NCBI GenBank assembly: GCA_014138725.1
Contig: JACJID010000001.1
Location: 930,001-994,000 of the forward strand
Direction: 5' to 3'
Source of the DNA: Kutzneria viridogrisea
Lineage (GTDB): Bacteria; Actinomycetota; Actinomycetes; Mycobacteriales; Pseudonocardiaceae
Length of the DNA stretch: 64,000 bases
Under the pieces are notes generated by a model that was given only the letters and a program-made list of their open reading frames with translations, was not told the origin of the DNA and did not search any database. Positions 1 to 64,000 of the stretch are shown piece by piece (the stretch's first letter is position 1; each line of letters starts with the position of its first letter). The position numbers and the translations under genes were made by a program.

Positions 1-52
1 TGTCTACGTCAAATGTGATACTCCAACCGGAGGGGACTGGTAGGAATTTCGG

Positions 53-874
53 TCAGTTGTGGGGAGCTTCATCGAAGTTCCGTCTGCCTGGTTCGCAAAT
101 GAATTCGGTGACGACTCCTATCTTTCGGAAGCCGGCCCGCCGGTACGCGCGTTCGGCGACGCCTCCGGTGGCCGCGAAAAGGCTGGCGGGTACCCCTGTC
201 GCACAGGCGGTGGCATGGGCGGCCAGTGCAACTTCGGTAGCGATTCCCATCCCTCGCCAACTGGGGTGGAGGAGCAGGTTCTTGACTCGAATCATTGTGG
301 CCGAATGCATGATTCCCACCGTTCCGTACGTCTCATTCGCGCCGTCGATCATGAAGTAGCGGAGGATGCCACTTTTCCATTTTCCGTGCTCGTATTCCGC
401 CCATGACCGTACATCGACATGGTGGCCGTCGGGAGCATGAGTGGATTCGCTGTCGATACGCACCTTTTCGGCCCAGTTCGATGCCGACGTGATCTCCCGT
501 AGCCGTACTCGGGTACTCCCTTGTGGTGCGCATTCCGGGTCGCGAACGAGTATCGACTCGAAACGCCGCACATATCCGTGGGTGAGCAGTTCGGTCTCGA
601 GGGCAGGCGATCGGTCGGTCAGGTAGAGTCGATAGCGGTGCCCACCCCCGATTCGAACGGCATCTTCGAATTCGAGCCGCCATCGACGCGCACTCTCCTC
701 TGCGGCGGAGAGATCGACGCGGATGGCCAGACAGCCTGCGGCGAGGTGCTCGAGACCAGGAGTTCGGACGAGTGTGAAACCGTTGCCTTGTAATGATTCG
801 GCACCTGCCTCGAAGTAGACGGTGTCGGTTTCGACGACATCGTCCAGGTAGCGCCGCTGGAGCAGGGAATCCAT
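53..874 (-). CDS. GNAT-family N-acetyltransferase
   Basis: A 273-residue protein whose C-terminal half carries a GNAT acetyl-CoA site: the stretch LLLHPSWRGMGIATEVALAA has the Q/RxxGxG/A-like pyrophosphate loop (RGMGIA) after a beta strand. A later ERAYRRAGF segment is typical of the end of the fold. The N-terminal 130 residues resemble no domain I can name and may be a degenerate second GNAT repeat. The family moves an acetyl group from acetyl-CoA to an amine in the cytoplasm; the substrate here is unknown. It lies upstream of and divergent from the amidinotransferase operon, with 272 bp between them, so it could be a self-protection or tailoring gene of the NRPS cluster or simply a neighbour. 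ATG start. Confidence 0.8.
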   Translation of the reverse strand: MDSLLQRRYLDDVVETDTVYFEAGAESLQGNGFTLVRTPGLEHLAAGCLAIRVDLSAAEESARRWRLEFEDAVRIGGGHRYRLYLTDRSPALETELLTHGYVRRFESILVRDPECAPQGSTRVRLREITSASNWAEKVRIDSESTHAPDGHHVDVRSWAEYEHGKWKSGILRYFMIDGANETYGTVGIMHSATMIRVKNLLLHPSWRGMGIATEVALAAHATACATGVPASLFAATGGVAERAYRRAGFRKIGVVTEFICEPGRRNFDEAPHN

Positions 875-1032
875 GGTTCAGTCTCCATTCACGCACTGCG
901 TGGCCGTGAATTCAGCGGTTTCCTGGTAGCGCGACCGCTCGCGCCGAAGCCATCGAGCTGGACCAGCCATTTCGGACAGGATGGGACGGGTGCATGCATG
1001 TGAGCCTCCCGTACCCGCCCCGGATGGTCTGC

Positions 1033-1053
1033 GGGACCAAGGTCCCATGGTCC
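1033..1053 (+). promoter_or_regulatory. Repeated operator-like element, copy 1
   Basis: A 21-bp element containing the core GACCAAGGTCCCATGGTC. It holds an inverted repeat, GGGACC and GGTCCC around AA, next to CCATGG. An identical 21-bp copy lies at 10018-10038 and an inverted 19-bp copy at 9958-9976, both in the divergent NRPS promoter. Its place about 95 bp upstream of the amidinotransferase start suggests a binding site for a cluster regulator. That role is inferred from the repetition only. Confidence 0.65.
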
Positions 1054-1077
1054 CCGCGCCAAACTCCGGACCACACT

Positions 1078-1115
1078 GGTTGAGCGGCTCGGGTTCGCGA
1101 GTCCACCGCTCAACC
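1078..1115 (+). promoter_or_regulatory. 10-bp inverted repeat in the leader of the amidinotransferase operon
   Basis: The arms GGTTGAGCGG (1078-1087) and CCGCTCAACC (1106-1115) are perfectly complementary across an 18-nt loop. They end about 15 nt before the GAGGAGG ribosome binding site of the amidinotransferase. This could be an operator or an RNA hairpin in the 5' untranslated region. Confidence 0.5.
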
Positions 1116-1146
1116 GGGAACTGCCACCCACGGCGAGGAGGAACCG

Positions 1147-2217
1147 TTGCCCCACCCAGCCGCATCGGCGAGCCCCGTGCGTTCGTACACGGAGTGGGAT
1201 CCGTTGGAGGAGGTGATCGTCGGCGTCGTCGACGGGGCCTGTTTTCCGGGCTGGCACCTCGCTCTTCCCCCGGTATTGCCGGCCGACCAGCACGAGAGAT
1301 TCCGCCGGATGGCCGGGCAGCCGTTCCCGGCGGAGCAGGTCGCGGCCGCGGCCGCTGAGCTCGACGAGTTCGCGCACATCCTGGAGTGCGAAGGCGTGAC
1401 CGTGCGCCGGCCCGAGCCCATCCCGCAGGACCGGCCGTACCGGACGCTCGACTGGACCAGCACCGGGATGTACGCGGCGATGCCGAGGGACTCGCTGCTG
1501 GTGGTCGGCGACCAGATCATCGAGTGCCCGATGGCCTGGCGCTCCCGCTACTACGAGACGCTGGCCTACCGGCCGCTGCTCAAGGAGTACTTCCACGGCG
1601 GCGCCCGGTGGACGGCCGCGCCCAAGCCGGAGCTGACCGACGAGCAGTTCGACCAGGACTGGGTCGAATCCGATCCGGTTCGACTGGTGGTGACCGAGTT
1701 CGAGCCCACCTTCGACGCTGCCGACTTCGTCCGCTGTGGACGGGACATCTTCGCCCAGCGCAGCAACGTCACCAACGACTTCGGCATCGAGTGGCTGCGT
1801 CGGCAGTTGGGGGCGGACTACCGGGTGCACGTGATCGAGTTCGCCGACACGCACCCGATGCACATCGACGCCACCCTGGTCCCGCTGGCGCCGGGCAAGC
1901 TGCTGATCAACGCCGAGCGGGTGCCCGAGGTACCCCGCCAGTTCCGGGACTGGGACGTGCTGGCCGCGCCGGAGCCGGTGATCCCCGACTCGCACCCGCT
2001 GTACCTGACCAGCAAGTGGATCAACATGAACCTGCTGGTGCTCGACGAGCAGCGGGTGGTGGTGGAGCGGCAGGACGAGCCGATGATCGCCGCCATGAAG
2101 GAGTTCGGGTTCACCCCGATCCTCTGCGACTTCCGCAACTTCAACAGCTTCGGTGGCTCCTTCCACTGCGCCACGCTGGACGTGCGACGCAGCGGCGCCC
2201 TGGAGTCCTACTTCTGA
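1147..2217 (+). CDS. Amidinotransferase (glycine/inosamine amidinotransferase family)
   Basis: A 356-residue member of the L-arginine:X amidinotransferase family (GATM, StrB and toxin-cluster relatives), which transfers the guanidine carbon unit of arginine to an amine through a covalent amidino-cysteine. The sequence has the conserved opening SYTEWDPLEEVIVG, the acidic/His region MHIDATLVPL, and the catalytic cysteine near the C-terminus in GGSFHCATLD. Length is normal for the family. The start is TTG, supported by GAGGAGG just upstream. It heads an operon with the desaturase (9 bp later) and the 2OG oxygenase. In this setting it probably makes a guanidino amino acid building block or installs a guanidine on the peptide. 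The acceptor amine cannot be read from sequence. Confidence 0.93.
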   Translation: MPHPAASASPVRSYTEWDPLEEVIVGVVDGACFPGWHLALPPVLPADQHERFRRMAGQPFPAEQVAAAAAELDEFAHILECEGVTVRRPEPIPQDRPYRTLDWTSTGMYAAMPRDSLLVVGDQIIECPMAWRSRYYETLAYRPLLKEYFHGGARWTAAPKPELTDEQFDQDWVESDPVRLVVTEFEPTFDAADFVRCGRDIFAQRSNVTNDFGIEWLRRQLGADYRVHVIEFADTHPMHIDATLVPLAPGKLLINAERVPEVPRQFRDWDVLAAPEPVIPDSHPLYLTSKWINMNLLVLDEQRVVVERQDEPMIAAMKEFGFTPILCDFRNFNSFGGSFHCATLDVRRSGALESYF

Positions 2218-2226
2218 GGCGGTGCC

Positions 2227-3189
2227 ATGCGCGTCTGGAGGGTCTCGCCGTGGGACGGCCTGTTGCTGGCCTACAGCCTCGTCCACTTCGCGGCTCTGTT
2301 CTGGTGTGCGGCAACCTGGGAGCAGGCCGGCCTGGTGGGTCGGGTGGCGCAGGTCGCCGTGCTCGCCGGGATGACCGCGTACAACATCATCGTCGTGTCG
2401 CACCTGTTCACCCACGTGCCGTGGTTCGTCTCCACCCGGCTGAACGCGGCGGTGTCGGCGCTGAACTCGGCCAACATCGGTCAGTCCGTGCAGGCCTACG
2501 AACTGATGCACGTGCGCAACCACCATCGGTACAACAACGACGCCCCGGGGGACACCGGCACCACGAGGGACTTGTCCTCCACCTATCGGGACGGCGAGGA
2601 CGGGGAACACGCGCCGCTGCTGCGCTATGCGGTCGGCGGGGCCTTGCAGTCACTGCGCGACCGCGGCCGTGAGTTGCTGATCCTCGTGGGACTGGGCAAG
2701 GCCGATGCCGGTGAGCGGATGCTGAACTCGTTGGCCTGGCGTCGGGAACCCCGGCGCAGCCGGGAACTTCGCCAGATCAGGATCGACCGCGTGGTGCGCT
2801 GGCTGTCGCTGGCCGCGCTCACGGCGATCTGCTGGCAGTGGACCCTGTTCTGCTACCTGCCGGCCTATTTCCTCGCGCTGGCCATGGTGAACGTGCAGAA
2901 CTACTACCGGCACTACGGCGCCGACCCGGACAACCGGGCCGCCGACTCGGTCAGCTACTACGGGCGGTTGTACAACCGGCTCGCGTTCAACGACGGCTAC
3001 CACCAGGAGCACCACCTGAACCCGGGCGCGCACTGGTCGCAACTGCCGGCCGTGCGGCGGCGGCATCAGGCCCGACTGGACGCACAGCCCCGGATCATCA
3101 GCCCGTTGCCGGCCATGCTGGGTTTCCTGCACGCTCGCCGGCCGCTGTTGCACCACGCCCGGACGAGGGGGGACGTTCGTGACCATTGA
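2227..3189 (+). CDS. Membrane fatty-acid desaturase/hydroxylase family protein
   Basis: A 320-residue integral-membrane diiron enzyme. It shows the three histidine boxes of the family: HLFTH (HxxxH), HVRNHH (HxxxHH) and HQEHH (HxxHH). Hydrophobic segments lie around residues 15-65 and 190-220. Members use O2 to desaturate or hydroxylate acyl chains, and some act on other carbon skeletons. It starts 9 bp after the amidinotransferase stop, and its end overlaps the next gene by 11 bp, so the three are likely translationally coupled. A lipid chain or an amino acid tied to the NRPS are both possible substrates; the sequence does not decide. Confidence 0.85.
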
Positions 3190-4048
3190 CGGTACTGCGC
3201 CACGGATTGTCGGCAAGTCGTTGCTGGACAACGGATTCCAGGTTCACCAAACCACCCGGGTCGTCGACTTCGACGCCGTGTCACGGGTGCTGCGTGGCGA
3301 ACTCGCCGCCTACCGGGTCCGCTCATATCTGTCCACATCGGACTGTGAGCGTATCGCCGCGAACTTCTGGTCGCCCGCGATGTCCCGCACGCCGCGCTAC
3401 GGCGACGGAGTCGGCGGGGTCGAGGGCTACCTCGTCGGCGCGTCGCACATCGACAAGACCACCGAGGAGTACCTGGCTTCGGTGGAACAGTCGGCGGGCG
3501 CGGTGCGTGAACTCTACCGGGACGCCGTCAACCCTATTGCCGATTTTCGCTCCTCGCTGACGGCCCACGGTGTCGTGTCGGCGGCCCGAGTGGCCCGGCA
3601 CCACGGCATACCGGCCGGGGACTCGAAAGCCGTGTGCTGGAACCAGGAAGGCGAGTTCCTGCTGCAACCGCACGACGACCTGGCGCAGCTCGGCGATCCG
3701 CTCCAGGCCGGGTTCGAGATCCAGCGGCTGCGACGGGTGCTGGCGGTCAACGTCTACCCGCAGGTGATCGCCGGGACCGGGCAGCTCAAGGTGTGGAACG
3801 TCGAGCCGGACGAGGCGTCGCGGGACCAGTTGGGGCTGCGGTACAGCGGGTTCCCCTATCCGGCCGAGCTGCTGACCGACGTGCCATCCACGGTCATCCC
3901 CGTTGAAACCGGCGATCTCTGTTTCGTCAACGGGAATCTCGTGCACGCGGTGCTGGGTGGCGAACCCGCTGGCCAGCACCGGAGGCGGTTGCTGCTGACC
4001 TGCTTCACCGGGGTGAACGACCGCGGTGAGCTGCTCTGGTGGACCTGA
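3179..4048 (+). CDS. Fe(II)/2-oxoglutarate-dependent oxygenase-like protein
   Basis: A 289-residue protein with a plausible facial triad: HDD in QPHDDLAQL (HxD) and a distal histidine in [11 protein letters not shown]. An arginine follows in [11 protein letters not shown], suited to binding 2-oxoglutarate. The family uses Fe(II), O2 and 2-oxoglutarate to hydroxylate, desaturate or cyclise substrates. An aspartate rather than glycine in HxD argues for a hydroxylase over a halogenase. It is the last gene of the rightward amidinotransferase operon; its GTG start overlaps the desaturase. Likely role: oxidation of an amino acid or of a carrier-bound residue. Family assignment rests on motifs, so confidence is moderate. 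Confidence 0.7.
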
Positions 4049-4101
4049 CGCGTGCGTCGAGGTGTTGTGACCACCAGGCGACCGCCCGCACCGGCCCACC
4101 C

Positions 4102-4135
4102 GAACGCGCCGTCAGCCTAGGCCGACGGCGCGTTC
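4102..4135. terminator. Bidirectional hairpin terminator between convergent genes
   Basis: The arms GAACGCGCCGTC (4102-4113) and GACGGCGCGTTC (4124-4135) form a perfect 12-bp stem with a 10-nt loop. The stem lies between the oxygenase stop (4048) and the convergent cyclodeaminase gene, and its right arm overlaps the last codons of the latter. No long U-tract follows, which is common in actinomycetes. Confidence 0.65.
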
Positions 4136-5065
4136 GTACACGTACCTGGCGGCCAGGATGTCCTCGACCGCGAGGCCCAGCGACTCGAACACCGTCACCT
4201 CGTCGTCGTTGTCGCGGCCAGGATGCTTGCCCAGCAGCACTTCACCGATCTCGGCCCGGATGTCCGACGCCTCGAAGTGGCCTTCCCTCATGGCCGACAA
4301 CAGATCCCCGGCCTCGACGAGGGCCGACTCGCGGCTGTCCACGAACACGCCGGCTCGCCCCACCAGGTCTCCCGCCAGCTCACGGCAGTCAGGGAACACC
4401 GCGCCGACCGCGTTGACGTGCGTGCCCGCCGCCACCATGCCGGCCTCCAGCAGCGGCGTCGGGCTCGCCGTGGTGGTGCAGATCAGGTCCGCGCCGGCGA
4501 CGGCCTCGGCCACCGAGTCGGCCCGCACCACCGGAAGCCCGACGGCCGACTCCACCATGGCACGGGCGTGATCCGGGTTGCGGCTCCACACCCGAACCTC
4601 CCGCAGTTCCCGCACCAGCGCGAGGGCCGTCAGATGGGCCCGAGCCTGCGTCCCGGACCCGAGCAGCGCCAGAACACCGGCGTCGGGACGGGCGAGCGCG
4701 TCGGTGGCGACCGCGGATACCGCGGCCGTGCGGATCGCGGTCAGGCTGGTGCCGTCGACCGCCGCGACCGGCGCCGCGGTGTCGGGGTCGAGCACGAGCA
4801 CGAGCCCGGGATGCGGGTCGAGGCCGCGAGCCGGGTTGTCGGGCTTGACGGCGATCGCCTTCAACCCGAACATGCCGCGCTCACCGCCGAACGAGACGAA
4901 GGCCGGCATCACGGCGAGCACGTCGCCGCCGGCCCCGGGAACCATGGTGCGCATCGGCTGGTGCACCCGGCCGGCACTGAACGAGCACAGCGCCTCGCGC
5001 ATCACCGGGATCGCCGCGCTCATCGGGAGCAGCTCCCGGACGGCGGCCTCGTCGAGGTTTCTCAC
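4112..5065 (-). CDS. Ornithine/lysine cyclodeaminase family protein (mu-crystallin family)
   Basis: A 317-residue NAD-dependent enzyme of the ornithine cyclodeaminase family. Visible are the Rossmann glycine motif in ALLGSGTQARAHL (about residue 125), the upstream GLKAIAV lysine strand, and the TAIRTAA substrate/NAD region. Ornithine cyclodeaminase gives L-proline and lysine cyclodeaminases give L-pipecolate, both releasing ammonia. SbnB-type relatives instead make a 2,3-diaminopropionate precursor. The fourth A domain of the NRPS reads as proline-like, so supplying proline or pipecolate is the best guess. It starts with GTG, lies 16 bp upstream of nothing else in its direction, and is the last gene of the leftward operon running from the A-T didomain. 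Confidence 0.88.
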   Translation of the reverse strand: MRNLDEAAVRELLPMSAAIPVMREALCSFSAGRVHQPMRTMVPGAGGDVLAVMPAFVSFGGERGMFGLKAIAVKPDNPARGLDPHPGLVLVLDPDTAAPVAAVDGTSLTAIRTAAVSAVATDALARPDAGVLALLGSGTQARAHLTALALVRELREVRVWSRNPDHARAMVESAVGLPVVRADSVAEAVAGADLICTTTASPTPLLEAGMVAAGTHVNAVGAVFPDCRELAGDLVGRAGVFVDSRESALVEAGDLLSAMREGHFEASDIRAEIGEVLLGKHPGRDNDDEVTVFESLGLAVEDILAARYVYERAVGLG

Positions 5066-5081
5066 GTCTATCCCCCTGTGG

Positions 5082-6224
5082 TCACAGCGGAAGGGACTGA
5101 CCGATGATCTCCTTCATGATCTCGGTGGTGCCCCCGTAGATGCTCTGTACCCTGGCCTGCACGTAGGCCCGGCCGACCAGGGAGTCGGCGCTGTACCCGT
5201 AGCCGCCGTGCAGCTGCAGGCAGCGGTTCACGACGTCGGCGCACAGGTCGGTGTTCCACCACTTCGCCATCGCGGCCTGCTCCGAGGTCAACTCGCCCCG
5301 GTCGTGCTCCACCACGCACCGGTCGGTGAAGACGCGGGCCACCTGGACCGCGGTGGCCATCTCGGCCAGCTGGAACCGGTTGTGCTGGAACTGGCCGATC
5401 GGCCGGCCGAACGCGGACCGCATGCCGCAGTACCGCATGGTCTCGGCCAGCACCTGCTCGGCCAGCGCGAGCGAGGTGACCGCCACCGACAGGCGTTCGC
5501 GGGGCAGGTTCCGCATCAGGTAGCGGAAGCCCGCGCCGGCCTCGCCCAGCAGGTTCGCCCGGGGCACGAGCACGTCGTCGAAGGTCATCTCCACGGTGTC
5601 CAGCGAGTGCAGGCCGATCTTGGACAGCGGCTTGCCCACGGTCAGCCCCGGCAGCGGCGGCTCCAGCACGAGCAGGCTGGCCGACCGGGGGCCGGCCGCC
5701 GGGTCGAGCGCGACCACCAGGACCAGCCCGGCCAGCAGCCCGTGGGTGACGAAGGCCTTGCGGCCCCGCAGCCGGTAGTGGCCGTCGCCCTCCCGGTGCG
5801 CGGTGGTGGTGATCGCCGCGATGTCGCTGCCGGTGTCCGGCTCGGTGATGGCGATGGTGGCGATCAGCTCGCCGGAGCAGAAACCCGGCAGCCAGCGGCG
5901 TTTCTGTTCCGGCGTGCCCAGACCGTCCAGGTAGCCGCCGACGATCTCGCAGTGCAGGTTGAAGGCCGGGCTCAGCGTGCCGGCCCTGGCCATCTCCTCG
6001 CCCCGCACCACGTGGTAGCGGTAGTCCCGGACCCCGCCGCCGCCGTACTCGATGTCGATCTCCGGCGCCAGCAGGCCCTGGCGCCCCGCCGCCAGCCAGA
6101 CGTCCCGGTCGACGACGCCGGCCTCCTCCCACTTGGGCAGGTTGGGCGTGAGCTCGCGGGCGATGAACTCCCGGACGATCTCCCGGAACGCGCGGTGGTC
6201 GTCGGTGAAGATGTCCCGTGCCAT
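5082..6224 (-). CDS. Acyl-CoA dehydrogenase, LCAD-like
   Basis: A 380-residue flavoprotein of the acyl-CoA dehydrogenase family. It has the FAD/substrate motif AITEPDTGSD (about residue 133) and the C-terminal LHGGYGY and IYGGTTEIMKEIIG blocks. The latter has Gly where MCAD-type enzymes carry the catalytic Glu. Long-chain/isovaleryl types place the base in an ERL segment instead, and NLPRERLSVA is present here, so activity is plausible. The ATG start overlaps the stop of the radical SAM gene (TGATG-type overlap). Beside an A-T didomain, a likely job is alpha,beta-dehydrogenation of an aminoacyl- or acyl-carrier thioester, as the prolyl-carrier oxidases do. Acyl-CoA as substrate cannot be excluded. 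Confidence 0.92.
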   Translation of the reverse strand: MARDIFTDDHRAFREIVREFIARELTPNLPKWEEAGVVDRDVWLAAGRQGLLAPEIDIEYGGGGVRDYRYHVVRGEEMARAGTLSPAFNLHCEIVGGYLDGLGTPEQKRRWLPGFCSGELIATIAITEPDTGSDIAAITTTAHREGDGHYRLRGRKAFVTHGLLAGLVLVVALDPAAGPRSASLLVLEPPLPGLTVGKPLSKIGLHSLDTVEMTFDDVLVPRANLLGEAGAGFRYLMRNLPRERLSVAVTSLALAEQVLAETMRYCGMRSAFGRPIGQFQHNRFQLAEMATAVQVARVFTDRCVVEHDRGELTSEQAAMAKWWNTDLCADVVNRCLQLHGGYGYSADSLVGRAYVQARVQSIYGGTTEIMKEIIGQSLPL

Positions 6225-8119
6225 CACAGTGTGCTCAGCCCCATCGGCTGACAGGTCGGCAGCAGGGTGCGCAGCCGCTGGATCATCACGTGGCAGTAGC
6301 TGGCGTTCTGCTCGATGGTGTGGTGGCGGGGGACCGGCATCTTGCCGTCGCGCGGGTGCTCGAAGCACAGCCCGGTCGTGGGCTCGGACACCAGCCGCAG
6401 ATCCACCGGCAGCTGCGCCAACGCCTCGGGCAGCGACACCACGATCCTGGTGTCCTCGACCTCCAGCAGCCGCGCCTCGGTCAACTCGACGCCGGGTGCC
6501 TGCACTGGCTCGCGGTAGATGTAGGGCCGGGCGACCAGGTCCAGGTCGGTGGCACAGCGGGCGCCCGCGTCGGACCACCACGGCTGGGAACGGGCGAAGT
6601 CCAGCAGCAGCGCGTCGAAGGCGTGCCGGTGCGAGTGCAGCACGAGGTGCGCCGCCTTGCCGATGTTGAGCAGGTCGTAGTTGTCGGCGGTGGCCACCGA
6701 GTCCGCGACGAAGCGGCACAGCTCGTTGTCCGCCCGCTGCCAGAAGCTCGTCGCCGCGGTGAAGAAGTCCTCATAGGACTGAAGGCCGCTGCGGTCCAGG
6801 TAGCCGGCGAGGTGGTAGGCGCCGCGGGCGTTGTAGAGGCTCTGCACCAGGTAGTAGAACCAGGTGCCCTGCTCGCACTCGGCCCGGTCCACCCACCGGG
6901 TCGCCACCACCACGTCGGCCTCCGCCACGGGATCCGGCGCCCGCTCCACCTCGATGCCCATCGTCTCCCGCTGCTCGTACAGCGCGGTGTTGTGCAGCAG
7001 CAGCTGCGGGTAGACGGTGAGCGTGTCCGCCTCCAGCCGGCACAGCCGGGCGATCCCGGCCTTGAAGGTCGCCAGCGTCTCGCCGGGCAGCGGCCAGATC
7101 ATCTCGATGAAGGAGCTGATCCGCTTCTCGTTCAGGCTGCGCTGCAACTCGGTGTAGGTGGCCTCCCGGATGTTCTCCCGGTCGATCAGCCGCAGCGTGT
7201 CGGTGTTCACCGTCTGCAGCGAGATGGGCTGGCTGGTGACCAGGCCGCCGCGCACCAGGATCTCGGTGATCTCGGCCACCCGCTCCGGCCGGTTCTTCGC
7301 GGCGGCCAGCACCATCGAGGTGGGGAAGCCGAACTCCTCCTGGCAGCTCACGATGTGCTTGCTCAGCTCCACGTCCCTCGGCGACAGCCCCCAGTTGGCG
7401 TCGGCGATGAAGACGCTGGCCACGCCGTGCTCGGCGATCCACCGGATGTCCCCGCGCACGCGGTCCTCGTCGAACTTGTAGACCTTGGAGTTGGTCGCCG
7501 CGCCCCAGAAGCAGAATCCGCAGTGGAACGGGCAGCCGCGGTTGGTCTCCAGCACGGTGAACGTGTAGTCCTGGCCGTCGAACAGCCCGGCGGCGAACGG
7601 GGACGGCACGTCGTCGAGGGTGCGCAGCCGGGGCGGTTTGTCGGTGGTCACCAGCTCGCCGTGGCCGGTCCGGAAGGTCACGCCCGAGACCTCGGCGAGG
7701 TCCGGCTCGTCGACGAGCATCTGCCGCAGGAACTCGTAGCAGGGCTGCTCGCCCTCGCCGTTGCACACCACGACGTTGTTGGCGCCGGCCGGGATGTAGT
7801 CCGCGCCGTGGTTCATCACCTGCGCCCCGCCGAGCAGGAACCAGGCGTCGGGCCGTTCGGCCAGGAGTCCGGCCAGCAGCCGCCGGATCAGCCCGGTGTT
7901 CCAGATGTAGCAGCTGAACGCGTAGACGTCGCTGTCCAGGTCCAGCAGTTCGGCGAGGATCTGCTCGGGGTCCTGGCGCAGGCTGCGGGAGTAGAACCGG
8001 AAGTCCACCGACGCCGCGATGACGGGGTCCTGCATCGCGTAGGCCTGGAGGTAGCCGGACACCAGCGGGACTGTGTTGTCGTAGACCGAAAGCTCGACGA
8101 AGGTGACGTGCTTGGTCAT
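6224..8119 (-). CDS. B12-binding-domain radical SAM enzyme
   Basis: A 631-residue protein with an N-terminal cobalamin-type Rossmann domain (about residues 5-150, with YAFSCYIWNTG and FLLGGAQVMNHG). A radical SAM barrel follows, with the cluster motif CPFHCGFC (CxxxCxxC, about residue 205). The C-terminal region of about 200 residues is not one I recognise. Relatives methylate unactivated carbons or catalyse ring and rearrangement reactions, using SAM and cobalamin. It is sandwiched by 4-base overlaps between the A-T didomain upstream and the acyl-CoA dehydrogenase downstream, so the three products probably act on the same carrier-bound or free amino acid. The exact reaction is unknown. Confidence 0.92.
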   Translation of the reverse strand: MTKHVTFVELSVYDNTVPLVSGYLQAYAMQDPVIAASVDFRFYSRSLRQDPEQILAELLDLDSDVYAFSCYIWNTGLIRRLLAGLLAERPDAWFLLGGAQVMNHGADYIPAGANNVVVCNGEGEQPCYEFLRQMLVDEPDLAEVSGVTFRTGHGELVTTDKPPRLRTLDDVPSPFAAGLFDGQDYTFTVLETNRGCPFHCGFCFWGAATNSKVYKFDEDRVRGDIRWIAEHGVASVFIADANWGLSPRDVELSKHIVSCQEEFGFPTSMVLAAAKNRPERVAEITEILVRGGLVTSQPISLQTVNTDTLRLIDRENIREATYTELQRSLNEKRISSFIEMIWPLPGETLATFKAGIARLCRLEADTLTVYPQLLLHNTALYEQRETMGIEVERAPDPVAEADVVVATRWVDRAECEQGTWFYYLVQSLYNARGAYHLAGYLDRSGLQSYEDFFTAATSFWQRADNELCRFVADSVATADNYDLLNIGKAAHLVLHSHRHAFDALLLDFARSQPWWSDAGARCATDLDLVARPYIYREPVQAPGVELTEARLLEVEDTRIVVSLPEALAQLPVDLRLVSEPTTGLCFEHPRDGKMPVPRHHTIEQNASYCHVMIQRLRTLLPTCQPMGLSTL

Positions 8120-9897
8120 CGGGGCACCGCCGTTCGACGTTGTTCCCGCAGCGCGGCCGCGAGGTCCCTGAGCACGGGGTGGGCGTAGACGTCGTCGGGG
8201 CGCAGGACGAGCCCCCGGTGCCGCGACCGGCCGACCAGCCGGCTGACCCGCAGCGAGTCCCCGCCGATCTCGAAGAAGTTGTCGTGCGGGTTCACCTCGG
8301 TGGCGCCGAGGACCTCCAGCCAGGCCTCGGTCAGCGCGCGTTCCACCTCGTCAACGGGTTCCGGCGCCGGTTCGGCCCCCGGTTGACGCAGCGGCAGCTG
8401 GGCCAGAGCCCGCCGATCCACCTTGCCGTGCTCGGTCATCGGCAGCTGTTCGGTCGGCACCACCATCGCCGGAACCATGTAGTCGGGCAACCGCGCCTGG
8501 AGGAAACGGCGCAGTGCCACCGGGTCCACCGAGCCGTCGCGAGCGGTGACGTAGGCGAGCAGTTGCCGGTCCCGACCGATGACGACCGCGCGTCGGACAG
8601 TGGGGTGCGATTGCAGCACCGGCTCGACCTCGCCGGGGTCCACCCGGATTCCCCGGACCTGCACCTGGTCGTCGACCCGGCCGAGGAAGTGCAGTTGCCC
8701 GTCCGGCGCCCGCCGCACCAGGTCGCCGGTGGCGTAGGCCCGGGCTGCCGGTTCCGTGCGGAACGGGTCGGCCCAGAACTGGTTGTGCTCGGGAGAGCCC
8801 AGGTATCCCCGGGCCACGCCGACACCACCGAGGTGCAGCTCGCCCGGCTCGCCGTCTGCGACTGGATGGCGCCGTTCGTCCAGTACGTAGGCGAGTACGC
8901 CGGGTATCGGCGCACCGATCGGCGGCGGCTCGTCCGGCGGACCACCGGGGGGCACCTCGCAACACGTGGCCACCACCGTGCACTCGGTCGGCCCGTAGTT
9001 GTTGTGGAGCCGGAAGGGCAGCGCCGCGTCGGGGTAGCCGGTGAGCCGATCGCCGCCGACCAGCATGTCCCGCAGGCAGCCGTGATCCGGCCACGGCAGC
9101 TCCAGCAACTGCTCGGCCAGCGGCGTGGGCACGAAGGTGGTGGTGATCCCGGATCGGCACAGCCAGTCGCGCAGCTCGGCCGGGGCGGTCAGCAGGGCCG
9201 ACTCCACGACGTGCAGCGTGGCCCCGGCGGCCAGGCAGGGCCAGACCTCCAACGCGAAGGCGTCGAACGAGGGGCGGGCCAGCTGGGTGAGGTGGTCCTC
9301 GGGACCCACCTGATGCCGATCGAGGTACCAGTCCACGAGATTGGCCAGGCCGGCGTGTTCGACCAGCACGCCCTTGGGCGCACCGGAGGAGCCGGAGGTG
9401 TAGTTGAGGTAGGCCACGGCATCGTCCGGCACGGGCTCGGAAGGCCGTGCCGGTGTGCCGATCAGCAGCGGGCGCTGCGCGGCCGTCACGTCCACTGGCG
9501 ACAACCCCTCCACCCCCGTGGTGGCCCACAGTTCGGGACGGGTGATCACCACCCGGGCCGCGCTGTCGTCGAGCAGCAGACGGGTCCAGGCGGTGGGCTG
9601 CCGGACGTCGAGCATCAGGTACGCGGCGCCGGCCGCCAGCACGGCCGCCGCGGCGAGCACGCAGTCCACCGAGCGCTCCAGGTACACCGCGACCCGCTCG
9701 TCCTGCCGGACCCCGAGTTGGCGCAGCCGGTCGGCCAGGGCGTCCACCCGTTGCTGGAGTTCGCCGTAGGTGACGGAGGTGTGCTCGTCCACCACGGCGA
9801 CCGCCGCCGAGCGGCGGGCCGCCCACTCCGCGATCCGTTCCGGGACGGTGGAGCGGCGGGCGCTGTCTGCGCGCGGGCTTTGGCTTGCCTGCAGCAC
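8116..9897 (-). CDS. Stand-alone NRPS A-T didomain
   Basis: A 593-residue protein: an adenylation domain (about residues 20-510) with LNYTSGSSGAPKG (A3), NNYGPTECT (A5), YATGDLVR (A7) and the GKVDRRAL lysine (A10). A thiolation domain follows (about 520-590) with FFEIGGDSLR, the serine being the phosphopantetheine site. It has no C domain, so the activated amino acid must be modified and passed on in trans. My reading of the specificity pocket is D-A-L-F-M-V-N-V-V, which I cannot match to a known amino acid. The start is GTG with GAGGAGG six bases upstream. It is the first gene of the leftward operon and shares a 191-bp promoter region with the large NRPS. Confidence 0.93.
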   Translation of the reverse strand: MLQASQSPRADSARRSTVPERIAEWAARRSAAVAVVDEHTSVTYGELQQRVDALADRLRQLGVRQDERVAVYLERSVDCVLAAAAVLAAGAAYLMLDVRQPTAWTRLLLDDSAARVVITRPELWATTGVEGLSPVDVTAAQRPLLIGTPARPSEPVPDDAVAYLNYTSGSSGAPKGVLVEHAGLANLVDWYLDRHQVGPEDHLTQLARPSFDAFALEVWPCLAAGATLHVVESALLTAPAELRDWLCRSGITTTFVPTPLAEQLLELPWPDHGCLRDMLVGGDRLTGYPDAALPFRLHNNYGPTECTVVATCCEVPPGGPPDEPPPIGAPIPGVLAYVLDERRHPVADGEPGELHLGGVGVARGYLGSPEHNQFWADPFRTEPAARAYATGDLVRRAPDGQLHFLGRVDDQVQVRGIRVDPGEVEPVLQSHPTVRRAVVIGRDRQLLAYVTARDGSVDPVALRRFLQARLPDYMVPAMVVPTEQLPMTEHGKVDRRALAQLPLRQPGAEPAPEPVDEVERALTEAWLEVLGATEVNPHDNFFEIGGDSLRVSRLVGRSRHRGLVLRPDDVYAHPVLRDLAAALREQRRTAVPR

Positions 9898-9957
9898 TCG
9901 GAGCCTCCTCGCGTGGTGGAGCTACTCCTTTCAGTCTGGGAGGAACCTCGCGCGGAC

Positions 9958-9976
9958 GACCATGGGACCTTGGTCC
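9958..9976 (-). promoter_or_regulatory. Repeated operator-like element, copy 2 (inverted)
   Basis: A 19-bp match, on the minus strand, to the element at 1033-1053, including the whole 18-nt core. It lies about 60 bp upstream of the leftward A-T didomain start, facing its operon. Confidence 0.65.
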
Positions 9977-10017
9977 TGCTGTCGGTGATCGTGAGTGGCA
10001 CTCGTCTACCTGGGGCT

Positions 10018-10038
10018 GGGACCAAGGTCCCATGGTCC
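10018..10038 (+). promoter_or_regulatory. Repeated operator-like element, copy 3
   Basis: A 21-bp sequence identical to the copy at 1033-1053. It lies about 50 bp upstream of the large NRPS start and faces it. Copies 2 and 3 form a back-to-back pair, 41 bp apart, in the divergent promoter, as expected for a regulator serving both operons. Confidence 0.65.
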
Positions 10039-10088
10039 GCTCCGCTTCGCTGGCCTAAGACTGAAGATCGGGAGGTCCGCTTCATCGC

Positions 10089-13000
10089 GTGAGGAGGCCG
10101 ACGGGTGCAGGCGATTCGGCAGCGGAGCTGTTCGTGCTGAGGGAGCAACCGCCGGCCCCGGACCTGGTCACGATGTTCCAGGCGCAGGCGCGCGCGACAC
10201 CGGAGGCCGTGGCGGTCGTCTTCGAGGACACCGCGCTCACCTTCGGCCAGCTCGACTCCCGGGCGACCCAGCTCGCGCACGCGCTCGTCGCCGAGGGGGT
10301 GGGCGCGGAACGCGTTGTCGCGCTGATGCTCCCCCGATCGGCCGAGATGGTCGTCGCGCTGCTGGCCGTGCTGAAGGCCGGCGGCGTCTGTCTGGCGGTT
10401 GACCCGCGGTATCCCGCCGACCGCATCGGTTACCTGCTCGGTGACGCCCGACCGGTGCTCCTGCTCGCCGACCGCCGCACGACGGATCGGATGCCGGCCG
10501 GGAACGGCACTCCGGTGCTGGTGCTCGACGATCCGGTCACCGCCGCCACGGTCGCCTGCTGCCCGGATGCCGACCTCGCGCCGGTCGACCCGGCGCAGGC
10601 GGCGTACGTGATCTACACCTCCGGGTCCACCGGGCGTCCCAAGGGCGTGGTCGTCAGCCACGGCAATGTGCTCAACAGTTTCCACGGCTACCGCGAGAAC
10701 GCCTACGCGATGTCGGTGCGGTCGGTCGGCGATCGCCGGCTGCGGGTCGTGCTGACGGCCTCGCTGTCCTTCGACGCGTCCTGGAGCCACCTGTTCGCGA
10801 TGTTCGCCGGGCACGAACTGCACATCGTGGACAACACCGTCTGGGCCGACCCGGACGCGGCGGTCTCCTACCTCGTCCGGCACCGGATCGACCACATCGG
10901 CAGCACGCCCTCGTACGTGCGACTGCTGCTGTCCCACGGCCTGCTCACCCACCCCTGGCGGCCGGTCACCGTCGGGGTGGGCGGCGAGCCGGTGCCCCCG
11001 CGGCTGTGGGCGGAACTCCGGGCGGCGGACGGCCTGAACTCGTACAACGCCTACGGCCCGACGGAGTGCACGATCGCCCCGCTCATCACCTCGCTGGAGG
11101 TGTCACCGGAGCCGGTGGTCGCCGGGCCCGTCCCGAACACCCGGGCCTACGTGCTGGACGCCCACTTGCGGCCGGCCGAGACCGGCGAACTGTACGTGTC
11201 GGGCGACGGCGTGGCCCGGGGGTACCTGGGACGGCCCGGACTGACGGCCGAGCGGTTCGTGCCCGATCCGTACGGACCGCCCGGCGCCAGGATGTACCGG
11301 ACCGGGGACGTGGTCACGCGGCGGGGCTCGGCGTTCGAGTTCCGCGGCCGGGTCGACGACCAGGTCAAGGTGCGCGGGTTCCGCATCGAGTTGCCCGAGG
11401 TCGAGGCGGTGCTCGGCGAGCACCGGGATGTCGGCCAGGTCGCGGTGATCGTCCGGGAGGACCGGCCGGAGGACAAGCGCCTGGTGGCCTACGTGGTGCC
11501 GGCGGGGGAGCGGCCGCGGCCGGAGCTGGTGCGGGAGCACGCGCGGAGTCGGTTGCCGGAGTACATGGTGCCGTCGGCCGTTGTCGTGCTGGACAGCCTG
11601 CCGATCGGGGTGAACGGCAAGGTCGACCCGTCCGCGCTGCCCGCGCCGGAAGCGCCCCCGGTCCTGGGCCGTGGCCCGAGCACGCCACGAGAGAATGTCC
11701 TGTGTGGACTGTTTGCCGAGGTGTTGGGCATATCTCAGGTCGGTGTCGATGATGACTTCTTCGCGCTGGGCGGTCATTCGCTGCTGTCCACCCGGCTGAT
11801 CTCCCGGGTCCGCGCAGAGTTGGGTGCTGAGCTGACGCTGCGCACGCTGTTCGACAACCCTACCGTCGCCCGGCTCGCGGCCACGATGAACACTGCCGTG
11901 CCGGCCCGACCGGCGCTGGCCGCCGGTGCGCGTCCGCCCGTTGTCCCGTTGTCGTTCGCCCAGCACCGCCTGTGGTTCCTCGATCAGTTGGAGGGCCCGA
12001 ACGCCACCTACAACATCCTGCTGGCCTGGCGGCTGTCCGGACCGCTCGACCATTCGGCGCTGCGATCCGCGCTGACCGACGTGATGGCCCGTCACGAGAG
12101 TCTGCGGACGGTTTTCCCGCAGACCGAGGGCGTCCCGTACCAGTTGGCCGTGGACGCGGCCGCGATCGTGGACCGCACGCGGATCGACGACTTGCCCGCG
12201 GCGCTGGCGAATACCGGACAGTACAAGTTCGATCTCGCCGAGGAACCGCCGGTTCGGACGGAGTTGCTCGAGCTGGCTCCGAACGAGCACGTGCTGGTCC
12301 TTCTGGTGCACCACATTGCCGCCGATGGTTGGTCCATGCGGCCGTTGACCCGGGACCTCACCGCCGCCTACACCGCCCGCTGCCAAGGACGGCACCCGGA
12401 GTGGGCGCCGTTGCCGGTGCAGTACGCGGACTACACGCTGTGGCAGCGAAATCTGCTGGGCGATCCGTCCGATCCGTCCAGTCTCTTCGCCACCCAGCTC
12501 GCGTACTGGACCGATGCGCTGGCTGGCCTGCCGGACTGCCTGCGTCTGCCGACCGACCGGCCGCGCCCGGCCATCCCGTCCTACCAGGGCGGCACCGTGC
12601 GAATGCGGTTCGACCCGGAGCTGCATCGTGACCTGGCGGCGCTGGCTCGGCGGCTCGGGGCGAGTGTGTTCATGGTGTTGCAGGCGGGATTGGCGGTCGT
12701 GCTCGGCAAGTTGGGGGCTGGCAACGACATCCCGGTGGGTTCCGCTATCGCCGGTCGCACCGACCAGGCCCTCGACGATCTGGTCGGCTTTTTCGTCAAC
12801 ACCCTGGTGCTGCGGACGAACACCGCCGGCGACCCGACCTTCGCCGAGTTGGTCAAGCGGGTCCGGGAGACGGCGCTGGACGCCTACGCCCACCAGGACC
12901 TGCCGTTCGAGTGCCTGGTCGAGGCGCTCAACCCGGAGCGTTCGCTGGCCTACAACCCGTTGTTCCAGGTCATGCTGGTGCTGGACAACGATCCGCGAAC

Positions 13001-16000
13001 CGAGTTCACGCTGCCGGGACTGGACGTCAGCCAACTTCCCCCACCGGGCAACGCCGCCAAGTTCGACCTGGCCTTCCGACTGACGGAGCGGCCCAGCCTG
13101 ACCGGGGTTCTCGAGTACGCCACCGACCTGTTCGAACACGGCACCGCCGAGGCGCTGGTGCAACGGTGGCAACGCCTGCTGTCCGAGGCCGTCGCTGATC
13201 CCGACCGTCCGCTCAGCCGGTTCGACGTGGAGCCGCTCGCTGTCCTCCGCCCAGACTCGCCCGGCGTCGCCGAGAACAAAGTCAGCCGACTCCCGCGGAC
13301 GCCCCAGGAACAGGTGCTGTGCGACCTGTTCGCCGAAGTGCTGGGGCGACCTCAGGTCGGTGTCGACGACGACTTCTTCGCGTTGGGCGGCCATTCGCTG
13401 ATGACCACCCGGCTGACCGCCCGCATCAGGGCGACCCTGGGCGTGGAAGTGCCGCTGCGCGTGCTGTTCCAGAAGCCCACGGTGACCGGCATTGCCGCCA
13501 GTCTGGCTGCTGCCGGTCCGGTCCGGCCGGCCCTGACCACCAGCGAACGCCCGGATGTCCTGCCGCTGTCCTTCGCCCAGCACCGGTTGTGGTTCCTCGA
13601 CCAGTTGGAAGGTCGGAGCGCCAACTACAACATCCCGTTCGCGCTGCGGCTTTCCGGCCGGCTCGACCGCTCGGCGCTGCAATCCGCGCTGACCGACGTG
13701 ATGGCCCGCCACGAGAGTCTGCGGACGGTCTTCCCCCAGGCCGACGGTGTTCCGTACCAGCAGGTTGTGGACGCGGTGGCAACGCTGGAGGTCAGGCCGG
13801 TCGACGATCTGTCGGCCGCGGTGGAGAGTGTGGCGCGGTGCCAGTTCGATCTGGCGGTGGAACTGCCGATTCGGACGGTGTTGTTCGAGTTGGCCGCGGA
13901 TGTGCACGTGTTGTTGCTGGTGGTGCATCACATTGTGGCCGATGGCTGGTCGATGCATCCGTTGTCGCGTGATCTTGCTACGGCGTATGCCGCTCGTTGT
14001 CGCGGTATGGAGCCGGATTGGGCTCCGTTGCCGGTGCAGTATGCGGACTACACGGTGTGGCAGCGGAGTCTGCTGGGTGATCAGTCTGATGAGGACAGTC
14101 TGGCCGCCGAACAGTTGGCCTATTGGGCCGAGGCGCTGGCCGGGGTGCCCGATCAGCTGGAGCTGCCCACGGATCGCCCCCGCCCGGCCGTGTCGACGTA
14201 TCAGGGCGAATGCGTGCCGGTTCGGCTGGAGGCGTCGCTGCATCGCGACCTGGTCGCCCTCGCCCGTCAGTGCGGGGCGAGTGTGTTCATGGTGTTGCAG
14301 GCGGGTTTGGCTGCTCTGCTCACGAAGCTGGGTGCTGGCGAGGACATTGCGTTGGGGAGTCCGATCGCCGGTCGTACGGATCAGGCGCTTGACGACTTGG
14401 TCGGTTTTTTCGTCAACACGCTGGTGTTGCGGACCGACACCTCCGGCAATCCGACTTTCACCGAGTTGGTGAAGCGGGTTCGCGAGACGGCGCTGGACGC
14501 CTACGCCCATCAGGATGTTCCGTTCGAGTACCTGGTGGAAGTCCTCAACCCCACCCGCTCACTGTCCCACCACCCCCTCTTCCAGATCATGCTCGCCCTG
14601 GACACCGCGCCGCGCGCCCAGTTCGCACTGCCGGGCCTGGATGTCACGCTGCTGCCCACCCCGACCGTCACCGGCGCGTTCGACCTGGCGTTCAGCCTGT
14701 CCGAGCGGCACAGTCCGGATGGCCTCCCGGACGGCATCGTCGGCACCATCGAGTACTCCACGGACCTGTTCGACCAGGCCACCGTGACCACGCTGCTGGC
14801 CCGGTGGCAACGCCTGCTGGCCGCGGCGGTCACTGCCCCGGACCACCCGCTCAGTCGGATCGAAATCCTGAGCGCCAACGAGCTGCGCCACCTGGTCGAC
14901 CACAACGACACCAGCGCCCCGGTCCCGACCGACACCCTGCCCGCCCTGTTCGCGGCCCAGGCGGCACGCACCCCGGACGACACCGCCGTCGTGTTCGGCG
15001 AAACCACTCTCACCTACGCGCAGCTCAACGCTCGCGCGAACCAACTGGCCCGCCTGCTGATCGACCGAGGAGTCGGTCCGGAATCACTGGTGGCACTGCT
15101 CATGGAGCGGTCCGCGGAAGCGATCGTGGCGCTGCTGGCGGTGCTCAAGGCCGGCGGCGCGTACGTGCCGATCGATCCCGGCTACCCGGCCGCCCGGATC
15201 GACGCCATGCTCGACGGCGTGCGGCCGGTCTGTGTGCTGACCGCGACCAACATGGCCGCGGCGGTCGAGTACCCGGACACCGACTTCGAGGCGCCGATCC
15301 ACCCGGAGCACCCGGCGTACGTGATCCACACCTCCGGCTCCACCGGCGCGCCCAAGGCCGTGGTCGCCACCCACCGCGGCATCGTCAACCTGTTCCACCA
15401 CCATCGGGCGAACCTGTTCGCGCAGACCATGGCGAAGGCTGGCCGCCAGCGGCTGCGCATCGCCCAGACCTCCTCGCTGTCGTTCGACGCCTCGTGGGAC
15501 CAACTGTTGTGGATCTTCGCCGGGCACGAGCTGCACGTGGTGGACGACGCCACCTGGTCCGACCCCGACGAATTCGTGCGCCACGTCGCCGAGCGGCACA
15601 TCGACTACCTGGACACCACGCCGTCGTACCTGCGGCAGCTGGTGGCCGGCGGGCTGCTCGACGGACCCGGCTGGCATCCGGTGACGGTCATGGTGAGCGG
15701 CGAGGCCACCTCCGAGCAGTTCTGGGCGGAACTGCGGGCGAAGCCGGAGACGCTGGCGTTCAACTTCTACGGCCCGACCGAGTGCGCAGTCGACTCGCTC
15801 ACTGCCTCGCTGGGCGACTCACCCACCCCCGTGCTGGGCCGCCCGGTGACCAACACCCAGACCTACGTGCTGGACGCGGCGCTGCGACCGGTGCCGCCGG
15901 GCGTGGTGGGCGAGTTGTACGTGGCCGGCGTCGGACTGGCGCGCGGGTACCTGGGGCGGCCCGGACTGACGGCTGAGCGGTTCGTGGCCGACCCGTTCGG

Positions 16001-19000
16001 GCCGCCGGGGACCCGGATGTACCGGACCGGTGACCTGGTTCGGTGGCGTGACGGCGGGCTGGAGTTCGTGGGTCGGGCCGACGACCAGGTCAAGCTGCGC
16101 GGGTTCCGGATCGAGCTGGGCGAGATCGAGGCGGTGCTGCGGGCCCATGACGGGGTCGACCAGGTCGTGGTGGTGGTGCGCGAGGACCGCCCGGGCGATC
16201 AGCGACTGGTGGCGTACGTCGTGACGGCGCAGCGGCCGGCGGTGCTGCGCGCGTACCTGCGGGAGCGGTTGCCGGACTACATGGTGCCGTCCACCTACGT
16301 GGTGCTGGAAAGCCTGCCGTTGGCGGCCAGCGGCAAACTGGACCGGGCCGCGCTGCCGGCGCCGGAGATGCCGTCCGCGGTTGGCCGGGCGCCGCGAACC
16401 CCGCAGGAGCAGTTGCTGTGCGGGCTGTTCGCCGAGGTGCTGGGCGTGCCCGGGGTTGGGGTGGACGACGACTTCTTCGCCCTGGGTGGGCATTCGCTGC
16501 TGGCCACCCAGCTGGCGGCCCGCGTGCGGGCGACTCTCGGCGTGGAACTGGGGCTACGGCTGGTGTTCGAGGTCCCGACAGCGGCCGGTATGGCGGCCGG
16601 CCTGGACCAGATGGGACGGGCCCGGCTGGCGTTGACCGCGGGGGAGCGGCCGGCCGCGGTGCCGTTGTCGTTCGCGCAACAGCGGCTGTGGTTCCTGCAC
16701 CAGTTGGAAGGCCCCAACTCCACCTACAACGTGTCGCTCGCCCTGCGCCTGTCCGGCGAACTCGACCGTAGCGCGCTTCAGGCGGCGCTTGGTGATGTCG
16801 TGCTGCGGCACGAGAGTCTGCGCACGGTCTTCCCGCAGGTGGAAGGCGTGGCATACCAGGATATTCTGGATCGCACCCCCACCCTGGAGGTCACGCGGGT
16901 CGACGACCTGTCGGAGCCGCTGTTGGCGGCCATGAAACACAACTTCGATCTCGCCTCGGAACTGCCGATCCGGACCGCGTTGTTCGAGCTCGCCCCGGAC
17001 GAGCACGTGTTGCTGATCCTGGTGCATCACATCGCCGCCGACGGCTGGTCGTTGAGCCCGTTGGCGTTGGATCTGGCACAGGCGTACGCGGCGCGACGGC
17101 AGGGACAGGACCCACAGTTGCCGCCACTTCCGGTGCAGTATGCGGACTACACGCTGTGGCAGCGGAGTCTGCTGGGTGATCAGTCCGATGAGGACAGTGT
17201 CTTCGCCGAGCAGCTGGCCTATTGGACCGAGACGCTTGCCGGGTTGCCGGACCAACTGCAACTGCCCACCGACCGCCCGCGTCCGCCGGTCGCCTCCTAC
17301 CGCGGCGATCACGTGTTCGTCCGCCTGGATGCCGGCCTGCACGCCGAGCTGGTGGAGTTGGCCCGTCGGTGCGGGGCGAGTGTGTTCATGGTGTTGCAGG
17401 CGGGGTTGGCCGCTTTGCTGACCAAACTGGGTGCCGGCAACGACATCGCCCTGGGTAGTCCGATCGCCGGCCGCACCGACCAGGCCCTCGACGACCTGGT
17501 CGGGTTTTTCGTCAACACGCTGGTGCTGCGGACCGACACCGGTGGCAACCCCACCTTCACCGACCTGATCAAGCGGGTCCGGGAGACGGCGCTGGACGCC
17601 TACGCCCATCAGGACGTGCCGTTCGAATACCTGGTGGAAGTCCTCAATCCCACCCGCTCCCTGTCCCGGCACCCCCTCTTCCAGATCATGTTGGCGCTGC
17701 ACAACGCCCCGCAGACCGATTTCACCCTGCCTGGCCTGGACGTCGAGTTCGTGTCCACTCCCACCACCACCGCCAAGTTCGACCTGTCGTTCGACCTCAC
17801 CGAGCGGCGCGGTCCCGGCGGCGCCGCCGAGGGCATCGGCGGTGTCCTGGAATACGCCACGGACCTGTTCGACCGGGCCGGCGTCGAGGCCTTCGTGGCC
17901 CGCTGGGTGCACCTGCTGGAAACCATGGTCGCGGTTCCCGAACTGACGATCAGCCAGGTCGACGTGCTCAGTGCCGAGGAACGACACCAGCTGCACACCT
18001 ACAACGACACCGCCGCCCCGGTTCCCGTGATCAGCCTGCCGGCGATGTTCGAGGCCCAGGTGCGGGCCACCCCGGACGCGCCGGCCGTGGTGTTCGAGGA
18101 GACCACCGTCACCTACGCCCAGCTCAACGCCCGGGCCAACCAGTTGGCGCACGCCCTGATCGCCCGCGGCGTCGGCGCCGAGCAGATCGTGGCGCTCGCG
18201 CTGCCCCGGTCGGCCGAGATGATCGTGGCGCTGCTGGCCGTGTTCAAGACCGGCGCCGCCGGCCTGCCGGTGGATCCGGAGTACCCGGCCGAGCGGATCT
18301 CGTTCATGCTCAGCGATGCTCGGCCGTCCTTGTTGTTGACCCACGCCGGTTTCGCACCCGCGGACACGCCCCGGCTGGTGGTGGACGATCCGGTGACCGC
18401 CGCGGAGATCAGCCGCGGCCCGGAGACCGATCCCGGCCCGCGAGCCGAACCCGCGAACGCGGCGTACGTGATCTACACCTCCGGTTCCACCGGCACCCCC
18501 AAGGCCGTGGTCATGTCCGGCGGCGGCTTGCTGAACCTCCTGCTGTGGCACCGCACGGCCTTCCCTGGTGGCCCCGGGGCCCGCACCGCACAGTTCACCG
18601 CGCTCAGCTTCGACGTGTCGGTGCAGGAGGTCCTGTCCACCCTGATGTACGGAAAGACGCTGGTGGTGCCGACCGACGAGGTGCGGCACGACTCCGCCCT
18701 GCTGGCCGAGTGGCTGGACCGGCACGAGGTCACGGAACTGTTCGCGCCGAACCTGGTCGTGCGCAGCCTCGCGCAGGCCGCCAACGAACAGGGCCGGAGC
18801 CTGCCCTGCCTACTGGACATCGCGCAGGGCGGCGAGCCACTGGTGCTGGACAGCGAGGTGCGCGAGTTCTTCCAACGAGCCCCGGGCCGGCGGCTGCACA
18901 ACCACTATGGGCCTTCGGAGACGCATGTCATCACCACCTACATGGTGCCCGAAGATCTCGACTGTCCGCAGCCGGCGCCGATCGGCCGGCCCATGCCCAA

Positions 19001-22000
19001 CTCCCGGGTGCACGTGCTGGATTCCGCGTTGCGGCTGGTGCCGCCGGGTGTGGTGGGGGAGCTGTACATCAGCGGCCTGTCCATGTCCCGCGGATACCTG
19101 CGTCGGCCGGGGCTGACCGCCCAGCGGTACGTGGCCGATCCCTACGGGCCGGCCGGGAGCCGGATGTACCGGACCGGGGACCTCGTCCGCTGGCACGACG
19201 GTGAGCTGGAGTTCGTCGGCCGGGTCGATCACCAGGTGAAGGTGCGGGGGTTCCGGATCGAGCTGGGGGAGATCGAGTCGGTGCTGCGCGCCCATCCCGG
19301 CGTGGACCAGGTCGCCGTGGTGGCGCGCGAGGATCGGCTGGTGGCCTACGTCGTGTCGGCGGAACGAGGTGAGGTACTGCGCGGCTTCGTTCGCGACCGG
19401 CTGCCGGAGTTCATGGTGCCGTCGGTGTTCGTGCCACTCGAACGCCTGCCGCTCACGGTGAACGGCAAGCTGAACCGGGCCGTCCTACCGGTGCCGGAGC
19501 TGGCCGCGGTGCGCGGTCGTGCGCCGCGCACCCCGCAGGAGGAGCTCCTCTGCGGGCTGTTCGCCGAGGTGCTGAGGGTTGCTCAGGTCAGTGTCGATGA
19601 CGACTTCTTCGCGCTGGGTGGGCATTCCCTGTTGGCCACACGGTTGATCGCCCGCATCCGGACGACTCTGGGCGTGGAAGTGAGTCTGCGCGCCCTGTTC
19701 GACAACCCCACGGTCGCGGGCGTGGCGCGGCTGCTGCGTGGCGCGGACGAGGCCCGACCGTCGTTGGCGGCGGGGGAGCGTCCGGATGTCGTGCCGTTGT
19801 CCTTCGCCCAACACCGACTCTGGTTCCTGCACCAGTTGGAGGGCGTCAGTCAGAACATCGCCCTCACCCTGCGCCTGTCCGGCCAGCTGGACCGTGGCGC
19901 GTTGCAGGCCGCGTTCGCCGATGTGGTGACCCGTCACGAAAGTCTCCGCACCGTGTTTCCGCAGACGGACGGGGTGGCCCGCCAACAGGTTGTCGGCACC
20001 GTGCCCTCGCTGCTGATCACCCGGATCGACGAGTCCGAGCTGTCGGCCGCGGTGGAGAGCGCGACGCGGTGCCAGTTCGATCTGGCGACGGAATTGCCGA
20101 TCCGGACGGTGTTGTTCGAGTTGGCCGCGGATGTGCACGTGTTGGTGCTGGTGGTGCATCACATCGCCGCCGACGGCTGGTCGATGTACCCGTTGTCGCA
20201 CGATCTGACCACGGCCTATGCCGCTCGTTGTGAGGACAGGGCGCCGGACTGGTCGCCGCTGCCGGTGCAGTACGCGGACTACACGGTGTGGCAGCGAAGT
20301 CTGCTGGGTGACCAGTCCGATGAGGACAGTCTCGTCGCCGAGCAGTTGGCCTATTGGACCGAAGCGCTGGCCGGGTTGCCCGACCAGCTGGAACTGCCCA
20401 CCGACCGGCCGCGCCCGGCCGTCAACTCCTACCGCGGTGACGGGGTGCCGGTACACCTCGACGCGGAACTGCATCGTGACCTGGCGGCGCTGGCTCGGCG
20501 GCTCGGGGCGAGTGTGTTCATGGTGCTGCAAGCGGGTTTGGTGGCTGTGCTCGGCAAGTTGGGGGCCGGCAACGACATCGCGGTGGGTTGCCCGATCGCC
20601 GGCCGTACCGACCAAGCCCTCGACGATCTGGTCGGGTTCTTCGTCAACGCCCTGGTGCTGCGGACGAACACCAGTGGCAATCCCACTTTCACCGAATTGG
20701 TGAAGCGGGCTCGGGAGACGGCGCTGGACGCCTATGCCCATCAGGATGTTCCGTTCGAGTACCTGGTGGAAGTCCTCAACCCCACGCGGTCCCTGTCCCA
20801 CCACCCGTTGGTCCAGGTCATGCTGGCGCTCCAGAACGCCCCGGAACTGGGCTTCTCCTTGCCCGGCCTCGACATCAGCCAGGTCCCGACGCCCGTCACC
20901 ACCGCGGAGTTCGATCTCGCGTTCAGCCTCTGGGAGCGGCGCGGCTCCGACGGCACGGTCGACGGCGTGCACGGCGTCCTCGAGTACAGCACCGACCTGT
21001 TCGACCGCAGCAGCGTCGAAACCCTCGTCACCCGCTGGACCGGCCTGCTGCGGGCGTTGATCGCCGACCCGGACCGCCCCATCGGACAGTTCGACGTCCT
21101 CACCGACGACGAGCGAGACCGGTTGCGTGCCTACAACGACACCGCCACCCCGATCCCGACCGCGACCATGGCGACCCTGTTCGAACGACAGGAACCCGAC
21201 GCCGTGGCCCTCGTGGACGCCGGAATCGAACTGACCTACCGGGAGGTCAACGAGCGGGCCAACCGCCTGGCCTGGCTGCTGATCGAGCAGGGGATCGGCC
21301 CGGAACGGATCGTGGCGTTGCGGATGCGCCGGTCCGCCGAGCTGGTCATCGCCCTGCTGGCCGTGCTCAAGGCCGGCGGCGCGTACCTGCCGGTGGATCC
21401 GGAGTACCCGGCCGAGCGGATCTCGTTCATGCTGAGCGACGCCCAACCGGCGTTGGTGCTGACCGAGATCCCCGCCGCCGCGGCGACGTACCCGGCCGAC
21501 AACCCCGCGATCCCGGTGCTGCCGGCCAACTCCGCGTACGTGATCTACACCTCTGGCTCGACCGGAAGGCCGAAAGCGGTGGTCAACACCCACGTCGGGG
21601 TGGCCAGCCTCGCCGTGTCGCAGACCGAACGGTACGCGATCGGGCCGGGCGACCGGGTGCTCCAGTTCTCCTCACCCAGCTTCGACCTTTCGGTCATCGA
21701 GCAGCTGATGGCGTTCCCGGCCGGAGCCACCCTGGTGATCCCGCCGCCGATCCCGCTGGCCGGCTCCGCCCTCGCCGAGGTGCTCGCCGAGCAACGGATA
21801 ACCCACGCGTTCATTCCGACAGCCACGCTGACCACCGTGCCCGTGCAACCCCTGCCGGCGCTGCGCACCCTCGTGTTCGGCGGTGAGATCTGCCCGCCGG
21901 CGCTGGTGGCGGCCTGGGCCACCGGCCGGCGGATGGTCAACGCGTACGGACCCACCGAGAGCACGGCCTGCGCCAGCATGACTGATCCGCTGGCCGACAC

Positions 22001-23606
22001 CATCCCGCTGCCACCGTCGCTCGGCCGGCCGGTGGCGAACACTCAGCTGCACGTGCTGGACCCCGGCCTGCGTCCCGTGCCGCCAGGTGTGGTGGGGGAG
22101 CTGTACCTCGGTGGTCTGGGGGTGGCTCGGGGCTATCTGAATCGGCCCGCGCTGACGGCCGAACGGTTCGTGGCCGATCCGCACGGCCCGGCCGGGAGCC
22201 GGATGTACCGGACCGGCGACCTCGTGCGGTGGCGTCCGGACGGGGACCTGGAGTTCGTCGGCCGGGCCGATCACCAGGTGAAGCTGCGGGGGTTCCGGAT
22301 CGAGCTGGGCGAGATCGAGACCGTGCTGCGCGACCACCCCGAGGTGGCCGAGGCCGTGGTGACGGCGCGGGACAACCGGCTGGTGGCGTACGTGGTGCCA
22401 CCGGTGGACGCCCCGGCGCTGCGGCGGTTCCTGCGGGACCGGTTGCCGGAGTTCATGGTGCCGTCGGTGCTCGTGCCGCTGGAAAGCCTGCCGCTGTCGG
22501 TGAACGGCAAACTCGACCGCCTCGCCCTGCCGGAGCCCGACGTGGTCTCCACCGGCGGCCGGGCGCCGCGAACCCCGCAGGAGGAACTGCTGTGCGGGCT
22601 GTTCGCGGAGATCCTCGGCGTGCCGAGGGTCAGCATCGACGACGACTTCTTCGCGCTGGGCGGGCATTCCCTGCTGGCCACCCGGCTGATCGCCCGCATC
22701 GGCGCGACCCTGGGCGCCGAGCTGGGGCTGCGCACCCTGTTCGAGCACCCGACCGTGGCCGAGCTGGCGACCCGCCTGGACATCGACGAGCCCGCCGACG
22801 CCGTGGACGTGATCCTTCCGTTGCGGGCCAAGGGCAGTCGGCCGCCACTGTTCTGCATCCACCCGGCCGGCGGCCTGGGCTGGGCCTACAGTGGCCTGCT
22901 CCGGCATCTCGACCCGGACCGTCCGATCTACGCGGTGCAGGCCCACAACCTCGCCGGGACCGGCCCGCTGCCGACCTCGGTGCGGCAGATGGCCGCCGAC
23001 TACGTCGACGAGATCCGCGCGGTGCAGCCGACCGGTCCCTACCACCTGCTTGGCTGGTCCTTCGGCGGTCTGGCCGCCCACGCGGTGGCCACCGAGTTGC
23101 ACCGGCGCGGGGAGCGGACCGCCACGCTGGCCATGCTCGACTCCTGCCCGGTGTGCGATCTGCCCGAGAAACCGGTGCCCAGCGAGCGCAGCATCCTGGC
23201 GCTGCTGCTCCTGCTGTTCGGGACCCCGCAGGACGGCGAGCCCGTGCGGTTCACGCTGGACGGCACGCCGGACACCGACGACCCGGTCACCTTCGAGCAG
23301 TTCGTGGCCATCCTGCGCGGCCGGGGCAGCGCGCTGGCCAGCCTGTCCGAGCGGCACGTGACGGCGATCGCGGACACCATGCTGAACAACACCCGGCTGG
23401 CGCCCGAACACGTCCCGGACTTCTTCCCCGGCGACCTGTTGCTGTTCACGTCCACATTGGACCCAAGGGTGGCCACTCCCGAGGCGTGGCGGCCCTATGT
23501 CGGCGGCGCGATCGAGAACCACGACATCGTCAGCCGCCACCACCGCATGACCCAACCCGAGTCACTGGCCCAGATCGGGCCGATCCTGGCCGCCAAACTC
23601 CGCTGA
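10089..23606 (+). CDS. Multimodular nonribosomal peptide synthetase, A-T-C-T-C-A-T-C-A-T-C-A-T-TE
   Basis: A 4505-residue synthetase. Approximate residues: A1 27-530, T1 535-600, C1 619-1050, T2 1070-1140, C2 1156-1594, A3 1615-2096, T3 2104-2170, C3 2190-2624, A4 2641-3137, T4 3146-3214, C4 3233-3664, A5 3688-4152, T5 4161-4229, TE 4241-4505. All four C domains keep HHxxxDG (HHIAADG or HHIVADG), and every T domain keeps LGGHSL. The TE has GWSFGG. There is no epimerase. Module 2 is C-T without an A domain, so T2 must be loaded in trans or bypassed. Pocket readings by eye: A4 D-V-Q-F-I-Q-H-V-I resembles proline codes. A3 D-A-D-D-M-S-F-V-D has acids suited to a cationic side chain. A1 and A5 are unassigned. 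The GTG start has only a distant GGGAGG. The product would be a peptide of four or five residues released by the TE. Confidence 0.97.
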
Positions 23607-23617
23607 GGGGAGCCCAG

Positions 23618-24613
23618 ATGCACACACCCGAGCTGTACGTCGCGGGCCTTGGCGCCTACCTGCCCGCGCGGGTCAGCACAGCCGACGCCGTGTCCCGGGG
23701 TTGGTACTCCGCCGAGCAGGCCGACGCCAGCGGTATCACCTCGGTGTGTGTCGCCGACGAGCACGTGGCCGCCGAGATGGCCGTGCTGGCGGCGAAGGAG
23801 GCGCTGGGCAGTTCGCCGCCACCGGTGCGGGCGGTGCTGCACGCCTACCTCAACTCCCAGGGCCCTCGGTACTGGAGCGCCGCGCCGTACATCGCGTTGC
23901 ACACCCTCGGCACCGGAGTGCCCGGCTACGACATGCTCCTGTCGTGCAACGGCGGCCTGGCCGCGGTGGAACTGGGCGCGCGACTGCTCGCCGACGGCGG
24001 CGGCCACGTGCTGGTCACCGCGGCCGACCGGTTCGACACGGTGGGCTTCGACCGGTGGAACTGCGACTCCCAAACGGTGTTCGGCGACGGTGCCGGTGCG
24101 ATGCTGCTGAGCACGCACGGCGGCTTCGCTCGAATCACCGCCATCGCGACCGGCATCGACAACGGCCTGGAGGCCGAGTCGCGCGGTGACGGGTTCCCGC
24201 CCGATGCCGGGCCGGTGGACTTCACCGGGATGCGCGAGCGGTACCTGAACCACGTGATGCCCGTGCCCGAACACCTGGAGCGGATCAAGGACGTGATCAC
24301 GGCGACGCTCAAGCGGGTGCTGGACGAGGCCGGCGTCACTCCCGACCGGATCACCCGCGCGGTGCCGGTCGTGGCCACCCAGCCGGTGATTCTCGGCCTG
24401 TTCCAACGCATCCTGGGCCTCGACGACACTCTGTCCACTTGGGACTTCGGTGCGACGACCGGGCACCTGGGCGCCGCCGACAACCTGGTCGGCCTGCACC
24501 ACCTGGTGACGACCGGCGCCGTGCGCCCCGGCGACACGGTGTTGCTGGTCGGTGGGGGCAGCGGCTTCACCTGCACGCTGGCGGTCGTCGAGGTGACGGA
24601 GCCGGTGCCATGA
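23618..24613 (+). CDS. KASIII-like (thiolase-fold) acyltransferase homologue
   Basis: A 331-residue protein with the FabH fold signature: an early GAYLPARV strand and the nucleophile Cys110 in MLLSCNGG. A FGDGAGAMLL segment and a late GGGSGF loop also match. The other two catalytic residues of FabH are not conserved: the HQAN position reads ATQPV, and the GN of GNTSAAS reads GH in TTGHLGAAD. Such changes occur in KASIII-like enzymes that transfer acyl groups to O, N or S instead of condensing with malonyl-ACP. It starts 11 bp after the NRPS stop with GAGGGGAG upstream, and its end overlaps the next A-T gene. A role in moving an acyl or aminoacyl group between carriers, or in acylating the peptide, is inferred. 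Confidence 0.85.
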   Translation: MHTPELYVAGLGAYLPARVSTADAVSRGWYSAEQADASGITSVCVADEHVAAEMAVLAAKEALGSSPPPVRAVLHAYLNSQGPRYWSAAPYIALHTLGTGVPGYDMLLSCNGGLAAVELGARLLADGGGHVLVTAADRFDTVGFDRWNCDSQTVFGDGAGAMLLSTHGGFARITAIATGIDNGLEAESRGDGFPPDAGPVDFTGMRERYLNHVMPVPEHLERIKDVITATLKRVLDEAGVTPDRITRAVPVVATQPVILGLFQRILGLDDTLSTWDFGATTGHLGAADNLVGLHHLVTTGAVRPGDTVLLVGGGSGFTCTLAVVEVTEPVP

Positions 24614-26271
24614 ACGTGCGGGAACGGCTTGCCGAACACGACCCGGACCGGCCGGCCGTGCACAGCGTCGAGGGCGTGACCAGCTACGGTGAGCTCGCGG
24701 AACTGGTGAACCAGTGCGCGGCGGTGCTGTGGGCACTGGGGTTGGCCCCCGGCGAGATCCTGGCCGTGGAGTTGAACGAGGGCCTGCCGGCGGTGATCGC
24801 GTTGGTGGCCGCGTTGCGGGCCGAGGTGCCCTTTGTCTGGCTGGACCCCGCCTACCCGCCGATGCGCCGCGAGCAGGTGGTGCGGGACTGCCGGCCGGCG
24901 GCGCTGCTCACCTGGGAAGGCGGCCGACCCGTCGTCCGCCGTGTCGGCGGCCGGCCGGTGACGGTGCCGGCGGACACCGGCTGTGTGGTGTACACCTCGG
25001 GCTCCACCGGCATTCCCAAGGGAATCGTGCAGCGCCGCGTCAATCTCGACCAGTTCACCCGCTGGTTCGCCGCGGAGTTGGCGCTGGCGCCGGGAAGCCG
25101 GATGTTGCAGTGGGCCATGATGACCTACGACGCCGCCTACGCCGAGGTGCTCGCGGCGCTGTACGCCGGGGCGACCCTGGTGGTGCCGTCCGCCGGCGAG
25201 AAGGCCGATCCGGTCCGGATCGCCGCGCTGGTCGGCGAGCAGCGGATCAGCCACCTGCTGACCGTTCCCAGCCTGTGCCGGGCGCTGTTCGCCGCCCGCC
25301 CCGACCGGCCGCTGCCCGAGGTCGGATCGCTGAGCCTGTTCGGCGAGGTGCTGCCACCGAATCTGCTCACGGCCGCGACCCGTCTCCTGCCCAACGCCGA
25401 GATCCGCAACTTCTACGGGCCCACCGAGTGCACCCTGGCCACCTGGTACCGCGTGCCGCCCGGGTTCACCGGCGAGGTGGTGCCGATCGGGCGCCCCATC
25501 CCGGGGCGCGAGATCCTCCTGGACGGCGGCGAGGTCCTGGTCCGCTCCCGCTACCTCGCGCACGGCTACCTGGGCCGCGAACACGAGACGGCACAACGGT
25601 TTCTGGCTGACCCGGACGGTGATCCGGCGATCCGGGTGTACCGCACCGGCGACCTCGGACGGTACGACGCGGACGGGGAGTTGGTGTTCGTCGGCCGGCT
25701 GGACGACGAGGTGAAGATCCGCGGCGTGCGGGTCCGGCTCGGCGACATCGAGGCGGCCTTGTTGACCGCGCCCGATGTCGCCGAGGTGGCCGTGCGGCTG
25801 CACGGCGTCGACCAGGTGGCGCCGAAGATCGTCGCGTACGTTGCCGCGCACCCCGACCGCCGGCCGGATGTGACCGCATTGCGCCGCCACGCGGTGCGCG
25901 CGCTGCCGCCGGTCATGGTGCCCGCCCACTACGTGCTGCTCGACGAGCTGCCCCGCACGTCGACCGGCAAGGTGGACCGGGCGGCGCTGCCCGTGCCCGC
26001 GTCGGCGCCCCACGGCGGCTCGCCCAGCGGTGAACTGGAGCGGGAGCTGGCCTGCATCTGGCGGGAGGCCATCGGATGCGCCGAGGTCGGTGTGGACGAC
26101 GACTTCTTCGGAGTCGGCGGCTACTCCCTACTCGCCCCGAAGGTGGTGGCCCAGGTGCGGGTCCGGCTGGGTCTGGCCGTGCCCCAGCGGGCGGTGTTCG
26201 ACCACTCCCGGTTCGGCGACTTCGCCGCCTACCTCACCACACTGCGCGCGCCCACGAAGGAGCAACCATGA
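24610..26271 (+). CDS. Second stand-alone NRPS A-T didomain
   Basis: A 553-residue protein: a compact adenylation domain (about residues 10-465) with [30 protein letters not shown] and TSTGKVDRAAL, then a T domain with DDFFGVGGYSLL. The serine is the phosphopantetheine site, in GGYSL rather than the usual GGHSL. My pocket reading, D-A-A-L-S-F-F-L-A, matches no code I know. The ATG overlaps the KASIII-like stop, and the stop overlaps the MIO enzyme start, so the three are tightly coupled. This suggests that the A-T loads the lyase/aminomutase product (or its precursor) and that the KASIII homologue moves it on, perhaps to the A-less module of the NRPS. That chain is inference. Confidence 0.92.
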   Translation: MNVRERLAEHDPDRPAVHSVEGVTSYGELAELVNQCAAVLWALGLAPGEILAVELNEGLPAVIALVAALRAEVPFVWLDPAYPPMRREQVVRDCRPAALLTWEGGRPVVRRVGGRPVTVPADTGCVVYTSGSTGIPKGIVQRRVNLDQFTRWFAAELALAPGSRMLQWAMMTYDAAYAEVLAALYAGATLVVPSAGEKADPVRIAALVGEQRISHLLTVPSLCRALFAARPDRPLPEVGSLSLFGEVLPPNLLTAATRLLPNAEIRNFYGPTECTLATWYRVPPGFTGEVVPIGRPIPGREILLDGGEVLVRSRYLAHGYLGREHETAQRFLADPDGDPAIRVYRTGDLGRYDADGELVFVGRLDDEVKIRGVRVRLGDIEAALLTAPDVAEVAVRLHGVDQVAPKIVAYVAAHPDRRPDVTALRRHAVRALPPVMVPAHYVLLDELPRTSTGKVDRAALPVPASAPHGGSPSGELERELACIWREAIGCAEVGVDDDFFGVGGYSLLAPKVVAQVRVRLGLAVPQRAVFDHSRFGDFAAYLTTLRAPTKEQP

Positions 26272-27887
26272 TTGTCCTTGATGGCTACGGCCTCAGTCCG
26301 GAACAGCTCTCCGCGATCGCCTTCGACGGCGAACGGGTCGAGGTGGCGGCGGACAGCGTCGCGACGCTGGGCGACACGTTCGACCGGGTGCAGCGGTGGG
26401 GCGAGCAGCGGGTGCCCATCTACGGCGTGAACACCGGCTTCGGCGAGCTCGCGCACGTGGTGGTCGGCCCGGAGTGGCAGACCGAGCTCCAGGTGAACCT
26501 GCTGCGCAACCACGCGACCGGGGTAGGAGCGGTGTTCGACGAGGTGGTGACCAGAGCGATCCTGGCCGCCCGGCTGAACTGCCTGGTCCGCGGCTACTCG
26601 GGGGCCAGCCCAGCCGTGGTGCGGATGCTGGTGGAGTTCCTCAACCGCGGGGTGCACCCGCTGATCCCGCAGCAGGGTTCGTTGGGGGCCAGCGGGGACA
26701 TCTCCCCGTTGTGCCACATGGCGTTGCCGATCATCGGCGAGGGCCGGGTGGTGCACGGCGGCGTGCACCGGGACAGCGCCGGCGTGCTGGCCGAACTCGG
26801 TCTGGAGCCGGTGACCCTGGGTTTCAAGGAGGGGCTCGCACTGATCAACGGCACCTCGGCGTCCACCGGGGCCGCCGCCGTGGCGTTGGTGCGGGCGGAA
26901 GCCCTGCTCCGGCTCGCGGTGTTCCTGTCCAGCCTGTACGTGCAGTGCCTGCGCGGCAGCACCAGGGCGTTCGACGCGCGTGGCCACGAGCTGAAGGGCC
27001 ACCCCGGCCAGATCGCCGTGGCGGCGTCGCTGCGCGAACTGCTCGAAGGCAGCGCCCTGACCCGCGAGCACGTCGACCTGATGAACGAGATCAGCTCGCG
27101 CACCCAGGACAGCGAGGGCGTCGTCGATGCCGGGGTCTACATCCAGTCCGCCTACACGCTGCGCTGCGTGCCCCAGGTGCTCGGCCCGATCCACGACACC
27201 ATGCGGTACTGCCGGGCCGTGCTGACCCGCGAGCTGAATTCCTCCAACGACAACCCGCTGATCTTCGAGACCGCCGAGGAGTCCTTCCACGGCGGCAACT
27301 TCCACGGTCAGTACGTCGGCATGGCCTGCGACTACCTCGGTGTCGCGCTGACCGAGCTGGGCGTGCTGGCCGAGCGGCAGATCAACCGTCTGGTCGACCC
27401 CCACCTCAACGGGGAGCTGAGCGACTTCCTGGCCCTGGACAACAGCGGGCTGTCCTCCGGGCTGAGCGGGACCCAGTACCTGGCCACCAGCATCGCCGCG
27501 GAGAACCTGGATCTGGCCGCGCCCGCGTCGGTCAAGACGCTGCCCTCCAACGGGGGCAACCAGGACATCGTGAGCATGAGCCTGAACTCGGCCCGCAAGG
27601 CGCTCACCCTGTGCGAGAACGTCGGCACCATGCTCGCCGTGCTGGCCGGCTGCCTGTTCCAGGCCGGTCACCTGCTCGGCGCGCAGCGGCTCAGCCCGGC
27701 TGCCGCTGCCTGGCACTCGGCGCTGGCCGGGCAGGTGACCGCCTACCGGGACGAGGCCCCGGTCTACCAGATGGTCGACCGGGTTCGGGAGTTCGCGCTG
27801 CGGGGGGAAGGCCGGCAGATCGTCGGGAAGTTCGTGAACCTGGCCGCAACCAATCCCGTGGAGACGTCTTGTTCAACACCCTGCTGA
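26268..27887 (+). CDS. MIO-dependent aromatic amino acid ammonia lyase/aminomutase
   Basis: A 539-residue member of the HAL/PAL/TAL/aminomutase family. The self-formed MIO cofactor motif ASG is in GSLGASGDISPL. The catalytic tyrosine loop is IYGVNTGFG, and conserved blocks NSSNDNPL, FHGGNFHGQ and SNGGNQDIVS are present. The substrate-selectivity pair reads N-H in LLRNHATGVG, closer to histidine lyases and SgTAM-type aminomutases (S-H) than to tyrosine lyases (H-L). The enzyme either releases ammonia to give an acrylate or moves the amino group to the beta carbon. In an NRPS operon a beta-amino acid is likely. Length is slightly above HutH and like aminomutases. The ATG overlaps the stop of the A-T gene; the 3' end overlaps the TrpB-like gene. 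Confidence 0.9.
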   Translation: MIVLDGYGLSPEQLSAIAFDGERVEVAADSVATLGDTFDRVQRWGEQRVPIYGVNTGFGELAHVVVGPEWQTELQVNLLRNHATGVGAVFDEVVTRAILAARLNCLVRGYSGASPAVVRMLVEFLNRGVHPLIPQQGSLGASGDISPLCHMALPIIGEGRVVHGGVHRDSAGVLAELGLEPVTLGFKEGLALINGTSASTGAAAVALVRAEALLRLAVFLSSLYVQCLRGSTRAFDARGHELKGHPGQIAVAASLRELLEGSALTREHVDLMNEISSRTQDSEGVVDAGVYIQSAYTLRCVPQVLGPIHDTMRYCRAVLTRELNSSNDNPLIFETAEESFHGGNFHGQYVGMACDYLGVALTELGVLAERQINRLVDPHLNGELSDFLALDNSGLSSGLSGTQYLATSIAAENLDLAAPASVKTLPSNGGNQDIVSMSLNSARKALTLCENVGTMLAVLAGCLFQAGHLLGAQRLSPAAAAWHSALAGQVTAYRDEAPVYQMVDRVREFALRGEGRQIVGKFVNLAATNPVETSCSTPC

Positions 27888-29032
27888 ACCTGTCCGCGTA
27901 CTGCCCGAACACCGTGCTGGACCCGGAGACCGGTGATCCGATCACCCTGGACCGGCTGGCCGCCGTGCTGCCGCCCTCGCTGGCCGAGCTGGAGCTGTCC
28001 ACCGATCCGGTGGTGCCGGTGCCCGAGCCGCTGCGGGAGAGTTTCGCCCGCTACCGCCCGACTCCGCTGTTCGAGGCGAGGGCGTTCGCCGAGGCGGTGG
28101 GCAACGGCTGCCGGGTGTTCGTCAAGGACGAGGGGGCGACGCCCTCGGGCAACCACAAGGCGAACAGCGCCTGGTGGGTCGCGTACCACTGCGCGCGGGA
28201 CGGCACAGCGAAGATCACCACCGAGACGACGGGCAACTGGGGGATCGCACTGGCCCTGGCGGCGGCCGAGTTCGACATCGAGGTGCTCTGCTTCATCGAC
28301 GAGGCCAGTCTGCGGGCAAGGCCGGACCGCGCGGAGCTGATGCGTGCCGCCGGCGCCCGGGTCGAGGTGGTCCACCCCGAAGACGCCGCCCAGTTCGATC
28401 CGCTCGTGCTGTCCGCCAACCACGCGGTCGACTACACCCGGCGGCAGCCGGGCGCCCGCTACGTGTTCGGCAGCGTCTACAACTACTTCATCCTGCCGCA
28501 GACGATCGTCGGGCTGGAGGCCCGTGAACAACTCGGCGAACTGCGGCCGGACGTGGTGGTGGGCAGCTGCGGCGGCGGGGCCAACCTGCTCGGCATCTCG
28601 GGCGCCTTCCTCGCCGACCGCCTGGCGGGGGCGGAGGGACCCGAGGTGGTGTGTGCCGAGTCCGAACTGTGTCCGATCGTCAGCAAAGGCGTCCTGGGCC
28701 AGTACTCGATCGACAACCAGGGCTTCTACCCGAAACTGCACACGTACGGGTTGGAGCGGCTGCTCGGCGCTGATTACATCGGCGGCCTCGGGTCCACGAT
28801 AGTGGCGGCCCCGGTCGCCCGCTGCCACGCCGAGGGCCTGATCCGGACCACCACTGTCAGCATCGGCCAGGCGCAGGCCGCCGCCGCGCTGTTCGCCAGG
28901 ACTGAGGGCCGCAGGGTTGCCCTTGAGACCGGGTACCAGCTGGCCGCGGTGATCGCCGAAGCACGCCGCGCCCCGGGCCGGTCGATCCTGGTGAACATCA
29001 GTTCGGTCGGGCAGGATGCCATGTTCGCATGA
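27869..29032 (+). CDS. TrpB2-like PLP-dependent beta-substitution/elimination enzyme
   Basis: A 387-residue fold-type II PLP enzyme resembling tryptophan synthase beta chain type 2. The PLP lysine is in the GNHKANSAW motif (TrpB2: GSHKxN). TTETTGNWGIALAL matches the TTETGAGQWG block. VGSCGGGANLLGI is the phosphate-binding glycine loop, and LHTYGL with YIGGLGST matches the later conserved region. No TrpA gene is nearby. I place the start at TTG 27869, with GGAG five bases upstream, inside the end of the MIO gene. A 19-bp overlap implies translational coupling. The family replaces the beta substituent of serine or a similar amino acid with a nucleophile. Here it may build a non-standard amino acid for the NRPS; the nucleophile is unknown. 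Confidence 0.85.
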   Translation: MFNTLLNLSAYCPNTVLDPETGDPITLDRLAAVLPPSLAELELSTDPVVPVPEPLRESFARYRPTPLFEARAFAEAVGNGCRVFVKDEGATPSGNHKANSAWWVAYHCARDGTAKITTETTGNWGIALALAAAEFDIEVLCFIDEASLRARPDRAELMRAAGARVEVVHPEDAAQFDPLVLSANHAVDYTRRQPGARYVFGSVYNYFILPQTIVGLEAREQLGELRPDVVVGSCGGGANLLGISGAFLADRLAGAEGPEVVCAESELCPIVSKGVLGQYSIDNQGFYPKLHTYGLERLLGADYIGGLGSTIVAAPVARCHAEGLIRTTTVSIGQAQAAAALFARTEGRRVALETGYQLAAVIAEARRAPGRSILVNISSVGQDAMFA

Positions 29033-29236
29033 CCATATTTCGGGTTTTCATGAAAGAGTTCGGGTATGGTAGGCCCCTTCTTTCGTCCGGTCTGCCGTCG
29101 GCAGCGTGTCTGGCGGAACCACTGTTTCTTTCAGACGCAGTCGCTTGGGTTTGCTGGTCTGTTGGGTTTCGGCCGTTCGGGCCAAACGGGTGAATTCTCT
29201 CGACCGGTCGATCGCCCATGTGGTAGCGTCGAAAAT

Positions 29237-29254
29237 TGATTGTAAAAACAATCA
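29237..29254. promoter_or_regulatory. AT-rich palindrome upstream of the LuxR gene
   Basis: TGATTGT, four A residues, then ACAATCA form a perfect 7-bp inverted repeat inside an AT-rich patch about 70 bp before the LuxR start. A likely operator, perhaps for the regulator itself or for another activator. TTTCATGAAA at 29046-29055 is a second short palindrome in the same 289-bp intergenic region. Confidence 0.5.
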
Positions 29255-29321
29255 CTTCTCTTCATCCTGTGAATTGTGGGGACTGTTCGGAAGAGTCGGT
29301 GTCAAGGCAAGTGGGGGTTCG

Positions 29322-29876
29322 ATGTCCGGTGTCGTCGCTGAACAGCGGTTCGAGCAGTGGCTGCAAATGGCCGGCCTGGACAGGGTTGATCTGGAAGCGC
29401 TGGCTCACTACGCCTTGCGATCATCGGATCAGGATGCGGAAAAGGCCGAACTGCTCAGAACGGTCATACTGTGGTTGCGTGGGCAGGAAACCGCGGAGAC
29501 CGTTCCCTCGCTGCTTCTTGATTTCATCGACGAGTATGCCGCGGCCGCCAGCCGGGCGGCGGACGAACTACGCCTGGTCACCAATGCTCTGATCGCGAGC
29601 GCCGAGCCGGAGCCACAGTCGGGGATTCCCCGGCAGCGTGCCCGGCTCACCGACCGCGAGCACGAGATACTCGCCCTCCTCGCACACGCGCTGTCCAACC
29701 GGCGGATCGCGGCCACGCTGAACATCTCGGAGAAGACCGTGAAGAACCACATCACCTCCGTGTTCGCCAAGCTCGGCGTGTCCAGTCGTAGCGAAGCCCT
29801 TGTTGTCGCGCTCCACGAGGGCATGTTGAAGAATCCGGTTCCGAATCGTGTGAAGAGCCAGATGAGTAGTTCCTGA
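29322..29876 (+). CDS. LuxR-family transcriptional regulator
   Basis: A 184-residue regulator. The C-terminal 60 residues are a classic LuxR helix-turn-helix: LTDREHEILALLAHALSNRR, then ISEKTVKNHITSVFAKLGVSSRSEA. The N-terminal 110 residues are mainly helical and match neither a receiver domain nor an autoinducer-binding domain that I recognise. I chose the ATG at 29322 because the upstream reading frame is AT-rich and lacks domain character. The ribosome binding site is weak. It follows the last NRPS-operon gene in the same direction after 289 bp and is the obvious candidate for the cluster-situated regulator, possibly reading the three repeated operator elements; this is untested. Confidence 0.88.
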   Translation: MSGVVAEQRFEQWLQMAGLDRVDLEALAHYALRSSDQDAEKAELLRTVILWLRGQETAETVPSLLLDFIDEYAAAASRAADELRLVTNALIASAEPEPQSGIPRQRARLTDREHEILALLAHALSNRRIAATLNISEKTVKNHITSVFAKLGVSSRSEALVVALHEGMLKNPVPNRVKSQMSSS

Positions 29877-30042
29877 CGGGCTGGTGGAACCGTCGCTGGA
29901 ACGGCTGGCCTGGTAGCCGCCCCGTCGCGTTCAGCAAGCAGTTCTCCAGGCGGCGTTGTGGGTGCCGAAAATGTCAGGCGCAGGGCCTGCTCGCGGAACG
30001 CTATCGGTTCCGTGATCAACAAGTGTCGGCGAGCCGCCTGGA

Positions 30043-31239
30043 CTAATCAGCCAAGCCGCTGGCCACAAGCCCAACAGGGAGTTTTGGCACGGTGCGGGGC
30101 TTCAGGCCGATGCCACCGACCGCGGCGAACACCAGGACGAGCAGGGCGTAGAGGCAGTACGCGTTGCCGGGCAACTGTTGCCCCAGTGACCACGCGACTT
30201 CCTGGTCGTTCCCGTTGGGCACCAACCAGTGCGGGCCGAGGGCGAACACGAGGGAGCCGGTCAACGCCAGCACCTTCGGCACCGTCGAGTTCGACAGGAC
30301 CAGGAGGGTGAACACGGCGAAGGCGATCCACACCCAGTGGTGCGACCACGAAATGGGGGACACGAGCAGCCCGGCGAACGCGTTGAGCGCCAATGCCCAG
30401 GTCGGTGCGCCTGAGGTGAGCGCGCGCCGCATCCCCACGGCGGCCAGTGTGAGCACGAGTACCGAGGCGAGCAGCCACAGCGCGGTTGCGTGCGGCATCC
30501 CGTACCGGGCGAGCACGCCCTGGATCGACTGGTTGGCGGCGTAGGCGACCCCGCCGACCCGGTCCGGGTCGAAGATCAGCGCGCTCCAGTAGTGCCAGGA
30601 GTCCCGCCAGCTCAACGCGAATCCGATCACCGACATCCCGGCGAAGGACAGCACGCTGACCATCGCGGCCCGGTAATCCTTGCGCAGCAGGAAGAACAGT
30701 ACGAACACCGCGGGGGTCAGCTTGATCGCGGCGGCGATGCCGATCAGCAGCCCGCGTGGCCACTTCGGCCGCGGGCTCAGGCAGTCCAGCGCGACGAGCC
30801 CCATCAGGAGCAGGTTGACCTGGCCGTAACCCAGGGTGCCGCGAATCGGCTCGAACAGCAGCGCGATCGGCCCGAGCAGGAACAGCAGCCTGTTGTCGAA
30901 CCGGATTCCCAGCGCAGGCAAGGTGATCCGCATCACCGCGGCCAGTGCCCCGAAGGTGGCCAGCGTGAGCAGGAGCCCGGCCACCGGCATCGGCACCAAC
31001 GCCAGCGGCACGAACAGCGCCGCGGCGATCGGGGGATAGGTGAAACCGAGGGAGACACCCGACTCGGTTGCCGGCAGGTGCCCGTAGAGGTCACCGCCGG
31101 ACAGCAGCACCCGTGCGCCGATGCGGTACACGTCGAGATCGATGTGGTAGATGAACACGAAGAACACCAGGGCACCCGCGGTGGCCGCGGTTCCGACGAA
31201 CGGCAGCGCCCGCCAAACAGTTTTCGACACGGGCAACAA
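30043..31239 (-). CDS. GT87-type polytopic mannosyltransferase-like membrane protein
   Basis: A 398-residue integral-membrane protein with about ten hydrophobic segments. An early DLDVYRIGARVLLSGGDLYG loop carries the aspartate expected of polyprenol-phosphate-sugar-dependent glycosyltransferases. The YPPIAAALF and YGQVNLLLMGL motifs are typical of the DUF2029/GT87 family, whose actinobacterial members extend mannosyl glycolipids at the membrane. ATG start, divergent from the acyltransferase gene with 52 bp between. The two may modify the same cell-surface glycoconjugate. No link to the NRPS cluster is evident, so I place the cluster border before this gene. Confidence 0.85.
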   Translation of the reverse strand: MLPVSKTVWRALPFVGTAATAGALVFFVFIYHIDLDVYRIGARVLLSGGDLYGHLPATESGVSLGFTYPPIAAALFVPLALVPMPVAGLLLTLATFGALAAVMRITLPALGIRFDNRLLFLLGPIALLFEPIRGTLGYGQVNLLLMGLVALDCLSPRPKWPRGLLIGIAAAIKLTPAVFVLFFLLRKDYRAAMVSVLSFAGMSVIGFALSWRDSWHYWSALIFDPDRVGGVAYAANQSIQGVLARYGMPHATALWLLASVLVLTLAAVGMRRALTSGAPTWALALNAFAGLLVSPISWSHHWVWIAFAVFTLLVLSNSTVPKVLALTGSLVFALGPHWLVPNGNDQEVAWSLGQQLPGNAYCLYALLVLVFAAVGGIGLKPRTVPKLPVGLVASGLAD

Positions 31240-31291
31240 GCTAGGAAACGTCGATTACGGCCGGTATAAGCGCCACGCTTATCCGCTCCTT

Positions 31292-32413
31292 ATGGGTCCA
31301 CAGCCGACACTGTCGGCCATGCGGAGTCATGCCGAATACCTTGCGCTGAAACGCTTTCCCGCACTGGACGGACTGCGGGCCGTCTCCGCGCTGCTCGTGG
31401 TGCTCTTCCACAACGAGGGGCCGGACATCCTCCAGGGCTGGCTGGGGGTGCAGGTGTTCTTCGTGCTGTCCGGGTTCCTGATCACCACCCTGCTGCTGCG
31501 CGAGCGGGACCGCACCGGTCGGGTGTCGTTGCGGGCCTTCTACATCCGGCGGGCCTTCCGCATCCTGCCGGTGTACTTCCTGATCCTGGGGCTGACCCTG
31601 GCCGGCCTGCTCGTCGCCGGCCAGTTCCTGAGCCAGCCGCCCGGTACCGAATTGCCGCAGTACCTGTTGTTCTTCACCGAGTTCGGGCACGGCGGCGCGT
31701 ACGGCCAGGCCTGGTCACTGGGCATCGAGCAGAAGTTCTACCTGCTCTGGCCGGTGCTCGCCTTCTGCGCCATCGGTGTCGGCCGCAATGCCGCCTTCGG
31801 CCTCAGGCTGGGCCTGACGCTCTTGCTCATGGCGCTGTCACTGGCCGCCGTGCCGTTCACGGTGTCCAGCGATCCACGGGGCTGGCCCGTGCACTACTTC
31901 TCGATCCTCATGGGCTGCCTGCTGGCGGTCGTCATGCACAACCCCCGTGGCTACGCGCTGCTCCGGCCGCTGGCCCGGCCCTGGGTGGCGGTGGCGTTCG
32001 TCGCCGCGCACCTGTGCGTGTCGTTCATCGTGGACTTCCTGGACCACCACAAGGTCCTCGGTGTCCCCGGGTTCGTCGCGGTGGTGCCGCTCTACGCGCT
32101 GGCCGTGGCTGTGCTGCTGCCCGCGCTGATCGCCCCCGGTGTGCCGCAGTGGCTACTCTCCCGGCGCCCCATGGTATTCCTCGGCGAACGGTCGTACTCG
32201 ATCTACCTCGTGCAGTCCATCGCCTCGGGGGTGGTCATCGTGTTGCTGCCGTGGGCCACCGGGATGGCCAAGGCCGTACCGGCCGTGCTGGTCGCCGTGC
32301 TGGTGGCGCACTTCTGCTACCGGTGGGTCGAACTGCCCATGATCAAGCGGGGGCAGCGGATCGTCCGCCGCGCGGGGCGCGCCTTCCCCGAGGAGGCACC
32401 GGCCGTGTCCTGA
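31292..32413 (+). CDS. Acyltransferase 3 family membrane protein
   Basis: A 373-residue polytopic membrane protein of the acyltransferase-3 family, whose members O-acylate sugars of antibiotics, glycolipids and polysaccharides. FPALDGLRAVSALLVVLFH carries the conserved arginine and the probable catalytic histidine. GVQVFFVLSGFLI and FYIRRAFRILPVYF are signature blocks. Ten or so hydrophobic segments follow. The start could be ATG 31292 or ATG 31319; neither has a good Shine-Dalgarno. It is divergent from the GT87 gene. Confidence 0.88.
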   Translation: MGPQPTLSAMRSHAEYLALKRFPALDGLRAVSALLVVLFHNEGPDILQGWLGVQVFFVLSGFLITTLLLRERDRTGRVSLRAFYIRRAFRILPVYFLILGLTLAGLLVAGQFLSQPPGTELPQYLLFFTEFGHGGAYGQAWSLGIEQKFYLLWPVLAFCAIGVGRNAAFGLRLGLTLLLMALSLAAVPFTVSSDPRGWPVHYFSILMGCLLAVVMHNPRGYALLRPLARPWVAVAFVAAHLCVSFIVDFLDHHKVLGVPGFVAVVPLYALAVAVLLPALIAPGVPQWLLSRRPMVFLGERSYSIYLVQSIASGVVIVLLPWATGMAKAVPAVLVAVLVAHFCYRWVELPMIKRGQRIVRRAGRAFPEEAPAVS

Positions 32414-33004
32414 GTGGCCCGTCGGGCACCCTCATGACGCCGAACCCTTGCGGCAGTACTCGGTGATCTCGTCGCCGACCATGCGCGGCGACACCTCCAG
32501 CCAGTTGGCGAAGGCCGCACGCTGCTTGCTCTTCGGCGGGACCGCAGGTGGTTGTTCGTTGGCATCGAAGTGTGTCCCGTTGCCACATAACCGCAGGTCG
32601 AAGATCCCCGCGCTCGACCCGACCGTATGGGGCACCGCAGGCAGGCATTCCGCAGTGGTTCCGCATCGGCGTCAACGAAGGCGGCATCAAGGTCTCCACG
32701 GTGACCACCAGCCTGGGCACGCTCGGCGACACGATCTGGGAAGCCCGCACCGACCTCGCCCGCGCACACCGGGGCGCTACCCAACGGGCCCACGAACTGA
32801 AGAAGGGATCGTCGGTGCCGAACCGGTGTCCGTCGGGCGCATTCACCGACTGTCCAGTCTTGCCTGGTGGACAGGAACTTCTTCGCGCCACTGGTCAACG
32901 ACTCCGGGCAGCAGACGGTGCAGTCGTTTGATCGCCTGGGGTTCGGGCATGGCCCAGCTCGTCGCGGCGATTGAGCGACATCAGTGAGGATCGGTGGACC
33001 CAAC
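32414..33004. other. Intergenic stretch without a convincing gene
   Basis: About 590 bp between the acyltransferase and the trypsin-STAND gene. Short open frames exist on both strands (for example 32432-32635 minus and 32548-32931 plus), but none has a recognisable domain, a strong ribosome binding site and an intact length together. It may hold remnants of older genes. Confidence 0.5.
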
Positions 33005-35890
33005 TCAATCGGCTGGCGAGGTGGTTGAGTTGTTGGTTAGCCAGGCTAGGACTTGTTCCGACAGCTCCAACTGGGGGCGATGGGCGTCCGGGCGTTGCTC
33101 GGCCAGCCGCCGAAGGATCTCGGCCGCCTCGGTGACTGCCACCAGCGCCTCCTCCCGCCGCCCCGACTCGCCGAGTTGGATCGCGAGGTTGTTCAGGCTG
33201 GTCGCGAGGTTGGGCAGGAAGGCGTCCGGGCGCTGCTGGGCCAACTGCCGATATACCTGCACCGCTTCGGTGACTGCCGCCAGCGCTTCCTCCCGCCGAC
33301 CCGCTTCACCGAGCCGGATTGCGAGGTTGTTCAGGCTCATGGCGAGGTCGGGCAGGAACACTTCCGGGCGCTGCTGGGCCAGCCGCTGACGGATCTCGAC
33401 TGCTTCGATGATCGCCGCCAGCCCCTCCTCCTGCCGCCCCAACTCACCCAACCGGATCGCGAGGTTGTTCAGGCTGGTCGCGAGGTCGGGTAGGAATGCT
33501 TCCAGGCGCTGCTGGGCCAGCCGCTGACGGATCTCGACCGCCTCAGTGATCGCCGCCAGCGCTTCCTCCCGCCGACCCGCTTCACCGAGCCGGATTGCGA
33601 GGTTGTTCAGGCTCATGGCGAGGTCGGGCAGGAACACCTCCGGGCGCTGCTGGGCCAGCCGCTGACGGATCTCGACTGCTTCGATGATCGCCGCCAGCCC
33701 CTCCTCCCACCGACCCAAATCACCGAGCCGGTTGGAGAGGTTGTTCAGGCCGGTAGCCAATCGGGAGTCGTCGAGGCTGGGGTCCTCGGTGATTGCCTGC
33801 CGGTGGCGTTGGACCAGCACGATGCTGATCTCGGCCGCGGCCGAAGCCAACACCTGACTCCGCTCCGGAAACCCATCGATCAGGCGCTCCAACACCGACG
33901 TGGCGATCGCGCTATCGGCCGTGACGCGTTCGATCGCACGCAGGAGCGGCGCCGGGGTCTCGACCTGGGTGGCCACCGCCGCAGCCGTCGGCAGCAGTGT
34001 GTCGGTGTTGCGCAGACACCACTCGGTCACCCGCTCACCCACCCCGACGCCCAGCGCTGCGTGTGCCGCCGCCCGCGTACACACCGTCACCACCCGCTCG
34101 GCCTCGTCCTCCCGGATCTGGCCGAGAAGGGCGTCGATCACACAGGGCCGGGTGGTGTCCAGGATGAGCCGACCGATCAGGCGTTCGGCCACCCGGTCCG
34201 GGACCAGACCCTCGAACACCCCGTCCGCACCCGGCGGGTAGAGCTGGGTCAGCCAACTCCGTACCTGGTTGCGGCGCACCAACGGCTGATCGGCCAACTC
34301 CGGCACCCGCACCAGTACCCCGTCCACCTGCTCCACGGTGCCCGGCCCAAGCACGACGGTCGCGGCGACGATGTCGGTCAGTGTGTCCAACCCCAGCGCG
34401 GGCAGCAGTGCCTGTGCGGTCGCGGTGGAGCGCCAGTAGCCGCGCTCGTGGTCCAGGACCCGGTCCTCCGGCCCCCGCCCACCACCGGTCAACGGCACCG
34501 CGGCGTGCGTGGTGGGTGCGGTGTCGAGCAGGTCGGCCAACGCGGTCATCTGCACCGCCAACACCGTCGATGCCTGCTCCACCCGCTGGCCCGGTTTCCC
34601 GGCCAGCTCGGCGGCGATGGCTGGCCAGTCCAAGTGAGTAAGGCCGGGGATCTGTCCCACGGCCTCGGCCAGGGCGGTCACCGCCACCTGATAGGCCGCC
34701 GCCCGCTGCGCGGCTGACGGGTCCAACTGTGTCAACCGGTGCACATGGCTGGCGTCGACGAAGTCCCTGGCAGCATCACCGGTCGCGGTCAGTTCCTCCC
34801 ACCAGCCGCTGGCGGTGCGGGCCAGCAGCAGCACCTTCACCGCCGCATCCCCCTGACGGCGTGCCAGGACATCCGCGAGCGCGGTGAGCTGTGCCGTGCG
34901 GCTCTCCGCGTAGTCGACCACGACCACGACCGGGGCCACCGTGTGCGCCAGCACCGCCAACTCCTGGGCCTGGGTGTCCGGGCGAAGCCACAGCACCGCC
35001 CACCCCAGCCCGGTGAGTTGCTCGGTGAACTCCAGGGCCAGGCGGGTCTTGCCCTGCCCACCCGCACCGTGTAGCAGCACGACCCCCAGCCCCGCCAGCG
35101 TGGCCCACGTGTGCAGTTCAGTCAGGACGTCCTCGCGGCCGTGAAAGGGCACCACCGCCCGCCGCGCGGCCAACAACCCCGCGGGCGAGGCCACCGCCCG
35201 CTCTGCCCGACCGGGCAGGGGGCCGGCGGCCAGGGGCTGGAGTTCGACGGCCTCGCACCGCACCCCCGCGGGCCCCAGGTATGCCGAGACCGCGGCGACG
35301 AACGCGGGATCGGCCAGCAGCACGTAGGCGGGGACCGCCTCCAGGACCGCGTGGCCGCGACCGGCCGGGTCGGTCGCGATGACCCCGGTGAGCAGGCCAT
35401 GGCAGAACATCGCCGCCCCGGACATCCCACCCCAGGGCGAGCGCCCCTCGACCGTGGGCACTGGAGGAGCACCGTCGAGGTTCATCACGTACCGATCGCT
35501 GACCATCCGGTCACCGGGGTTCAGCACCCCCGTCGGTTGGAGCACCTCGACCGGTCGCCCACCACGCTGCACCACGTCCGGCACGCCCCAGGACTCACAG
35601 GCGATTCCCGGACGATGGGTGACCGACCGGCCCCACACCACCGGCCCCACTCGCGGGGGCTGCCAGCCCGGATCATCGATCCGGACCAGCGCCGCGTCAT
35701 CGCGCCCGTGGGGAGTGCCGCACCAGATCACGTCACCGGTGAACCGACCTTCCCGCGCCGGCCGGAACACCCGCACCCCACCATCGGCGGCGACCACGTG
35801 CGCCGAGGTCAACACCAGATCCGGGCCCAGCAGGTAGCCCGAACCCGCGCCACCGGCACCGGTGACCGCGACGACCCGTTCCCACTCCAC
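33005..35890 (-). CDS. Trypsin-like protease / STAND NTPase / TPR fusion protein
   Basis: A 961-residue three-part protein. Residues 1-210 are a trypsin-like serine protease with an intact triad: H in LTSAHVV, D in RDDAALVRI, S in GGMSGAAMF. Residues about 235-560 form a STAND-type NTPase with Walker A GAGGQGKTRLAL and Walker B VVVVVDYAES. The C-terminal third is a TPR superhelix containing five 46-residue repeats. Such fusions are viewed as sensor-switch-effector proteins of biological conflict or programmed death: the TPRs sense, the NTPase oligomerises, the protease acts. It lies 39 bp downstream of a Trypco2 gene, a known partner of such proteases. No signal peptide, so it is cytoplasmic. 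The trigger is unknown. Confidence 0.92.
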   Translation of the reverse strand: MEWERVVAVTGAGGAGSGYLLGPDLVLTSAHVVAADGGVRVFRPAREGRFTGDVIWCGTPHGRDDAALVRIDDPGWQPPRVGPVVWGRSVTHRPGIACESWGVPDVVQRGGRPVEVLQPTGVLNPGDRMVSDRYVMNLDGAPPVPTVEGRSPWGGMSGAAMFCHGLLTGVIATDPAGRGHAVLEAVPAYVLLADPAFVAAVSAYLGPAGVRCEAVELQPLAAGPLPGRAERAVASPAGLLAARRAVVPFHGREDVLTELHTWATLAGLGVVLLHGAGGQGKTRLALEFTEQLTGLGWAVLWLRPDTQAQELAVLAHTVAPVVVVVDYAESRTAQLTALADVLARRQGDAAVKVLLLARTASGWWEELTATGDAARDFVDASHVHRLTQLDPSAAQRAAAYQVAVTALAEAVGQIPGLTHLDWPAIAAELAGKPGQRVEQASTVLAVQMTALADLLDTAPTTHAAVPLTGGGRGPEDRVLDHERGYWRSTATAQALLPALGLDTLTDIVAATVVLGPGTVEQVDGVLVRVPELADQPLVRRNQVRSWLTQLYPPGADGVFEGLVPDRVAERLIGRLILDTTRPCVIDALLGQIREDEAERVVTVCTRAAAHAALGVGVGERVTEWCLRNTDTLLPTAAAVATQVETPAPLLRAIERVTADSAIATSVLERLIDGFPERSQVLASAAAEISIVLVQRHRQAITEDPSLDDSRLATGLNNLSNRLGDLGRWEEGLAAIIEAVEIRQRLAQQRPEVFLPDLAMSLNNLAIRLGEAGRREEALAAITEAVEIRQRLAQQRLEAFLPDLATSLNNLAIRLGELGRQEEGLAAIIEAVEIRQRLAQQRPEVFLPDLAMSLNNLAIRLGEAGRREEALAAVTEAVQVYRQLAQQRPDAFLPNLATSLNNLAIQLGESGRREEALVAVTEAAEILRRLAEQRPDAHRPQLELSEQVLAWLTNNSTTSPAD
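33050..33745 (-). repeat. Five tandem 138-bp TPR-coding repeats
   Basis: The motif GAGGTTGTTCAGGC recurs exactly every 138 bp (beginning near 33185, 33323, 33461, 33599 and 33737), giving five 46-residue TPR units. Alternate units are more alike. The block 33276-33431 matches 33552-33707 with a single difference, so a 276-bp double unit was duplicated recently. Confidence 0.9.
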
Positions 35891-35929
35891 AACAACCCCC
35901 GAACCCGCGCACTCGCGCGGTGGACACGA

Positions 35930-36256
35930 TCAGCGGCCGATGTGCCCAGATACATCACCAGGGCCATCCAGCCGCCGGTCACCGGCGACCGCGAGGTCAC
36001 CACCACTGGGCAGACGGGGGGTCAGCTCGATCGAGACCCGGTGCTTGCTGGTCCGGGCCACCCCGGCCTCGGCATCGGCGGTCACCACCCACGCCTTGAA
36101 CCCGGTCTTGGCCTTCGCGTCAACCTTCAACTCGACGTCGAACTCCAGCTTGATCGTCCCCACCACGAACTCGATGTCCGCCCCCGCGCCCCGTTCGGCG
36201 GCTTCCAGCAATTCGTCACGCACCGCCGCGACCGCATCGGCCAACTCGATCTCCAT
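35930..36256 (-). CDS. Trypsin-co-occurring domain 2 (Trypco2) protein
   Basis: A 108-residue cytoplasmic protein. It opens MEIELADAVAAVRDELLEAA and continues with IEFVVGTIKLEFDVELKV, then a segment ending KHRVSIELTP. This pattern of an N-terminal helix, two amphipathic strands with a VELEFxVE core, and a terminal HxVxLxLxP strand fits the Trypco2 family, found beside trypsin-STAND proteins in conflict islands. It is the upstream gene of the pair, with a 39-bp gap to the protease gene, so they form an operon. Its job is probably to hold or deliver the protease effector; the mechanism is not established. Confidence 0.82.
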   Translation of the reverse strand: MEIELADAVAAVRDELLEAAERGAGADIEFVVGTIKLEFDVELKVDAKAKTGFKAWVVTADAEAGVARTSKHRVSIELTPRLPSGGDLAVAGDRRLDGPGDVSGHIGR

Positions 36257-36437
36257 ACGACCCCCATCGCCCGACAGGCCAACTCCGCTACGCCTGGCAG
36301 GCTAGCGGTCCATGCCCCCCAGGGGCGCGCCGTGCTCGCCGAGGCTGCGGCCGCGGATCTTTTTCGGTCGGCCGTGCAACCTTCTGCCCGGTGGGGCCTG
36401 TATAGGAGTGCGGACCAGATGTGAGGGGCGTGTTGCG

Positions 36438-36944
36438 ATGGTGGATCGGCAGGCTTTCACCCAGCTTGCCCGGGAGCGCGCGCCTGCCTGGCGTCGGCTG
36501 GCGTTCCTGATGTGCGGGGACTGGAGCAGGGCCGAGGACATCGTGCAGGTGGCGTTGGTGCGGTTGTTCCAGCAGTGGCACCGGATCGACCCCGAGGGTG
36601 TCGAGGCGTACACGCACAAGATCATCTCCCGGCTCGCCGTCGACGAGGCGCGACGCGCATACCGCACGGCCGAGGTGCAGATCCCCCCTCCAGACTTGGC
36701 CGGGGCACCAATGACGACCGAGGACACCCTCGACGTCCGGGCCGCGCTACGGCGGGTCCCACCGCGGCAGCGCGCGGTGCTGGTGTTGCGGTTCTACAGC
36801 GACCTGACCGTCGCGCAGACCGCGAAGGCGCTCGGGGTGAGCGAGGGGACGGTGAAGTCCCAGGCGCTGCGCGGACTACAGGCCCTTCGGTCGTTGCTCA
36901 CGGTCGATGAGGTCGGGCACGTGTCGAAGCTGGAAGCGAGGTAG
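36438..36944 (+). CDS. SigE-type ECF RNA polymerase sigma factor
   Basis: A 168-residue sigma-70 family protein of the short actinobacterial SigE-like (SigE-family) type. Region 2 is FLMCGDWSRAEDIVQVALVR and region 4 is RAVLVLRFYSDLTVAQTAKA followed by the recognition helix GVSEGTVKSQALRGLQALR. ATG 36438 is preceded by GAGGGGCG; the longer frame upstream lacks similarity. Six bases after its stop begins a gene for a single-span membrane protein, the usual arrangement of such a sigma factor with its putative regulator or target. Directs RNA polymerase to a small regulon, unknown here. Confidence 0.9.
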   Translation: MVDRQAFTQLARERAPAWRRLAFLMCGDWSRAEDIVQVALVRLFQQWHRIDPEGVEAYTHKIISRLAVDEARRAYRTAEVQIPPPDLAGAPMTTEDTLDVRAALRRVPPRQRAVLVLRFYSDLTVAQTAKALGVSEGTVKSQALRGLQALRSLLTVDEVGHVSKLEAR

Positions 36945-36950
36945 CCGGGC

Positions 36951-37544
36951 ATGGAACTGGACAAGCGGGTGTTCGACCGGGCGCTGGGTGGCGATGAGCC
37001 GCCGCCGATGCAGCTGGACTTCGACCGGATCGAGGATGCCGCACGTCGCGACACGCGGCGCCGTGTGCTTCCACTGGTCGGTGCCGGGGCCGCGGTGACG
37101 GTGGTGCTGGCTGGAGCCGTGTTCTTCTCCGTACACGATTCCGGCCCCATGGAGGTGACCCCGGCCGTGCCAGTGGCCGGCTCGGGCACGACGAAGGCGG
37201 CGATCCGCACCGAGAGCCCGACGATCCGCGACACGGCCTACTGCTACAAGTCGGCCTCCATCACCAGCACGGAAACCAACCAGCACGTCCCGGCGGGTCT
37301 GGCCGCGGCCAGTGGGCGGGGGGACGCGGCTGGGCACATCCTGGAGATGTGCGGCATCGGCTGGAAGGAGAACGCCTACGCGTGGCAGCCACTCAAACCA
37401 CCCGGCCAGGTGTACGACGTTCCGCCGCTGGTGGCGTGTGTTCTCAACTCCAGCGCGGTGCAGGCGCAAAGCGGTGCCGTCGGGGTGTTCCCGGGCAATC
37501 AGCAGACCTGCGCGGACATGGGGCTGGCGGTGGCTCAACCGTGA
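36951..37544 (+). CDS. Single-span membrane protein encoded with the sigma factor
   Basis: A 197-residue protein with a cytoplasmic N-terminus of about 38 residues ending in an arginine-rich RRDTRRR stretch. One transmembrane helix follows, LPLVGAGAAVTVVLAGAVFF (about residues 40-60), then an extracytoplasmic domain of about 135 residues with four or five cysteines. It begins six bases after the SigE-type sigma gene, so it is probably co-transcribed and may act as an anti-sigma-like partner or sensor. No zinc-binding anti-sigma motif (HxxxCxxC) is present. Similar proteins are annotated only as hypothetical. Confidence 0.75.
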   Translation: MELDKRVFDRALGGDEPPPMQLDFDRIEDAARRDTRRRVLPLVGAGAAVTVVLAGAVFFSVHDSGPMEVTPAVPVAGSGTTKAAIRTESPTIRDTAYCYKSASITSTETNQHVPAGLAAASGRGDAAGHILEMCGIGWKENAYAWQPLKPPGQVYDVPPLVACVLNSSAVQAQSGAVGVFPGNQQTCADMGLAVAQP

Positions 37545-37579
37545 GCCTCCGGCGGTGGTGTGCCAGGGCGTGAGGGTGG

Positions 37580-38050
37580 TTACTTCCTGTAGACCCGCAT
37601 CGCGACGGCGTTGTCGTTCCAGTGGCCCAGGTAGTTGCACGGCAGGTCGAAGGTGCCTACGACGGAGTCCTCGTCATTGACGACCAGTCCGTTGCAGCTG
37701 TTGTAGCCCGTGACTGAGGACACGTTGTGCTCGACCGACCAGGTATTGACGAGGTGATAACCCTGGCTGTCGCACGGGCCGCCGTCCCCGTACCAGGTGT
37801 AGATGACGTCCCCGAGGTAGTTGGCATCCTTGTACTCGTTTGCGAGGAGCGTCAGGCCCTGTACCGATCTGGTGGTCGGCAGTGACGCCTTGGCTTTGGC
37901 GAGAGCGTCCTCAATGGACACAGGTGAGCATGCCTCGGCGAGCTTCTTGGAGGCGCCGTGCTCGTCGAGCTGCTTGCTCACGATCCCCGCGCAGTGTTGG
38001 TCGGCTTGGTCGGCCGGTGCCGCGTGGGCTGACATCGTGAAGCCGGTCAT
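37580..38050 (-). CDS. Small secreted protein of unknown function, signal peptide frameshifted
   Basis: A 156-residue frame starting MTGFTMSAHAAPADQ, ending in a putative signal-peptidase site (AHA-A). The mature part has four cysteines and no domain I recognise. The open frame has no ribosome binding site. Upstream, in another frame, an ATG at 38101-38103 is preceded by a GGGGG Shine-Dalgarno and encodes MFHRLRTVVSAAL before meeting a stop. Joining that to the downstream VTGLAMTGFTMSAHA by one frame change gives a textbook signal peptide. So the real gene is probably 37580-38103 with a one-base indel, either a mutation or a sequencing error. Convergent with the sigma-factor operon. Confidence 0.7.
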   Translation of the reverse strand: MTGFTMSAHAAPADQADQHCAGIVSKQLDEHGASKKLAEACSPVSIEDALAKAKASLPTTRSVQGLTLLANEYKDANYLGDVIYTWYGDGGPCDSQGYHLVNTWSVEHNVSSVTGYNSCNGLVVNDEDSVVGTFDLPCNYLGHWNDNAVAMRVYRK

Positions 38051-38242
38051 TGCCAGGCCCGTGACAGCGCCGCGGACACCACCGTGCGCAGACGATGGAA
38101 CATAGTTTCCCCCTAGGTGACAACGGATACCTCGATGATCAGCTTCCTAGGGCCCTTGTCGACGGTCAATCAGCCGTTTGCTTCCGCTGCCCACGGCGAA
38201 TGCGGCTGTTCGCGGAGGCTGGATGGTGGTGAGGGAATCCTC

Positions 38243-38650
38243 TTAACTCGTTTGATGTAAGGGCCTCTCACAGCAGCGGGTCGCCCGCGTGCTGCGGTGG
38301 AAGGGGCCGCACGGGCACTGCGTTGCAAACTCCCGCTCACTTCTCAGGACGGCAGGGCGAGACTGTCGAGGCTGCCGGACGAGGACGGTTGCTGGCGGCG
38401 GGACAGCGCTGGTGTGTCGGCTGAGTGTGCCGTTCACCGCCGCCAGCAAGCGTGTCAGCAGCGCGTCCCACGTGCCGGCGACCGACAGCCGACGGTGCCA
38501 GGTCCAGATCGTCTGCCACGGCCCGAACACCGCCGGCACGTCCCGCCAGGCGATCCCGCATCGGTAGCGGTAGATGATGCCCTCCACCATCGACCGTGCA
38601 TCGGCGAACGGCCTGCCCTGCCGATGCGTCCGCGCCGATTTGTCAGACAC
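38243..38650 (-). pseudogene. IS5-family transposase, N-terminal remnant
   Basis: The frame contains GRPFADARSMVEGIIYRYRC and GIAWRDVPAVFGPWQTIWTWHRR, the N-terminal signature of IS5/IS427-type transposases, in which a short DNA-binding segment precedes the DDE domain. Homology ends after LTRLLAAVNG and the catalytic domain is missing. An overlapping minus-strand frame to 38868 may hold the original beginning in another phase. A dead fragment marking a former insertion between the secreted-protein gene and the darcynin gene. Confidence 0.75.
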
Positions 38651-38981
38651 GACCCAGCTGTTGGGTCTGTCGGGATTGTGCTGAGACAGGTCGGGCGGTT
38701 CGCTCGGCGAGATGCACGCGGGGCCAGCCTGGCCTCGATCTGGACCTCGATGTTCGCCTTGTGGGCAATCAGGTGCCAGATCTCTTCGAACGGCGTCATC
38801 AGTGATTGCCCGCTGCCGCTACGGCGGGCCCGCACTGCACCAGTGTGCTCGAAGAACGCATCGGCCAAAGCGGCCAGGCGCCCACGGGCCGCCTGTTGAT
38901 AGGCGGCCCATGGAAGGCTCGCTGCCCTGTGGCGTTTCTTCGATGGACACCGGCCCGGTCACGCGGAGACGCGCCGGTGGG

Positions 38982-39347
38982 TCAGGTGGTGATGGTGGCT
39001 ACGGGGTCGAGGCCGTAGGCGCGGGCGTAGCCGTTCTCGGCGCCGACGAGCAAATCGACGACCTTGAAGTAGCGGTCCCAGAAGGGAGTCTCCCGCAGCG
39101 CGTCGATGAGGAGCTGGTAGGCGTGGTGGTCGTCTGCTTCCCAGACCCAGACGTCGGTGACGCGCGCGGAGTAGAACTCGGTGTCGTAGAAGCGTGACCG
39201 GACGCCGGTGGTTCTGGCCTTGATCACGGGGAGGACCTGGGTGGTGAAGGCGTCCGCCCGTTCCTGGACGGTCATGGCAAGCCATTCAGGTGTGGTCTTG
39301 ACGAGCATGAAAGCGGTCACCGTTGCTTCGGCTTCCTCAGCGGGCAT
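38982..39347 (-). CDS. Darcynin-family small protein
   Basis: A 121-residue cytoplasmic protein with [20 protein letters not shown] and [20 protein letters not shown], matching the darcynin family, a small ferredoxin-like alpha/beta domain of unknown biochemical function often found beside NAD(P)-dependent oxidoreductases and their regulators. The ATG at 39345-39347 is preceded by GGAAGGACC. It follows the NmrA-family gene on the same strand by 81 bp, so the two are probably one operon under the divergent LysR regulator. Confidence 0.8.
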
Positions 39348-39428
39348 GACGGGTCCTTCCTCAGTGGCAGGTGGTCTCGAAGTGTTTGCGGCACAAGCGG
39401 ATTCCGGTGATGCGTCGGCGGGTGTGGG

Positions 39429-40322
39429 TCAGGACAGGACGGCGGGCCTGAGGGTTTGGGCGCACCACTGCTCGAAGGTGGTGGGTGAGGCGGTGTCCGC
39501 GGTACGGGTGACGCCGATGTCGAGGCCGTTGTCCTTGGCCTGCTTCATGTCGGCGATGCCTTGGACGAACGCTTCGTCGAGGCCGTAGCCGACGAGAGTG
39601 GTGCGCAGGTCCTCGATCGACTGGCGCTCGTAGCGGACGGGGCGGCCCAGTTGCTCGGTCATGATGCGGGCCAGGTCGTTGGGAGACAGGTCCTGGGGCC
39701 CGAGAACCGGGACGTCCTCAACGCCGGTCCAGGAGCGGTCCAGCAGCAGGCGGGCGGCGACGGCGGCGATATCGGCGACGGCGGCGAGGGGGGCCTTGCG
39801 ATCGGCGTCGACGACATCGGTGAAGACGCCCTTCTCGCGGATCGAGTCGGCTTCCTCCAGAAGGTTTTCGAAGAAGGAGGGGTTGGCCAGGGCTCGGTAG
39901 GCGACGCCGGTTCTCGCGATGAGGTCGTCCATGGCGAGGGAGGCGGTGACGAGTCCGGCGCGGTCGGCGACCGGCGTGCCGCGGCCGAGCGCGGAGACGC
40001 CGACGACGTGTCCGACGCCGTGGGCGGCGAGTGCCTTCGCGGCGGGGCGGGTGAAGCTGCTCCAGACGTCCGCCGGGGCCAGCGAGGAGTCCGGGGGGAC
40101 GAGCCAGAAGACGGCGTCCGCGCCCTCGAAGGCTTGGTCGACGACCTCGGTGTCGCCGTGCGAGCCGATGACTACCTCGACGCGTTCGCGCACCGCGTCA
40201 GGCAGCCGGGCGGGGTCGCGTGCGATCACCCGCAGTTCCTCGTCGTGGGTGGGGGCGGCCTCCAGCAGCAGGGGCAGCAGGTGGCGGCCGATGTTCCCCG
40301 TGGGAGCGGTGATGACGATCAT
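39429..40322 (-). CDS. NmrA-family NAD(P)-binding protein
   Basis: A 297-residue atypical short-chain dehydrogenase. The N-terminal TAPTGNIGRHLLPLLLEA is the glycine-rich NAD(P) motif (GxxGxxG variant). The lack of a YxxxK pair suits the NmrA/NAD(P)H-quinone reductase-like group, whose members are redox sensors or azoreductase/quinone reductases. The gene is divergent from a LysR-type regulator (112 bp apart) that very likely controls it and the darcynin gene. Cytoplasmic. Confidence 0.88.
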   Translation of the reverse strand: MIVITAPTGNIGRHLLPLLLEAAPTHDEELRVIARDPARLPDAVRERVEVVIGSHGDTEVVDQAFEGADAVFWLVPPDSSLAPADVWSSFTRPAAKALAAHGVGHVVGVSALGRGTPVADRAGLVTASLAMDDLIARTGVAYRALANPSFFENLLEEADSIREKGVFTDVVDADRKAPLAAVADIAAVAARLLLDRSWTGVEDVPVLGPQDLSPNDLARIMTEQLGRPVRYERQSIEDLRTTLVGYGLDEAFVQGIADMKQAKDNGLDIGVTRTADTASPTTFEQWCAQTLRPAVLS

Positions 40323-40434
40323 GAAAACCTCGTGGGTCGTGCCGGTCGGTACGCCTCACATGCTGCTGAGAACCACCGCAATGCCACAATAGGAACTTCA
40401 GCATGTAATCATTGCCTGAAATGGAATTACACTG

Positions 40435-41379
40435 GTGAACAGCCCTGATCCGGTCATTGACGCCAACCTCGCCGTCGCGCTCGACGCCCTGCTGGCTGAG
40501 CAGAGCGTTACGCGCGCCGCCGCCCGCCTGCACACCTCCCCGGCAGCCATGAGCCGCACCCTCGCCCGCCTGCGCCGCATCCTCCAGGACCCTCTGCTGG
40601 TCCGGGCAGGGCAGACCATGGTCCCCACTCCACGCGCCCACGCCCTGCGCGACGAGGCCGCTGCCGTGGTGCGCAGCCTGGGAGCACTGCTCGCCCCCGC
40701 CACCGTTGTCGACCCCGCCACCCTGCACAGCACCTTCACTCTCCAGGCCGCCGACCTGGTCGGGGCAGCACTGGCCGCTGGCCTGCTGCAACTGACTCGG
40801 CGAGAGGCGCCAGGGATCTCATTGCGGTTCCGGGCCGAGGAGTTGGAGGCTGGGTCGGCCCTCCGCGACGGTCGGATCGACCTGGAGATCGGCTCCATCG
40901 ACCACGTCGATCCCGAGACCCAGGTCGAAAAGCTGCTCACCCTGCGGATGGTGGCGGCCGTCCGACCCGGTCACCACCTGACCGAGGAGCCCGTGACCCC
41001 AGCCCGGCTCGCTGCCGCCGACCATGTCGCGGTCAGCCGCCGCGGCCGGTTCACCGGTCCTCTCGACACCGCCCTGGCCGAGCACGACCTCCGCCGGCGG
41101 GTGGCCGTTGTCCTCCCCAGCCATCTGGCCGCGATGGCCCTTGCCGCCCGTAGCGACCTCGTCTGTCTGGTCCCCGCAGCACTCTCCGACGCGACCTCCT
41201 CGCCCCTCACCGCCGACGCCACCGCCCTCGGCCTGCACCTGCTCGATATCCCCCTGCCTCTGCCGCCGCTGGCCATCGGCATGGCCTGGCATCCCCGCCA
41301 GTCCGCCGACGGCGCCCACCGCTGGCTCCGCGACGCCGTCCGCCGGACACTTCGCGCACCTGGAAGCTCGACTGCATGA
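40435..41379 (+). CDS. LysR-type transcriptional regulator
   Basis: A 314-residue regulator: winged HTH at residues 8-65 (LDALLAEQSVTRAAARLHTS, then MSRTLARLRRILQDPLLVR), followed by a periplasmic-binding-protein-like effector domain. GTG start at 40435. It is divergent from the NmrA/darcynin operon, the standard layout for a LysR regulator and its target; the 112-bp intergenic region should contain its T-N11-A box. The effector is unknown. Confidence 0.9.
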   Translation: MNSPDPVIDANLAVALDALLAEQSVTRAAARLHTSPAAMSRTLARLRRILQDPLLVRAGQTMVPTPRAHALRDEAAAVVRSLGALLAPATVVDPATLHSTFTLQAADLVGAALAAGLLQLTRREAPGISLRFRAEELEAGSALRDGRIDLEIGSIDHVDPETQVEKLLTLRMVAAVRPGHHLTEEPVTPARLAAADHVAVSRRGRFTGPLDTALAEHDLRRRVAVVLPSHLAAMALAARSDLVCLVPAALSDATSSPLTADATALGLHLLDIPLPLPPLAIGMAWHPRQSADGAHRWLRDAVRRTLRAPGSSTA

Positions 41380-42501
41380 CGTGTCTGACACTCCCGGCTG
41401 CAGGACGGTCGCGGTTGGCCAGGGCGGCACGCCAGACGCAGCGGGCCGAGTGACGCCGATGCGCGCCCGAGTAGTCGCACCGCACCCAGCTCGGTGGTGG
41501 TGACGTTCGCCAACGACGGCCCCAGTGGTCAGCCGGTCGGCGACCAGAAGTGCATCATCGACCAAAGGGTGCGTTCATGATCAGCTGGGTTGCGGTGCGT
41601 TGACGCCGCTCCTCTTTTGCTCCTGCCCCTGCTGCGGTGTGCGCTCGTGCCCCTGTCGCGCCTCGCGCTTGGAACCTGATCAACGAGTACGAGGAGGCGG
41701 CCCTGAAGCCGCTGGTCAGCGCTGGTGGCCGACTTGTGGCACCCCATCGGAACTGAAGGGGTGTCGTCCCCGCTGGTCTGCCCCTGGCTCCTCGGGCCTC
41801 TTCGCCCCCTACAAGCCGCCTCTTCCGTTGCGGCGTTGCGGAACCCATCATCAGGGGCGCCCAGGGCACCGGGTTTGGTTACGAGAAGGGCGACTCAGCG
41901 GTCGAGCGCGACGACGATGCCGCCGACACCTGCCGGGTTGTCGACGACGGCCGGAACTTCGTGCCAGGTGTAGCACGCGGGTTCCTAAACGACCACTGCT
42001 GGTTTCGTCCGGACACATGGCTTGGCCGCCCTGCTTGAAACGGGCGACCAAGCCACTTGGATCAATCACCCGTCCAGGCAGGTGTGCTGCCGCTGGGTCG
42101 CACATGCTGCTGAGGCCCGCCGGAAGACCCGCAGGGGCGTGTTGACGCCAGCGTCAGTGAGTCGCCACCGGTGCGGCGAAACTCGGAGTACACCAGAGGA
42201 AGAGAGCCTTGCTCGATTAGATCCTCACCGAGCGAACCCAGTACTGCGAGTAACCGAGCGAGATCATGTGTCACGCGAACCCTCCGCCCCGTAGCAATCA
42301 GTGGGTGCCGCACCACGGTCGTGGTGTCGGCGCCACGGCCCGACCGATCCCCTCCGCCAGTCGGGCCGCCGCAGGGACCACGATGCGCCGACACCCCTGA
42401 CCGCACCTTGGCGAGAACCTTGATTCGGCACGTCAGAACCGCTGCGCCCACGACCAGGGGCCTGGGACACACAGGAGTTCATGACACCTAGGGAGCCGCG
42501 T
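41380..42501. other. 1.1-kb stretch with only degenerate frames
   Basis: Between the LysR and SARP genes there is no intact gene I can support. A plus-strand patch near 41680-42000 has protein-like stretches broken by stops and frame changes. It could be an eroded gene of unknown family. The end of the stretch is the SARP promoter region. Confidence 0.5.
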
Positions 42502-45297
42502 ATGGCGGTGGAGTTCCGATTGCTCGGCCCGGTGACGGCCTCCAACGGCGGTCGCCCCGTCGAGCTTGGTCCCGCGCAGCAGCGGTGCGTGCTGGTCACG
42601 CTGCTGGTGCAGGCCAATCACCTCATGCCGGTCGAGCAGCTGGTGGACCGGGTATGGGCACACGACCCGCCCCAACGCCACCGCGAAGTGCTCTACACCT
42701 ACCTGTCCCGCCTCCGGAAAAGTCTTGCCACCACCGGCGTGACGATCACCCGCCGATCCGGTGGCTACCTGCTGAGCGTCGACGAGACGGCGGTGGACCT
42801 GCACCGCTTCCGCGACTTGGTCGCCCAAGCCCGAGCAAGCCACGACGACCAGCACGCCCTGACCTTGTTCGAGCAGGCCCTCGGCCTGTGGCAGGCAGAG
42901 GCCTTCGCCGACCTGGACACCCCTTGGCTGGCCGACCTCCGGACGAGCCTGGATGCCGAGCGGCGGGCCGCCGAACTCGACCACGCCGACGCGGCACTGC
43001 GCTGCGGCCGGCACGCCGAAATGCTGCCCACTCTGTCCACCCGCGCCGCGCAACACCCACTGGATGAACGCATTGCCGGTCAACTGATGCTCGCCCTGTA
43101 CCGCAGTGGCCGCCAGGCCGACGCCCTGCGGCACTACCACCACAGCCGCCAGCGGTTGGCCGAGGAACTGGGCACGGATCCCAGCGCGCCGCTGCAGAGC
43201 CTGTACCAGGAGATCCTGACCGCCGACCCGCACCTGGCCAGTCCAACACACAGTACGGCCAGCCACCGCCGGCCGCCGGTGCCACACCAGCTGCTGGCAC
43301 CACCCCGATGGTTCACCGGCCGGACCGACGAACTCGCCGCACTCACCCAGGCCCTGGACGCCGGCTCAGAGTCGGGTGCGACGGTGGTGATCTCCGCGAT
43401 CGGTGGGGTGGGCGGGATCGGCAAGACCTGGCTGGCCCTGCACTGGGCACATCAGCATCTCGGCCTGTTCCCCGACGGGCAGTTGTATGTGAACCTGCGC
43501 GGCTTCGACCCCACCGGGCAGCCGATGTCGGCGGCGACCGTGGTGCGCGGTTTCCTGGACGCGCTTGGCGTCGCCCCGGACGCGATCCCGGTCGACCTGG
43601 ATGCGCAGGCCGCGTTGTATCGCAGCCTGGTCGCCGGCAAACAGATGCTGATCCTGCTGGACAACGCCGCCGACGCCACCCAGGTCGCCCCGCTGCTGCC
43701 CGGCAGCCCCACCTGCACGGTGGTGGTCACCAGCCGCGACCGGCTGACCGGGCTGCTCTCCGCCTACGGCGCTCACCCACTGGCCCTGGACGTCCTCGAC
43801 AAGCCGACGGCCCGCGACCTGCTCGCGCACCGTCTCGGCGCCGATCGGCTGGCCGCTGAGCCGAAGGCCGTCGCACAGCTGCTGGCCTGCTGCGCCGGGT
43901 TGCCGTTGGCGTTGAGCATCCTCGCCGGCCGCGCCCAGGCCCACCCCGACTTTCCGCTCGCCGGGCTGGCCGCCGAGTTATGTGATGCCAGTACCCGGCT
44001 CAGTGCCCTGGACGAGGACACGCCGGCGGCCAGTCTGCCCGCGGTGCTGTCCTGGTCCTACCACGCCCTCACCACGGAGCAGGCGCGGGTCTTCGGGCTG
44101 CTGGGCATTGCCCCTGGCCCGGACATCAGCCTGTCCGCCGCCGCCAGCCTGACCGCCCTGCCCACCAGCCAGGCCAGGGCGCTGCTGCGGGCCTTGGAGC
44201 GGGTCTCTCTCATCCAGCAGCAGGTTCCGGGCCGCTACCGGATGCACGACCTGGTCGGCCTGTATGCCGCCGACCAAGCCCGCCACGACCAGCCCGAGGC
44301 CGACCGGGAGGCGGCGCTGCGACGGGTCCTCGACTTCTACACCCACACCGCCCACACCGCCGACGGCCGCCTGAACCCCCACCGACTGGACATCCGGCTC
44401 GACCCGCCCGCACCCGGCACCCACCCCCAACCGCTGCCCGACGCCCCAGCGGCGCTGGCCTGGTTCGATGTCGAACACGCCAGCCTGCTGGCGGCCCAGC
44501 ACGCCGCCACCACCCGCCGCTGGCATCACACCACGTGGCAACTGGCCTCAAGCCTGAGCACCTTCCACCGCCGGCGGGGACACCGCCACCACGAGCTTGC
44601 CGTGTGGCGGGCCGCGCTCGACGCCGCCGAACATCTGCCCAACCCCATCACCCGCGCCCTCGCCCACCGTTACCTGGGCCGCGCCTACGCCGTCTTGGGC
44701 CGCCACGAGGAGGCGATCGGGCACCTGCACCAGGCCCTCGATCTGGCCGAACACCATCACGACCCCGCCGAACAAGCCCATACCCACCGAGGACTCGCGC
44801 TGGCCTGGGAGCGGCGGGGGGACGACCGGCGGGCCCTGGAGCACTCCACCCGGGCCTTGGACCTCTTCCGCACGCTCGACCAGCCGGTTTGGGAAGCCCT
44901 AGAGCTCAACGCGGTGGGCTGGTACGCCGCCCGGCTGGGTGACTACGACACCGCTGGCGCCCACTGCCTGGCCGCCCTCACCGTGCATCGACACCACCAC
45001 AATCTCAACGGCGAGGCGAGCACTCTGGACAGCCTGGGCTACATCGACCACCACACCGGTCACCACCATCAGGCCATCACCCACTACCGGCAGGCCCTTG
45101 CGCTGTTCCGCAGCCTCAGCCATACCGCCGACACTGCCGACACTCTCGACAACCTGGGGTACCCCCATGCTGCTCTCGGCCAGCAGGGGCAGGCACGCAC
45201 AGTGTGGCGGGAAGCGCTGGAGCTGTACCGGCAGCAGGGACGCGACGCCGACACCGAACGGGTGCAGCGGCAACTCGACGCCCTCGACCACGAGTAG
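42502..45297 (+). CDS. SARP-family regulator with NB-ARC ATPase and TPR domains (AfsR-like)
   Basis: A 931-residue AfsR-type activator. Residues 1-95 are an OmpR-like winged helix (VEFRLLGPVTAS, MPVEQLVDRVWAH). Residues about 100-245 are the bacterial transcriptional activation domain. An NB-ARC ATPase follows with Walker A GGVGGIGKTWLALHWA and a VVVTSRDRLTGL sensor block. Several TPRs make up the C-terminus (HRYLGRAYAVLGRHEEAIGH and LDSLGYIDHHTGHHHQAITH). The start is ATG 42502 because AGGGAG sits seven bases upstream; an earlier in-frame ATG at 42481 lacks one. Such proteins bind direct repeats near the -35 and recruit polymerase to biosynthetic genes. It is 13 kb from the NRPS operon, so its target is not evident. 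Confidence 0.93.
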   Translation: MAVEFRLLGPVTASNGGRPVELGPAQQRCVLVTLLVQANHLMPVEQLVDRVWAHDPPQRHREVLYTYLSRLRKSLATTGVTITRRSGGYLLSVDETAVDLHRFRDLVAQARASHDDQHALTLFEQALGLWQAEAFADLDTPWLADLRTSLDAERRAAELDHADAALRCGRHAEMLPTLSTRAAQHPLDERIAGQLMLALYRSGRQADALRHYHHSRQRLAEELGTDPSAPLQSLYQEILTADPHLASPTHSTASHRRPPVPHQLLAPPRWFTGRTDELAALTQALDAGSESGATVVISAIGGVGGIGKTWLALHWAHQHLGLFPDGQLYVNLRGFDPTGQPMSAATVVRGFLDALGVAPDAIPVDLDAQAALYRSLVAGKQMLILLDNAADATQVAPLLPGSPTCTVVVTSRDRLTGLLSAYGAHPLALDVLDKPTARDLLAHRLGADRLAAEPKAVAQLLACCAGLPLALSILAGRAQAHPDFPLAGLAAELCDASTRLSALDEDTPAASLPAVLSWSYHALTTEQARVFGLLGIAPGPDISLSAAASLTALPTSQARALLRALERVSLIQQQVPGRYRMHDLVGLYAADQARHDQPEADREAALRRVLDFYTHTAHTADGRLNPHRLDIRLDPPAPGTHPQPLPDAPAALAWFDVEHASLLAAQHAATTRRWHHTTWQLASSLSTFHRRRGHRHHELAVWRAALDAAEHLPNPITRALAHRYLGRAYAVLGRHEEAIGHLHQALDLAEHHHDPAEQAHTHRGLALAWERRGDDRRALEHSTRALDLFRTLDQPVWEALELNAVGWYAARLGDYDTAGAHCLAALTVHRHHHNLNGEASTLDSLGYIDHHTGHHHQAITHYRQALALFRSLSHTADTADTLDNLGYPHAALGQQGQARTVWREALELYRQQGRDADTERVQRQLDALDHE
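42550..42685 (+). repeat. Inverted duplicate arm A, inside the SARP gene
   Basis: A 136-bp segment coding for part of the SARP DNA-binding domain. It is present again in inverted orientation at 45319-45454, with one mismatch that I can see. See arm B. Confidence 0.93.
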
Positions 45298-45318
45298 CTG
45301 CCCTCTAGGCATCCATCC

Positions 45319-45454
45319 CGCGGTGGCGTTGGGGCGGGTCGTGTGCCCATACCCGGTCCACCAGCTGCTCGACCGGCATGAGGTGATTGGCCTGCACCAG
45401 CAGCGTGACCAGCACGCACCGCTGCTGAGCGGGACCAAGCTCGACGGGGCGACC
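45319..45454 (-). repeat. Inverted duplicate arm B, behind the SARP gene
   Basis: The reverse complement of 42550-42685 with a single difference. It begins 22 bp after the SARP stop. It is a non-coding copy of the 5' part of the regulator gene. The two arms enclose about 2.6 kb holding nearly all of the SARP coding sequence, so recombination between them would invert it. Confidence 0.93.
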
Positions 45455-45539
45455 TCGGACCCTCGCATTCCCGGCAAGGATCCCCGGAGCTCACCGCACG
45501 GCCACGCTGGGGCGGTGGACAACGAGTCCAACGAGCTCA

Positions 45540-45992
45540 GGCTGGGGATCATCGACCTGGAGAACGTCGTCGGCCCCGGCCGCCACCGCGAGAAACTGCT
45601 GCGCGCCCGGGTGACCACGCTGCTGGCCGCCCTCGGCGAGGTCCATCACGTCGTCGCCGGCTACTCCGCCCTGGATGGCCAGCCGGACCCGCAGGCCTCG
45701 GTGCTGGCCGAACTCGGGGTCGCCCCACTTGCGGGTGCGCCCGGGCCCCGATGCCGCCGATGGCGTTGTGCGTGCCGGTTATCCCATCCGCGCAGGTCGA
45801 GAAGCATCGGCGGGGGATCGCTGGACGTTGGGCATGATCGCGTCTCGGGCTGGAGAACGCGCTGTCGGCGGCATGAGCGGACGACGAGTCGGGGTCTCCG
45901 CTGCCCATCTGGTCCAAGAGCTTGTCCGCACTGGGCGCCCATGGGCAGGGGGAGCGCGGTCGCCCGAACCCGTCGCGTTGCTGGATCGCTGA
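45540..45992 (+). pseudogene. Possible frameshifted NYN/PIN-like gene remnant
   Basis: One frame reads LGIIDLENVVGPGRHREKLL, then HHVVAGYSALDGQP and VLAELGVAPL. About 45745 the similarity moves to another frame with GPDAADGVVRAG. The order of a DxEN motif, a VVAxYSA strand and GPDxAD recalls NYN-domain RNases, in which these acids bind metal. A frame change in the middle and no clear ends indicate a pseudogene. The assignment is tentative. Confidence 0.35.
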
Positions 45993-46117
45993 CGACCGGC
46001 GTCCCGGAAAGATCTTCAAAAAAATCCGGGAGGCGGTGTCGGATCGGGGCAGAGGCGTTCGTAGCAGGGGTGAGGCCGCCCGCAAGGGGGCGGCGCCAAG
46101 GTGAAGGAACCGCGATC

Positions 46118-46741
46118 ATGAAGCTGACGACCGTGACTCAGGTCACCATCGATGGAGTGATGCAGGGAAACGGCCACGCGTCGGATGAGGACCGCAGGAA
46201 CGGATTCGAGCGCGGCGGATGGGCCCGGGGGAAGGGCGACAACGAGACCCACGCGTTCATCAACCAGACCTACCAGCGCGCCGAGGCGTTCCTGTTCGGC
46301 CGGAGGACCTACGAGCTGTTCGCCAGCTCATGGGGGACCTTTACGGTCCAGGATGCCCCTGGCTGGGAGTCCGTCCTGGAAGCGTTGAACACACGGCCCA
46401 AGTACGTGGCGTCGACCACGCTCACCGATCCGGCGTGGTCGGACACGACCGTCCTGTCCGGAGACGTCGCGGCCGCCGTCCGAGAACTGAAGGCCCGGCC
46501 GGGGGGTGAGCTGCAGGTGCACGGCAGTGGCATCCTGACCCGGTGGCTGCTGGACAACGATCTGGTCGACGAGATGACTCTGATCACCGTCCCGGTGGTC
46601 GTCGGCCAGGGCGCGCGGTTGTTCCCCGACGCGGGCCCGGATCTTGCGCTCGACCTGGTCGAGTCGCGCGTCGACTCCAAGGGCGTGACGATCCAGGTCT
46701 ACCGGCCGGCCGGGCGCCCGCAGTATGCGCCAACGGCTTGA
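46118..46741 (+). CDS. Dihydrofolate reductase-like (RibD C-terminal domain) protein
   Basis: A 207-residue protein of the RibD_C/DHFR-like family. It has the opening TTVTQVTIDGVMQG, the nucleotide-binding AEAFLFGRRTYELFA, the GGELQVHGSG glycine block and LVDEMTLITVPVVVGQGARLF. These are NADPH-dependent reductases whose substrates are mostly unknown. ATG 46118 has GAAGGAAC upstream. It is followed after 53 bp by a YCII/DGPF gene and its ECF42 sigma factor, a combination frequently seen, and may be in the same regulon. Confidence 0.88.
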   Translation: MKLTTVTQVTIDGVMQGNGHASDEDRRNGFERGGWARGKGDNETHAFINQTYQRAEAFLFGRRTYELFASSWGTFTVQDAPGWESVLEALNTRPKYVASTTLTDPAWSDTTVLSGDVAAAVRELKARPGGELQVHGSGILTRWLLDNDLVDEMTLITVPVVVGQGARLFPDAGPDLALDLVESRVDSKGVTIQVYRPAGRPQYAPTA

Positions 46742-46794
46742 AGTCCCTGACCACCGAACCACGCTGTCTTGACACCACAGGAGATGATCTTCAG

Positions 46795-47118
46795 ATGCGG
46801 TACCTGGTTTCCGTGATCGATGACAAGAGCAATCCCGGCAGCACGGACAGGCAGCCTGCCATCAGCGCGTTCAACGAACGACTGATCGCCGAGGGCTACT
46901 GGGTTTTCGCGGGCGGACTCGCGGACACCGACACGGCCACGGTCATCGACAACCGGGGCGAGCAGGCGGTGTTCAGCGACGGGCCTTTCGTGGAGTCGAA
47001 GGAGTACCTCGCCGGCGTCTGGGTGTGGGAGGCCCCCGATCTGGATGTGGCGCTCAAGCTCGCCGCCGAGGCGTCGAAGGTCTGCGACCGGAAGATCGAG
47101 GTGCGGCCGTTCCAGTGA
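46795..47118 (+). CDS. YCII/DGPF-domain protein
   Basis: A 107-residue ferredoxin-like-fold protein with the family motif DGPF in VFSDGPFVESKEYLAGVWVW. DGPF proteins are the conserved partners of ECF42 sigma factors and are thought to be their regulon members or modulators. The ATG is preceded by AGGAG. The stop overlaps the sigma factor start (GTGA). Confidence 0.9.
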   Translation: MRYLVSVIDDKSNPGSTDRQPAISAFNERLIAEGYWVFAGGLADTDTATVIDNRGEQAVFSDGPFVESKEYLAGVWVWEAPDLDVALKLAAEASKVCDRKIEVRPFQ

Positions 47119-48356
47119 ACGACGTCGACGTCCGCGAGGCGGTCACCTGGGCCCACCACGAGGAGTGGGCCAGGGTGGTCGCCGCCCTGACCAGGCGCTT
47201 CGGTGACCTCGACATCGCCGAGGAAGCGGCGGCCGAGGCGTTTGCGACCGCCGTCGAACGGTGGCCGGCCGACGGTGTACCCCCCAACCCCGGCGCCTGG
47301 CTGACCACCACCGCCACCCGCAAGGCCATCGACCGGATCCGACGCGAGAACAAGCGCGACGACAAGCACAAGGAGGCTCAGATGGTGTACGACGACGACC
47401 CGCCCGAGCCTGTCGGCGCCATCGACGACGACCGGCTCCGGCTGATCTTCACCTGCTGTCACCCGGCGCTGGCGATGCAGACCCGCCTGGCGCTGACGCT
47501 GCGCATGGTCGGCGGTCTGACCGTGCCCGAGATCGCCCGCGCCTACCTGGTGCAGGAGACCGCCATGGAGCGGCGGATCACCCGCGCGAAGGCCAAGATC
47601 AAGGCGGCCCGCATCCCGTATCGGGTGCCGTCCGTGGAGGATCTCCCGGCGCGCGTGTCCAGCGTGCTCGCCGTCCTGTTCCTGGTGTTCAACGAGGGCT
47701 ACCTGGCGACCGGCCCCGACACCGATCCCGTACGTCACGACCTGACCGCCGAGGCGATCCGGCTCACCCGCCTGATCCGCGCCCTCCTACCGGAGGACGG
47801 TGAGGTGGCCGGGCTGCTGGCACTGATGCTGCTCATCGAAGCCCGCAGCACCGCCCGGGTTTCGGCCAGCGGCGAATTGGTCCCCCTTGACGAGCAGGAC
47901 CGTGGGTCCTGGGACGCCGCGCTGATCGCCGAGGGCCACCGGCTGGTGCGCGAGCGCCTCGCCGCTGCCGCCGCCGGGGTCGCTCCGGGCCGCTACCAGA
48001 TCCTCGCCGCGATCAACGCCGTACACACCTCCGCCCGCGACATACGCGACACCGACTGGTCGCAGGTCCTCGCCCTCTACAACCAGCTCGTCCGCCTCGA
48101 CCCCTCGCCGGTCATCGCCCTCAACCGGGCCATCGCGGTCGCCGAACTCGATGGCCCGGAGGTGGCACTGGCGGCCGTCGACCGCCTTGAGGACAAGCTG
48201 TCCGGCTACCACCCCTACCACGCCACCCGCGCCGACCTGCTACGCCGGCTGGGCCAAAGTCAGCAGTCGCGCGCGGCCTACGACAAAGCCATCCAACTGG
48301 CGGGCAACACCGCTGAGACCGCCTACCTGACCCGCCGCCGCGACCAACTGCGGTAG
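47115..48356 (+). CDS. ECF42-type RNA polymerase sigma factor
   Basis: A 413-residue ECF sigma factor with a long C-terminal extension, as defines ECF42. Sigma region 2 is FGDLDIAEEAAAEAFATAVE and region 4 is TRLALTLRMVGGLTVPEIAR. An extension of about 230 residues (FLVFNEGYLATGP, then TPR-like LNRAIAVAELDGPEVALAAV) takes the place of an anti-sigma factor. GTG start at 47115 overlapping the DGPF gene stop, so both are translated together. Known ECF42 proteins activate promoters of DGPF genes, including their own operon. Confidence 0.93.
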   Translation: MNDVDVREAVTWAHHEEWARVVAALTRRFGDLDIAEEAAAEAFATAVERWPADGVPPNPGAWLTTTATRKAIDRIRRENKRDDKHKEAQMVYDDDPPEPVGAIDDDRLRLIFTCCHPALAMQTRLALTLRMVGGLTVPEIARAYLVQETAMERRITRAKAKIKAARIPYRVPSVEDLPARVSSVLAVLFLVFNEGYLATGPDTDPVRHDLTAEAIRLTRLIRALLPEDGEVAGLLALMLLIEARSTARVSASGELVPLDEQDRGSWDAALIAEGHRLVRERLAAAAAGVAPGRYQILAAINAVHTSARDIRDTDWSQVLALYNQLVRLDPSPVIALNRAIAVAELDGPEVALAAVDRLEDKLSGYHPYHATRADLLRRLGQSQQSRAAYDKAIQLAGNTAETAYLTRRRDQLR

Positions 48357-48508
48357 CGCTCACGGATCCCGATCGACACCCTGTGCACAGCGGCGGCCAA
48401 CCCCGGCGCAATCCGATCGGCCCGACACCAGCATGAGGTCGTCAGCTTCTGACGGTCGGCACTGCACTGTCATCCGGCCGCGGGCGCCTACCGGCGACTG
48501 TGCTGGTC

Positions 48509-48907
48509 TCAGCGGGCGAACTTCTCGATGGCGGCCGGGGTGACAGGGGTGAAGAGGTTGACGAGGTTGCCGTCTGGGTCGCGAAACAGCAGTGAGCGGT
48601 TGCCCCAGGGCATCGTGGTGGGTTCGTTGACGAAGTCCTCGACGAAGCCGGTCAGGTTCTGGTGCACGATATCCACGTCGTCGACGAGGAACTCGAGGAT
48701 GACGCTGCGGTTGTCGGCCGGGTGGGCGGAGCCAGGCGCGAACAGGGGGACGGTGCGGGTGCTGGCGATCGCGAGGGTGGCCGAGGCAGTCCTGAGCTCA
48801 GCGAAGTCCTCGTTGGCCCAGCTCGCCCGCACGGCGGTGACGCGCTCGTAGAAGTCCACGAGGCGGGCGTCGTCGCCGGTGATGATGCGGATCGAGACGA
48901 AGTCCAT
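48509..48907 (-). CDS. VOC-superfamily (glyoxalase/bleomycin-resistance-like) protein
   Basis: A 132-residue protein of the vicinal oxygen chelate fold, with two beta-alpha-beta-beta-beta halves: IRIITGDDARLVDFYERV at the start and GNRSLLFRDPDGNLVNLF at the end. Members are metal-dependent isomerases, dioxygenases or antibiotic-binding proteins; the substrate is not evident. The divergent region holds the remnant of a WYL-type regulator, the common partner of such genes. An imperfect inverted repeat (ATACTGG and CCCGGTAT near 48956-48980) in front of the start may be its operator. Confidence 0.88.
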   Translation of the reverse strand: MDFVSIRIITGDDARLVDFYERVTAVRASWANEDFAELRTASATLAIASTRTVPLFAPGSAHPADNRSVILEFLVDDVDIVHQNLTGFVEDFVNEPTTMPWGNRSLLFRDPDGNLVNLFTPVTPAAIEKFAR

Positions 48908-48934
48908 GGGTTGTCTCCTGGTGGTCGGGTGCTT

Positions 48935-49246
48935 GTGACCGCACGCTACGACCGATACTGGACAGAATCCGCCCGGTATCTAGGGGACGACCGAGCAGAT
49001 CCGCACCCGGCTTCCGGCAGCGTCGCGATCGTGGCAGAGTCGCCGCCCGCGAGTAGCGCGGACGCGGAGACCACGTGCTGGTCCAGTGTGGACCTGCGCA
49101 CGGAACGGCTCGACTGGCTGCCCGCCGTACTCGCGTCACTGGATCTGCCATTCGTCATCGAGCGACCGGACGAGCTGCGCGACCTCGTCGTGGCACTGGC
49201 TGGCCGACTCAAGCATTCAGCCCGGCGACGTCCGTCCCGCGGATGA
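48935..49246 (+). pseudogene. C-terminal remnant of a WYL/YafY-type regulator
   Basis: In this frame the last 50 residues read VDLRTERLDWLPAVLASLDL and then FVIERPDELRDLVVALAGRL. This matches the C-terminal extension of WYL-domain regulators (a tryptophan/WL helix, P-F strand and PxELRxxLxxLAxRL helix). The HTH and WYL domains that should precede it are missing, so only the 3' end survives. It is divergent from the VOC gene, as expected for its former regulator. Confidence 0.55.
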
Positions 49247-49598
49247 CCGCTATCGGCATAGCCCCCATGCCGGTCAGCCCCGAACGTCTCCGGCGCAGGA
49301 CCTGGCCTGTTCGGTCGGTCTGCGGGGCAGCGGGGGCTGGTGCCGCGGTAGCAGGACCTGTCGAGCCGTGCCGTGCGTCCCTTCATCGGCGCACCTTCGC
49401 GCTTTGTTGATCACACAACCAGTGTCGGATCCCGATGGATGACACCAGATGTCAGCCCTACTTGTCGCAAAGCGCGGAGCGCCGCCCCGACCGTGGCGGT
49501 ACCGTCGCGGTCGGGGCGGTTGTGCATCTGCTGGCCACCGCCATTGAGGAGGGCCGGGACCTGTCCTCGATGAGCGGCATCAGGGTCGACACCGCCTA

Positions 49599-50759
49599 AG
49601 CAGGTTGCCAGAAGTTGTGTCTGTAACTCGCGTGAGTTGACCTTGCCGTGAACGTGAAGAGCCTCGTCGGGTTGGATTCGGTTACCACACCAGACTCCAC
49701 CACGACGAGGCCTCCACCAGTATGCGCCCCGCGCATGTCTACGCCGACTTGACCCCTGCCCAGCACCTCGAACTGGTCACCGCGCTGCACGGACCCTGGC
49801 GAGTCGCCACCCGCATCGTCATCGTCTTGCTGTCCGCGTCCGGGATGAGCGCGCCCGAGATCGCGGAACTTCTGCACTACGAGCCGGTCACGGTGCGCCG
49901 CTGGATCACCCGACACACCCGCGACGGCATCAACGGGCTACCCGACCGACCCCGCAGCGGACGCCCCCGCCTGGGCAGCCCCACGCTCGGACACCGCATC
50001 CACACCCTGCTGCACACCCCGAAAGCCTGGACCACCGCACGACTGTGGCGCGCCGCCCGACGCCCCGAAATGAGCCTGCGCACCTTCTACCGGCGACTGC
50101 GTGAACACGCCAGCTGGCGGCGTCCCCGGCTGATCGCCAAAGGCGACCCCGACCACGACACGACCTGCGCCACGATCCAGGCCCGCCTCGCCGCACTCCC
50201 CACCGGCTCCGTGGTTCTGGCCGAGGACGAAACCCACCTCGACCTGCTGCCGCGGGTCCGATCGTGCTGGATGCCCACCGGCCTGCGTCACCGGATCCTG
50301 ACTCCCGGCAGCAACATCCGCCGCACCATCCACGGCGCGATCGACCTCACCACCGGCGCCTGGCACCACCACGTCTCCGTCAAGAACGTCTCCGTGGTGT
50401 TCTGCTACTTCCTGCAACAGGTACTCGACGCCTACCCCGACGCCCCTGTTGTCGCGGTGATCTGTGACAACGGCGGCACCCATCACAGCGGGATCACTCG
50501 CCGCTGGCTGGCCGAACACCCGCGCCTGTTACTGATCGAGGGCGCGAAATACAGCCCGCAGGACAACCCCGTCGAACGCGTCTGGGCCGGCCTCAAGCAC
50601 CACATCGCCAACACCGCGCCAGCCACGATGGCCGGCCGCGTCCGACAGGCACACGCCTACTTCCGCGACCGGAGCACCGAACAGAACCTGATCACCGCCG
50701 CGCCCTGGACCAGCCCCTGGCTACCCGAAGGTTTCGGACAAGACTTTTGGCCACGTGCT
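49599..50759 (+). mobile_element. IS630-family insertion sequence, apparently complete
   Basis: A 1161-bp element. Its ends are imperfect inverted repeats: the left end begins AGCAGGTTGCCAGAAGTTGT, and the right end, read inward, begins AGCACGTGGCCAAAAGTCTT. About three quarters of the first 28 positions match. Both ends are flanked by TA (49597-49598 and 50760-50761), the target duplication of IS630/Tc1-mariner elements. It carries one intact transposase gene. Confidence 0.85.
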
Positions 50760-50762
50760 TAG
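49722..50762 (+). CDS. IS630-family transposase
   Basis: A 346-residue transposase. The N-terminal helix-turn-helix is LSASGMSAPEIAELLHYEPV with VRRWITRH. A winged-helix linker (GLPDRPRSGRP) follows. The DDE domain has acids in EDETHLDLLP, ICDNGGTHHS and NPVERVWAGLKHH; all three are intact. It has the full family length and no frame defect, so the element may still be active. The stop codon TAG at 50760-50762 is not part of the element: its T and A are the flanking target TA, so insertion itself supplies the terminator. Confidence 0.95.
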   Translation: MRPAHVYADLTPAQHLELVTALHGPWRVATRIVIVLLSASGMSAPEIAELLHYEPVTVRRWITRHTRDGINGLPDRPRSGRPRLGSPTLGHRIHTLLHTPKAWTTARLWRAARRPEMSLRTFYRRLREHASWRRPRLIAKGDPDHDTTCATIQARLAALPTGSVVLAEDETHLDLLPRVRSCWMPTGLRHRILTPGSNIRRTIHGAIDLTTGAWHHHVSVKNVSVVFCYFLQQVLDAYPDAPVVAVICDNGGTHHSGITRRWLAEHPRLLLIEGAKYSPQDNPVERVWAGLKHHIANTAPATMAGRVRQAHAYFRDRSTEQNLITAAPWTSPWLPEGFGQDFWPRA

Positions 50763-50790
50763 CGTCGGCTGTCGGCCTGACGGCCCGGCC

Positions 50791-51522
50791 TCACTTCAGG
50801 TGCCGGGCGAAGAACCGGTTCCCGTCGTCCCCCTCGAACTGCGGGACGCCGGTGTGCCCGCCCATGTTGGCGTGCAGCGTCTTCTCCTTGGAGCCGAAGG
50901 CGTCGAACAGGTCCAGGGCCAGCTGCCGATCGTTCCCTTCGTCGTCCCACTGCAGCAGGACCAGCAGCGGAATGGTGACCTGCCGGGCCTCCTCGAACAT
51001 CGTGCGGGGCACGAAACTCCCGGCGAACAGACCCGCGGCGCAGATGCGCGGCTCGACCACCGCCAGCCGGATGCCGATGGCGATCACCCCTCCCGCGTAC
51101 CCGACCGGGCCACCGATCTCGGGCAGTGAAAGGAGGGCGTCCAGGGCGGCCCGCCATTCCGGGACCGCCTTGTCGACCAGCGGAAGGACGAGCCGGTCGA
51201 CGATCTCGTCGTCGACCGGCTCGCCGGCCTCCAGCGCCCGGCGCAGGTCGGCGCGGGCCTGCTCGGCGGCGGCGGAACGGGGCCGGTCACCGCTGCCGGG
51301 GAGCTCGATGGTGGCCGCGGCGAAGCCCTCCGCCGCGGAGTGCCGGGCCCGGGCCACCAGTCGGGGGTACATCGTGTGCAGTCCGCCGGGGTGGCCGAGC
51401 AGGATCAGCGGGGCCGGTGCGGATGCGGATCCAGGCGTCCACAGGATGCCGGGGATCTCGCCGAGGGTGAACCCGCGCTCAAGGACACCGTCGTCGAGGC
51501 GCTGTTCGGAAGTGAATCGCAT
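50791..51522 (-). CDS. Alpha/beta-hydrolase-fold protein lacking the nucleophile serine
   Basis: A 243-residue protein resembling dienelactone-hydrolase-like esterases: PLILLGHPGGLHTMYPRLVA (oxyanion-hole HPGG), FAAATIELPGSGDRP, and the late GGHTGVPQFEGDD with the histidine. At the nucleophile elbow, where homologues have G-x-S-x-G, this protein reads GYAGGVIAIG, with valine where the serine should be. It may be catalytically dead, bind a ligand, or carry a mutation. ATG start at 51522. It stands just beyond the right end of the IS630 element. Confidence 0.85.
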   Translation of the reverse strand: MRFTSEQRLDDGVLERGFTLGEIPGILWTPGSASAPAPLILLGHPGGLHTMYPRLVARARHSAAEGFAAATIELPGSGDRPRSAAAEQARADLRRALEAGEPVDDEIVDRLVLPLVDKAVPEWRAALDALLSLPEIGGPVGYAGGVIAIGIRLAVVEPRICAAGLFAGSFVPRTMFEEARQVTIPLLVLLQWDDEGNDRQLALDLFDAFGSKEKTLHANMGGHTGVPQFEGDDGNRFFARHLK

Positions 51523-51986
51523 GGTCGTGCCTTTCGGGAGCGCTCGTGAACGGCGCTCCCGGACGACCTATCGCCCGACCGTGACCCCGGAGGGGAGCAC
51601 CCATGTCGATACGTTCACGGGTACCACCTCCTCGTTCTCTCGCACGGCCGCCGGAAAAGTAGCAGTGGTCGCCGTGGTCCGCCAACGGGTTTTGCGGAGG
51701 CTCCGTGGCCGGATGCCACTCGCCTCAAGGCCAAGGCCGTGTAGTCAAGGGCTTCGGGCCTGTGACGTGATCGCAGCGTGGCGAAATCACACCTCGGTCA
51801 GCGGCAGGCGCTGCTGGCCGTCGACCTAGCCGACCTCGAACTGCTCGGCGGGCGCGGCACCGCCGGCACCGGGACTTTGTCCTGGCCTCTCCGGCCTGGT
51901 TGTCGAAGGCCCGCCACCTACCTCCGAACACCGCCAGCCAGCAACGGCGACAGCGCGCGTTGAGATTCGTTCCGGCGCAAGTACCT
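51523..51986. other. Intergenic stretch, nothing identified
   Basis: About 460 bp between the hydrolase start and the phosphotransferase remnant. Short frames only; no domain, RNA gene or strong repeat seen. Confidence 0.4.
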
Positions 51987-52494
51987 TCACCCGGCGTCGG
52001 CGAGGATCTCGGCGATCACGTGGCGGGAGTTGGCTGCCAGTGCTGGGTTCGTGTTCTGGTAGTACGGCAGCTGGATCAGCGAGATTGATAGCGCCCAGCC
52101 CCGGCCGCGATGCCAGGCGTCGTCGTCGACTGCCAGTGCCTCGCGGAATGCCCGCCGGGCAGAGGCTGGCAGCAGGTTCCACGCGACGATGAGGTCCACG
52201 GTGGAGTCGCCGACGCCGGCAATGTCCCAGTCGATCACGGCGGTGAGGCGGCCGTCGCGGACCAGTAGGTTGCCGGGCGACAGGTCCGCGTGCGTCCAGG
52301 CGGGCTGGCCGGACCACGCCGGGATGCGCAGCGCGTCCTGCCACACCGCGGTCACCGCGGCGATGTCGATAAGCCCATCCGACGCGGCAATGGCCGCCTG
52401 GTCGACTTGTCCCGCGTGGCCAGCGGCACACCACGGCCCGTGGGCGGTGCGTCGACCGGGCCGACGCACCGCAGCGCAATGATGAACGCGGCTA
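51987..52494 (-). pseudogene. Aminoglycoside phosphotransferase, C-terminal half of a split gene
   Basis: The frame holds the catalytic loop HADLSPGNLLVRDGRLTAVI followed by DWDIAGVGDSTVDLIVAWN: the HxDxxxxN catalytic loop and the metal-binding D of the kinase-like fold. Going upstream, the similarity changes frame near 52405, to DAPPTGRGVPLATRDKS, and continues to LAAFIIALR, right at the stop of the NmrA-like gene (52492). The N-terminal half of the same kind of protein is at 53873-54255 on the same strand. The gene was therefore cut in two by the 1.4-kb cassette between them and is inactive. Confidence 0.75.
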
Positions 52495-53367
52495 GGCCCA
52501 AAACGACTTTGCCGGAACCCCGCGTAGTTGGTCGCGATGCTCGGCGATGAACGCTTCGATCGAGCGCGGCGAGTTCCCGGTGAGGTCGGTGACCGCCGTC
52601 GTGACCTCGGCGAGTGCGCCGGCGGTGACGAGCCGTGCGAGCTCGACGAAGTGCTTCACGTACGACTCCGGCATCCCCTGGCCGACAAGGATCGGTTCGA
52701 GCTCGTCGAGGTCAGGCTGAACCAGCCCGATCTCGCGATCCAGAGCAGCCGAAAGAGCCGCCGCCAGCTCCGCCGCAGTCAACGCCCCAGGTCCGGTGAG
52801 GTCGTGCGCCCCACCCCGAGGCGCCGACCCGGTGAGCACCGCGAAGGCGCAGTCCGCGACGTCCCGAGCATCGACATGCGCGATCTTTCCGCCGAAGGCC
52901 TCGAAAAGATCGCCGTCGGGCGTGAAAATCGTGATCCCGCGAACGAGGTTCTGCATGACGGTGTTCGGCCGCAACACTGTCCCGGCAAGCCCCGAGTCCG
53001 CAAGATAGGCCTCGATCTTCGCGTGAGTCCCGAACGGCATCGGCCCACCCGCCCTCGCCCCCACGGCGGACACCTTGACGACATGCTCAACCCCGGCCGC
53101 CACCGCAGCGTCGATCGCGGCAAGCTGCTGAGCGATCACCGGTTCCTCATCAGGGTAAGGCCCGGGGGTGTTCAGAAAGAGCTGGCTGACACCCACGAAC
53201 GCCTCCGGCAGCGTCGCCGGATCGTCGAGGTCGCCGACGACCACCTCCGCACCGGGGATCGTCACGCCCTCCCGACGCACCAGCGCACGAAACGGCACCC
53301 CGTCCGCCGTGAGACGGCGCGCCAAGGCGCCACCGATCGTCCCGGTCGCACCCGTAATCAAGATCAT
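52492..53367 (-). CDS. NmrA-like NAD(P)-binding oxidoreductase
   Basis: A 291-residue protein beginning MILITGATGTIGGALARRLT, the dinucleotide-binding glycine motif of the NmrA/TMR atypical SDRs, with FLNTPGPYPDEEPVIAQQ and VLRPNTVMQNLV later. I chose the ATG at 53367 because it gives the canonical start and sits 36 bp from the divergent regulator. It has the same fold as the gene at 39429-40322 but is only distantly similar to it. Likely an azoreductase or quinone/NADPH-sensing protein controlled by the neighbouring winged-helix protein. Confidence 0.9.
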   Translation of the reverse strand: MILITGATGTIGGALARRLTADGVPFRALVRREGVTIPGAEVVVGDLDDPATLPEAFVGVSQLFLNTPGPYPDEEPVIAQQLAAIDAAVAAGVEHVVKVSAVGARAGGPMPFGTHAKIEAYLADSGLAGTVLRPNTVMQNLVRGITIFTPDGDLFEAFGGKIAHVDARDVADCAFAVLTGSAPRGGAHDLTGPGALTAAELAAALSAALDREIGLVQPDLDELEPILVGQGMPESYVKHFVELARLVTAGALAEVTTAVTDLTGNSPRSIEAFIAEHRDQLRGVPAKSFWA

Positions 53368-53379
53368 CAGCACCCTGCT

Positions 53380-53408
53380 TTCATCGATAAACGTCGAACA
53401 TCGATGAA
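53380..53408. promoter_or_regulatory. Palindromic operator between NmrA-like and ArsR-like genes
   Basis: TTCATCGAT (53380-53388) and ATCGATGAA (53400-53408) are a perfect 9-bp inverted repeat with an 11-bp spacer. It fills the 36-bp divergent gap and covers the ATG of the regulator (53404-53406). Almost certainly the autoregulatory binding site. Confidence 0.75.
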
Positions 53409-53721
53409 TGGTACTTTGTTCGCCGTGCGCCGCCTCAGCCACCCGAACCTCGACGAAGTCACGCTGGTCAAAGCCCTGTCAGCCCTGGGCGACCCTGTCC
53501 GCCTCGCAATCGTGCGCATGCTCAGCGACGGCCAGGAACACCAGGGCTCGGAGGTCGACGTGAAGGTCTCCCAGTCGACCTTGAGCCACCACTTCACCAC
53601 ACTCCGTAACGCCGGCGTGGTGTTCATCAGGCCAGAGGGCACCCGCTGCTGGCACTCGCTCCGCCCGGAGTTCGAGCAGCGATTCCCCGGCCTGCTCGCC
53701 GCCGTTCTTGACCTAGTGTGA
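53404..53721 (+). CDS. ArsR-like winged-helix transcriptional regulator
   Basis: A 105-residue one-domain regulator: ALSALGDPVRLAIVRMLSDG followed by the recognition helix in KVSQSTLSHHFTTLRNAGVV and a wing (RPEGTRCWHSLRP). This is the ArsR/HTH_20 pattern with no cysteine metal site, so it is a redox or ligand sensor rather than a metal sensor. Divergent from the NmrA-like gene over a palindromic operator. The start ATG lies inside that operator, so the transcript may be leaderless or nearly so. Confidence 0.9.
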   Translation: MNGTLFAVRRLSHPNLDEVTLVKALSALGDPVRLAIVRMLSDGQEHQGSEVDVKVSQSTLSHHFTTLRNAGVVFIRPEGTRCWHSLRPEFEQRFPGLLAAVLDLV

Positions 53722-53872
53722 ATCCTGATCGGCTGCGCCAGCAGATCCCGAAGCCGGATCGACTCCGTCGTAGGCGACCGCTCCAACGGCAACCCGCCGC
53801 GAACCGTGGCTGCCGGTGCTGGCGTGGCGCCCGGCCTGCCGCTGCGGAGCGATCTCAATGAAACTGGAACCG

Positions 53873-54255
53873 TCTGGCCAGTTGCTCGGGTGACGCGAGG
53901 TCGTGCACGGCCGGGCAGGTGCCCGACAGCCACCGGCATGCCGTCCACTGGTACGGATAACCCTCTGCCAGCTCGCCGCACGCGACCGGCGTCGGCACCG
54001 CGACCGGCAGGTGCGGCGCTAGCAGCGGCACCCACTTCTGTTCCACGGCAACGTCTTTCGCCGCACTCGTCATGCGGGGCATCCGCACAGCCAAGTCGGA
54101 CCCCAGCCGGAACATCGCGTTGTCCGTGCCCGACGACACCACCAGCTCGATCGCGGCAGGCCCACCCACTCCGGGAACTGTCCGGCCACCAACCGGCCCA
54201 CGAGCGCCTCGTCAATGTCTACCTCGTCCGCGTGCATCTTCACGCTGACGACCAT
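53873..54255 (-). pseudogene. Aminoglycoside phosphotransferase, N-terminal half of a split gene
   Basis: From ATG 54255 the frame reads KMHADEVDIDEALVGRLVAG up to PEWVGLP, then continues in another frame with AIELVVSSGTDNAMFRLG, DLAVRMPRM and ASPEQLAR. This is the N-lobe of an APH-type kinase: the SSGTDNAMFRLG phosphate loop and RMPR with the ATP-binding region. It stops matching at about 53873. The missing C-terminal half is at 51987-52494. A frameshift near 54163 adds to the damage. Confidence 0.75.
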
Positions 54256-54562
54256 CTCCAGGCCGTCAACCGAGATATGGCATAGGAAACAAGAGTTCAG
54301 CGTGATCGCAATCAAGGAAATGCCGCAAGTGTGAGACTGATCTTGATGCCATCGCCATGAGGCAAAGGGAAAACCGCAGGCCAATCAAGATCGACATGAC
54401 ACCCACGGTGAGATCCTACGTGTGCCGCGAACGTGGAAGGGAGTTCGGTTGTAGGTAGAGCTTCTGGACACGATGCTACAGACCTTGAATGGCCAGGGTT
54501 GGTCATGCTGTTGGCGGCGTGTCCTTCACCTCCGGCACCGCGATCGGGTCTATGCCGGAGTG

Positions 54563-55637
54563 ATGAGGTACGCGGATGGAGGTGGCCTGTCCGAGCAGGG
54601 CAGGGCCAAACGCGAGGCAGTCCGGTTACAAGCGGCCGAGTGGTTCGCCCAGGACATGCCGGTCGCCGAGATCGCCCGCCGACTGCGGGTGTCGACTCAC
54701 GCGGTCTATGTCTGGCGCCGCCGATGGCGAGCTGGTGGCCGCGCCGCTCTGGCATCGCGGGGAGCGGGCGGGGCGAACTGTCGGCTGGATCAGAGACGGC
54801 TGGATCGGCTGGCGCAGGCGCTGGAGCAAGGCCCTGTGGCGCACGGCTTCGGTGAGGATCAGAGCTGGACGCTGGCGCGGGTGGCGGACCTGATCGCGCG
54901 GATGTTCCATACCCGCTACACCCTGCGCGGGGTGTCGTATCTGTTGCACCGTATGGGGTTCTCTCCGCGGGTGTCGGCGCATCGTGCGGTCGAACGTGAC
55001 GAGGACGCCGTCACGACGTGGCGGAGGGAGACGTGGCCGGCGGGAAAACGGTAGCGGCGGAGCGTGACGCGTGGCTGTGCTTCGAGGACGAGGCTGGCCA
55101 GACACTGCGACCGCCGAAAGCTCACACGTGGGGTCGGTGTGGACAGACGCCGGTGATTCCGGTGTCGGGCAAGGGATCCGGTCGGGTCTCGGTTGCCGGG
55201 CTGGTGTGTGTCAGGCCTGGGGACCGTAGCCGGTTGATCTACCGCGTCCTGGTGCACCGCGGGCGTAAGGGTGAGCGGCGGAGCTTTGCCGAGACCGATT
55301 ACGCCGCGCTGCAGGATGCCGCCCACCAGCGGTTGGGCGGTTCGATCACGGTGATTTGGGACAATCTCAACACTCACGTCAGCGCCGCGATGCGTGCCCT
55401 GATCGCCTCGCGGGACTGGCTGCGCGTGATCCGGTTGCCGGCCTACGCCCGGACCTCAACCCGGTCGAGAGCGTCTGGTCGCATCTCAAGCGCAGCTTGG
55501 GCAACCTCGCAGTCCAGGGGATCGATGACCTGGCTGCGATCGTGAAGAACCGGCTCAAGCGCATCCAGTACCGACCCGAGTTGACCGACGCGTTCTTCGC
55601 CCAGACCGGGCTGGTCCTCGACCCGCCGCCACCGTAA
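54563..55637 (+). pseudogene. IS630-family transposase, frameshifted
   Basis: Frame 1 (54563-55054) has the HTH: AQDMPVAEIARRLRVSTHAV followed by VWRRRW, and a winged-helix linker. Frame 2 (from about 55048) has the DDE start CFEDEAGQTLRPPKAHTWG and VIWDNLNTH. The two are joined by a -1 shift at the slippery heptamer GGGAAAA (55042-55048), correctly phased as G GGA AAA. A second break near 55448 loses one C before NPVESVWSHLK, which carries the third catalytic residue in frame 3. The first shift may be programmed; the second inactivates the element. I could not define the terminal repeats. Confidence 0.8.
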
Positions 55638-55744
55638 TCCCAGACTTTCAAGATCTGTAGGTCACAGCGCAGGGCTTGGCTACGTCCGGCGCCGCCCGGC
55701 GGACCTGAACATCACCAGACGGCCCGGACCGCAGCCCGGCGGCA

Positions 55745-56527
55745 TCACACCACGGGCGAGGCGCCGCCGTCCATGTTGATCGCCGTCCCGGCTGTGAAGC
55801 CCGCATGATCCGAGCACAGGAAGCAGGCCATGGCGGCGAACTCCTCGGCCTTGCCCATGCGGCCGACCGGGATGTTGGCGCCGGCCTTGGCGACGTAGTC
55901 CTCGAATGAGACGTCCGTGCCCTCGGCCCTGTAGCGACACGCGATCTGGTCCGACACGATCTGGCCGACAAGCATGCCGTTGACCAGGATGCCGTGCGGG
56001 GCGCCCTCACCGGCGAGGACCTTCATCAGCGCCATGCCGGCCGCGCGCGACACCACCGTGGGGGCACCATTGGCCTGCGGTGTCTTGGCCCCGGTGTTGA
56101 GCACGTTGATGATCCGGCCCCATTTGCGTTGCTTCATGCCCGGCCAGACGAGCCGGGTGAGGCGGATCGCCGCGAAAACCTTCAGATCCAGGTCTTCCCG
56201 CCAGATGTCATCGGTGATCTGGTCCGACGGCATGGACCGGGTCTGGCCGGCATTGTTGATCAGGATGTCGACGTGCCCGAACGCGCGGACGACCGCTTCA
56301 TGGGCGTTCTGGATGTCGACGGCCTTGGAAACGTCGCAGCTGAAGGTTTCGACCCGCCCCTGGGCACCGACCGATGCGACAGCCTTGGCTTCGGCCAGCG
56401 TGTCGGGATCGCGGGCCAGGATCGCCACATCGGCACCGGAGGCAGCGAATTCCTTGGCCATCGCGAGCCCAAGGCCCTTGCTGCCACCTGTGATGATGGC
56501 GCTGCGGCCGTCCAGACGGACTTCCAT
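55745..56527 (-). CDS. Short-chain dehydrogenase/reductase family protein
   Basis: A 260-residue Rossmann protein with the NAD(P) motif TGGSKGLG (TGxxxGxG), NNAG after INL (ILINNAG) and the C-terminal TAINMDGG. At the catalytic position the normal YxxxK reads T-V-V-S-R in APTVVSRAAGMALMK, so the usual tyrosine and lysine are missing. A subgroup of SDRs has this SRAAGMAL form. It may use another chemistry or be non-catalytic. ATG start at 56527. The gene ends the leftward group that includes the DUF3500, Gfo/Idh/MocA and aminotransferase genes, 32 bp beyond the DUF3500 stop. Confidence 0.9.
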   Translation of the reverse strand: MEVRLDGRSAIITGGSKGLGLAMAKEFAASGADVAILARDPDTLAEAKAVASVGAQGRVETFSCDVSKAVDIQNAHEAVVRAFGHVDILINNAGQTRSMPSDQITDDIWREDLDLKVFAAIRLTRLVWPGMKQRKWGRIINVLNTGAKTPQANGAPTVVSRAAGMALMKVLAGEGAPHGILVNGMLVGQIVSDQIACRYRAEGTDVSFEDYVAKAGANIPVGRMGKAEEFAAMACFLCSDHAGFTAGTAINMDGGASPVV

Positions 56528-56559
56528 CGGCTTCCTCTCCTGCTGTGGTGACGGCGTCG

Positions 56560-57525
56560 TCAACCGTTCTGGGTCACTCCACTGGCGACCAGGTGCCGTG
56601 ACGCGTCGCAGTGGGCGGCGAGGAGGTCGTCGCCGAAGTCACTCGAATGGCGACGCCAGACGGTGTGGATGTGGTTGGCCTCGTTGAACGTGTTGTTGTA
56701 CTCGATGAGCAGTTCCGGTCCCTGGATCCGGTAGTAGTGGCCCTCGCCGCGGCGCAGCGAGCCCTCCCATGAGAAGTGCAGGCGTTCCGGGTCGATCTGC
56801 GCGAACTCCTCGTAGGCGAGTTCGTGCCGGAGCCGGTCGAGGTAGAAGCGGACGATGTCGACCAGCAGCTCGCCGGCGGGCTTGTCGAGTTGCGCCGGTG
56901 TCACGCCGACCGGTTCTGACGGGGTGCTGCGCGGGGAGTTGCCGCTGCGGATGTCGTGTGGCGTGAGGTCCGACACGACGGCGAGACGGCGGGCGGTCGG
57001 GCCCATGCGGTCGAGCAGTTCGCGGGCGAGTTCTTCTTCGAGCCGCAACGGTTGGCCGACGACGCGGCCGCGGTAGCTGACGCGGGCCGGGTTCGCGCCG
57101 AGGGCGAACGGTGTCGCCGAGACGCGGCCGTCGGCGACGACGACGTTCACCGACAGGTGGTGGCCTTCGATTCGCCATCCCCACGGCTCGTCGCCGTCCG
57201 GGGTGCCGAAGAGGATTGTCCAGTAGTCGCCGCTGTGGCGGTCGCGGTGCCCGCCCTCTCGGTGGTCGAGGACGTCTTCCAACGCCATGACCGTTGCGGC
57301 CTGCGTGTAGGCGTGAGGGCTGAGCACTGCCGCGAGCATGCCGTGCACGGCCTTGCGCTGGTCGCGCCGGAGATCGCCGAGCACCAGGCCAGGTCGTGTG
57401 CCGGGTGCGTATCCCCAGCTGTGCCTGAGATCGTCGTCGGTGACCGCGCGAATCGAGTTCTCGCGTTGGTCAGCGTCCAGCAAACCGATGTACCGGCGCG
57501 TGGCGTCGGCGATGTCGTGCAGCAT
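56560..57525 (-). CDS. DUF3500-family protein
   Basis: A 321-residue protein with WGYAPGTRPGLVLGDLRRDQ, WTILFGTPDGDEPWGWRIEGHHLSVN and LHFSWEGSL, HYYRIQGPELLIEYNN, the conserved blocks of DUF3500. The family is rich in His and Trp, has no assigned reaction, and occurs widely in actinomycetes and proteobacteria. Start at ATG 57525 with GGGAG ten bases upstream; a longer frame exists but has no support. It sits between the SDR and the Gfo/Idh/MocA gene on the same strand, with 138 bp to the latter. Confidence 0.82.
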   Translation of the reverse strand: MLHDIADATRRYIGLLDADQRENSIRAVTDDDLRHSWGYAPGTRPGLVLGDLRRDQRKAVHGMLAAVLSPHAYTQAATVMALEDVLDHREGGHRDRHSGDYWTILFGTPDGDEPWGWRIEGHHLSVNVVVADGRVSATPFALGANPARVSYRGRVVGQPLRLEEELARELLDRMGPTARRLAVVSDLTPHDIRSGNSPRSTPSEPVGVTPAQLDKPAGELLVDIVRFYLDRLRHELAYEEFAQIDPERLHFSWEGSLRRGEGHYYRIQGPELLIEYNNTFNEANHIHTVWRRHSSDFGDDLLAAHCDASRHLVASGVTQNG

Positions 57526-57663
57526 GTTTCGAACTCCCACCCACTTGCTTGCGGAAACTGCATGACGAACTGAACATTGGCCCAACCCGGCAACAGTCGG
57601 CGGAATGCGCTTGCCCGAGGTCCGGCGAAGTCGTCACCGGTGTCGAGCTCCGCCACCGGTGAC

Positions 57664-58725
57664 TCAGCTCCCCAGCGCTGACAGGAGGGGTGCCGCCACC
57701 TCACGCCGGGCCGCGCGGTAGATGTCCTGGAGCAGGACCAGGGTGTCCAGCCCGGCCCGGTCGTCGGCGATCATCCGGTGCCCGTCCCGCACGGCCGCCA
57801 CGAAATCCGCGATCTGCCGGCGGTGTGAGATGCCGTAGTAACCGATCCCCGGCGGGGCCTGCTCCACCACCTCCGAGGTGAGCTCCGCCGCCGCCGCACG
57901 CAGCTCCTCGTTGCCTTCCGCCACGTGCAGGGTCCCGGGGTGGTCGAGGTCGAACACGACCGTTCCTCCGGTACCTATGATCTCAACACGAGTGCGCCAG
58001 GTGATGCTGCTGGCCACGGTGACCTGGTAGGTCACGAGCGCGCCCTGCGGGCCGCGCAGCAGCGCCGCGAGGGTGTCCTCGGTCTCCATGCCGCCACGCG
58101 GCGCGGTGTGCCCGGCGGCCGCGCCGACCACCTCGAGCCCACCGGTCAGCCAGCGGGTCACGTCGAGCGCGTGGTAGCCCTGGTTGACCAGTGCCGAGCC
58201 GCCCTCACCCCCGTAGGTGCCGCGCCAGTCACTGCCCGCGTAGTACGCGTCGTCCCGCCCGCACTGCAGGCTGACCACGCCCGAGACGAGGCTGCCCAGC
58301 AGGCCGGCCCCGATCCAGTCCTGGACGGCGGTGACGACGCGGTCGTAGCGGTGCTGGGAGACGACCGAGAGCACCCGTCCGGCGCGTTCGGCGAGGGACG
58401 TCAGTGCCGTGCCGTCCGCGACACTGAGGGCGAGCGGCTTCTCCACGAGCACGTGCTTGCCCGCTTTGAGCGCCGCCGCGACCAGCCCGTGGTGCGTGGC
58501 GTGCCCGGTCGCGACGGAGACGCTGTCCACCTCCGGGTCGGCCAGCACCTCGTGCACGTCCGTCGTGACGCGCGGCAGGCCGTGCGTACGAGCCAGCGAC
58601 TGCGCGGTCGTGAGATCGCGGTCGCAGGCCCAGCGCACCTCCACATTGGGCAGAACGGAGAAGCCATCGACGTGGTTGGGGGCGACACGGCCGCAGCCCA
58701 CGACGGCATGGACGAGACGCTTCAC
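57664..58725 (-). CDS. Gfo/Idh/MocA-family NAD(P)-dependent oxidoreductase
   Basis: A 353-residue sugar or inositol dehydrogenase-type protein. The N-terminal Rossmann domain starts HAVVGCGRVAPNHVDGF, and the cofactor/substrate lysine lies in HVLVEKPLALS (EKP motif, about residue 97). The C-terminal alpha/beta domain has GGSALVNQGYHALDVTRWL with the catalytic H/D region. The family oxidises or reduces sugar and cyclitol carbons. GTG start at 58725 overlaps the stop of the aminotransferase, indicating coupling. Together with the transaminase and the divergent transketolase pair it points to an amino-sugar, cyclitol or related small-molecule pathway. Confidence 0.92.
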   Translation of the reverse strand: MKRLVHAVVGCGRVAPNHVDGFSVLPNVEVRWACDRDLTTAQSLARTHGLPRVTTDVHEVLADPEVDSVSVATGHATHHGLVAAALKAGKHVLVEKPLALSVADGTALTSLAERAGRVLSVVSQHRYDRVVTAVQDWIGAGLLGSLVSGVVSLQCGRDDAYYAGSDWRGTYGGEGGSALVNQGYHALDVTRWLTGGLEVVGAAAGHTAPRGGMETEDTLAALLRGPQGALVTYQVTVASSITWRTRVEIIGTGGTVVFDLDHPGTLHVAEGNEELRAAAAELTSEVVEQAPPGIGYYGISHRRQIADFVAAVRDGHRMIADDRAGLDTLVLLQDIYRAARREVAAPLLSALGS

Positions 58726-59726
58726 TTCGAACTCCTGGCATCGCTCGAACCAGTGGGGGAGAACAACCCCGGCGCGCCAGGAGTTCGATCGAGGTGCACC
58801 GGGGTCAGCCATTCGTCGTACTTGTGGGTCGCAGCTCGCACGGTGTCGTGGTAGCAGGCCTCGATCGCCTGCGTGACCTCGCCCGCGGTCTTGCCGTCGC
58901 CGATCGGGATGCCGTCCACCGAGACGGCGGGCAGCACCTCGGCCGAGGTGCCCATCAGGAAGATCTCGTCGGCGAGGTACAGCTCGGTGCGTTCCACCGA
59001 CCTGGTCTCCACCTCGAGGCCGAGTTCCTCTTGCGCCAGCTGGATGAGCGTGCGCCGGGTAATGCTGTCCAGTACACCGTCGGACAGGCTTGGTGTGACC
59101 AGCCGGCCCCGCTTGACCAGGGCGATGCACGACCCTGACGACTCGGTGACGTGACCGTTGGTGTTGAGGAAGATCGGCCAGTCGGCCCCGCGTGCCGCGG
59201 CGTCGATGTTGCCCAGCCGGCCGTTGTGGTAATTGGAGAACACCTTCATCGACGCCGGTGAGGCGCCGTGGTTGAACCGCGGCCATGAGCTGACTGCGAG
59301 CGTGCAAGTACGGCCCTGGCCCAGCTTGCTCTCGAACTCCCAGGTCTCGATGGCGATCTCGGCCGGGGTGCCGCGTGGCACCATCTGCTGGCGATGCGTC
59401 CCGGCGGCGAAGCCCCACGGGCGGATGTGCAGGTCCTTGCCCGTGGTTTGCCAGGACGCGAGGAGTTCGACCGTCGCGGCGACGAGCGCGTCCGCGTCGA
59501 ACTCGGGCTCCATCCAGCTCAGGCGCAGCGATTCGAGCAGGCGTTGCATGTGGTCGCGCAACCGGAAGCCGTGCAACGTCTCCCGCGTGCTGCTCCAGTA
59601 TGAGTGCACGCCTTCGAACGCGGCCGAGACCGAGGCGTGGCCCACTGAGCTGACGTGGATGGTGGCCTCCTCCCACGGCATGAGGACGCCGTTGCGCCAG
59701 ATCAGCCGCCCGTAGCCAGCAGACAT
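58722..59726 (-). CDS. Class IV (branched-chain-type) aminotransferase
   Basis: A 334-residue PLP-dependent fold-type IV aminotransferase. It has the opening LIWRNGVLMPWEEATIHVSS, the PLP lysine in SMKVFSNYHN (about residue 161), the cofactor phosphate segment LNTNGHVTESSGS and EIFLMGTSAEVLP. These match BCAT/ADCL relatives, which transfer an amino group between a 2-oxo acid and glutamate. The last 25 residues are a Pro/Ser-rich tail. First gene of a leftward operon with the oxidoreductase, DUF3500 and SDR. Branched-chain or a pathway-specific oxo acid could be the substrate. Confidence 0.92.
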   Translation of the reverse strand: MSAGYGRLIWRNGVLMPWEEATIHVSSVGHASVSAAFEGVHSYWSSTRETLHGFRLRDHMQRLLESLRLSWMEPEFDADALVAATVELLASWQTTGKDLHIRPWGFAAGTHRQQMVPRGTPAEIAIETWEFESKLGQGRTCTLAVSSWPRFNHGASPASMKVFSNYHNGRLGNIDAAARGADWPIFLNTNGHVTESSGSCIALVKRGRLVTPSLSDGVLDSITRRTLIQLAQEELGLEVETRSVERTELYLADEIFLMGTSAEVLPAVSVDGIPIGDGKTAGEVTQAIEACYHDTVRAATHKYDEWLTPVHLDRTPGAPGLFSPTGSSDARSSK

Positions 59727-59769
59727 GATGTTCCTTTCCGGAAAGGGTGGGACAGAGAACGGGGATGCC

Positions 59770-59975
59770 TATGCGCGCAAAGCCGTATTGGCTGGCAGGG
59801 GCAGCTGCCGGGGCCGTCGAACGGGGCGTTGATGTGCCTGAGCTGCACGTCGATTGACATCCGCACCCCGCACACGGCCAGCACCCGTTCGCGCAGCTGC
59901 TCGGGTCGGCCAGCTTGAGCCATGCAGTGCCGTACAGGACTCGCGTTCTACCAGAGACACCTCGTGCCACGGGCG
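59770..59975 (-). pseudogene. Possible aldo/keto-reductase N-terminal remnant
   Basis: One frame begins RTRVLYGTAWLKLAD and the neighbouring frame continues PEQLRERVLAV and SIDVQLRHINAPF. A VLYGTAW start followed by a helix and an IDTA-like strand is how small aldo/keto reductases begin. The pieces are out of frame and stop quickly, so if the reading is right it is only a remnant. Tentative. Confidence 0.3.
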
Positions 59976-60361
59976 ACGCATCGAAATCATGGTGCTCCCT
60001 CGAAGTGAATTGCCAGTACGTGTAGCTCGATTCGCAGCCGACCTGTGGTGATCACGGACGCCGTGGCTCCAACCCAAACACGGCAACCGGCAGCTGTCCA
60101 GGTTTTCAAGGCGTCTGCAATGCTTCGTTTAGAAGAGGTGTAGGCGGGCGTTTAGGTGGCATTTACATTACTGGCAACCGGGGGATCTGGGCTGGTAGAA
60201 AAATGCCCCACGTTTCTTTCGGGTCCACGGGGCGGTAGAGCCGACCGTTCTCGACCACGGGTGGGCATCTGCCCGGTCGTGATCAGGAGGTGGAGAGATG
60301 CCTGAGGCTGGCGGGAAGTTGTTCGGGCGGAATACCGGCTATTCGAACTCAGTCAACCGAC
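59976..60361. other. Divergent intergenic region between the aminotransferase and oxygenase operons
   Basis: No intact gene. A 22-codon frame at 60298-60366 has a strong AGGAGGTGGAG before its ATG and could be translated as a short leader, but its peptide is unremarkable and the region may belong to a decayed IS element. The AT-richer stretch at 60140-60230 probably carries a promoter. Confidence 0.4.
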
Positions 60362-60630
60362 TGTGAGGGTCTACCGTGGCATCCTGCCGCTCATTGGCGA
60401 AGCTCTCTGCCTTCATGTTCCCGATCTCAAGGAGGCCAACAACAAGACGGTCTCCTCAATACGGTCCGCTGTCGAGTGATGCATTGCGCATCTCAAGAAC
60501 TGGAAGATTCTTGCCACCGGGTACCGGGGCTGCCTCGCGGAGCTTCCAGTCGCGCTCCGGATCGTCGTGGCGCTTGAGTTCTACCGACTTGGCTGGCAAC
60601 CCTTCGTGAATAACGCTCTAGGGAGACGGA
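60362..60630 (+). pseudogene. IS5-type transposase C-terminal remnant
   Basis: Frame pieces VPDLKEANNKTVSSIRSAVE, then after a frame change AHLKNWKILATGYRGCLAEL and VVALEFYRLGWQPF. Order and motifs (N-K-x-x-S-x-x-R-x-x-x-E, AHLKNWKIL, RG-L, ALEFYR) are those of the last 80 residues of IS5-family DDE transposases, including the catalytic Glu. The rest of the element is missing. It ends at the very start of the oxygenase gene. Confidence 0.75.
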
Positions 60631-60631
60631 A

Positions 60632-61375
60632 TTGTCCATTGTAACTTCACTGAATTCCTCCATTGAGGAGCATGTTCACCGTGAGGTGGGCAACGAGCAG
60701 CTGTGGGTTTCGCGCAAGTCGTTCTACGAAACGGGCTTCGCGCTCGTGTCGTACCTTCTGCCGGACGACGTGAAAGCCATGGTCTCGGCAGAGGTGAACG
60801 AGCTGCTGGCTGAACACTCCGTCCGGCGCGATCTGCACCTCGCGGAGACCAGCAACAGCCCGCGGTACATGCGCAACGTCACCGCTGCCGACATCCGCGC
60901 TCACGCGGGCGCGACCGTCGCTCTGTACAACAGCCCCGCCTTCGTCAAGGCGTTGAGCAACGTCGCGGGTGAACAGGTGTTGGAGTGCCCGTACGAGCCC
61001 GAGCACTACGTCATCACGCACCTCGAACGGCCTGGTGACACGCATGGCTGGCACTGGGACGACTACAGCTTCGGCGTGATCTTCGTGGTCGACTGCCCGG
61101 ACGTCGAGTTCGGAGGGTTCGTCCAGACGGTGCCGAACACGGCATGGGACAGGAAGAACCCGCAGGTGTTCAAGCAGCTCGTGAACAACCCTATCTATTC
61201 GTACGAGCTGCGGCCCGGTGACATCTACCTGCTGCGTACCGACACCACGTTGCACCGCGTGCACCCCGTTGAGGAAGGCGCCACGCGCACGATCATCAAC
61301 ATGGCTTACGCGGCCGAACGGGATCTGAGCAAGGAAATTTCGCACGAAACCATGGAAGAACTTTTCTGCGTCTAA
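60632..61375 (+). CDS. Fe(II)/2-oxoglutarate-dependent dioxygenase
   Basis: A 247-residue cupin-fold oxygenase. The metal triad is HWD in GWHWDDYSFGVIFVVDCPDV (H and D of HxD) with the distal His in TTLHRVHPV. The arginine in ATRTIINMAYA would bind 2-oxoglutarate. HxD rather than HxG favours hydroxylation over halogenation. The TTG start is supported by GGGAGA six bases upstream; the next in-frame ATG is far inside. The sequence 5' of the start is an IS5 remnant, so the promoter was brought by or rebuilt after an insertion. It probably oxidises an amino or oxo acid of the same pathway as the transaminase; substrate unknown. Confidence 0.85.
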   Translation: MSIVTSLNSSIEEHVHREVGNEQLWVSRKSFYETGFALVSYLLPDDVKAMVSAEVNELLAEHSVRRDLHLAETSNSPRYMRNVTAADIRAHAGATVALYNSPAFVKALSNVAGEQVLECPYEPEHYVITHLERPGDTHGWHWDDYSFGVIFVVDCPDVEFGGFVQTVPNTAWDRKNPQVFKQLVNNPIYSYELRPGDIYLLRTDTTLHRVHPVEEGATRTIINMAYAAERDLSKEISHETMEELFCV

Positions 61376-61390
61376 AAGCCAGACGGCTTT
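61375..61390 (+). terminator. Short hairpin after the oxygenase gene
   Basis: AAAGCC, AGAC, GGCTTT: a 6-bp stem with a 4-nt loop immediately after the oxygenase stop and before the transketolase ribosome binding site. It ends in a short T run, so it may act as a weak terminator or [23 protein letters not shown] two genes. Confidence 0.45.
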
Positions 61391-61443
61391 ACCCTGCGCT
61401 TATCCGGCTCATTCCAACCCCGTTCTCGCGAGGAGTGTTCCTT

Positions 61444-62223
61444 ATGTCGAACGCGGACGAACTGGCCAGGCGGGCCCGACTCCGCGTCGTCGAACTAGCG
61501 GCGCGCAAGGCCATCCACTTGGGCCCCGCGCTTTCGCTGATCGACGTGCTGGCCGCGCTCTACACCAGGATCCTGCGTCGCGACCCAGCCCGCCCCGACT
61601 GGCCGGAGCGCGATCTGCTCGTCCTCAGCAAGGGCCACGGCGCCTACGGCCTGTACGCCGTGCTCGCCGAACTGGGCGTGCTGACCACGGACCTGAACGA
61701 GCTTCCAGGGCACCCGTCGGACGGTATTCCCGGGATCGAGGCGGCCACCGGGGCGCTGGGCCACGGCCTGTCCCTCGCAAGTGGCCTGGCGCTGGGCGCA
61801 CGGCTCGCGGGCAAGGACCGCCGGGTCTACGTGATCACGGGCGACGGCGAGCTCGACGAGGGCAGCAACTGGGAGGCGGCGCAATTCGCCGCCCACCACC
61901 GGCTCGGCAACCTCGTGGCCGTCGTCGACCGCAACCGCTTCCAGCAGGAGGGCGACACAGAAGAGGTCTGCGCCCTGGAACCCCTGGCGGACAAGTGGCG
62001 CGCCTTCGGCTGGCGGGTCGGCGAGACCGACGGCCACGACATCACGGCCATCGGTGACGCGCTCAACGCCTTGAGGGCCGGTGACACCCCGGCGGTGCTG
62101 ATCGCCCACACCACCAAGGGCAAGGGAGTTCCCTTCGCCGAGGGCGATCCCTCCTGGCACATGGGAGAGCTGGATGCCGTCCAACACCGGATCGCCGTCG
62201 CGGCGCTGACCACGACGGCGTGA
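61444..62223 (+). CDS. Transketolase N-terminal subunit
   Basis: A 259-residue split-transketolase subunit containing the thiamine-diphosphate phosphate-binding half: LLVLSKGHGAYGLYAVLAEL, TGALGHGLSLASGLALGARL and the metal/TPP motif GDGELDEGSNWEAA followed by the asparagine of VVDRNR. ATG 61444 with AGGAG eight bases upstream. The C-terminal subunit follows 10 bp later. Two-carbon ketol transfer or, in natural-product pathways, formation of an unusual oxo-sugar. Because a housekeeping transketolase is normally one chain, this pair is probably pathway specific. Confidence 0.95.
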   Translation: MSNADELARRARLRVVELAARKAIHLGPALSLIDVLAALYTRILRRDPARPDWPERDLLVLSKGHGAYGLYAVLAELGVLTTDLNELPGHPSDGIPGIEAATGALGHGLSLASGLALGARLAGKDRRVYVITGDGELDEGSNWEAAQFAAHHRLGNLVAVVDRNRFQQEGDTEEVCALEPLADKWRAFGWRVGETDGHDITAIGDALNALRAGDTPAVLIAHTTKGKGVPFAEGDPSWHMGELDAVQHRIAVAALTTTA

Positions 62224-62233
62224 GGAGAGCACC

Positions 62234-63211
62234 TTGACCACCACATCCATCCCACCGGCGCACACATCCGTTGCGCCGCAAAGCATGCGGGTCGCGCTCG
62301 CCCCGGTGCTGGCCGCCGCTGTCGCCGCCGATGCCGGGCTGATCACTCTGGGCGCGGACGGACGGGCCCTGTTCCAGCAGGTCCTCGAGCAGAATCCGCG
62401 TGGCTACGTGGACGCGGGCATCGCCGAGGCCAACCTGGTCGGCGTCGCCGCGGGACTTGCTCGCTCCGGCCTGCGCCCGGTGGCCGCCGCCATGGCGCCG
62501 TTCCTGGTCCGCCGGGCGTACGAGCAGATCCGCTTGGACGTGTGTGTGCCCGGTCTGCCGGTCGTGCTGCTCGGTGTCGGTGGTGGCCTCGGCTACGGGC
62601 CGCTCGGCCCCACCCACCACGCCACGGACGACATCACCCTGATGTCGGCCATGCCCGGCATGAAGGTGTACTGCCCGGCCGACGCCGCCGACGCCGTCTC
62701 CGTGATGCGGGCAGTGCTGGCGGACGCTTCGGGACCGGCCTACGTGCGGCTGTCCGCGCGTCCCGATCCCGTGCTGCCGCCCGCCGCTTCCACCGGTGCC
62801 CCCCACGCTCCCCGGCTGCTGCGCGACGGCGACGACGTCCTGATCGTCGCCACCGGGCGATGCGTGGCCGAGGCGCTCGACGCCGCGGACGGGCTGGCCG
62901 CGGACGGGGTGGCGGCGGCCGTCGCCTCGGTGACCACCCTGCACCCCTTTCCCGCCACCGCGATCCGAGAGCTCGCCGGCCGCCGGCCGCTCGTCGTGAC
63001 CGCGGCGGAATCCCTGGCGCCCGGCGGTCTCGGTCCGTCCACCGCGGAGGCACTCGGCCGCCGAGGTCCGGCGGTGATCAGCCTGCACACCGACCACCGG
63101 TACCCGCCGGTCGCCTCCCACCAGGACCTTCTCCGTTTCTACGGCGTCGACGGCCAGAGCATCCGGTCCGCCGTACTGAGCTACCGCAACCGGAAGACGA
63201 GGGAAGCGTGA
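62234..63211 (+). CDS. Transketolase C-terminal subunit
   Basis: A 325-residue partner with the pyrimidine-binding domain: the catalytic glutamate is in DAGIAEANLVGVAAGLA (E activates the TPP aminopyrimidine). GPTHHATDDITLMSAMPGMK is the following signature, and the regulatory C-terminal domain is present (VLIVATG, TLHPFPA). TTG start with GAGGAG seven bases upstream. The last four bases overlap the next gene. Confidence 0.95.
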   Translation: MTTTSIPPAHTSVAPQSMRVALAPVLAAAVAADAGLITLGADGRALFQQVLEQNPRGYVDAGIAEANLVGVAAGLARSGLRPVAAAMAPFLVRRAYEQIRLDVCVPGLPVVLLGVGGGLGYGPLGPTHHATDDITLMSAMPGMKVYCPADAADAVSVMRAVLADASGPAYVRLSARPDPVLPPAASTGAPHAPRLLRDGDDVLIVATGRCVAEALDAADGLAADGVAAAVASVTTLHPFPATAIRELAGRRPLVVTAAESLAPGGLGPSTAEALGRRGPAVISLHTDHRYPPVASHQDLLRFYGVDGQSIRSAVLSYRNRKTREA

Positions 63212-64000
63212 CGATGAGGATCTTCTCCAGCGCCCAGGCCTGCGGCTTCGGACCCGTCTCCAAACTGACCGCCATATCGCCGCTGTTCGAGGGCGCCACG
63301 ATCGACTTCACGGGTCGCGAGGTCGCGCTGGACTTCGCGCGGCGCCACGCGCACCGCTTCACCACCATCAACGAGGGCGACACCCAGCGGCACGAGGACG
63401 TCGCGGCCGGCCTGGCCGAGGCCGACTTCGTGGTCAGCGTGATGGACGCGGAACTCGTGTTCTGGGCGGTGCGCGCCGACGTGCCGGTGCTGTTCTTCGA
63501 CAGCCTGCTGAGCTTCTGGCTCACCGAGCGCAGCTTTGAGGAACTGGCCGCCCGCGCTCAGCTCGTGCGCTGGTCCGACGACGAGACCGCGCGGTTCGTC
63601 TTCGACACGCTGACGCCGCACGAGCGCATCCTGCTGGCCCACCTGCTGGCCACCCGGTCGTACGCGCAGAACTTCCCCGGTGTCGCGGCGCGCATCGACT
63701 CCCTGGCCAGGGTGGGCGCGAGCCACATCCAGCTGTGCGGCCCCATCGTGGACCGAGGCGCGCTGGAGGCCGCGTTGTCCGCTCCCGCACCGGACCGCGT
63801 TCCCGACCTGCTGATCAACCTGGGTGGCTTCCAGAACTTCTTCCTGGACTACGAGTCCCACAACGCCTATCTCGACCTGCTGCGCCGGTGGGTCGCCGAA
63901 CTCGCCGCAACGCAGCCCGAGCTGCGCCGCGTCCTGGTGTGCGGCGGTGCGTTCCGCGAATCGGTGACCGAGACCCACGGCGGCGTCGAGATCGAGTACA
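63208..64000 (+). CDS. Unidentified protein, 3' end beyond the window
   Basis: An open frame from GTG 63208 (or ATG 63214) that continues to the last base, at least 264 residues. It begins with MRIFSSAQACGFGPVSKL. It then shows FVVSVMDAELVFWAVRADVP, VLFFDSLLSFWL and, after a helical stretch, LINLGGFQNFF and RRVLVCGGAF. Alternating Rossmann-like strands with a glycine-rich loop after each half recall GT-B glycosyltransferases of the MurG kind, and the position after transketolase genes would suit a glycosylation step, but I see no decisive motif. The start overlaps the transketolase stop, so it is in the same operon. Confidence 0.6.
   Translation, partial: MTMRIFSSAQACGFGPVSKLTAISPLFEGATIDFTGREVALDFARRHAHRFTTINEGDTQRHEDVAAGLAEADFVVSVMDAELVFWAVRADVPVLFFDSLLSFWLTERSFEELAARAQLVRWSDDETARFVFDTLTPHERILLAHLLATRSYAQNFPGVAARIDSLARVGASHIQLCGPIVDRGALEAALSAPAPDRVPDLLINLGGFQNFFLDYESHNAYLDLLRRWVAELAATQPELRRVLVCGGAFRESVTETHGGVEIEY

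Follow-up and report, generated by a model that had tools for sequence, protein, structure and literature searches.

An adenylation-less module and a proposed KASIII-like aminoacyl shuttle in a nonribosomal peptide synthetase cluster of Kutzneria viridogrisea

A 64,000 nt stretch of the Kutzneria viridogrisea genome (the window) contains a nonribosomal peptide synthetase (NRPS) in which a condensation (C) domain is followed directly by a carrier (T) domain, without an adenylation (A) domain of its own. This raises the question of how that carrier, T2, might receive a residue, given that the surrounding genes (Table 1) include two stand-alone A-T didomains, A-T1 and A-T2, and a KASIII-like protein.

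Table 1. Features of the cluster, in window coordinates
Feature	Position	Strand	Basis or remark
GNAT acetyltransferase-like gene	56..874	-	conserved in sister cluster
Candidate operator GGGACCAAGGTCCC before amidinotransferase operon	1033..1046	.	in sister too
Amidinotransferase, Arg:Gly amidinotransferase / HsvA / SxtG kind	1147..2217	+	HsvA 5.2e-126
Fatty-acid-desaturase-like di-iron enzyme	2227..3189	+	
Conserved protein, HxD...H pattern	3176..4048	+	possibly a 2-oxoglutarate dioxygenase
Ornithine cyclodeaminase / mu-crystallin family reductase-like protein	4112..5065	-	
Acyl-CoA-dehydrogenase-like flavoprotein	5082..6224	-	
B12 radical-SAM enzyme	6224..8119	-	closest solved structures CysS and TokK; CxxxCxxC
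A-T1, stand-alone didomain, Leu-like pocket; proposed tailoring platform	8116..9897	-	domain bounds, A code
Candidate operator between the divergent operons of A-T1 and the NRPS, two copies of the GGGACCAAGGTCCC motif arranged as an inverted repeat of 19 nt	9958..10037	.	
NRPS, A1-T1-C1-T2-C2-A2-T3-C3-A3-T4-C4-A4-T5-TE	10089..23606	+	Pfam, motifs, domain bounds
C1, condensation domain of A-less module	11943..13229	+	domain bounds, motif, dN/dS
T2, carrier domain without own A domain	13284..13505	+	domain bounds, motif, dN/dS
C2, would take T2-bound residue as donor	13560..14882	+	domain bounds, C-domain grouping
KASIII-like acyltransferase, proposed aminoacyl shuttle (Cys110/His283/Asp288 from this ATG)	23618..24613	+	CerJ/ChlB3 matches, triad
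A-T2, stand-alone didomain, GGYS carrier motif; proposed T2 donor	24610..26271	+	domain bounds
MIO-type tyrosine 2,3-aminomutase-like enzyme, ASG motif	26268..27887	+	TIGR03832, 2qve
TrpB-like fold-II PLP enzyme, start codon uncertain	27884..29032	+	
LuxR-type regulator	29106..29876	+	

An intact module without an adenylation domain

Pfam matches in the 4505 aa NRPS comprise four Condensation, four AMP-binding, four AMP-binding_C, five PP-binding and one Thioesterase domain, and together with the motifs give the order A-T-C-T-C-A-T-C-A-T-C-A-T-TE; the four C domains, and C1 running straight into T2, are as a sequence-only reading of the window had described them. A3 motifs are found at residues 176, 1747, 2796 and 3820, and A5 motifs at residues 322, 1894, 2940 and 3953; neither occurs from residue 741 (C1 motif HHIAADGWS) to residue 1280 (C2 motif). 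An unseen A domain between C1 and C2, which that reading had named as the observation that would count against it, was looked for and is ruled out by the missing motifs and by the 19 residues that separate the HMM bounds of C1 and T2. The phosphopantetheine serine of T2 is residue 1103, within an intact GGHSL motif, and is encoded by the TCG codon at 13395-13397, a few bases from the position previously given (13387-13395). All four C domains cluster with those lying directly after T domains (nearest 0.79-0.95), and apart from those lying after presumed E domains (nearest 2.58-2.74), which were assigned from domain order without an E model.

The same A-less module is kept in a sister cluster from another genus, 89.7% identical over 28.1 kb and located in a genome consisting of one contig of 10.9 Mb. 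The sister NRPS is colinear (4491 aligned columns, 87.8% identity), the T2 serine is conserved, and the KASIII-like protein and both A-T didomains are also present. For this one genome pair, dN/dS is 0.27 (0.13-0.59) for T2 and 0.26 (0.19-0.36) for C1, with the other T and C domains in the same range; the C1-T2 linker is weakly conserved, at 36% over 14 residues. Because the sister retains a colinear module with such dN/dS values, assembly error or decay is unlikely, and both were discarded as explanations. Judged by its sequence, T2 is an intact, conserved carrier without an A domain, accompanied in the cluster by two stand-alone A-T proteins.

Rarity of A-less modules was likewise discarded as a consideration: four such C-T modules (that of the window included) and three truncated-A modules were found among 71 T domains of the same genome, in a survey of 17 stretches and the first 30 kb of the window that covered many, not all, of the genome's 107 Condensation matches. 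A fourth truncated-A module was flagged, the A domain of which lies in another frame. T2 also has the highest pI among the seven T domains of each genome, 6.8 and 7.2 against 4.7-6.1 for the others, and a direction from low to high pI, from donor to acceptor, is suggested in the relevant part of PMC7966384 for CysH to CysK. However, the three other A-less T domains break this trend, with 38, 22 and 17 of 63 cis-loaded T domains falling below them; since they do not stand out, the pI of T2 provides weak support for loading in trans.

The KASIII-like protein and the stand-alone didomains

Condensing KASIII enzymes of the FabH type have a Cys-His-Asn triad. The KASIII-like protein of the window differs, having His in the active-site column beside a conserved Asp, and by E-value is nearer to CerJ (4.8e-62), ChlB3 (5.7e-51) and DpsC-type proteins (5.2e-49) than to the best FabH-type match (2.1e-16). 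Its Cys110, His283 and Asp288 align with Cys113, His296 and Asp301 of ChlB3, corresponding to the Cys-His-Asp triad given for ChlB3 and CerJ in the passages of PMC9573744 concerned; among 28 aligned homologues, His is present in all, Asp in 26 and Cys in 15. By these comparisons, the protein belongs to the CerJ/ChlB3 acyl-transfer clade. It most likely starts at the ATG at 23618, which lies behind GGGGAG and 11 nt past the NRPS stop codon, the alternative TTG at 23603 being one that would overlap the NRPS. As had been claimed, it does sit between the NRPS and A-T2; it is part of the NRPS operon and immediately precedes A-T2. Of the "tight overlaps" attributed to it only the 4 nt shared with the A-T2 start stands, that with the NRPS being probably absent.

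Matches to this protein at E <= 0.001 occur in 300 of the 397 genomes of the order, the best after the query itself having 41% identity; at 1e-40 they are limited to two of the seven genomes of the genus, and at 1e-55 to eight of 394 genomes of the class (own genome included in both counts), where the best other match has 45% identity. A single scan of genome contigs gave one distant locus, at 27%. At 20 loci harbouring relatives, the aminomutase, TrpB-like and radical-SAM queries matched nothing; an A domain together with a decarboxylase-carrier fusion is present at one of these loci, and an NRPS-PKS hybrid at another. The relatives were dropped as a guide to function; none of the loci examined repeats the cluster arrangement.

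Both A-T didomains are genuine and lack a C domain, in agreement with the sequence-only reading. A-T2 shares its operon with the KASIII-like protein, and is followed downstream by the aminomutase-type and then the TrpB-like enzyme. A-T1 lies in the divergent operon, translationally coupled to the radical-SAM enzyme (Pfam B12-binding and Radical_SAM domains; CysS 2.4e-156; 286 bits with the KedN5 model, under its cut-off of 700), with the acyl-CoA dehydrogenase next. The features suggestive of modification on a private carrier, as had been proposed, accompany A-T1 rather than A-T2. In five other genomes, a type II thioesterase comes immediately after homologues of A-T1, the radical-SAM enzyme and the dehydrogenase, and a sixth genome has one adjoining its A-T homologue; a search of these six loci for a KASIII detected none.

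The A-domain codes, read by hand against the GrsA positions, are DASGGGAIA (A1), DADDMSFVD (A2), DVQFAGHVI (A3), DLIFVGAAC (A4), DALFLGNVV (A-T1) and DAALSFFLA (A-T2). Scripted codes agree fully for A3, A4 and A-T1, with the last one or two columns misaligned in A1, A2 and A-T2, and are identical in the sister save for one A-T2 position (S to G). From these codes we take, as hints only, that A-T1 looks Leu-like and that the A2 pocket is acidic.

The shuttles described for such modules, SyrC/CmaE/CysB-type enzymes and type II thioesterases, are alpha/beta-hydrolases; Pfam gave no alpha/beta-hydrolase match in the 13 non-NRPS genes of the cluster, nor did phmmer find a type II thioesterase in the 64-kb window or in 60 kb of the sister, the NRPS's own TE domain aside. 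Elsewhere in the genome, an NRPS at C1:130-163 kb contains A-less as well as truncated-A modules; two genes for type II thioesterases lie nearby, along with short ORFs bearing A or T domains. At C7:384-413 kb, an NRPS has two A-less modules, and neither a thioesterase nor a KASIII was detected in its surroundings (364-433.5 kb), so a recognisable neighbouring shuttle is not obligatory for an A-less module.

Proposed loading of T2 and its alternatives

From what the sequence itself provides, namely domain order, conservation, the triad, gene order and the lack of a detected thioesterase shuttle, we infer the donor, the substrates and each of the transfers as follows. The locus would be a biosynthetic gene cluster (about 56-29876) for a guanidino- or aromatic-type peptide, with the NRPS building a pentapeptide and module 2 (C1-T2) unable to select its own residue. 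A-T2 would activate that residue and keep it on its own carrier; the cysteine of the KASIII-like protein would accept the aminoacyl group and hand it over to the T2 thiol, after which C1 would join it to the growing chain and C2 pass it on. A-T1, the acyl-CoA dehydrogenase and the B12 radical-SAM enzyme would make a second, separately tailored residue, which would either be set free and then activated anew by a cis A domain or be carried by the same KASIII-like protein. As a whole this scheme is the best explanation, albeit a tentative one; loading of T2 in trans appears likely, a shuttle role for the KASIII-like protein probable, and the choice of A-T2 over A-T1 as donor only moderately supported. 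Loading through this protein is a reasonable reading because T2 is intact and A-less and because of the clade, triad and operon place of the putative shuttle. The earlier proposal, that a stand-alone A-T charges T2 by this route, is accordingly partly supported, and would fit with either of the two as donor.

The thioesterase-linked A-T1 cassette counts against A-T2, as it equally suggests that the KASIII-like protein replaces the thioesterase for A-T1. The cargo might then be a residue dehydrogenated and C-methylated on the A-T1 carrier, with A-T2 serving another step. The coupling of A-T1 to the radical-SAM enzyme, followed by the dehydrogenase, is consistent with this, as is the presence of a thioesterase with the cassette in six relatives where the window cluster has a KASIII instead, and tailoring on a stand-alone carrier before shuttling is the logic described for cystobactamid. 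Such a cargo is nevertheless unlikely: A-T1 is on the divergent operon, while the KASIII-like protein is with A-T2; the cassette can work without a KASIII, since none was found in the six relative loci; and the tailored leucine of eponemycin, for which the pertinent section of PMC9943649 proposes release by a type II thioesterase and re-activation by a cis A domain, needs no A-less module.

It is rather improbable that T2 is loaded directly by an A-T, or via a thioesterase encoded elsewhere, with the KASIII-like protein performing other chemistry, for instance producing an acyl group or adding one to the completed peptide. The part of PMC8748450 concerned describes cargo passing spontaneously from one carrier to another (PacP to PacH) and also covers thioesterase shuttles, the KASIII-like proteins MypJ (PMC10817943) and EpnD (in the relevant section of PMC9943649) build acyl starters in other NRPS clusters, and thioesterase genes are available near the NRPS at C1:130 kb; against this, the Cys-His-Asp triad is transferase-like, and the cluster yielded neither a free carrier, the A-T didomains aside, nor a starter C domain. 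Loading of T2 by the A1 or A2 domain of the NRPS itself, for which viomycin and capreomycin offer a proposed precedent of a single A domain serving two T domains (according to the relevant portion of PMC8552735), would leave both stand-alone didomains and the KASIII-like protein unexplained, and with no unusual feature observed in A1 or A2 it seems very unlikely. The weak conservation of the C1-T2 linker could be taken to mean that T2 stays empty and that the NRPS bypasses module 2 to yield a tetrapeptide; with the T2 and C1 motifs intact in two genera and under constraint like that of neighbouring domains, skipping is the least probable of these alternatives.

Relation to known systems and the remaining cluster genes

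Feeding of A-less modules in trans by stand-alone A-T proteins has been described before, and only the class of shuttle would be new in the preferred scheme. In the legonmycin/legonindolizidine (LgnB, an A-T, with the type II thioesterase LgnA, and LgnD) and WS9326A (WS5/WS20) systems, as proposed here, a stand-alone A-T loads the carrier that it contains, and another protein then delivers the aminoacyl group to an assembly-line carrier; there the shuttle is a type II thioesterase, none of which was found in the window, where the KASIII-like protein takes that place in the gene order (comparison with the relevant part of PMC8748450). Rotihibin (RthA/RthB/RthD), with enduracidin as precedent, likewise combines an A-less module 2 within a multi-module NRPS, an A-T and a proposed shuttle, although RthD is thioesterase-like and the window has a KASIII-like protein and two candidate A-Ts (passages of PMC8552735 on this pathway). 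In the cystobactamid pathway (CysH-CysB-CysK module 3), a residue is tailored on a stand-alone module and then shuttled, and CysS is the nearest solved relative of the window's radical-SAM enzyme; CysB, however, is SyrC/CmaE-like, and CysK module 3 retains an inactive A domain, which the window module lacks (corresponding sections of PMC7966384). CerJ and ChlB3 share the family and triad of the KASIII-like protein, and ChlB3 moves acyl groups between carriers, but the cargoes given in that part of PMC9573744 are malonyl and 6-methylsalicyl rather than a proteinogenic-type aminoacyl group destined for an NRPS module. AfcL of the AFC-BC11 pathway, also a KASIII-like Cys-His-Asp enzyme in an NRPS-type pathway, has been shown to hold an aminoacyl/peptidyl thioester, in line with the proposed shuttle; as the relevant portion of PMC12186527 describes it, that pathway is without condensation domains and AfcL passes its cargo to lysyl-CoA instead of an A-less C-T module.

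On balance we favour the view that the CerJ/ChlB3 clade of KASIII proteins constitutes a third class of aminoacyl shuttle for A-less NRPS modules, beside SyrC/CmaE/CysB and the type II thioesterases, one member having been recruited here in replacement of a thioesterase to link a stand-alone A-T with an A-less C-T module. If so, a Claisen-condensation fold would have acquired the role of aminoacyl courier for NRPS carriers separately from the alpha/beta-hydrolase shuttles, providing a new part for putting non-standard residues onto NRPS modules and a rule for genome mining, whereby such a KASIII gene adjacent to an A-T and an A-less module would predict a residue supplied in trans.

A literature search gave no recognised match to a known product for the cluster, which unites a guanidine-transfer enzyme, an aminomutase, a B12 radical-SAM enzyme and a TrpB-like enzyme. 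The conserved HxD...H protein had no Pfam or PDB match. The aminomutase-like enzyme scores 514.5 bits with TIGR03832 (cut-off 501), matches the tyrosine aminomutase 2qve at 5.9e-124 and contains the MIO-forming Ala-Ser-Gly (GSLGASGDISPL). The palindrome of the candidate operator between the A-T1 and NRPS operons is present at the same spot in the sister cluster.

The A-less module and its conservation

The NRPS had been predicted, from a sequence-only reading, to contain a C-T module without its own A domain, and this is borne out by the domain search, which found four Condensation, four AMP-binding, five PP-binding and one Thioesterase Pfam stretches. Core motifs give the order A1-T1-C1-T2-C2-A2-T3-C3-A3-T4-C4-A4-T5-TE; between the HMM bounds of C1 and T2 there are 19 residues, and reading of the core motifs revealed no A-domain motif between C1 and C2. 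T2 itself has the motif GGHSL, whose serine is encoded at 13395-13397. Two separate A-T didomains, A-T1 and A-T2, are indeed present, one on either side of the NRPS, and a KASIII-like protein is encoded between the NRPS and A-T2. The four C domains cluster with those placed directly after T domains, hence L- or achiral donors are expected.

Features of the cluster and neighbouring loci in the window
Feature	Position	Strand	Basis or location
Motif GGGACC-NN-GGTCC(C), no mismatch	1033-1046		upstream of amidinotransferase operon
A-T1 didomain	8116-9897	-	flanks NRPS
Motif GGGACC-NN-GGTCC(C), two copies, no mismatch	9964-9976, 10018-10031		between divergent A-T1 and NRPS operons
NRPS, five carriers	10089-23606	+	Pfam and core motifs
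KASIII-like protein	23618-24613		between NRPS and A-T2
A-T2 didomain	24610-26271	+	flanks NRPS
TrpB-like enzyme	27884-29032		
SARP-like regulator	42502-45297		BTAD/NB-ARC
HalD-type putative amino-acid halogenase	60686-61375		PF23169, 9.8e-100
Split transketolase pair	61435-62223, 62285-63211		

Using the TrpB-like protein as bait against 297 family genomes, a sister cluster was found in one other genome, of a different genus. It matches positions 1002-29034 at 89.7% over 28,103 alignment columns and has counterparts of all 14 cluster genes, with a colinear NRPS (87.8% over 4491 aligned columns). Pairwise comparison with bootstrapping gave dN/dS values of 0.27 (0.13-0.59) for T2 and 0.26 (0.19-0.36) for C1, against 0.19-0.24 for C2-C4 and 0.18, 0.16, 0.20 and 0.56 (0.16-2.04) for the carriers T1, T3, T4 and T5; both domains are thus roughly as constrained as their neighbours, on a simple method applied to a single genome pair, with wide intervals for domains of 75 codons. 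The C1-T2 linker is poorly constrained (36% over 14 residues).

A-less modules as such are no rarity in this genome, which is rich in NRPSs and has 107 Condensation matches. Among 71 T domains in the surveyed NRPS regions, four, including T2, lie in A-less C-T modules and three more follow a truncated A domain; all seven retain the GGxS serine motif. One NRPS of 7555 aa (contig C1, 130001-163000) has one A-less and three truncated-A modules, with carrier serine motifs intact. It is flanked by a type II thioesterase gene on each side, and two A/T-bearing ORFs, 1271 and 1066 aa long, lie nearby, which is the known arrangement. Another, of 8557 aa (contig C7, 384001-413500), contains two A-less C-T modules; no thioesterase, KASIII or short A/T ORF was detected within 364-433.5 kb, which speaks against any rule that a shuttle gene must be adjacent.

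The KASIII-like protein as a candidate shuttle

The closest solved relatives of the KASIII-like protein are CerJ (4.8e-62), ChlB3 (5.7e-51) and DpsC-type enzymes (5.2e-49), with FabH-type enzymes matching much more weakly (best 2.1e-16). Its Cys110, His283 and Asp288, numbered from the ATG at 23618, align with Cys113, His296 and Asp301 of ChlB3, a triad described for acyl transfer in PMC9573744, where the cargo is 6-methylsalicyl, moved from ChlB1 to ChlB2. In an alignment with 27 homologues (n=28), the cysteine position is occupied by Cys in 15 sequences, Ser in 12 and Ala in one, whilst the His is found in 28 and the Asp in 26. That an enzyme of this kind can hold an aminoacyl thioester has a precedent in the KASIII-like AfcL, which accepts beta-alanyl thioesters on its own cysteine (PMC12186527). 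The protein may deliver an aminoacyl group to the A-less C-T module.

No alpha/beta-hydrolase family match was present among the 13 cluster genes besides the NRPS, and phmmer detected no type II thioesterase, whether in the 64-kb window or across 60 kb of the sister locus. The B12 radical-SAM enzyme of the A-T1 cassette has homologues in few of the class genomes (7/394 at 1e-80, counting its own), with identities of 52-54% in five and 41% in the sixth. In the five closer relatives, the A-T and radical-SAM genes are directly consecutive with those for an acyl-CoA dehydrogenase and then a type II thioesterase; in the sixth, the thioesterase adjoins the A-T and radical-SAM genes. Two of the six thioesterases were checked with Pfam and the remainder by phmmer with one of those two. 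No KASIII was found in the 28-40 kb examined at each of these loci; the two KASIII clusters thus lack the thioesterase and the six thioesterase loci lack KASIII. A MIO aminomutase gene accompanies the A-T/B12 radical-SAM/dehydrogenase/thioesterase cassette in all five genomes that have it (G673, G542, G734, G680 and G694; loci L085-L094); in G542 there are also HpaB-type hydroxylase, sugar aminotransferase and molybdopterin oxidoreductase genes, and the locus is perhaps enediyne-like.

In the passages of PMC8748450, chain translocation is by a C domain, by a KS domain, by thioesterase hydrolysis followed by re-activation, or by transfer that is CmaE-type, spontaneous or due to a type II thioesterase, and 'KASIII' is absent from that text. 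A full-text literature search, with subscription papers mostly outside its reach, found no paper in which an A-less NRPS module is served by a KASIII-type shuttle. The KASIII-like CloN2 and CouN2 move a pyrrole acyl group between carriers; given this precedent and the scope of the search, we claim as new only the proposed feeding of an A-less NRPS module by a KASIII-type shuttle, the trans-feeding arrangement itself having already been described.

Which didomain may supply T2

In-trans loading of T2, as first proposed, is supported in part, and A-T2 is moderately favoured as the donor. The operon order is NRPS, KASIII, A-T2, aminomutase and TrpB-like; the stop codon of the KASIII gene overlaps the start of A-T2, and it is this shared operon, together with the occurrence of the A-T1 cassette elsewhere without KASIII, that points to A-T2. 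The less favoured donor, A-T1, has on its side that the private-carrier chemistry sits with it, and that its relatives, rather than those of A-T2, come with a thioesterase. For eponemycin, PMC9943649 proposes that a Leu-loading A-T has its residue released by a thioesterase and so feeds a cis A domain. The A-T1 pocket is presumably Leu-like by its specificity code, and a similar route for the A-T1 residue would leave T2 to A-T2, in keeping with the moderate preference for A-T2.

The palindromic motif GGGACC-NN-GGTCC(C), which marks both divergent promoter regions of the cluster, recurs at the two matching places in the sister cluster; the two window copies between the divergent operons are parted by a 42-nt spacer, where the sister has one palindrome. 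With one mismatch allowed, the 8 matches in the window are not a significant excess (shuffle mean 5.6; 19/100 shuffles reach this count), and as the shuffle test covers this count only, the weight of the motif lies on its placement and conservation. As a shared candidate operator, it indicates that both loaders, A-T1 and A-T2, serve the same pathway.

Predicted chemistry and neighbouring loci

The cluster also encodes an amidinotransferase matching HsvA (5.2e-126), a desaturase-like enzyme, a cyclodeaminase-family protein, a CysS/TokK-like radical-SAM enzyme and a tyrosine-aminomutase-like MIO enzyme (TIGR03832 above cut-off), whose best structures (5.9e-124) we take to be SgcC4-type. The product is possibly a peptide of five residues that bears a guanidino group and includes an aromatic beta-amino acid. 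The TrpB-like enzyme has 90% identity to a protein in the sister and otherwise about 39% or less across 394 class genomes. In place of the GAGQ-type motif expected of TrpB it carries TTGNWG, presumably nearer to the SGN type seen in dehydratases and threonine synthases.

Elsewhere in the window, the region 55745-63211 looks like a separate small-molecule pathway, with a class IV aminotransferase, a Gfo/Idh oxidoreductase and an SDR near the halogenase. The SARP-like regulator has a 59% homologue around 16 kb outside the sister cluster, beyond its opposite end.
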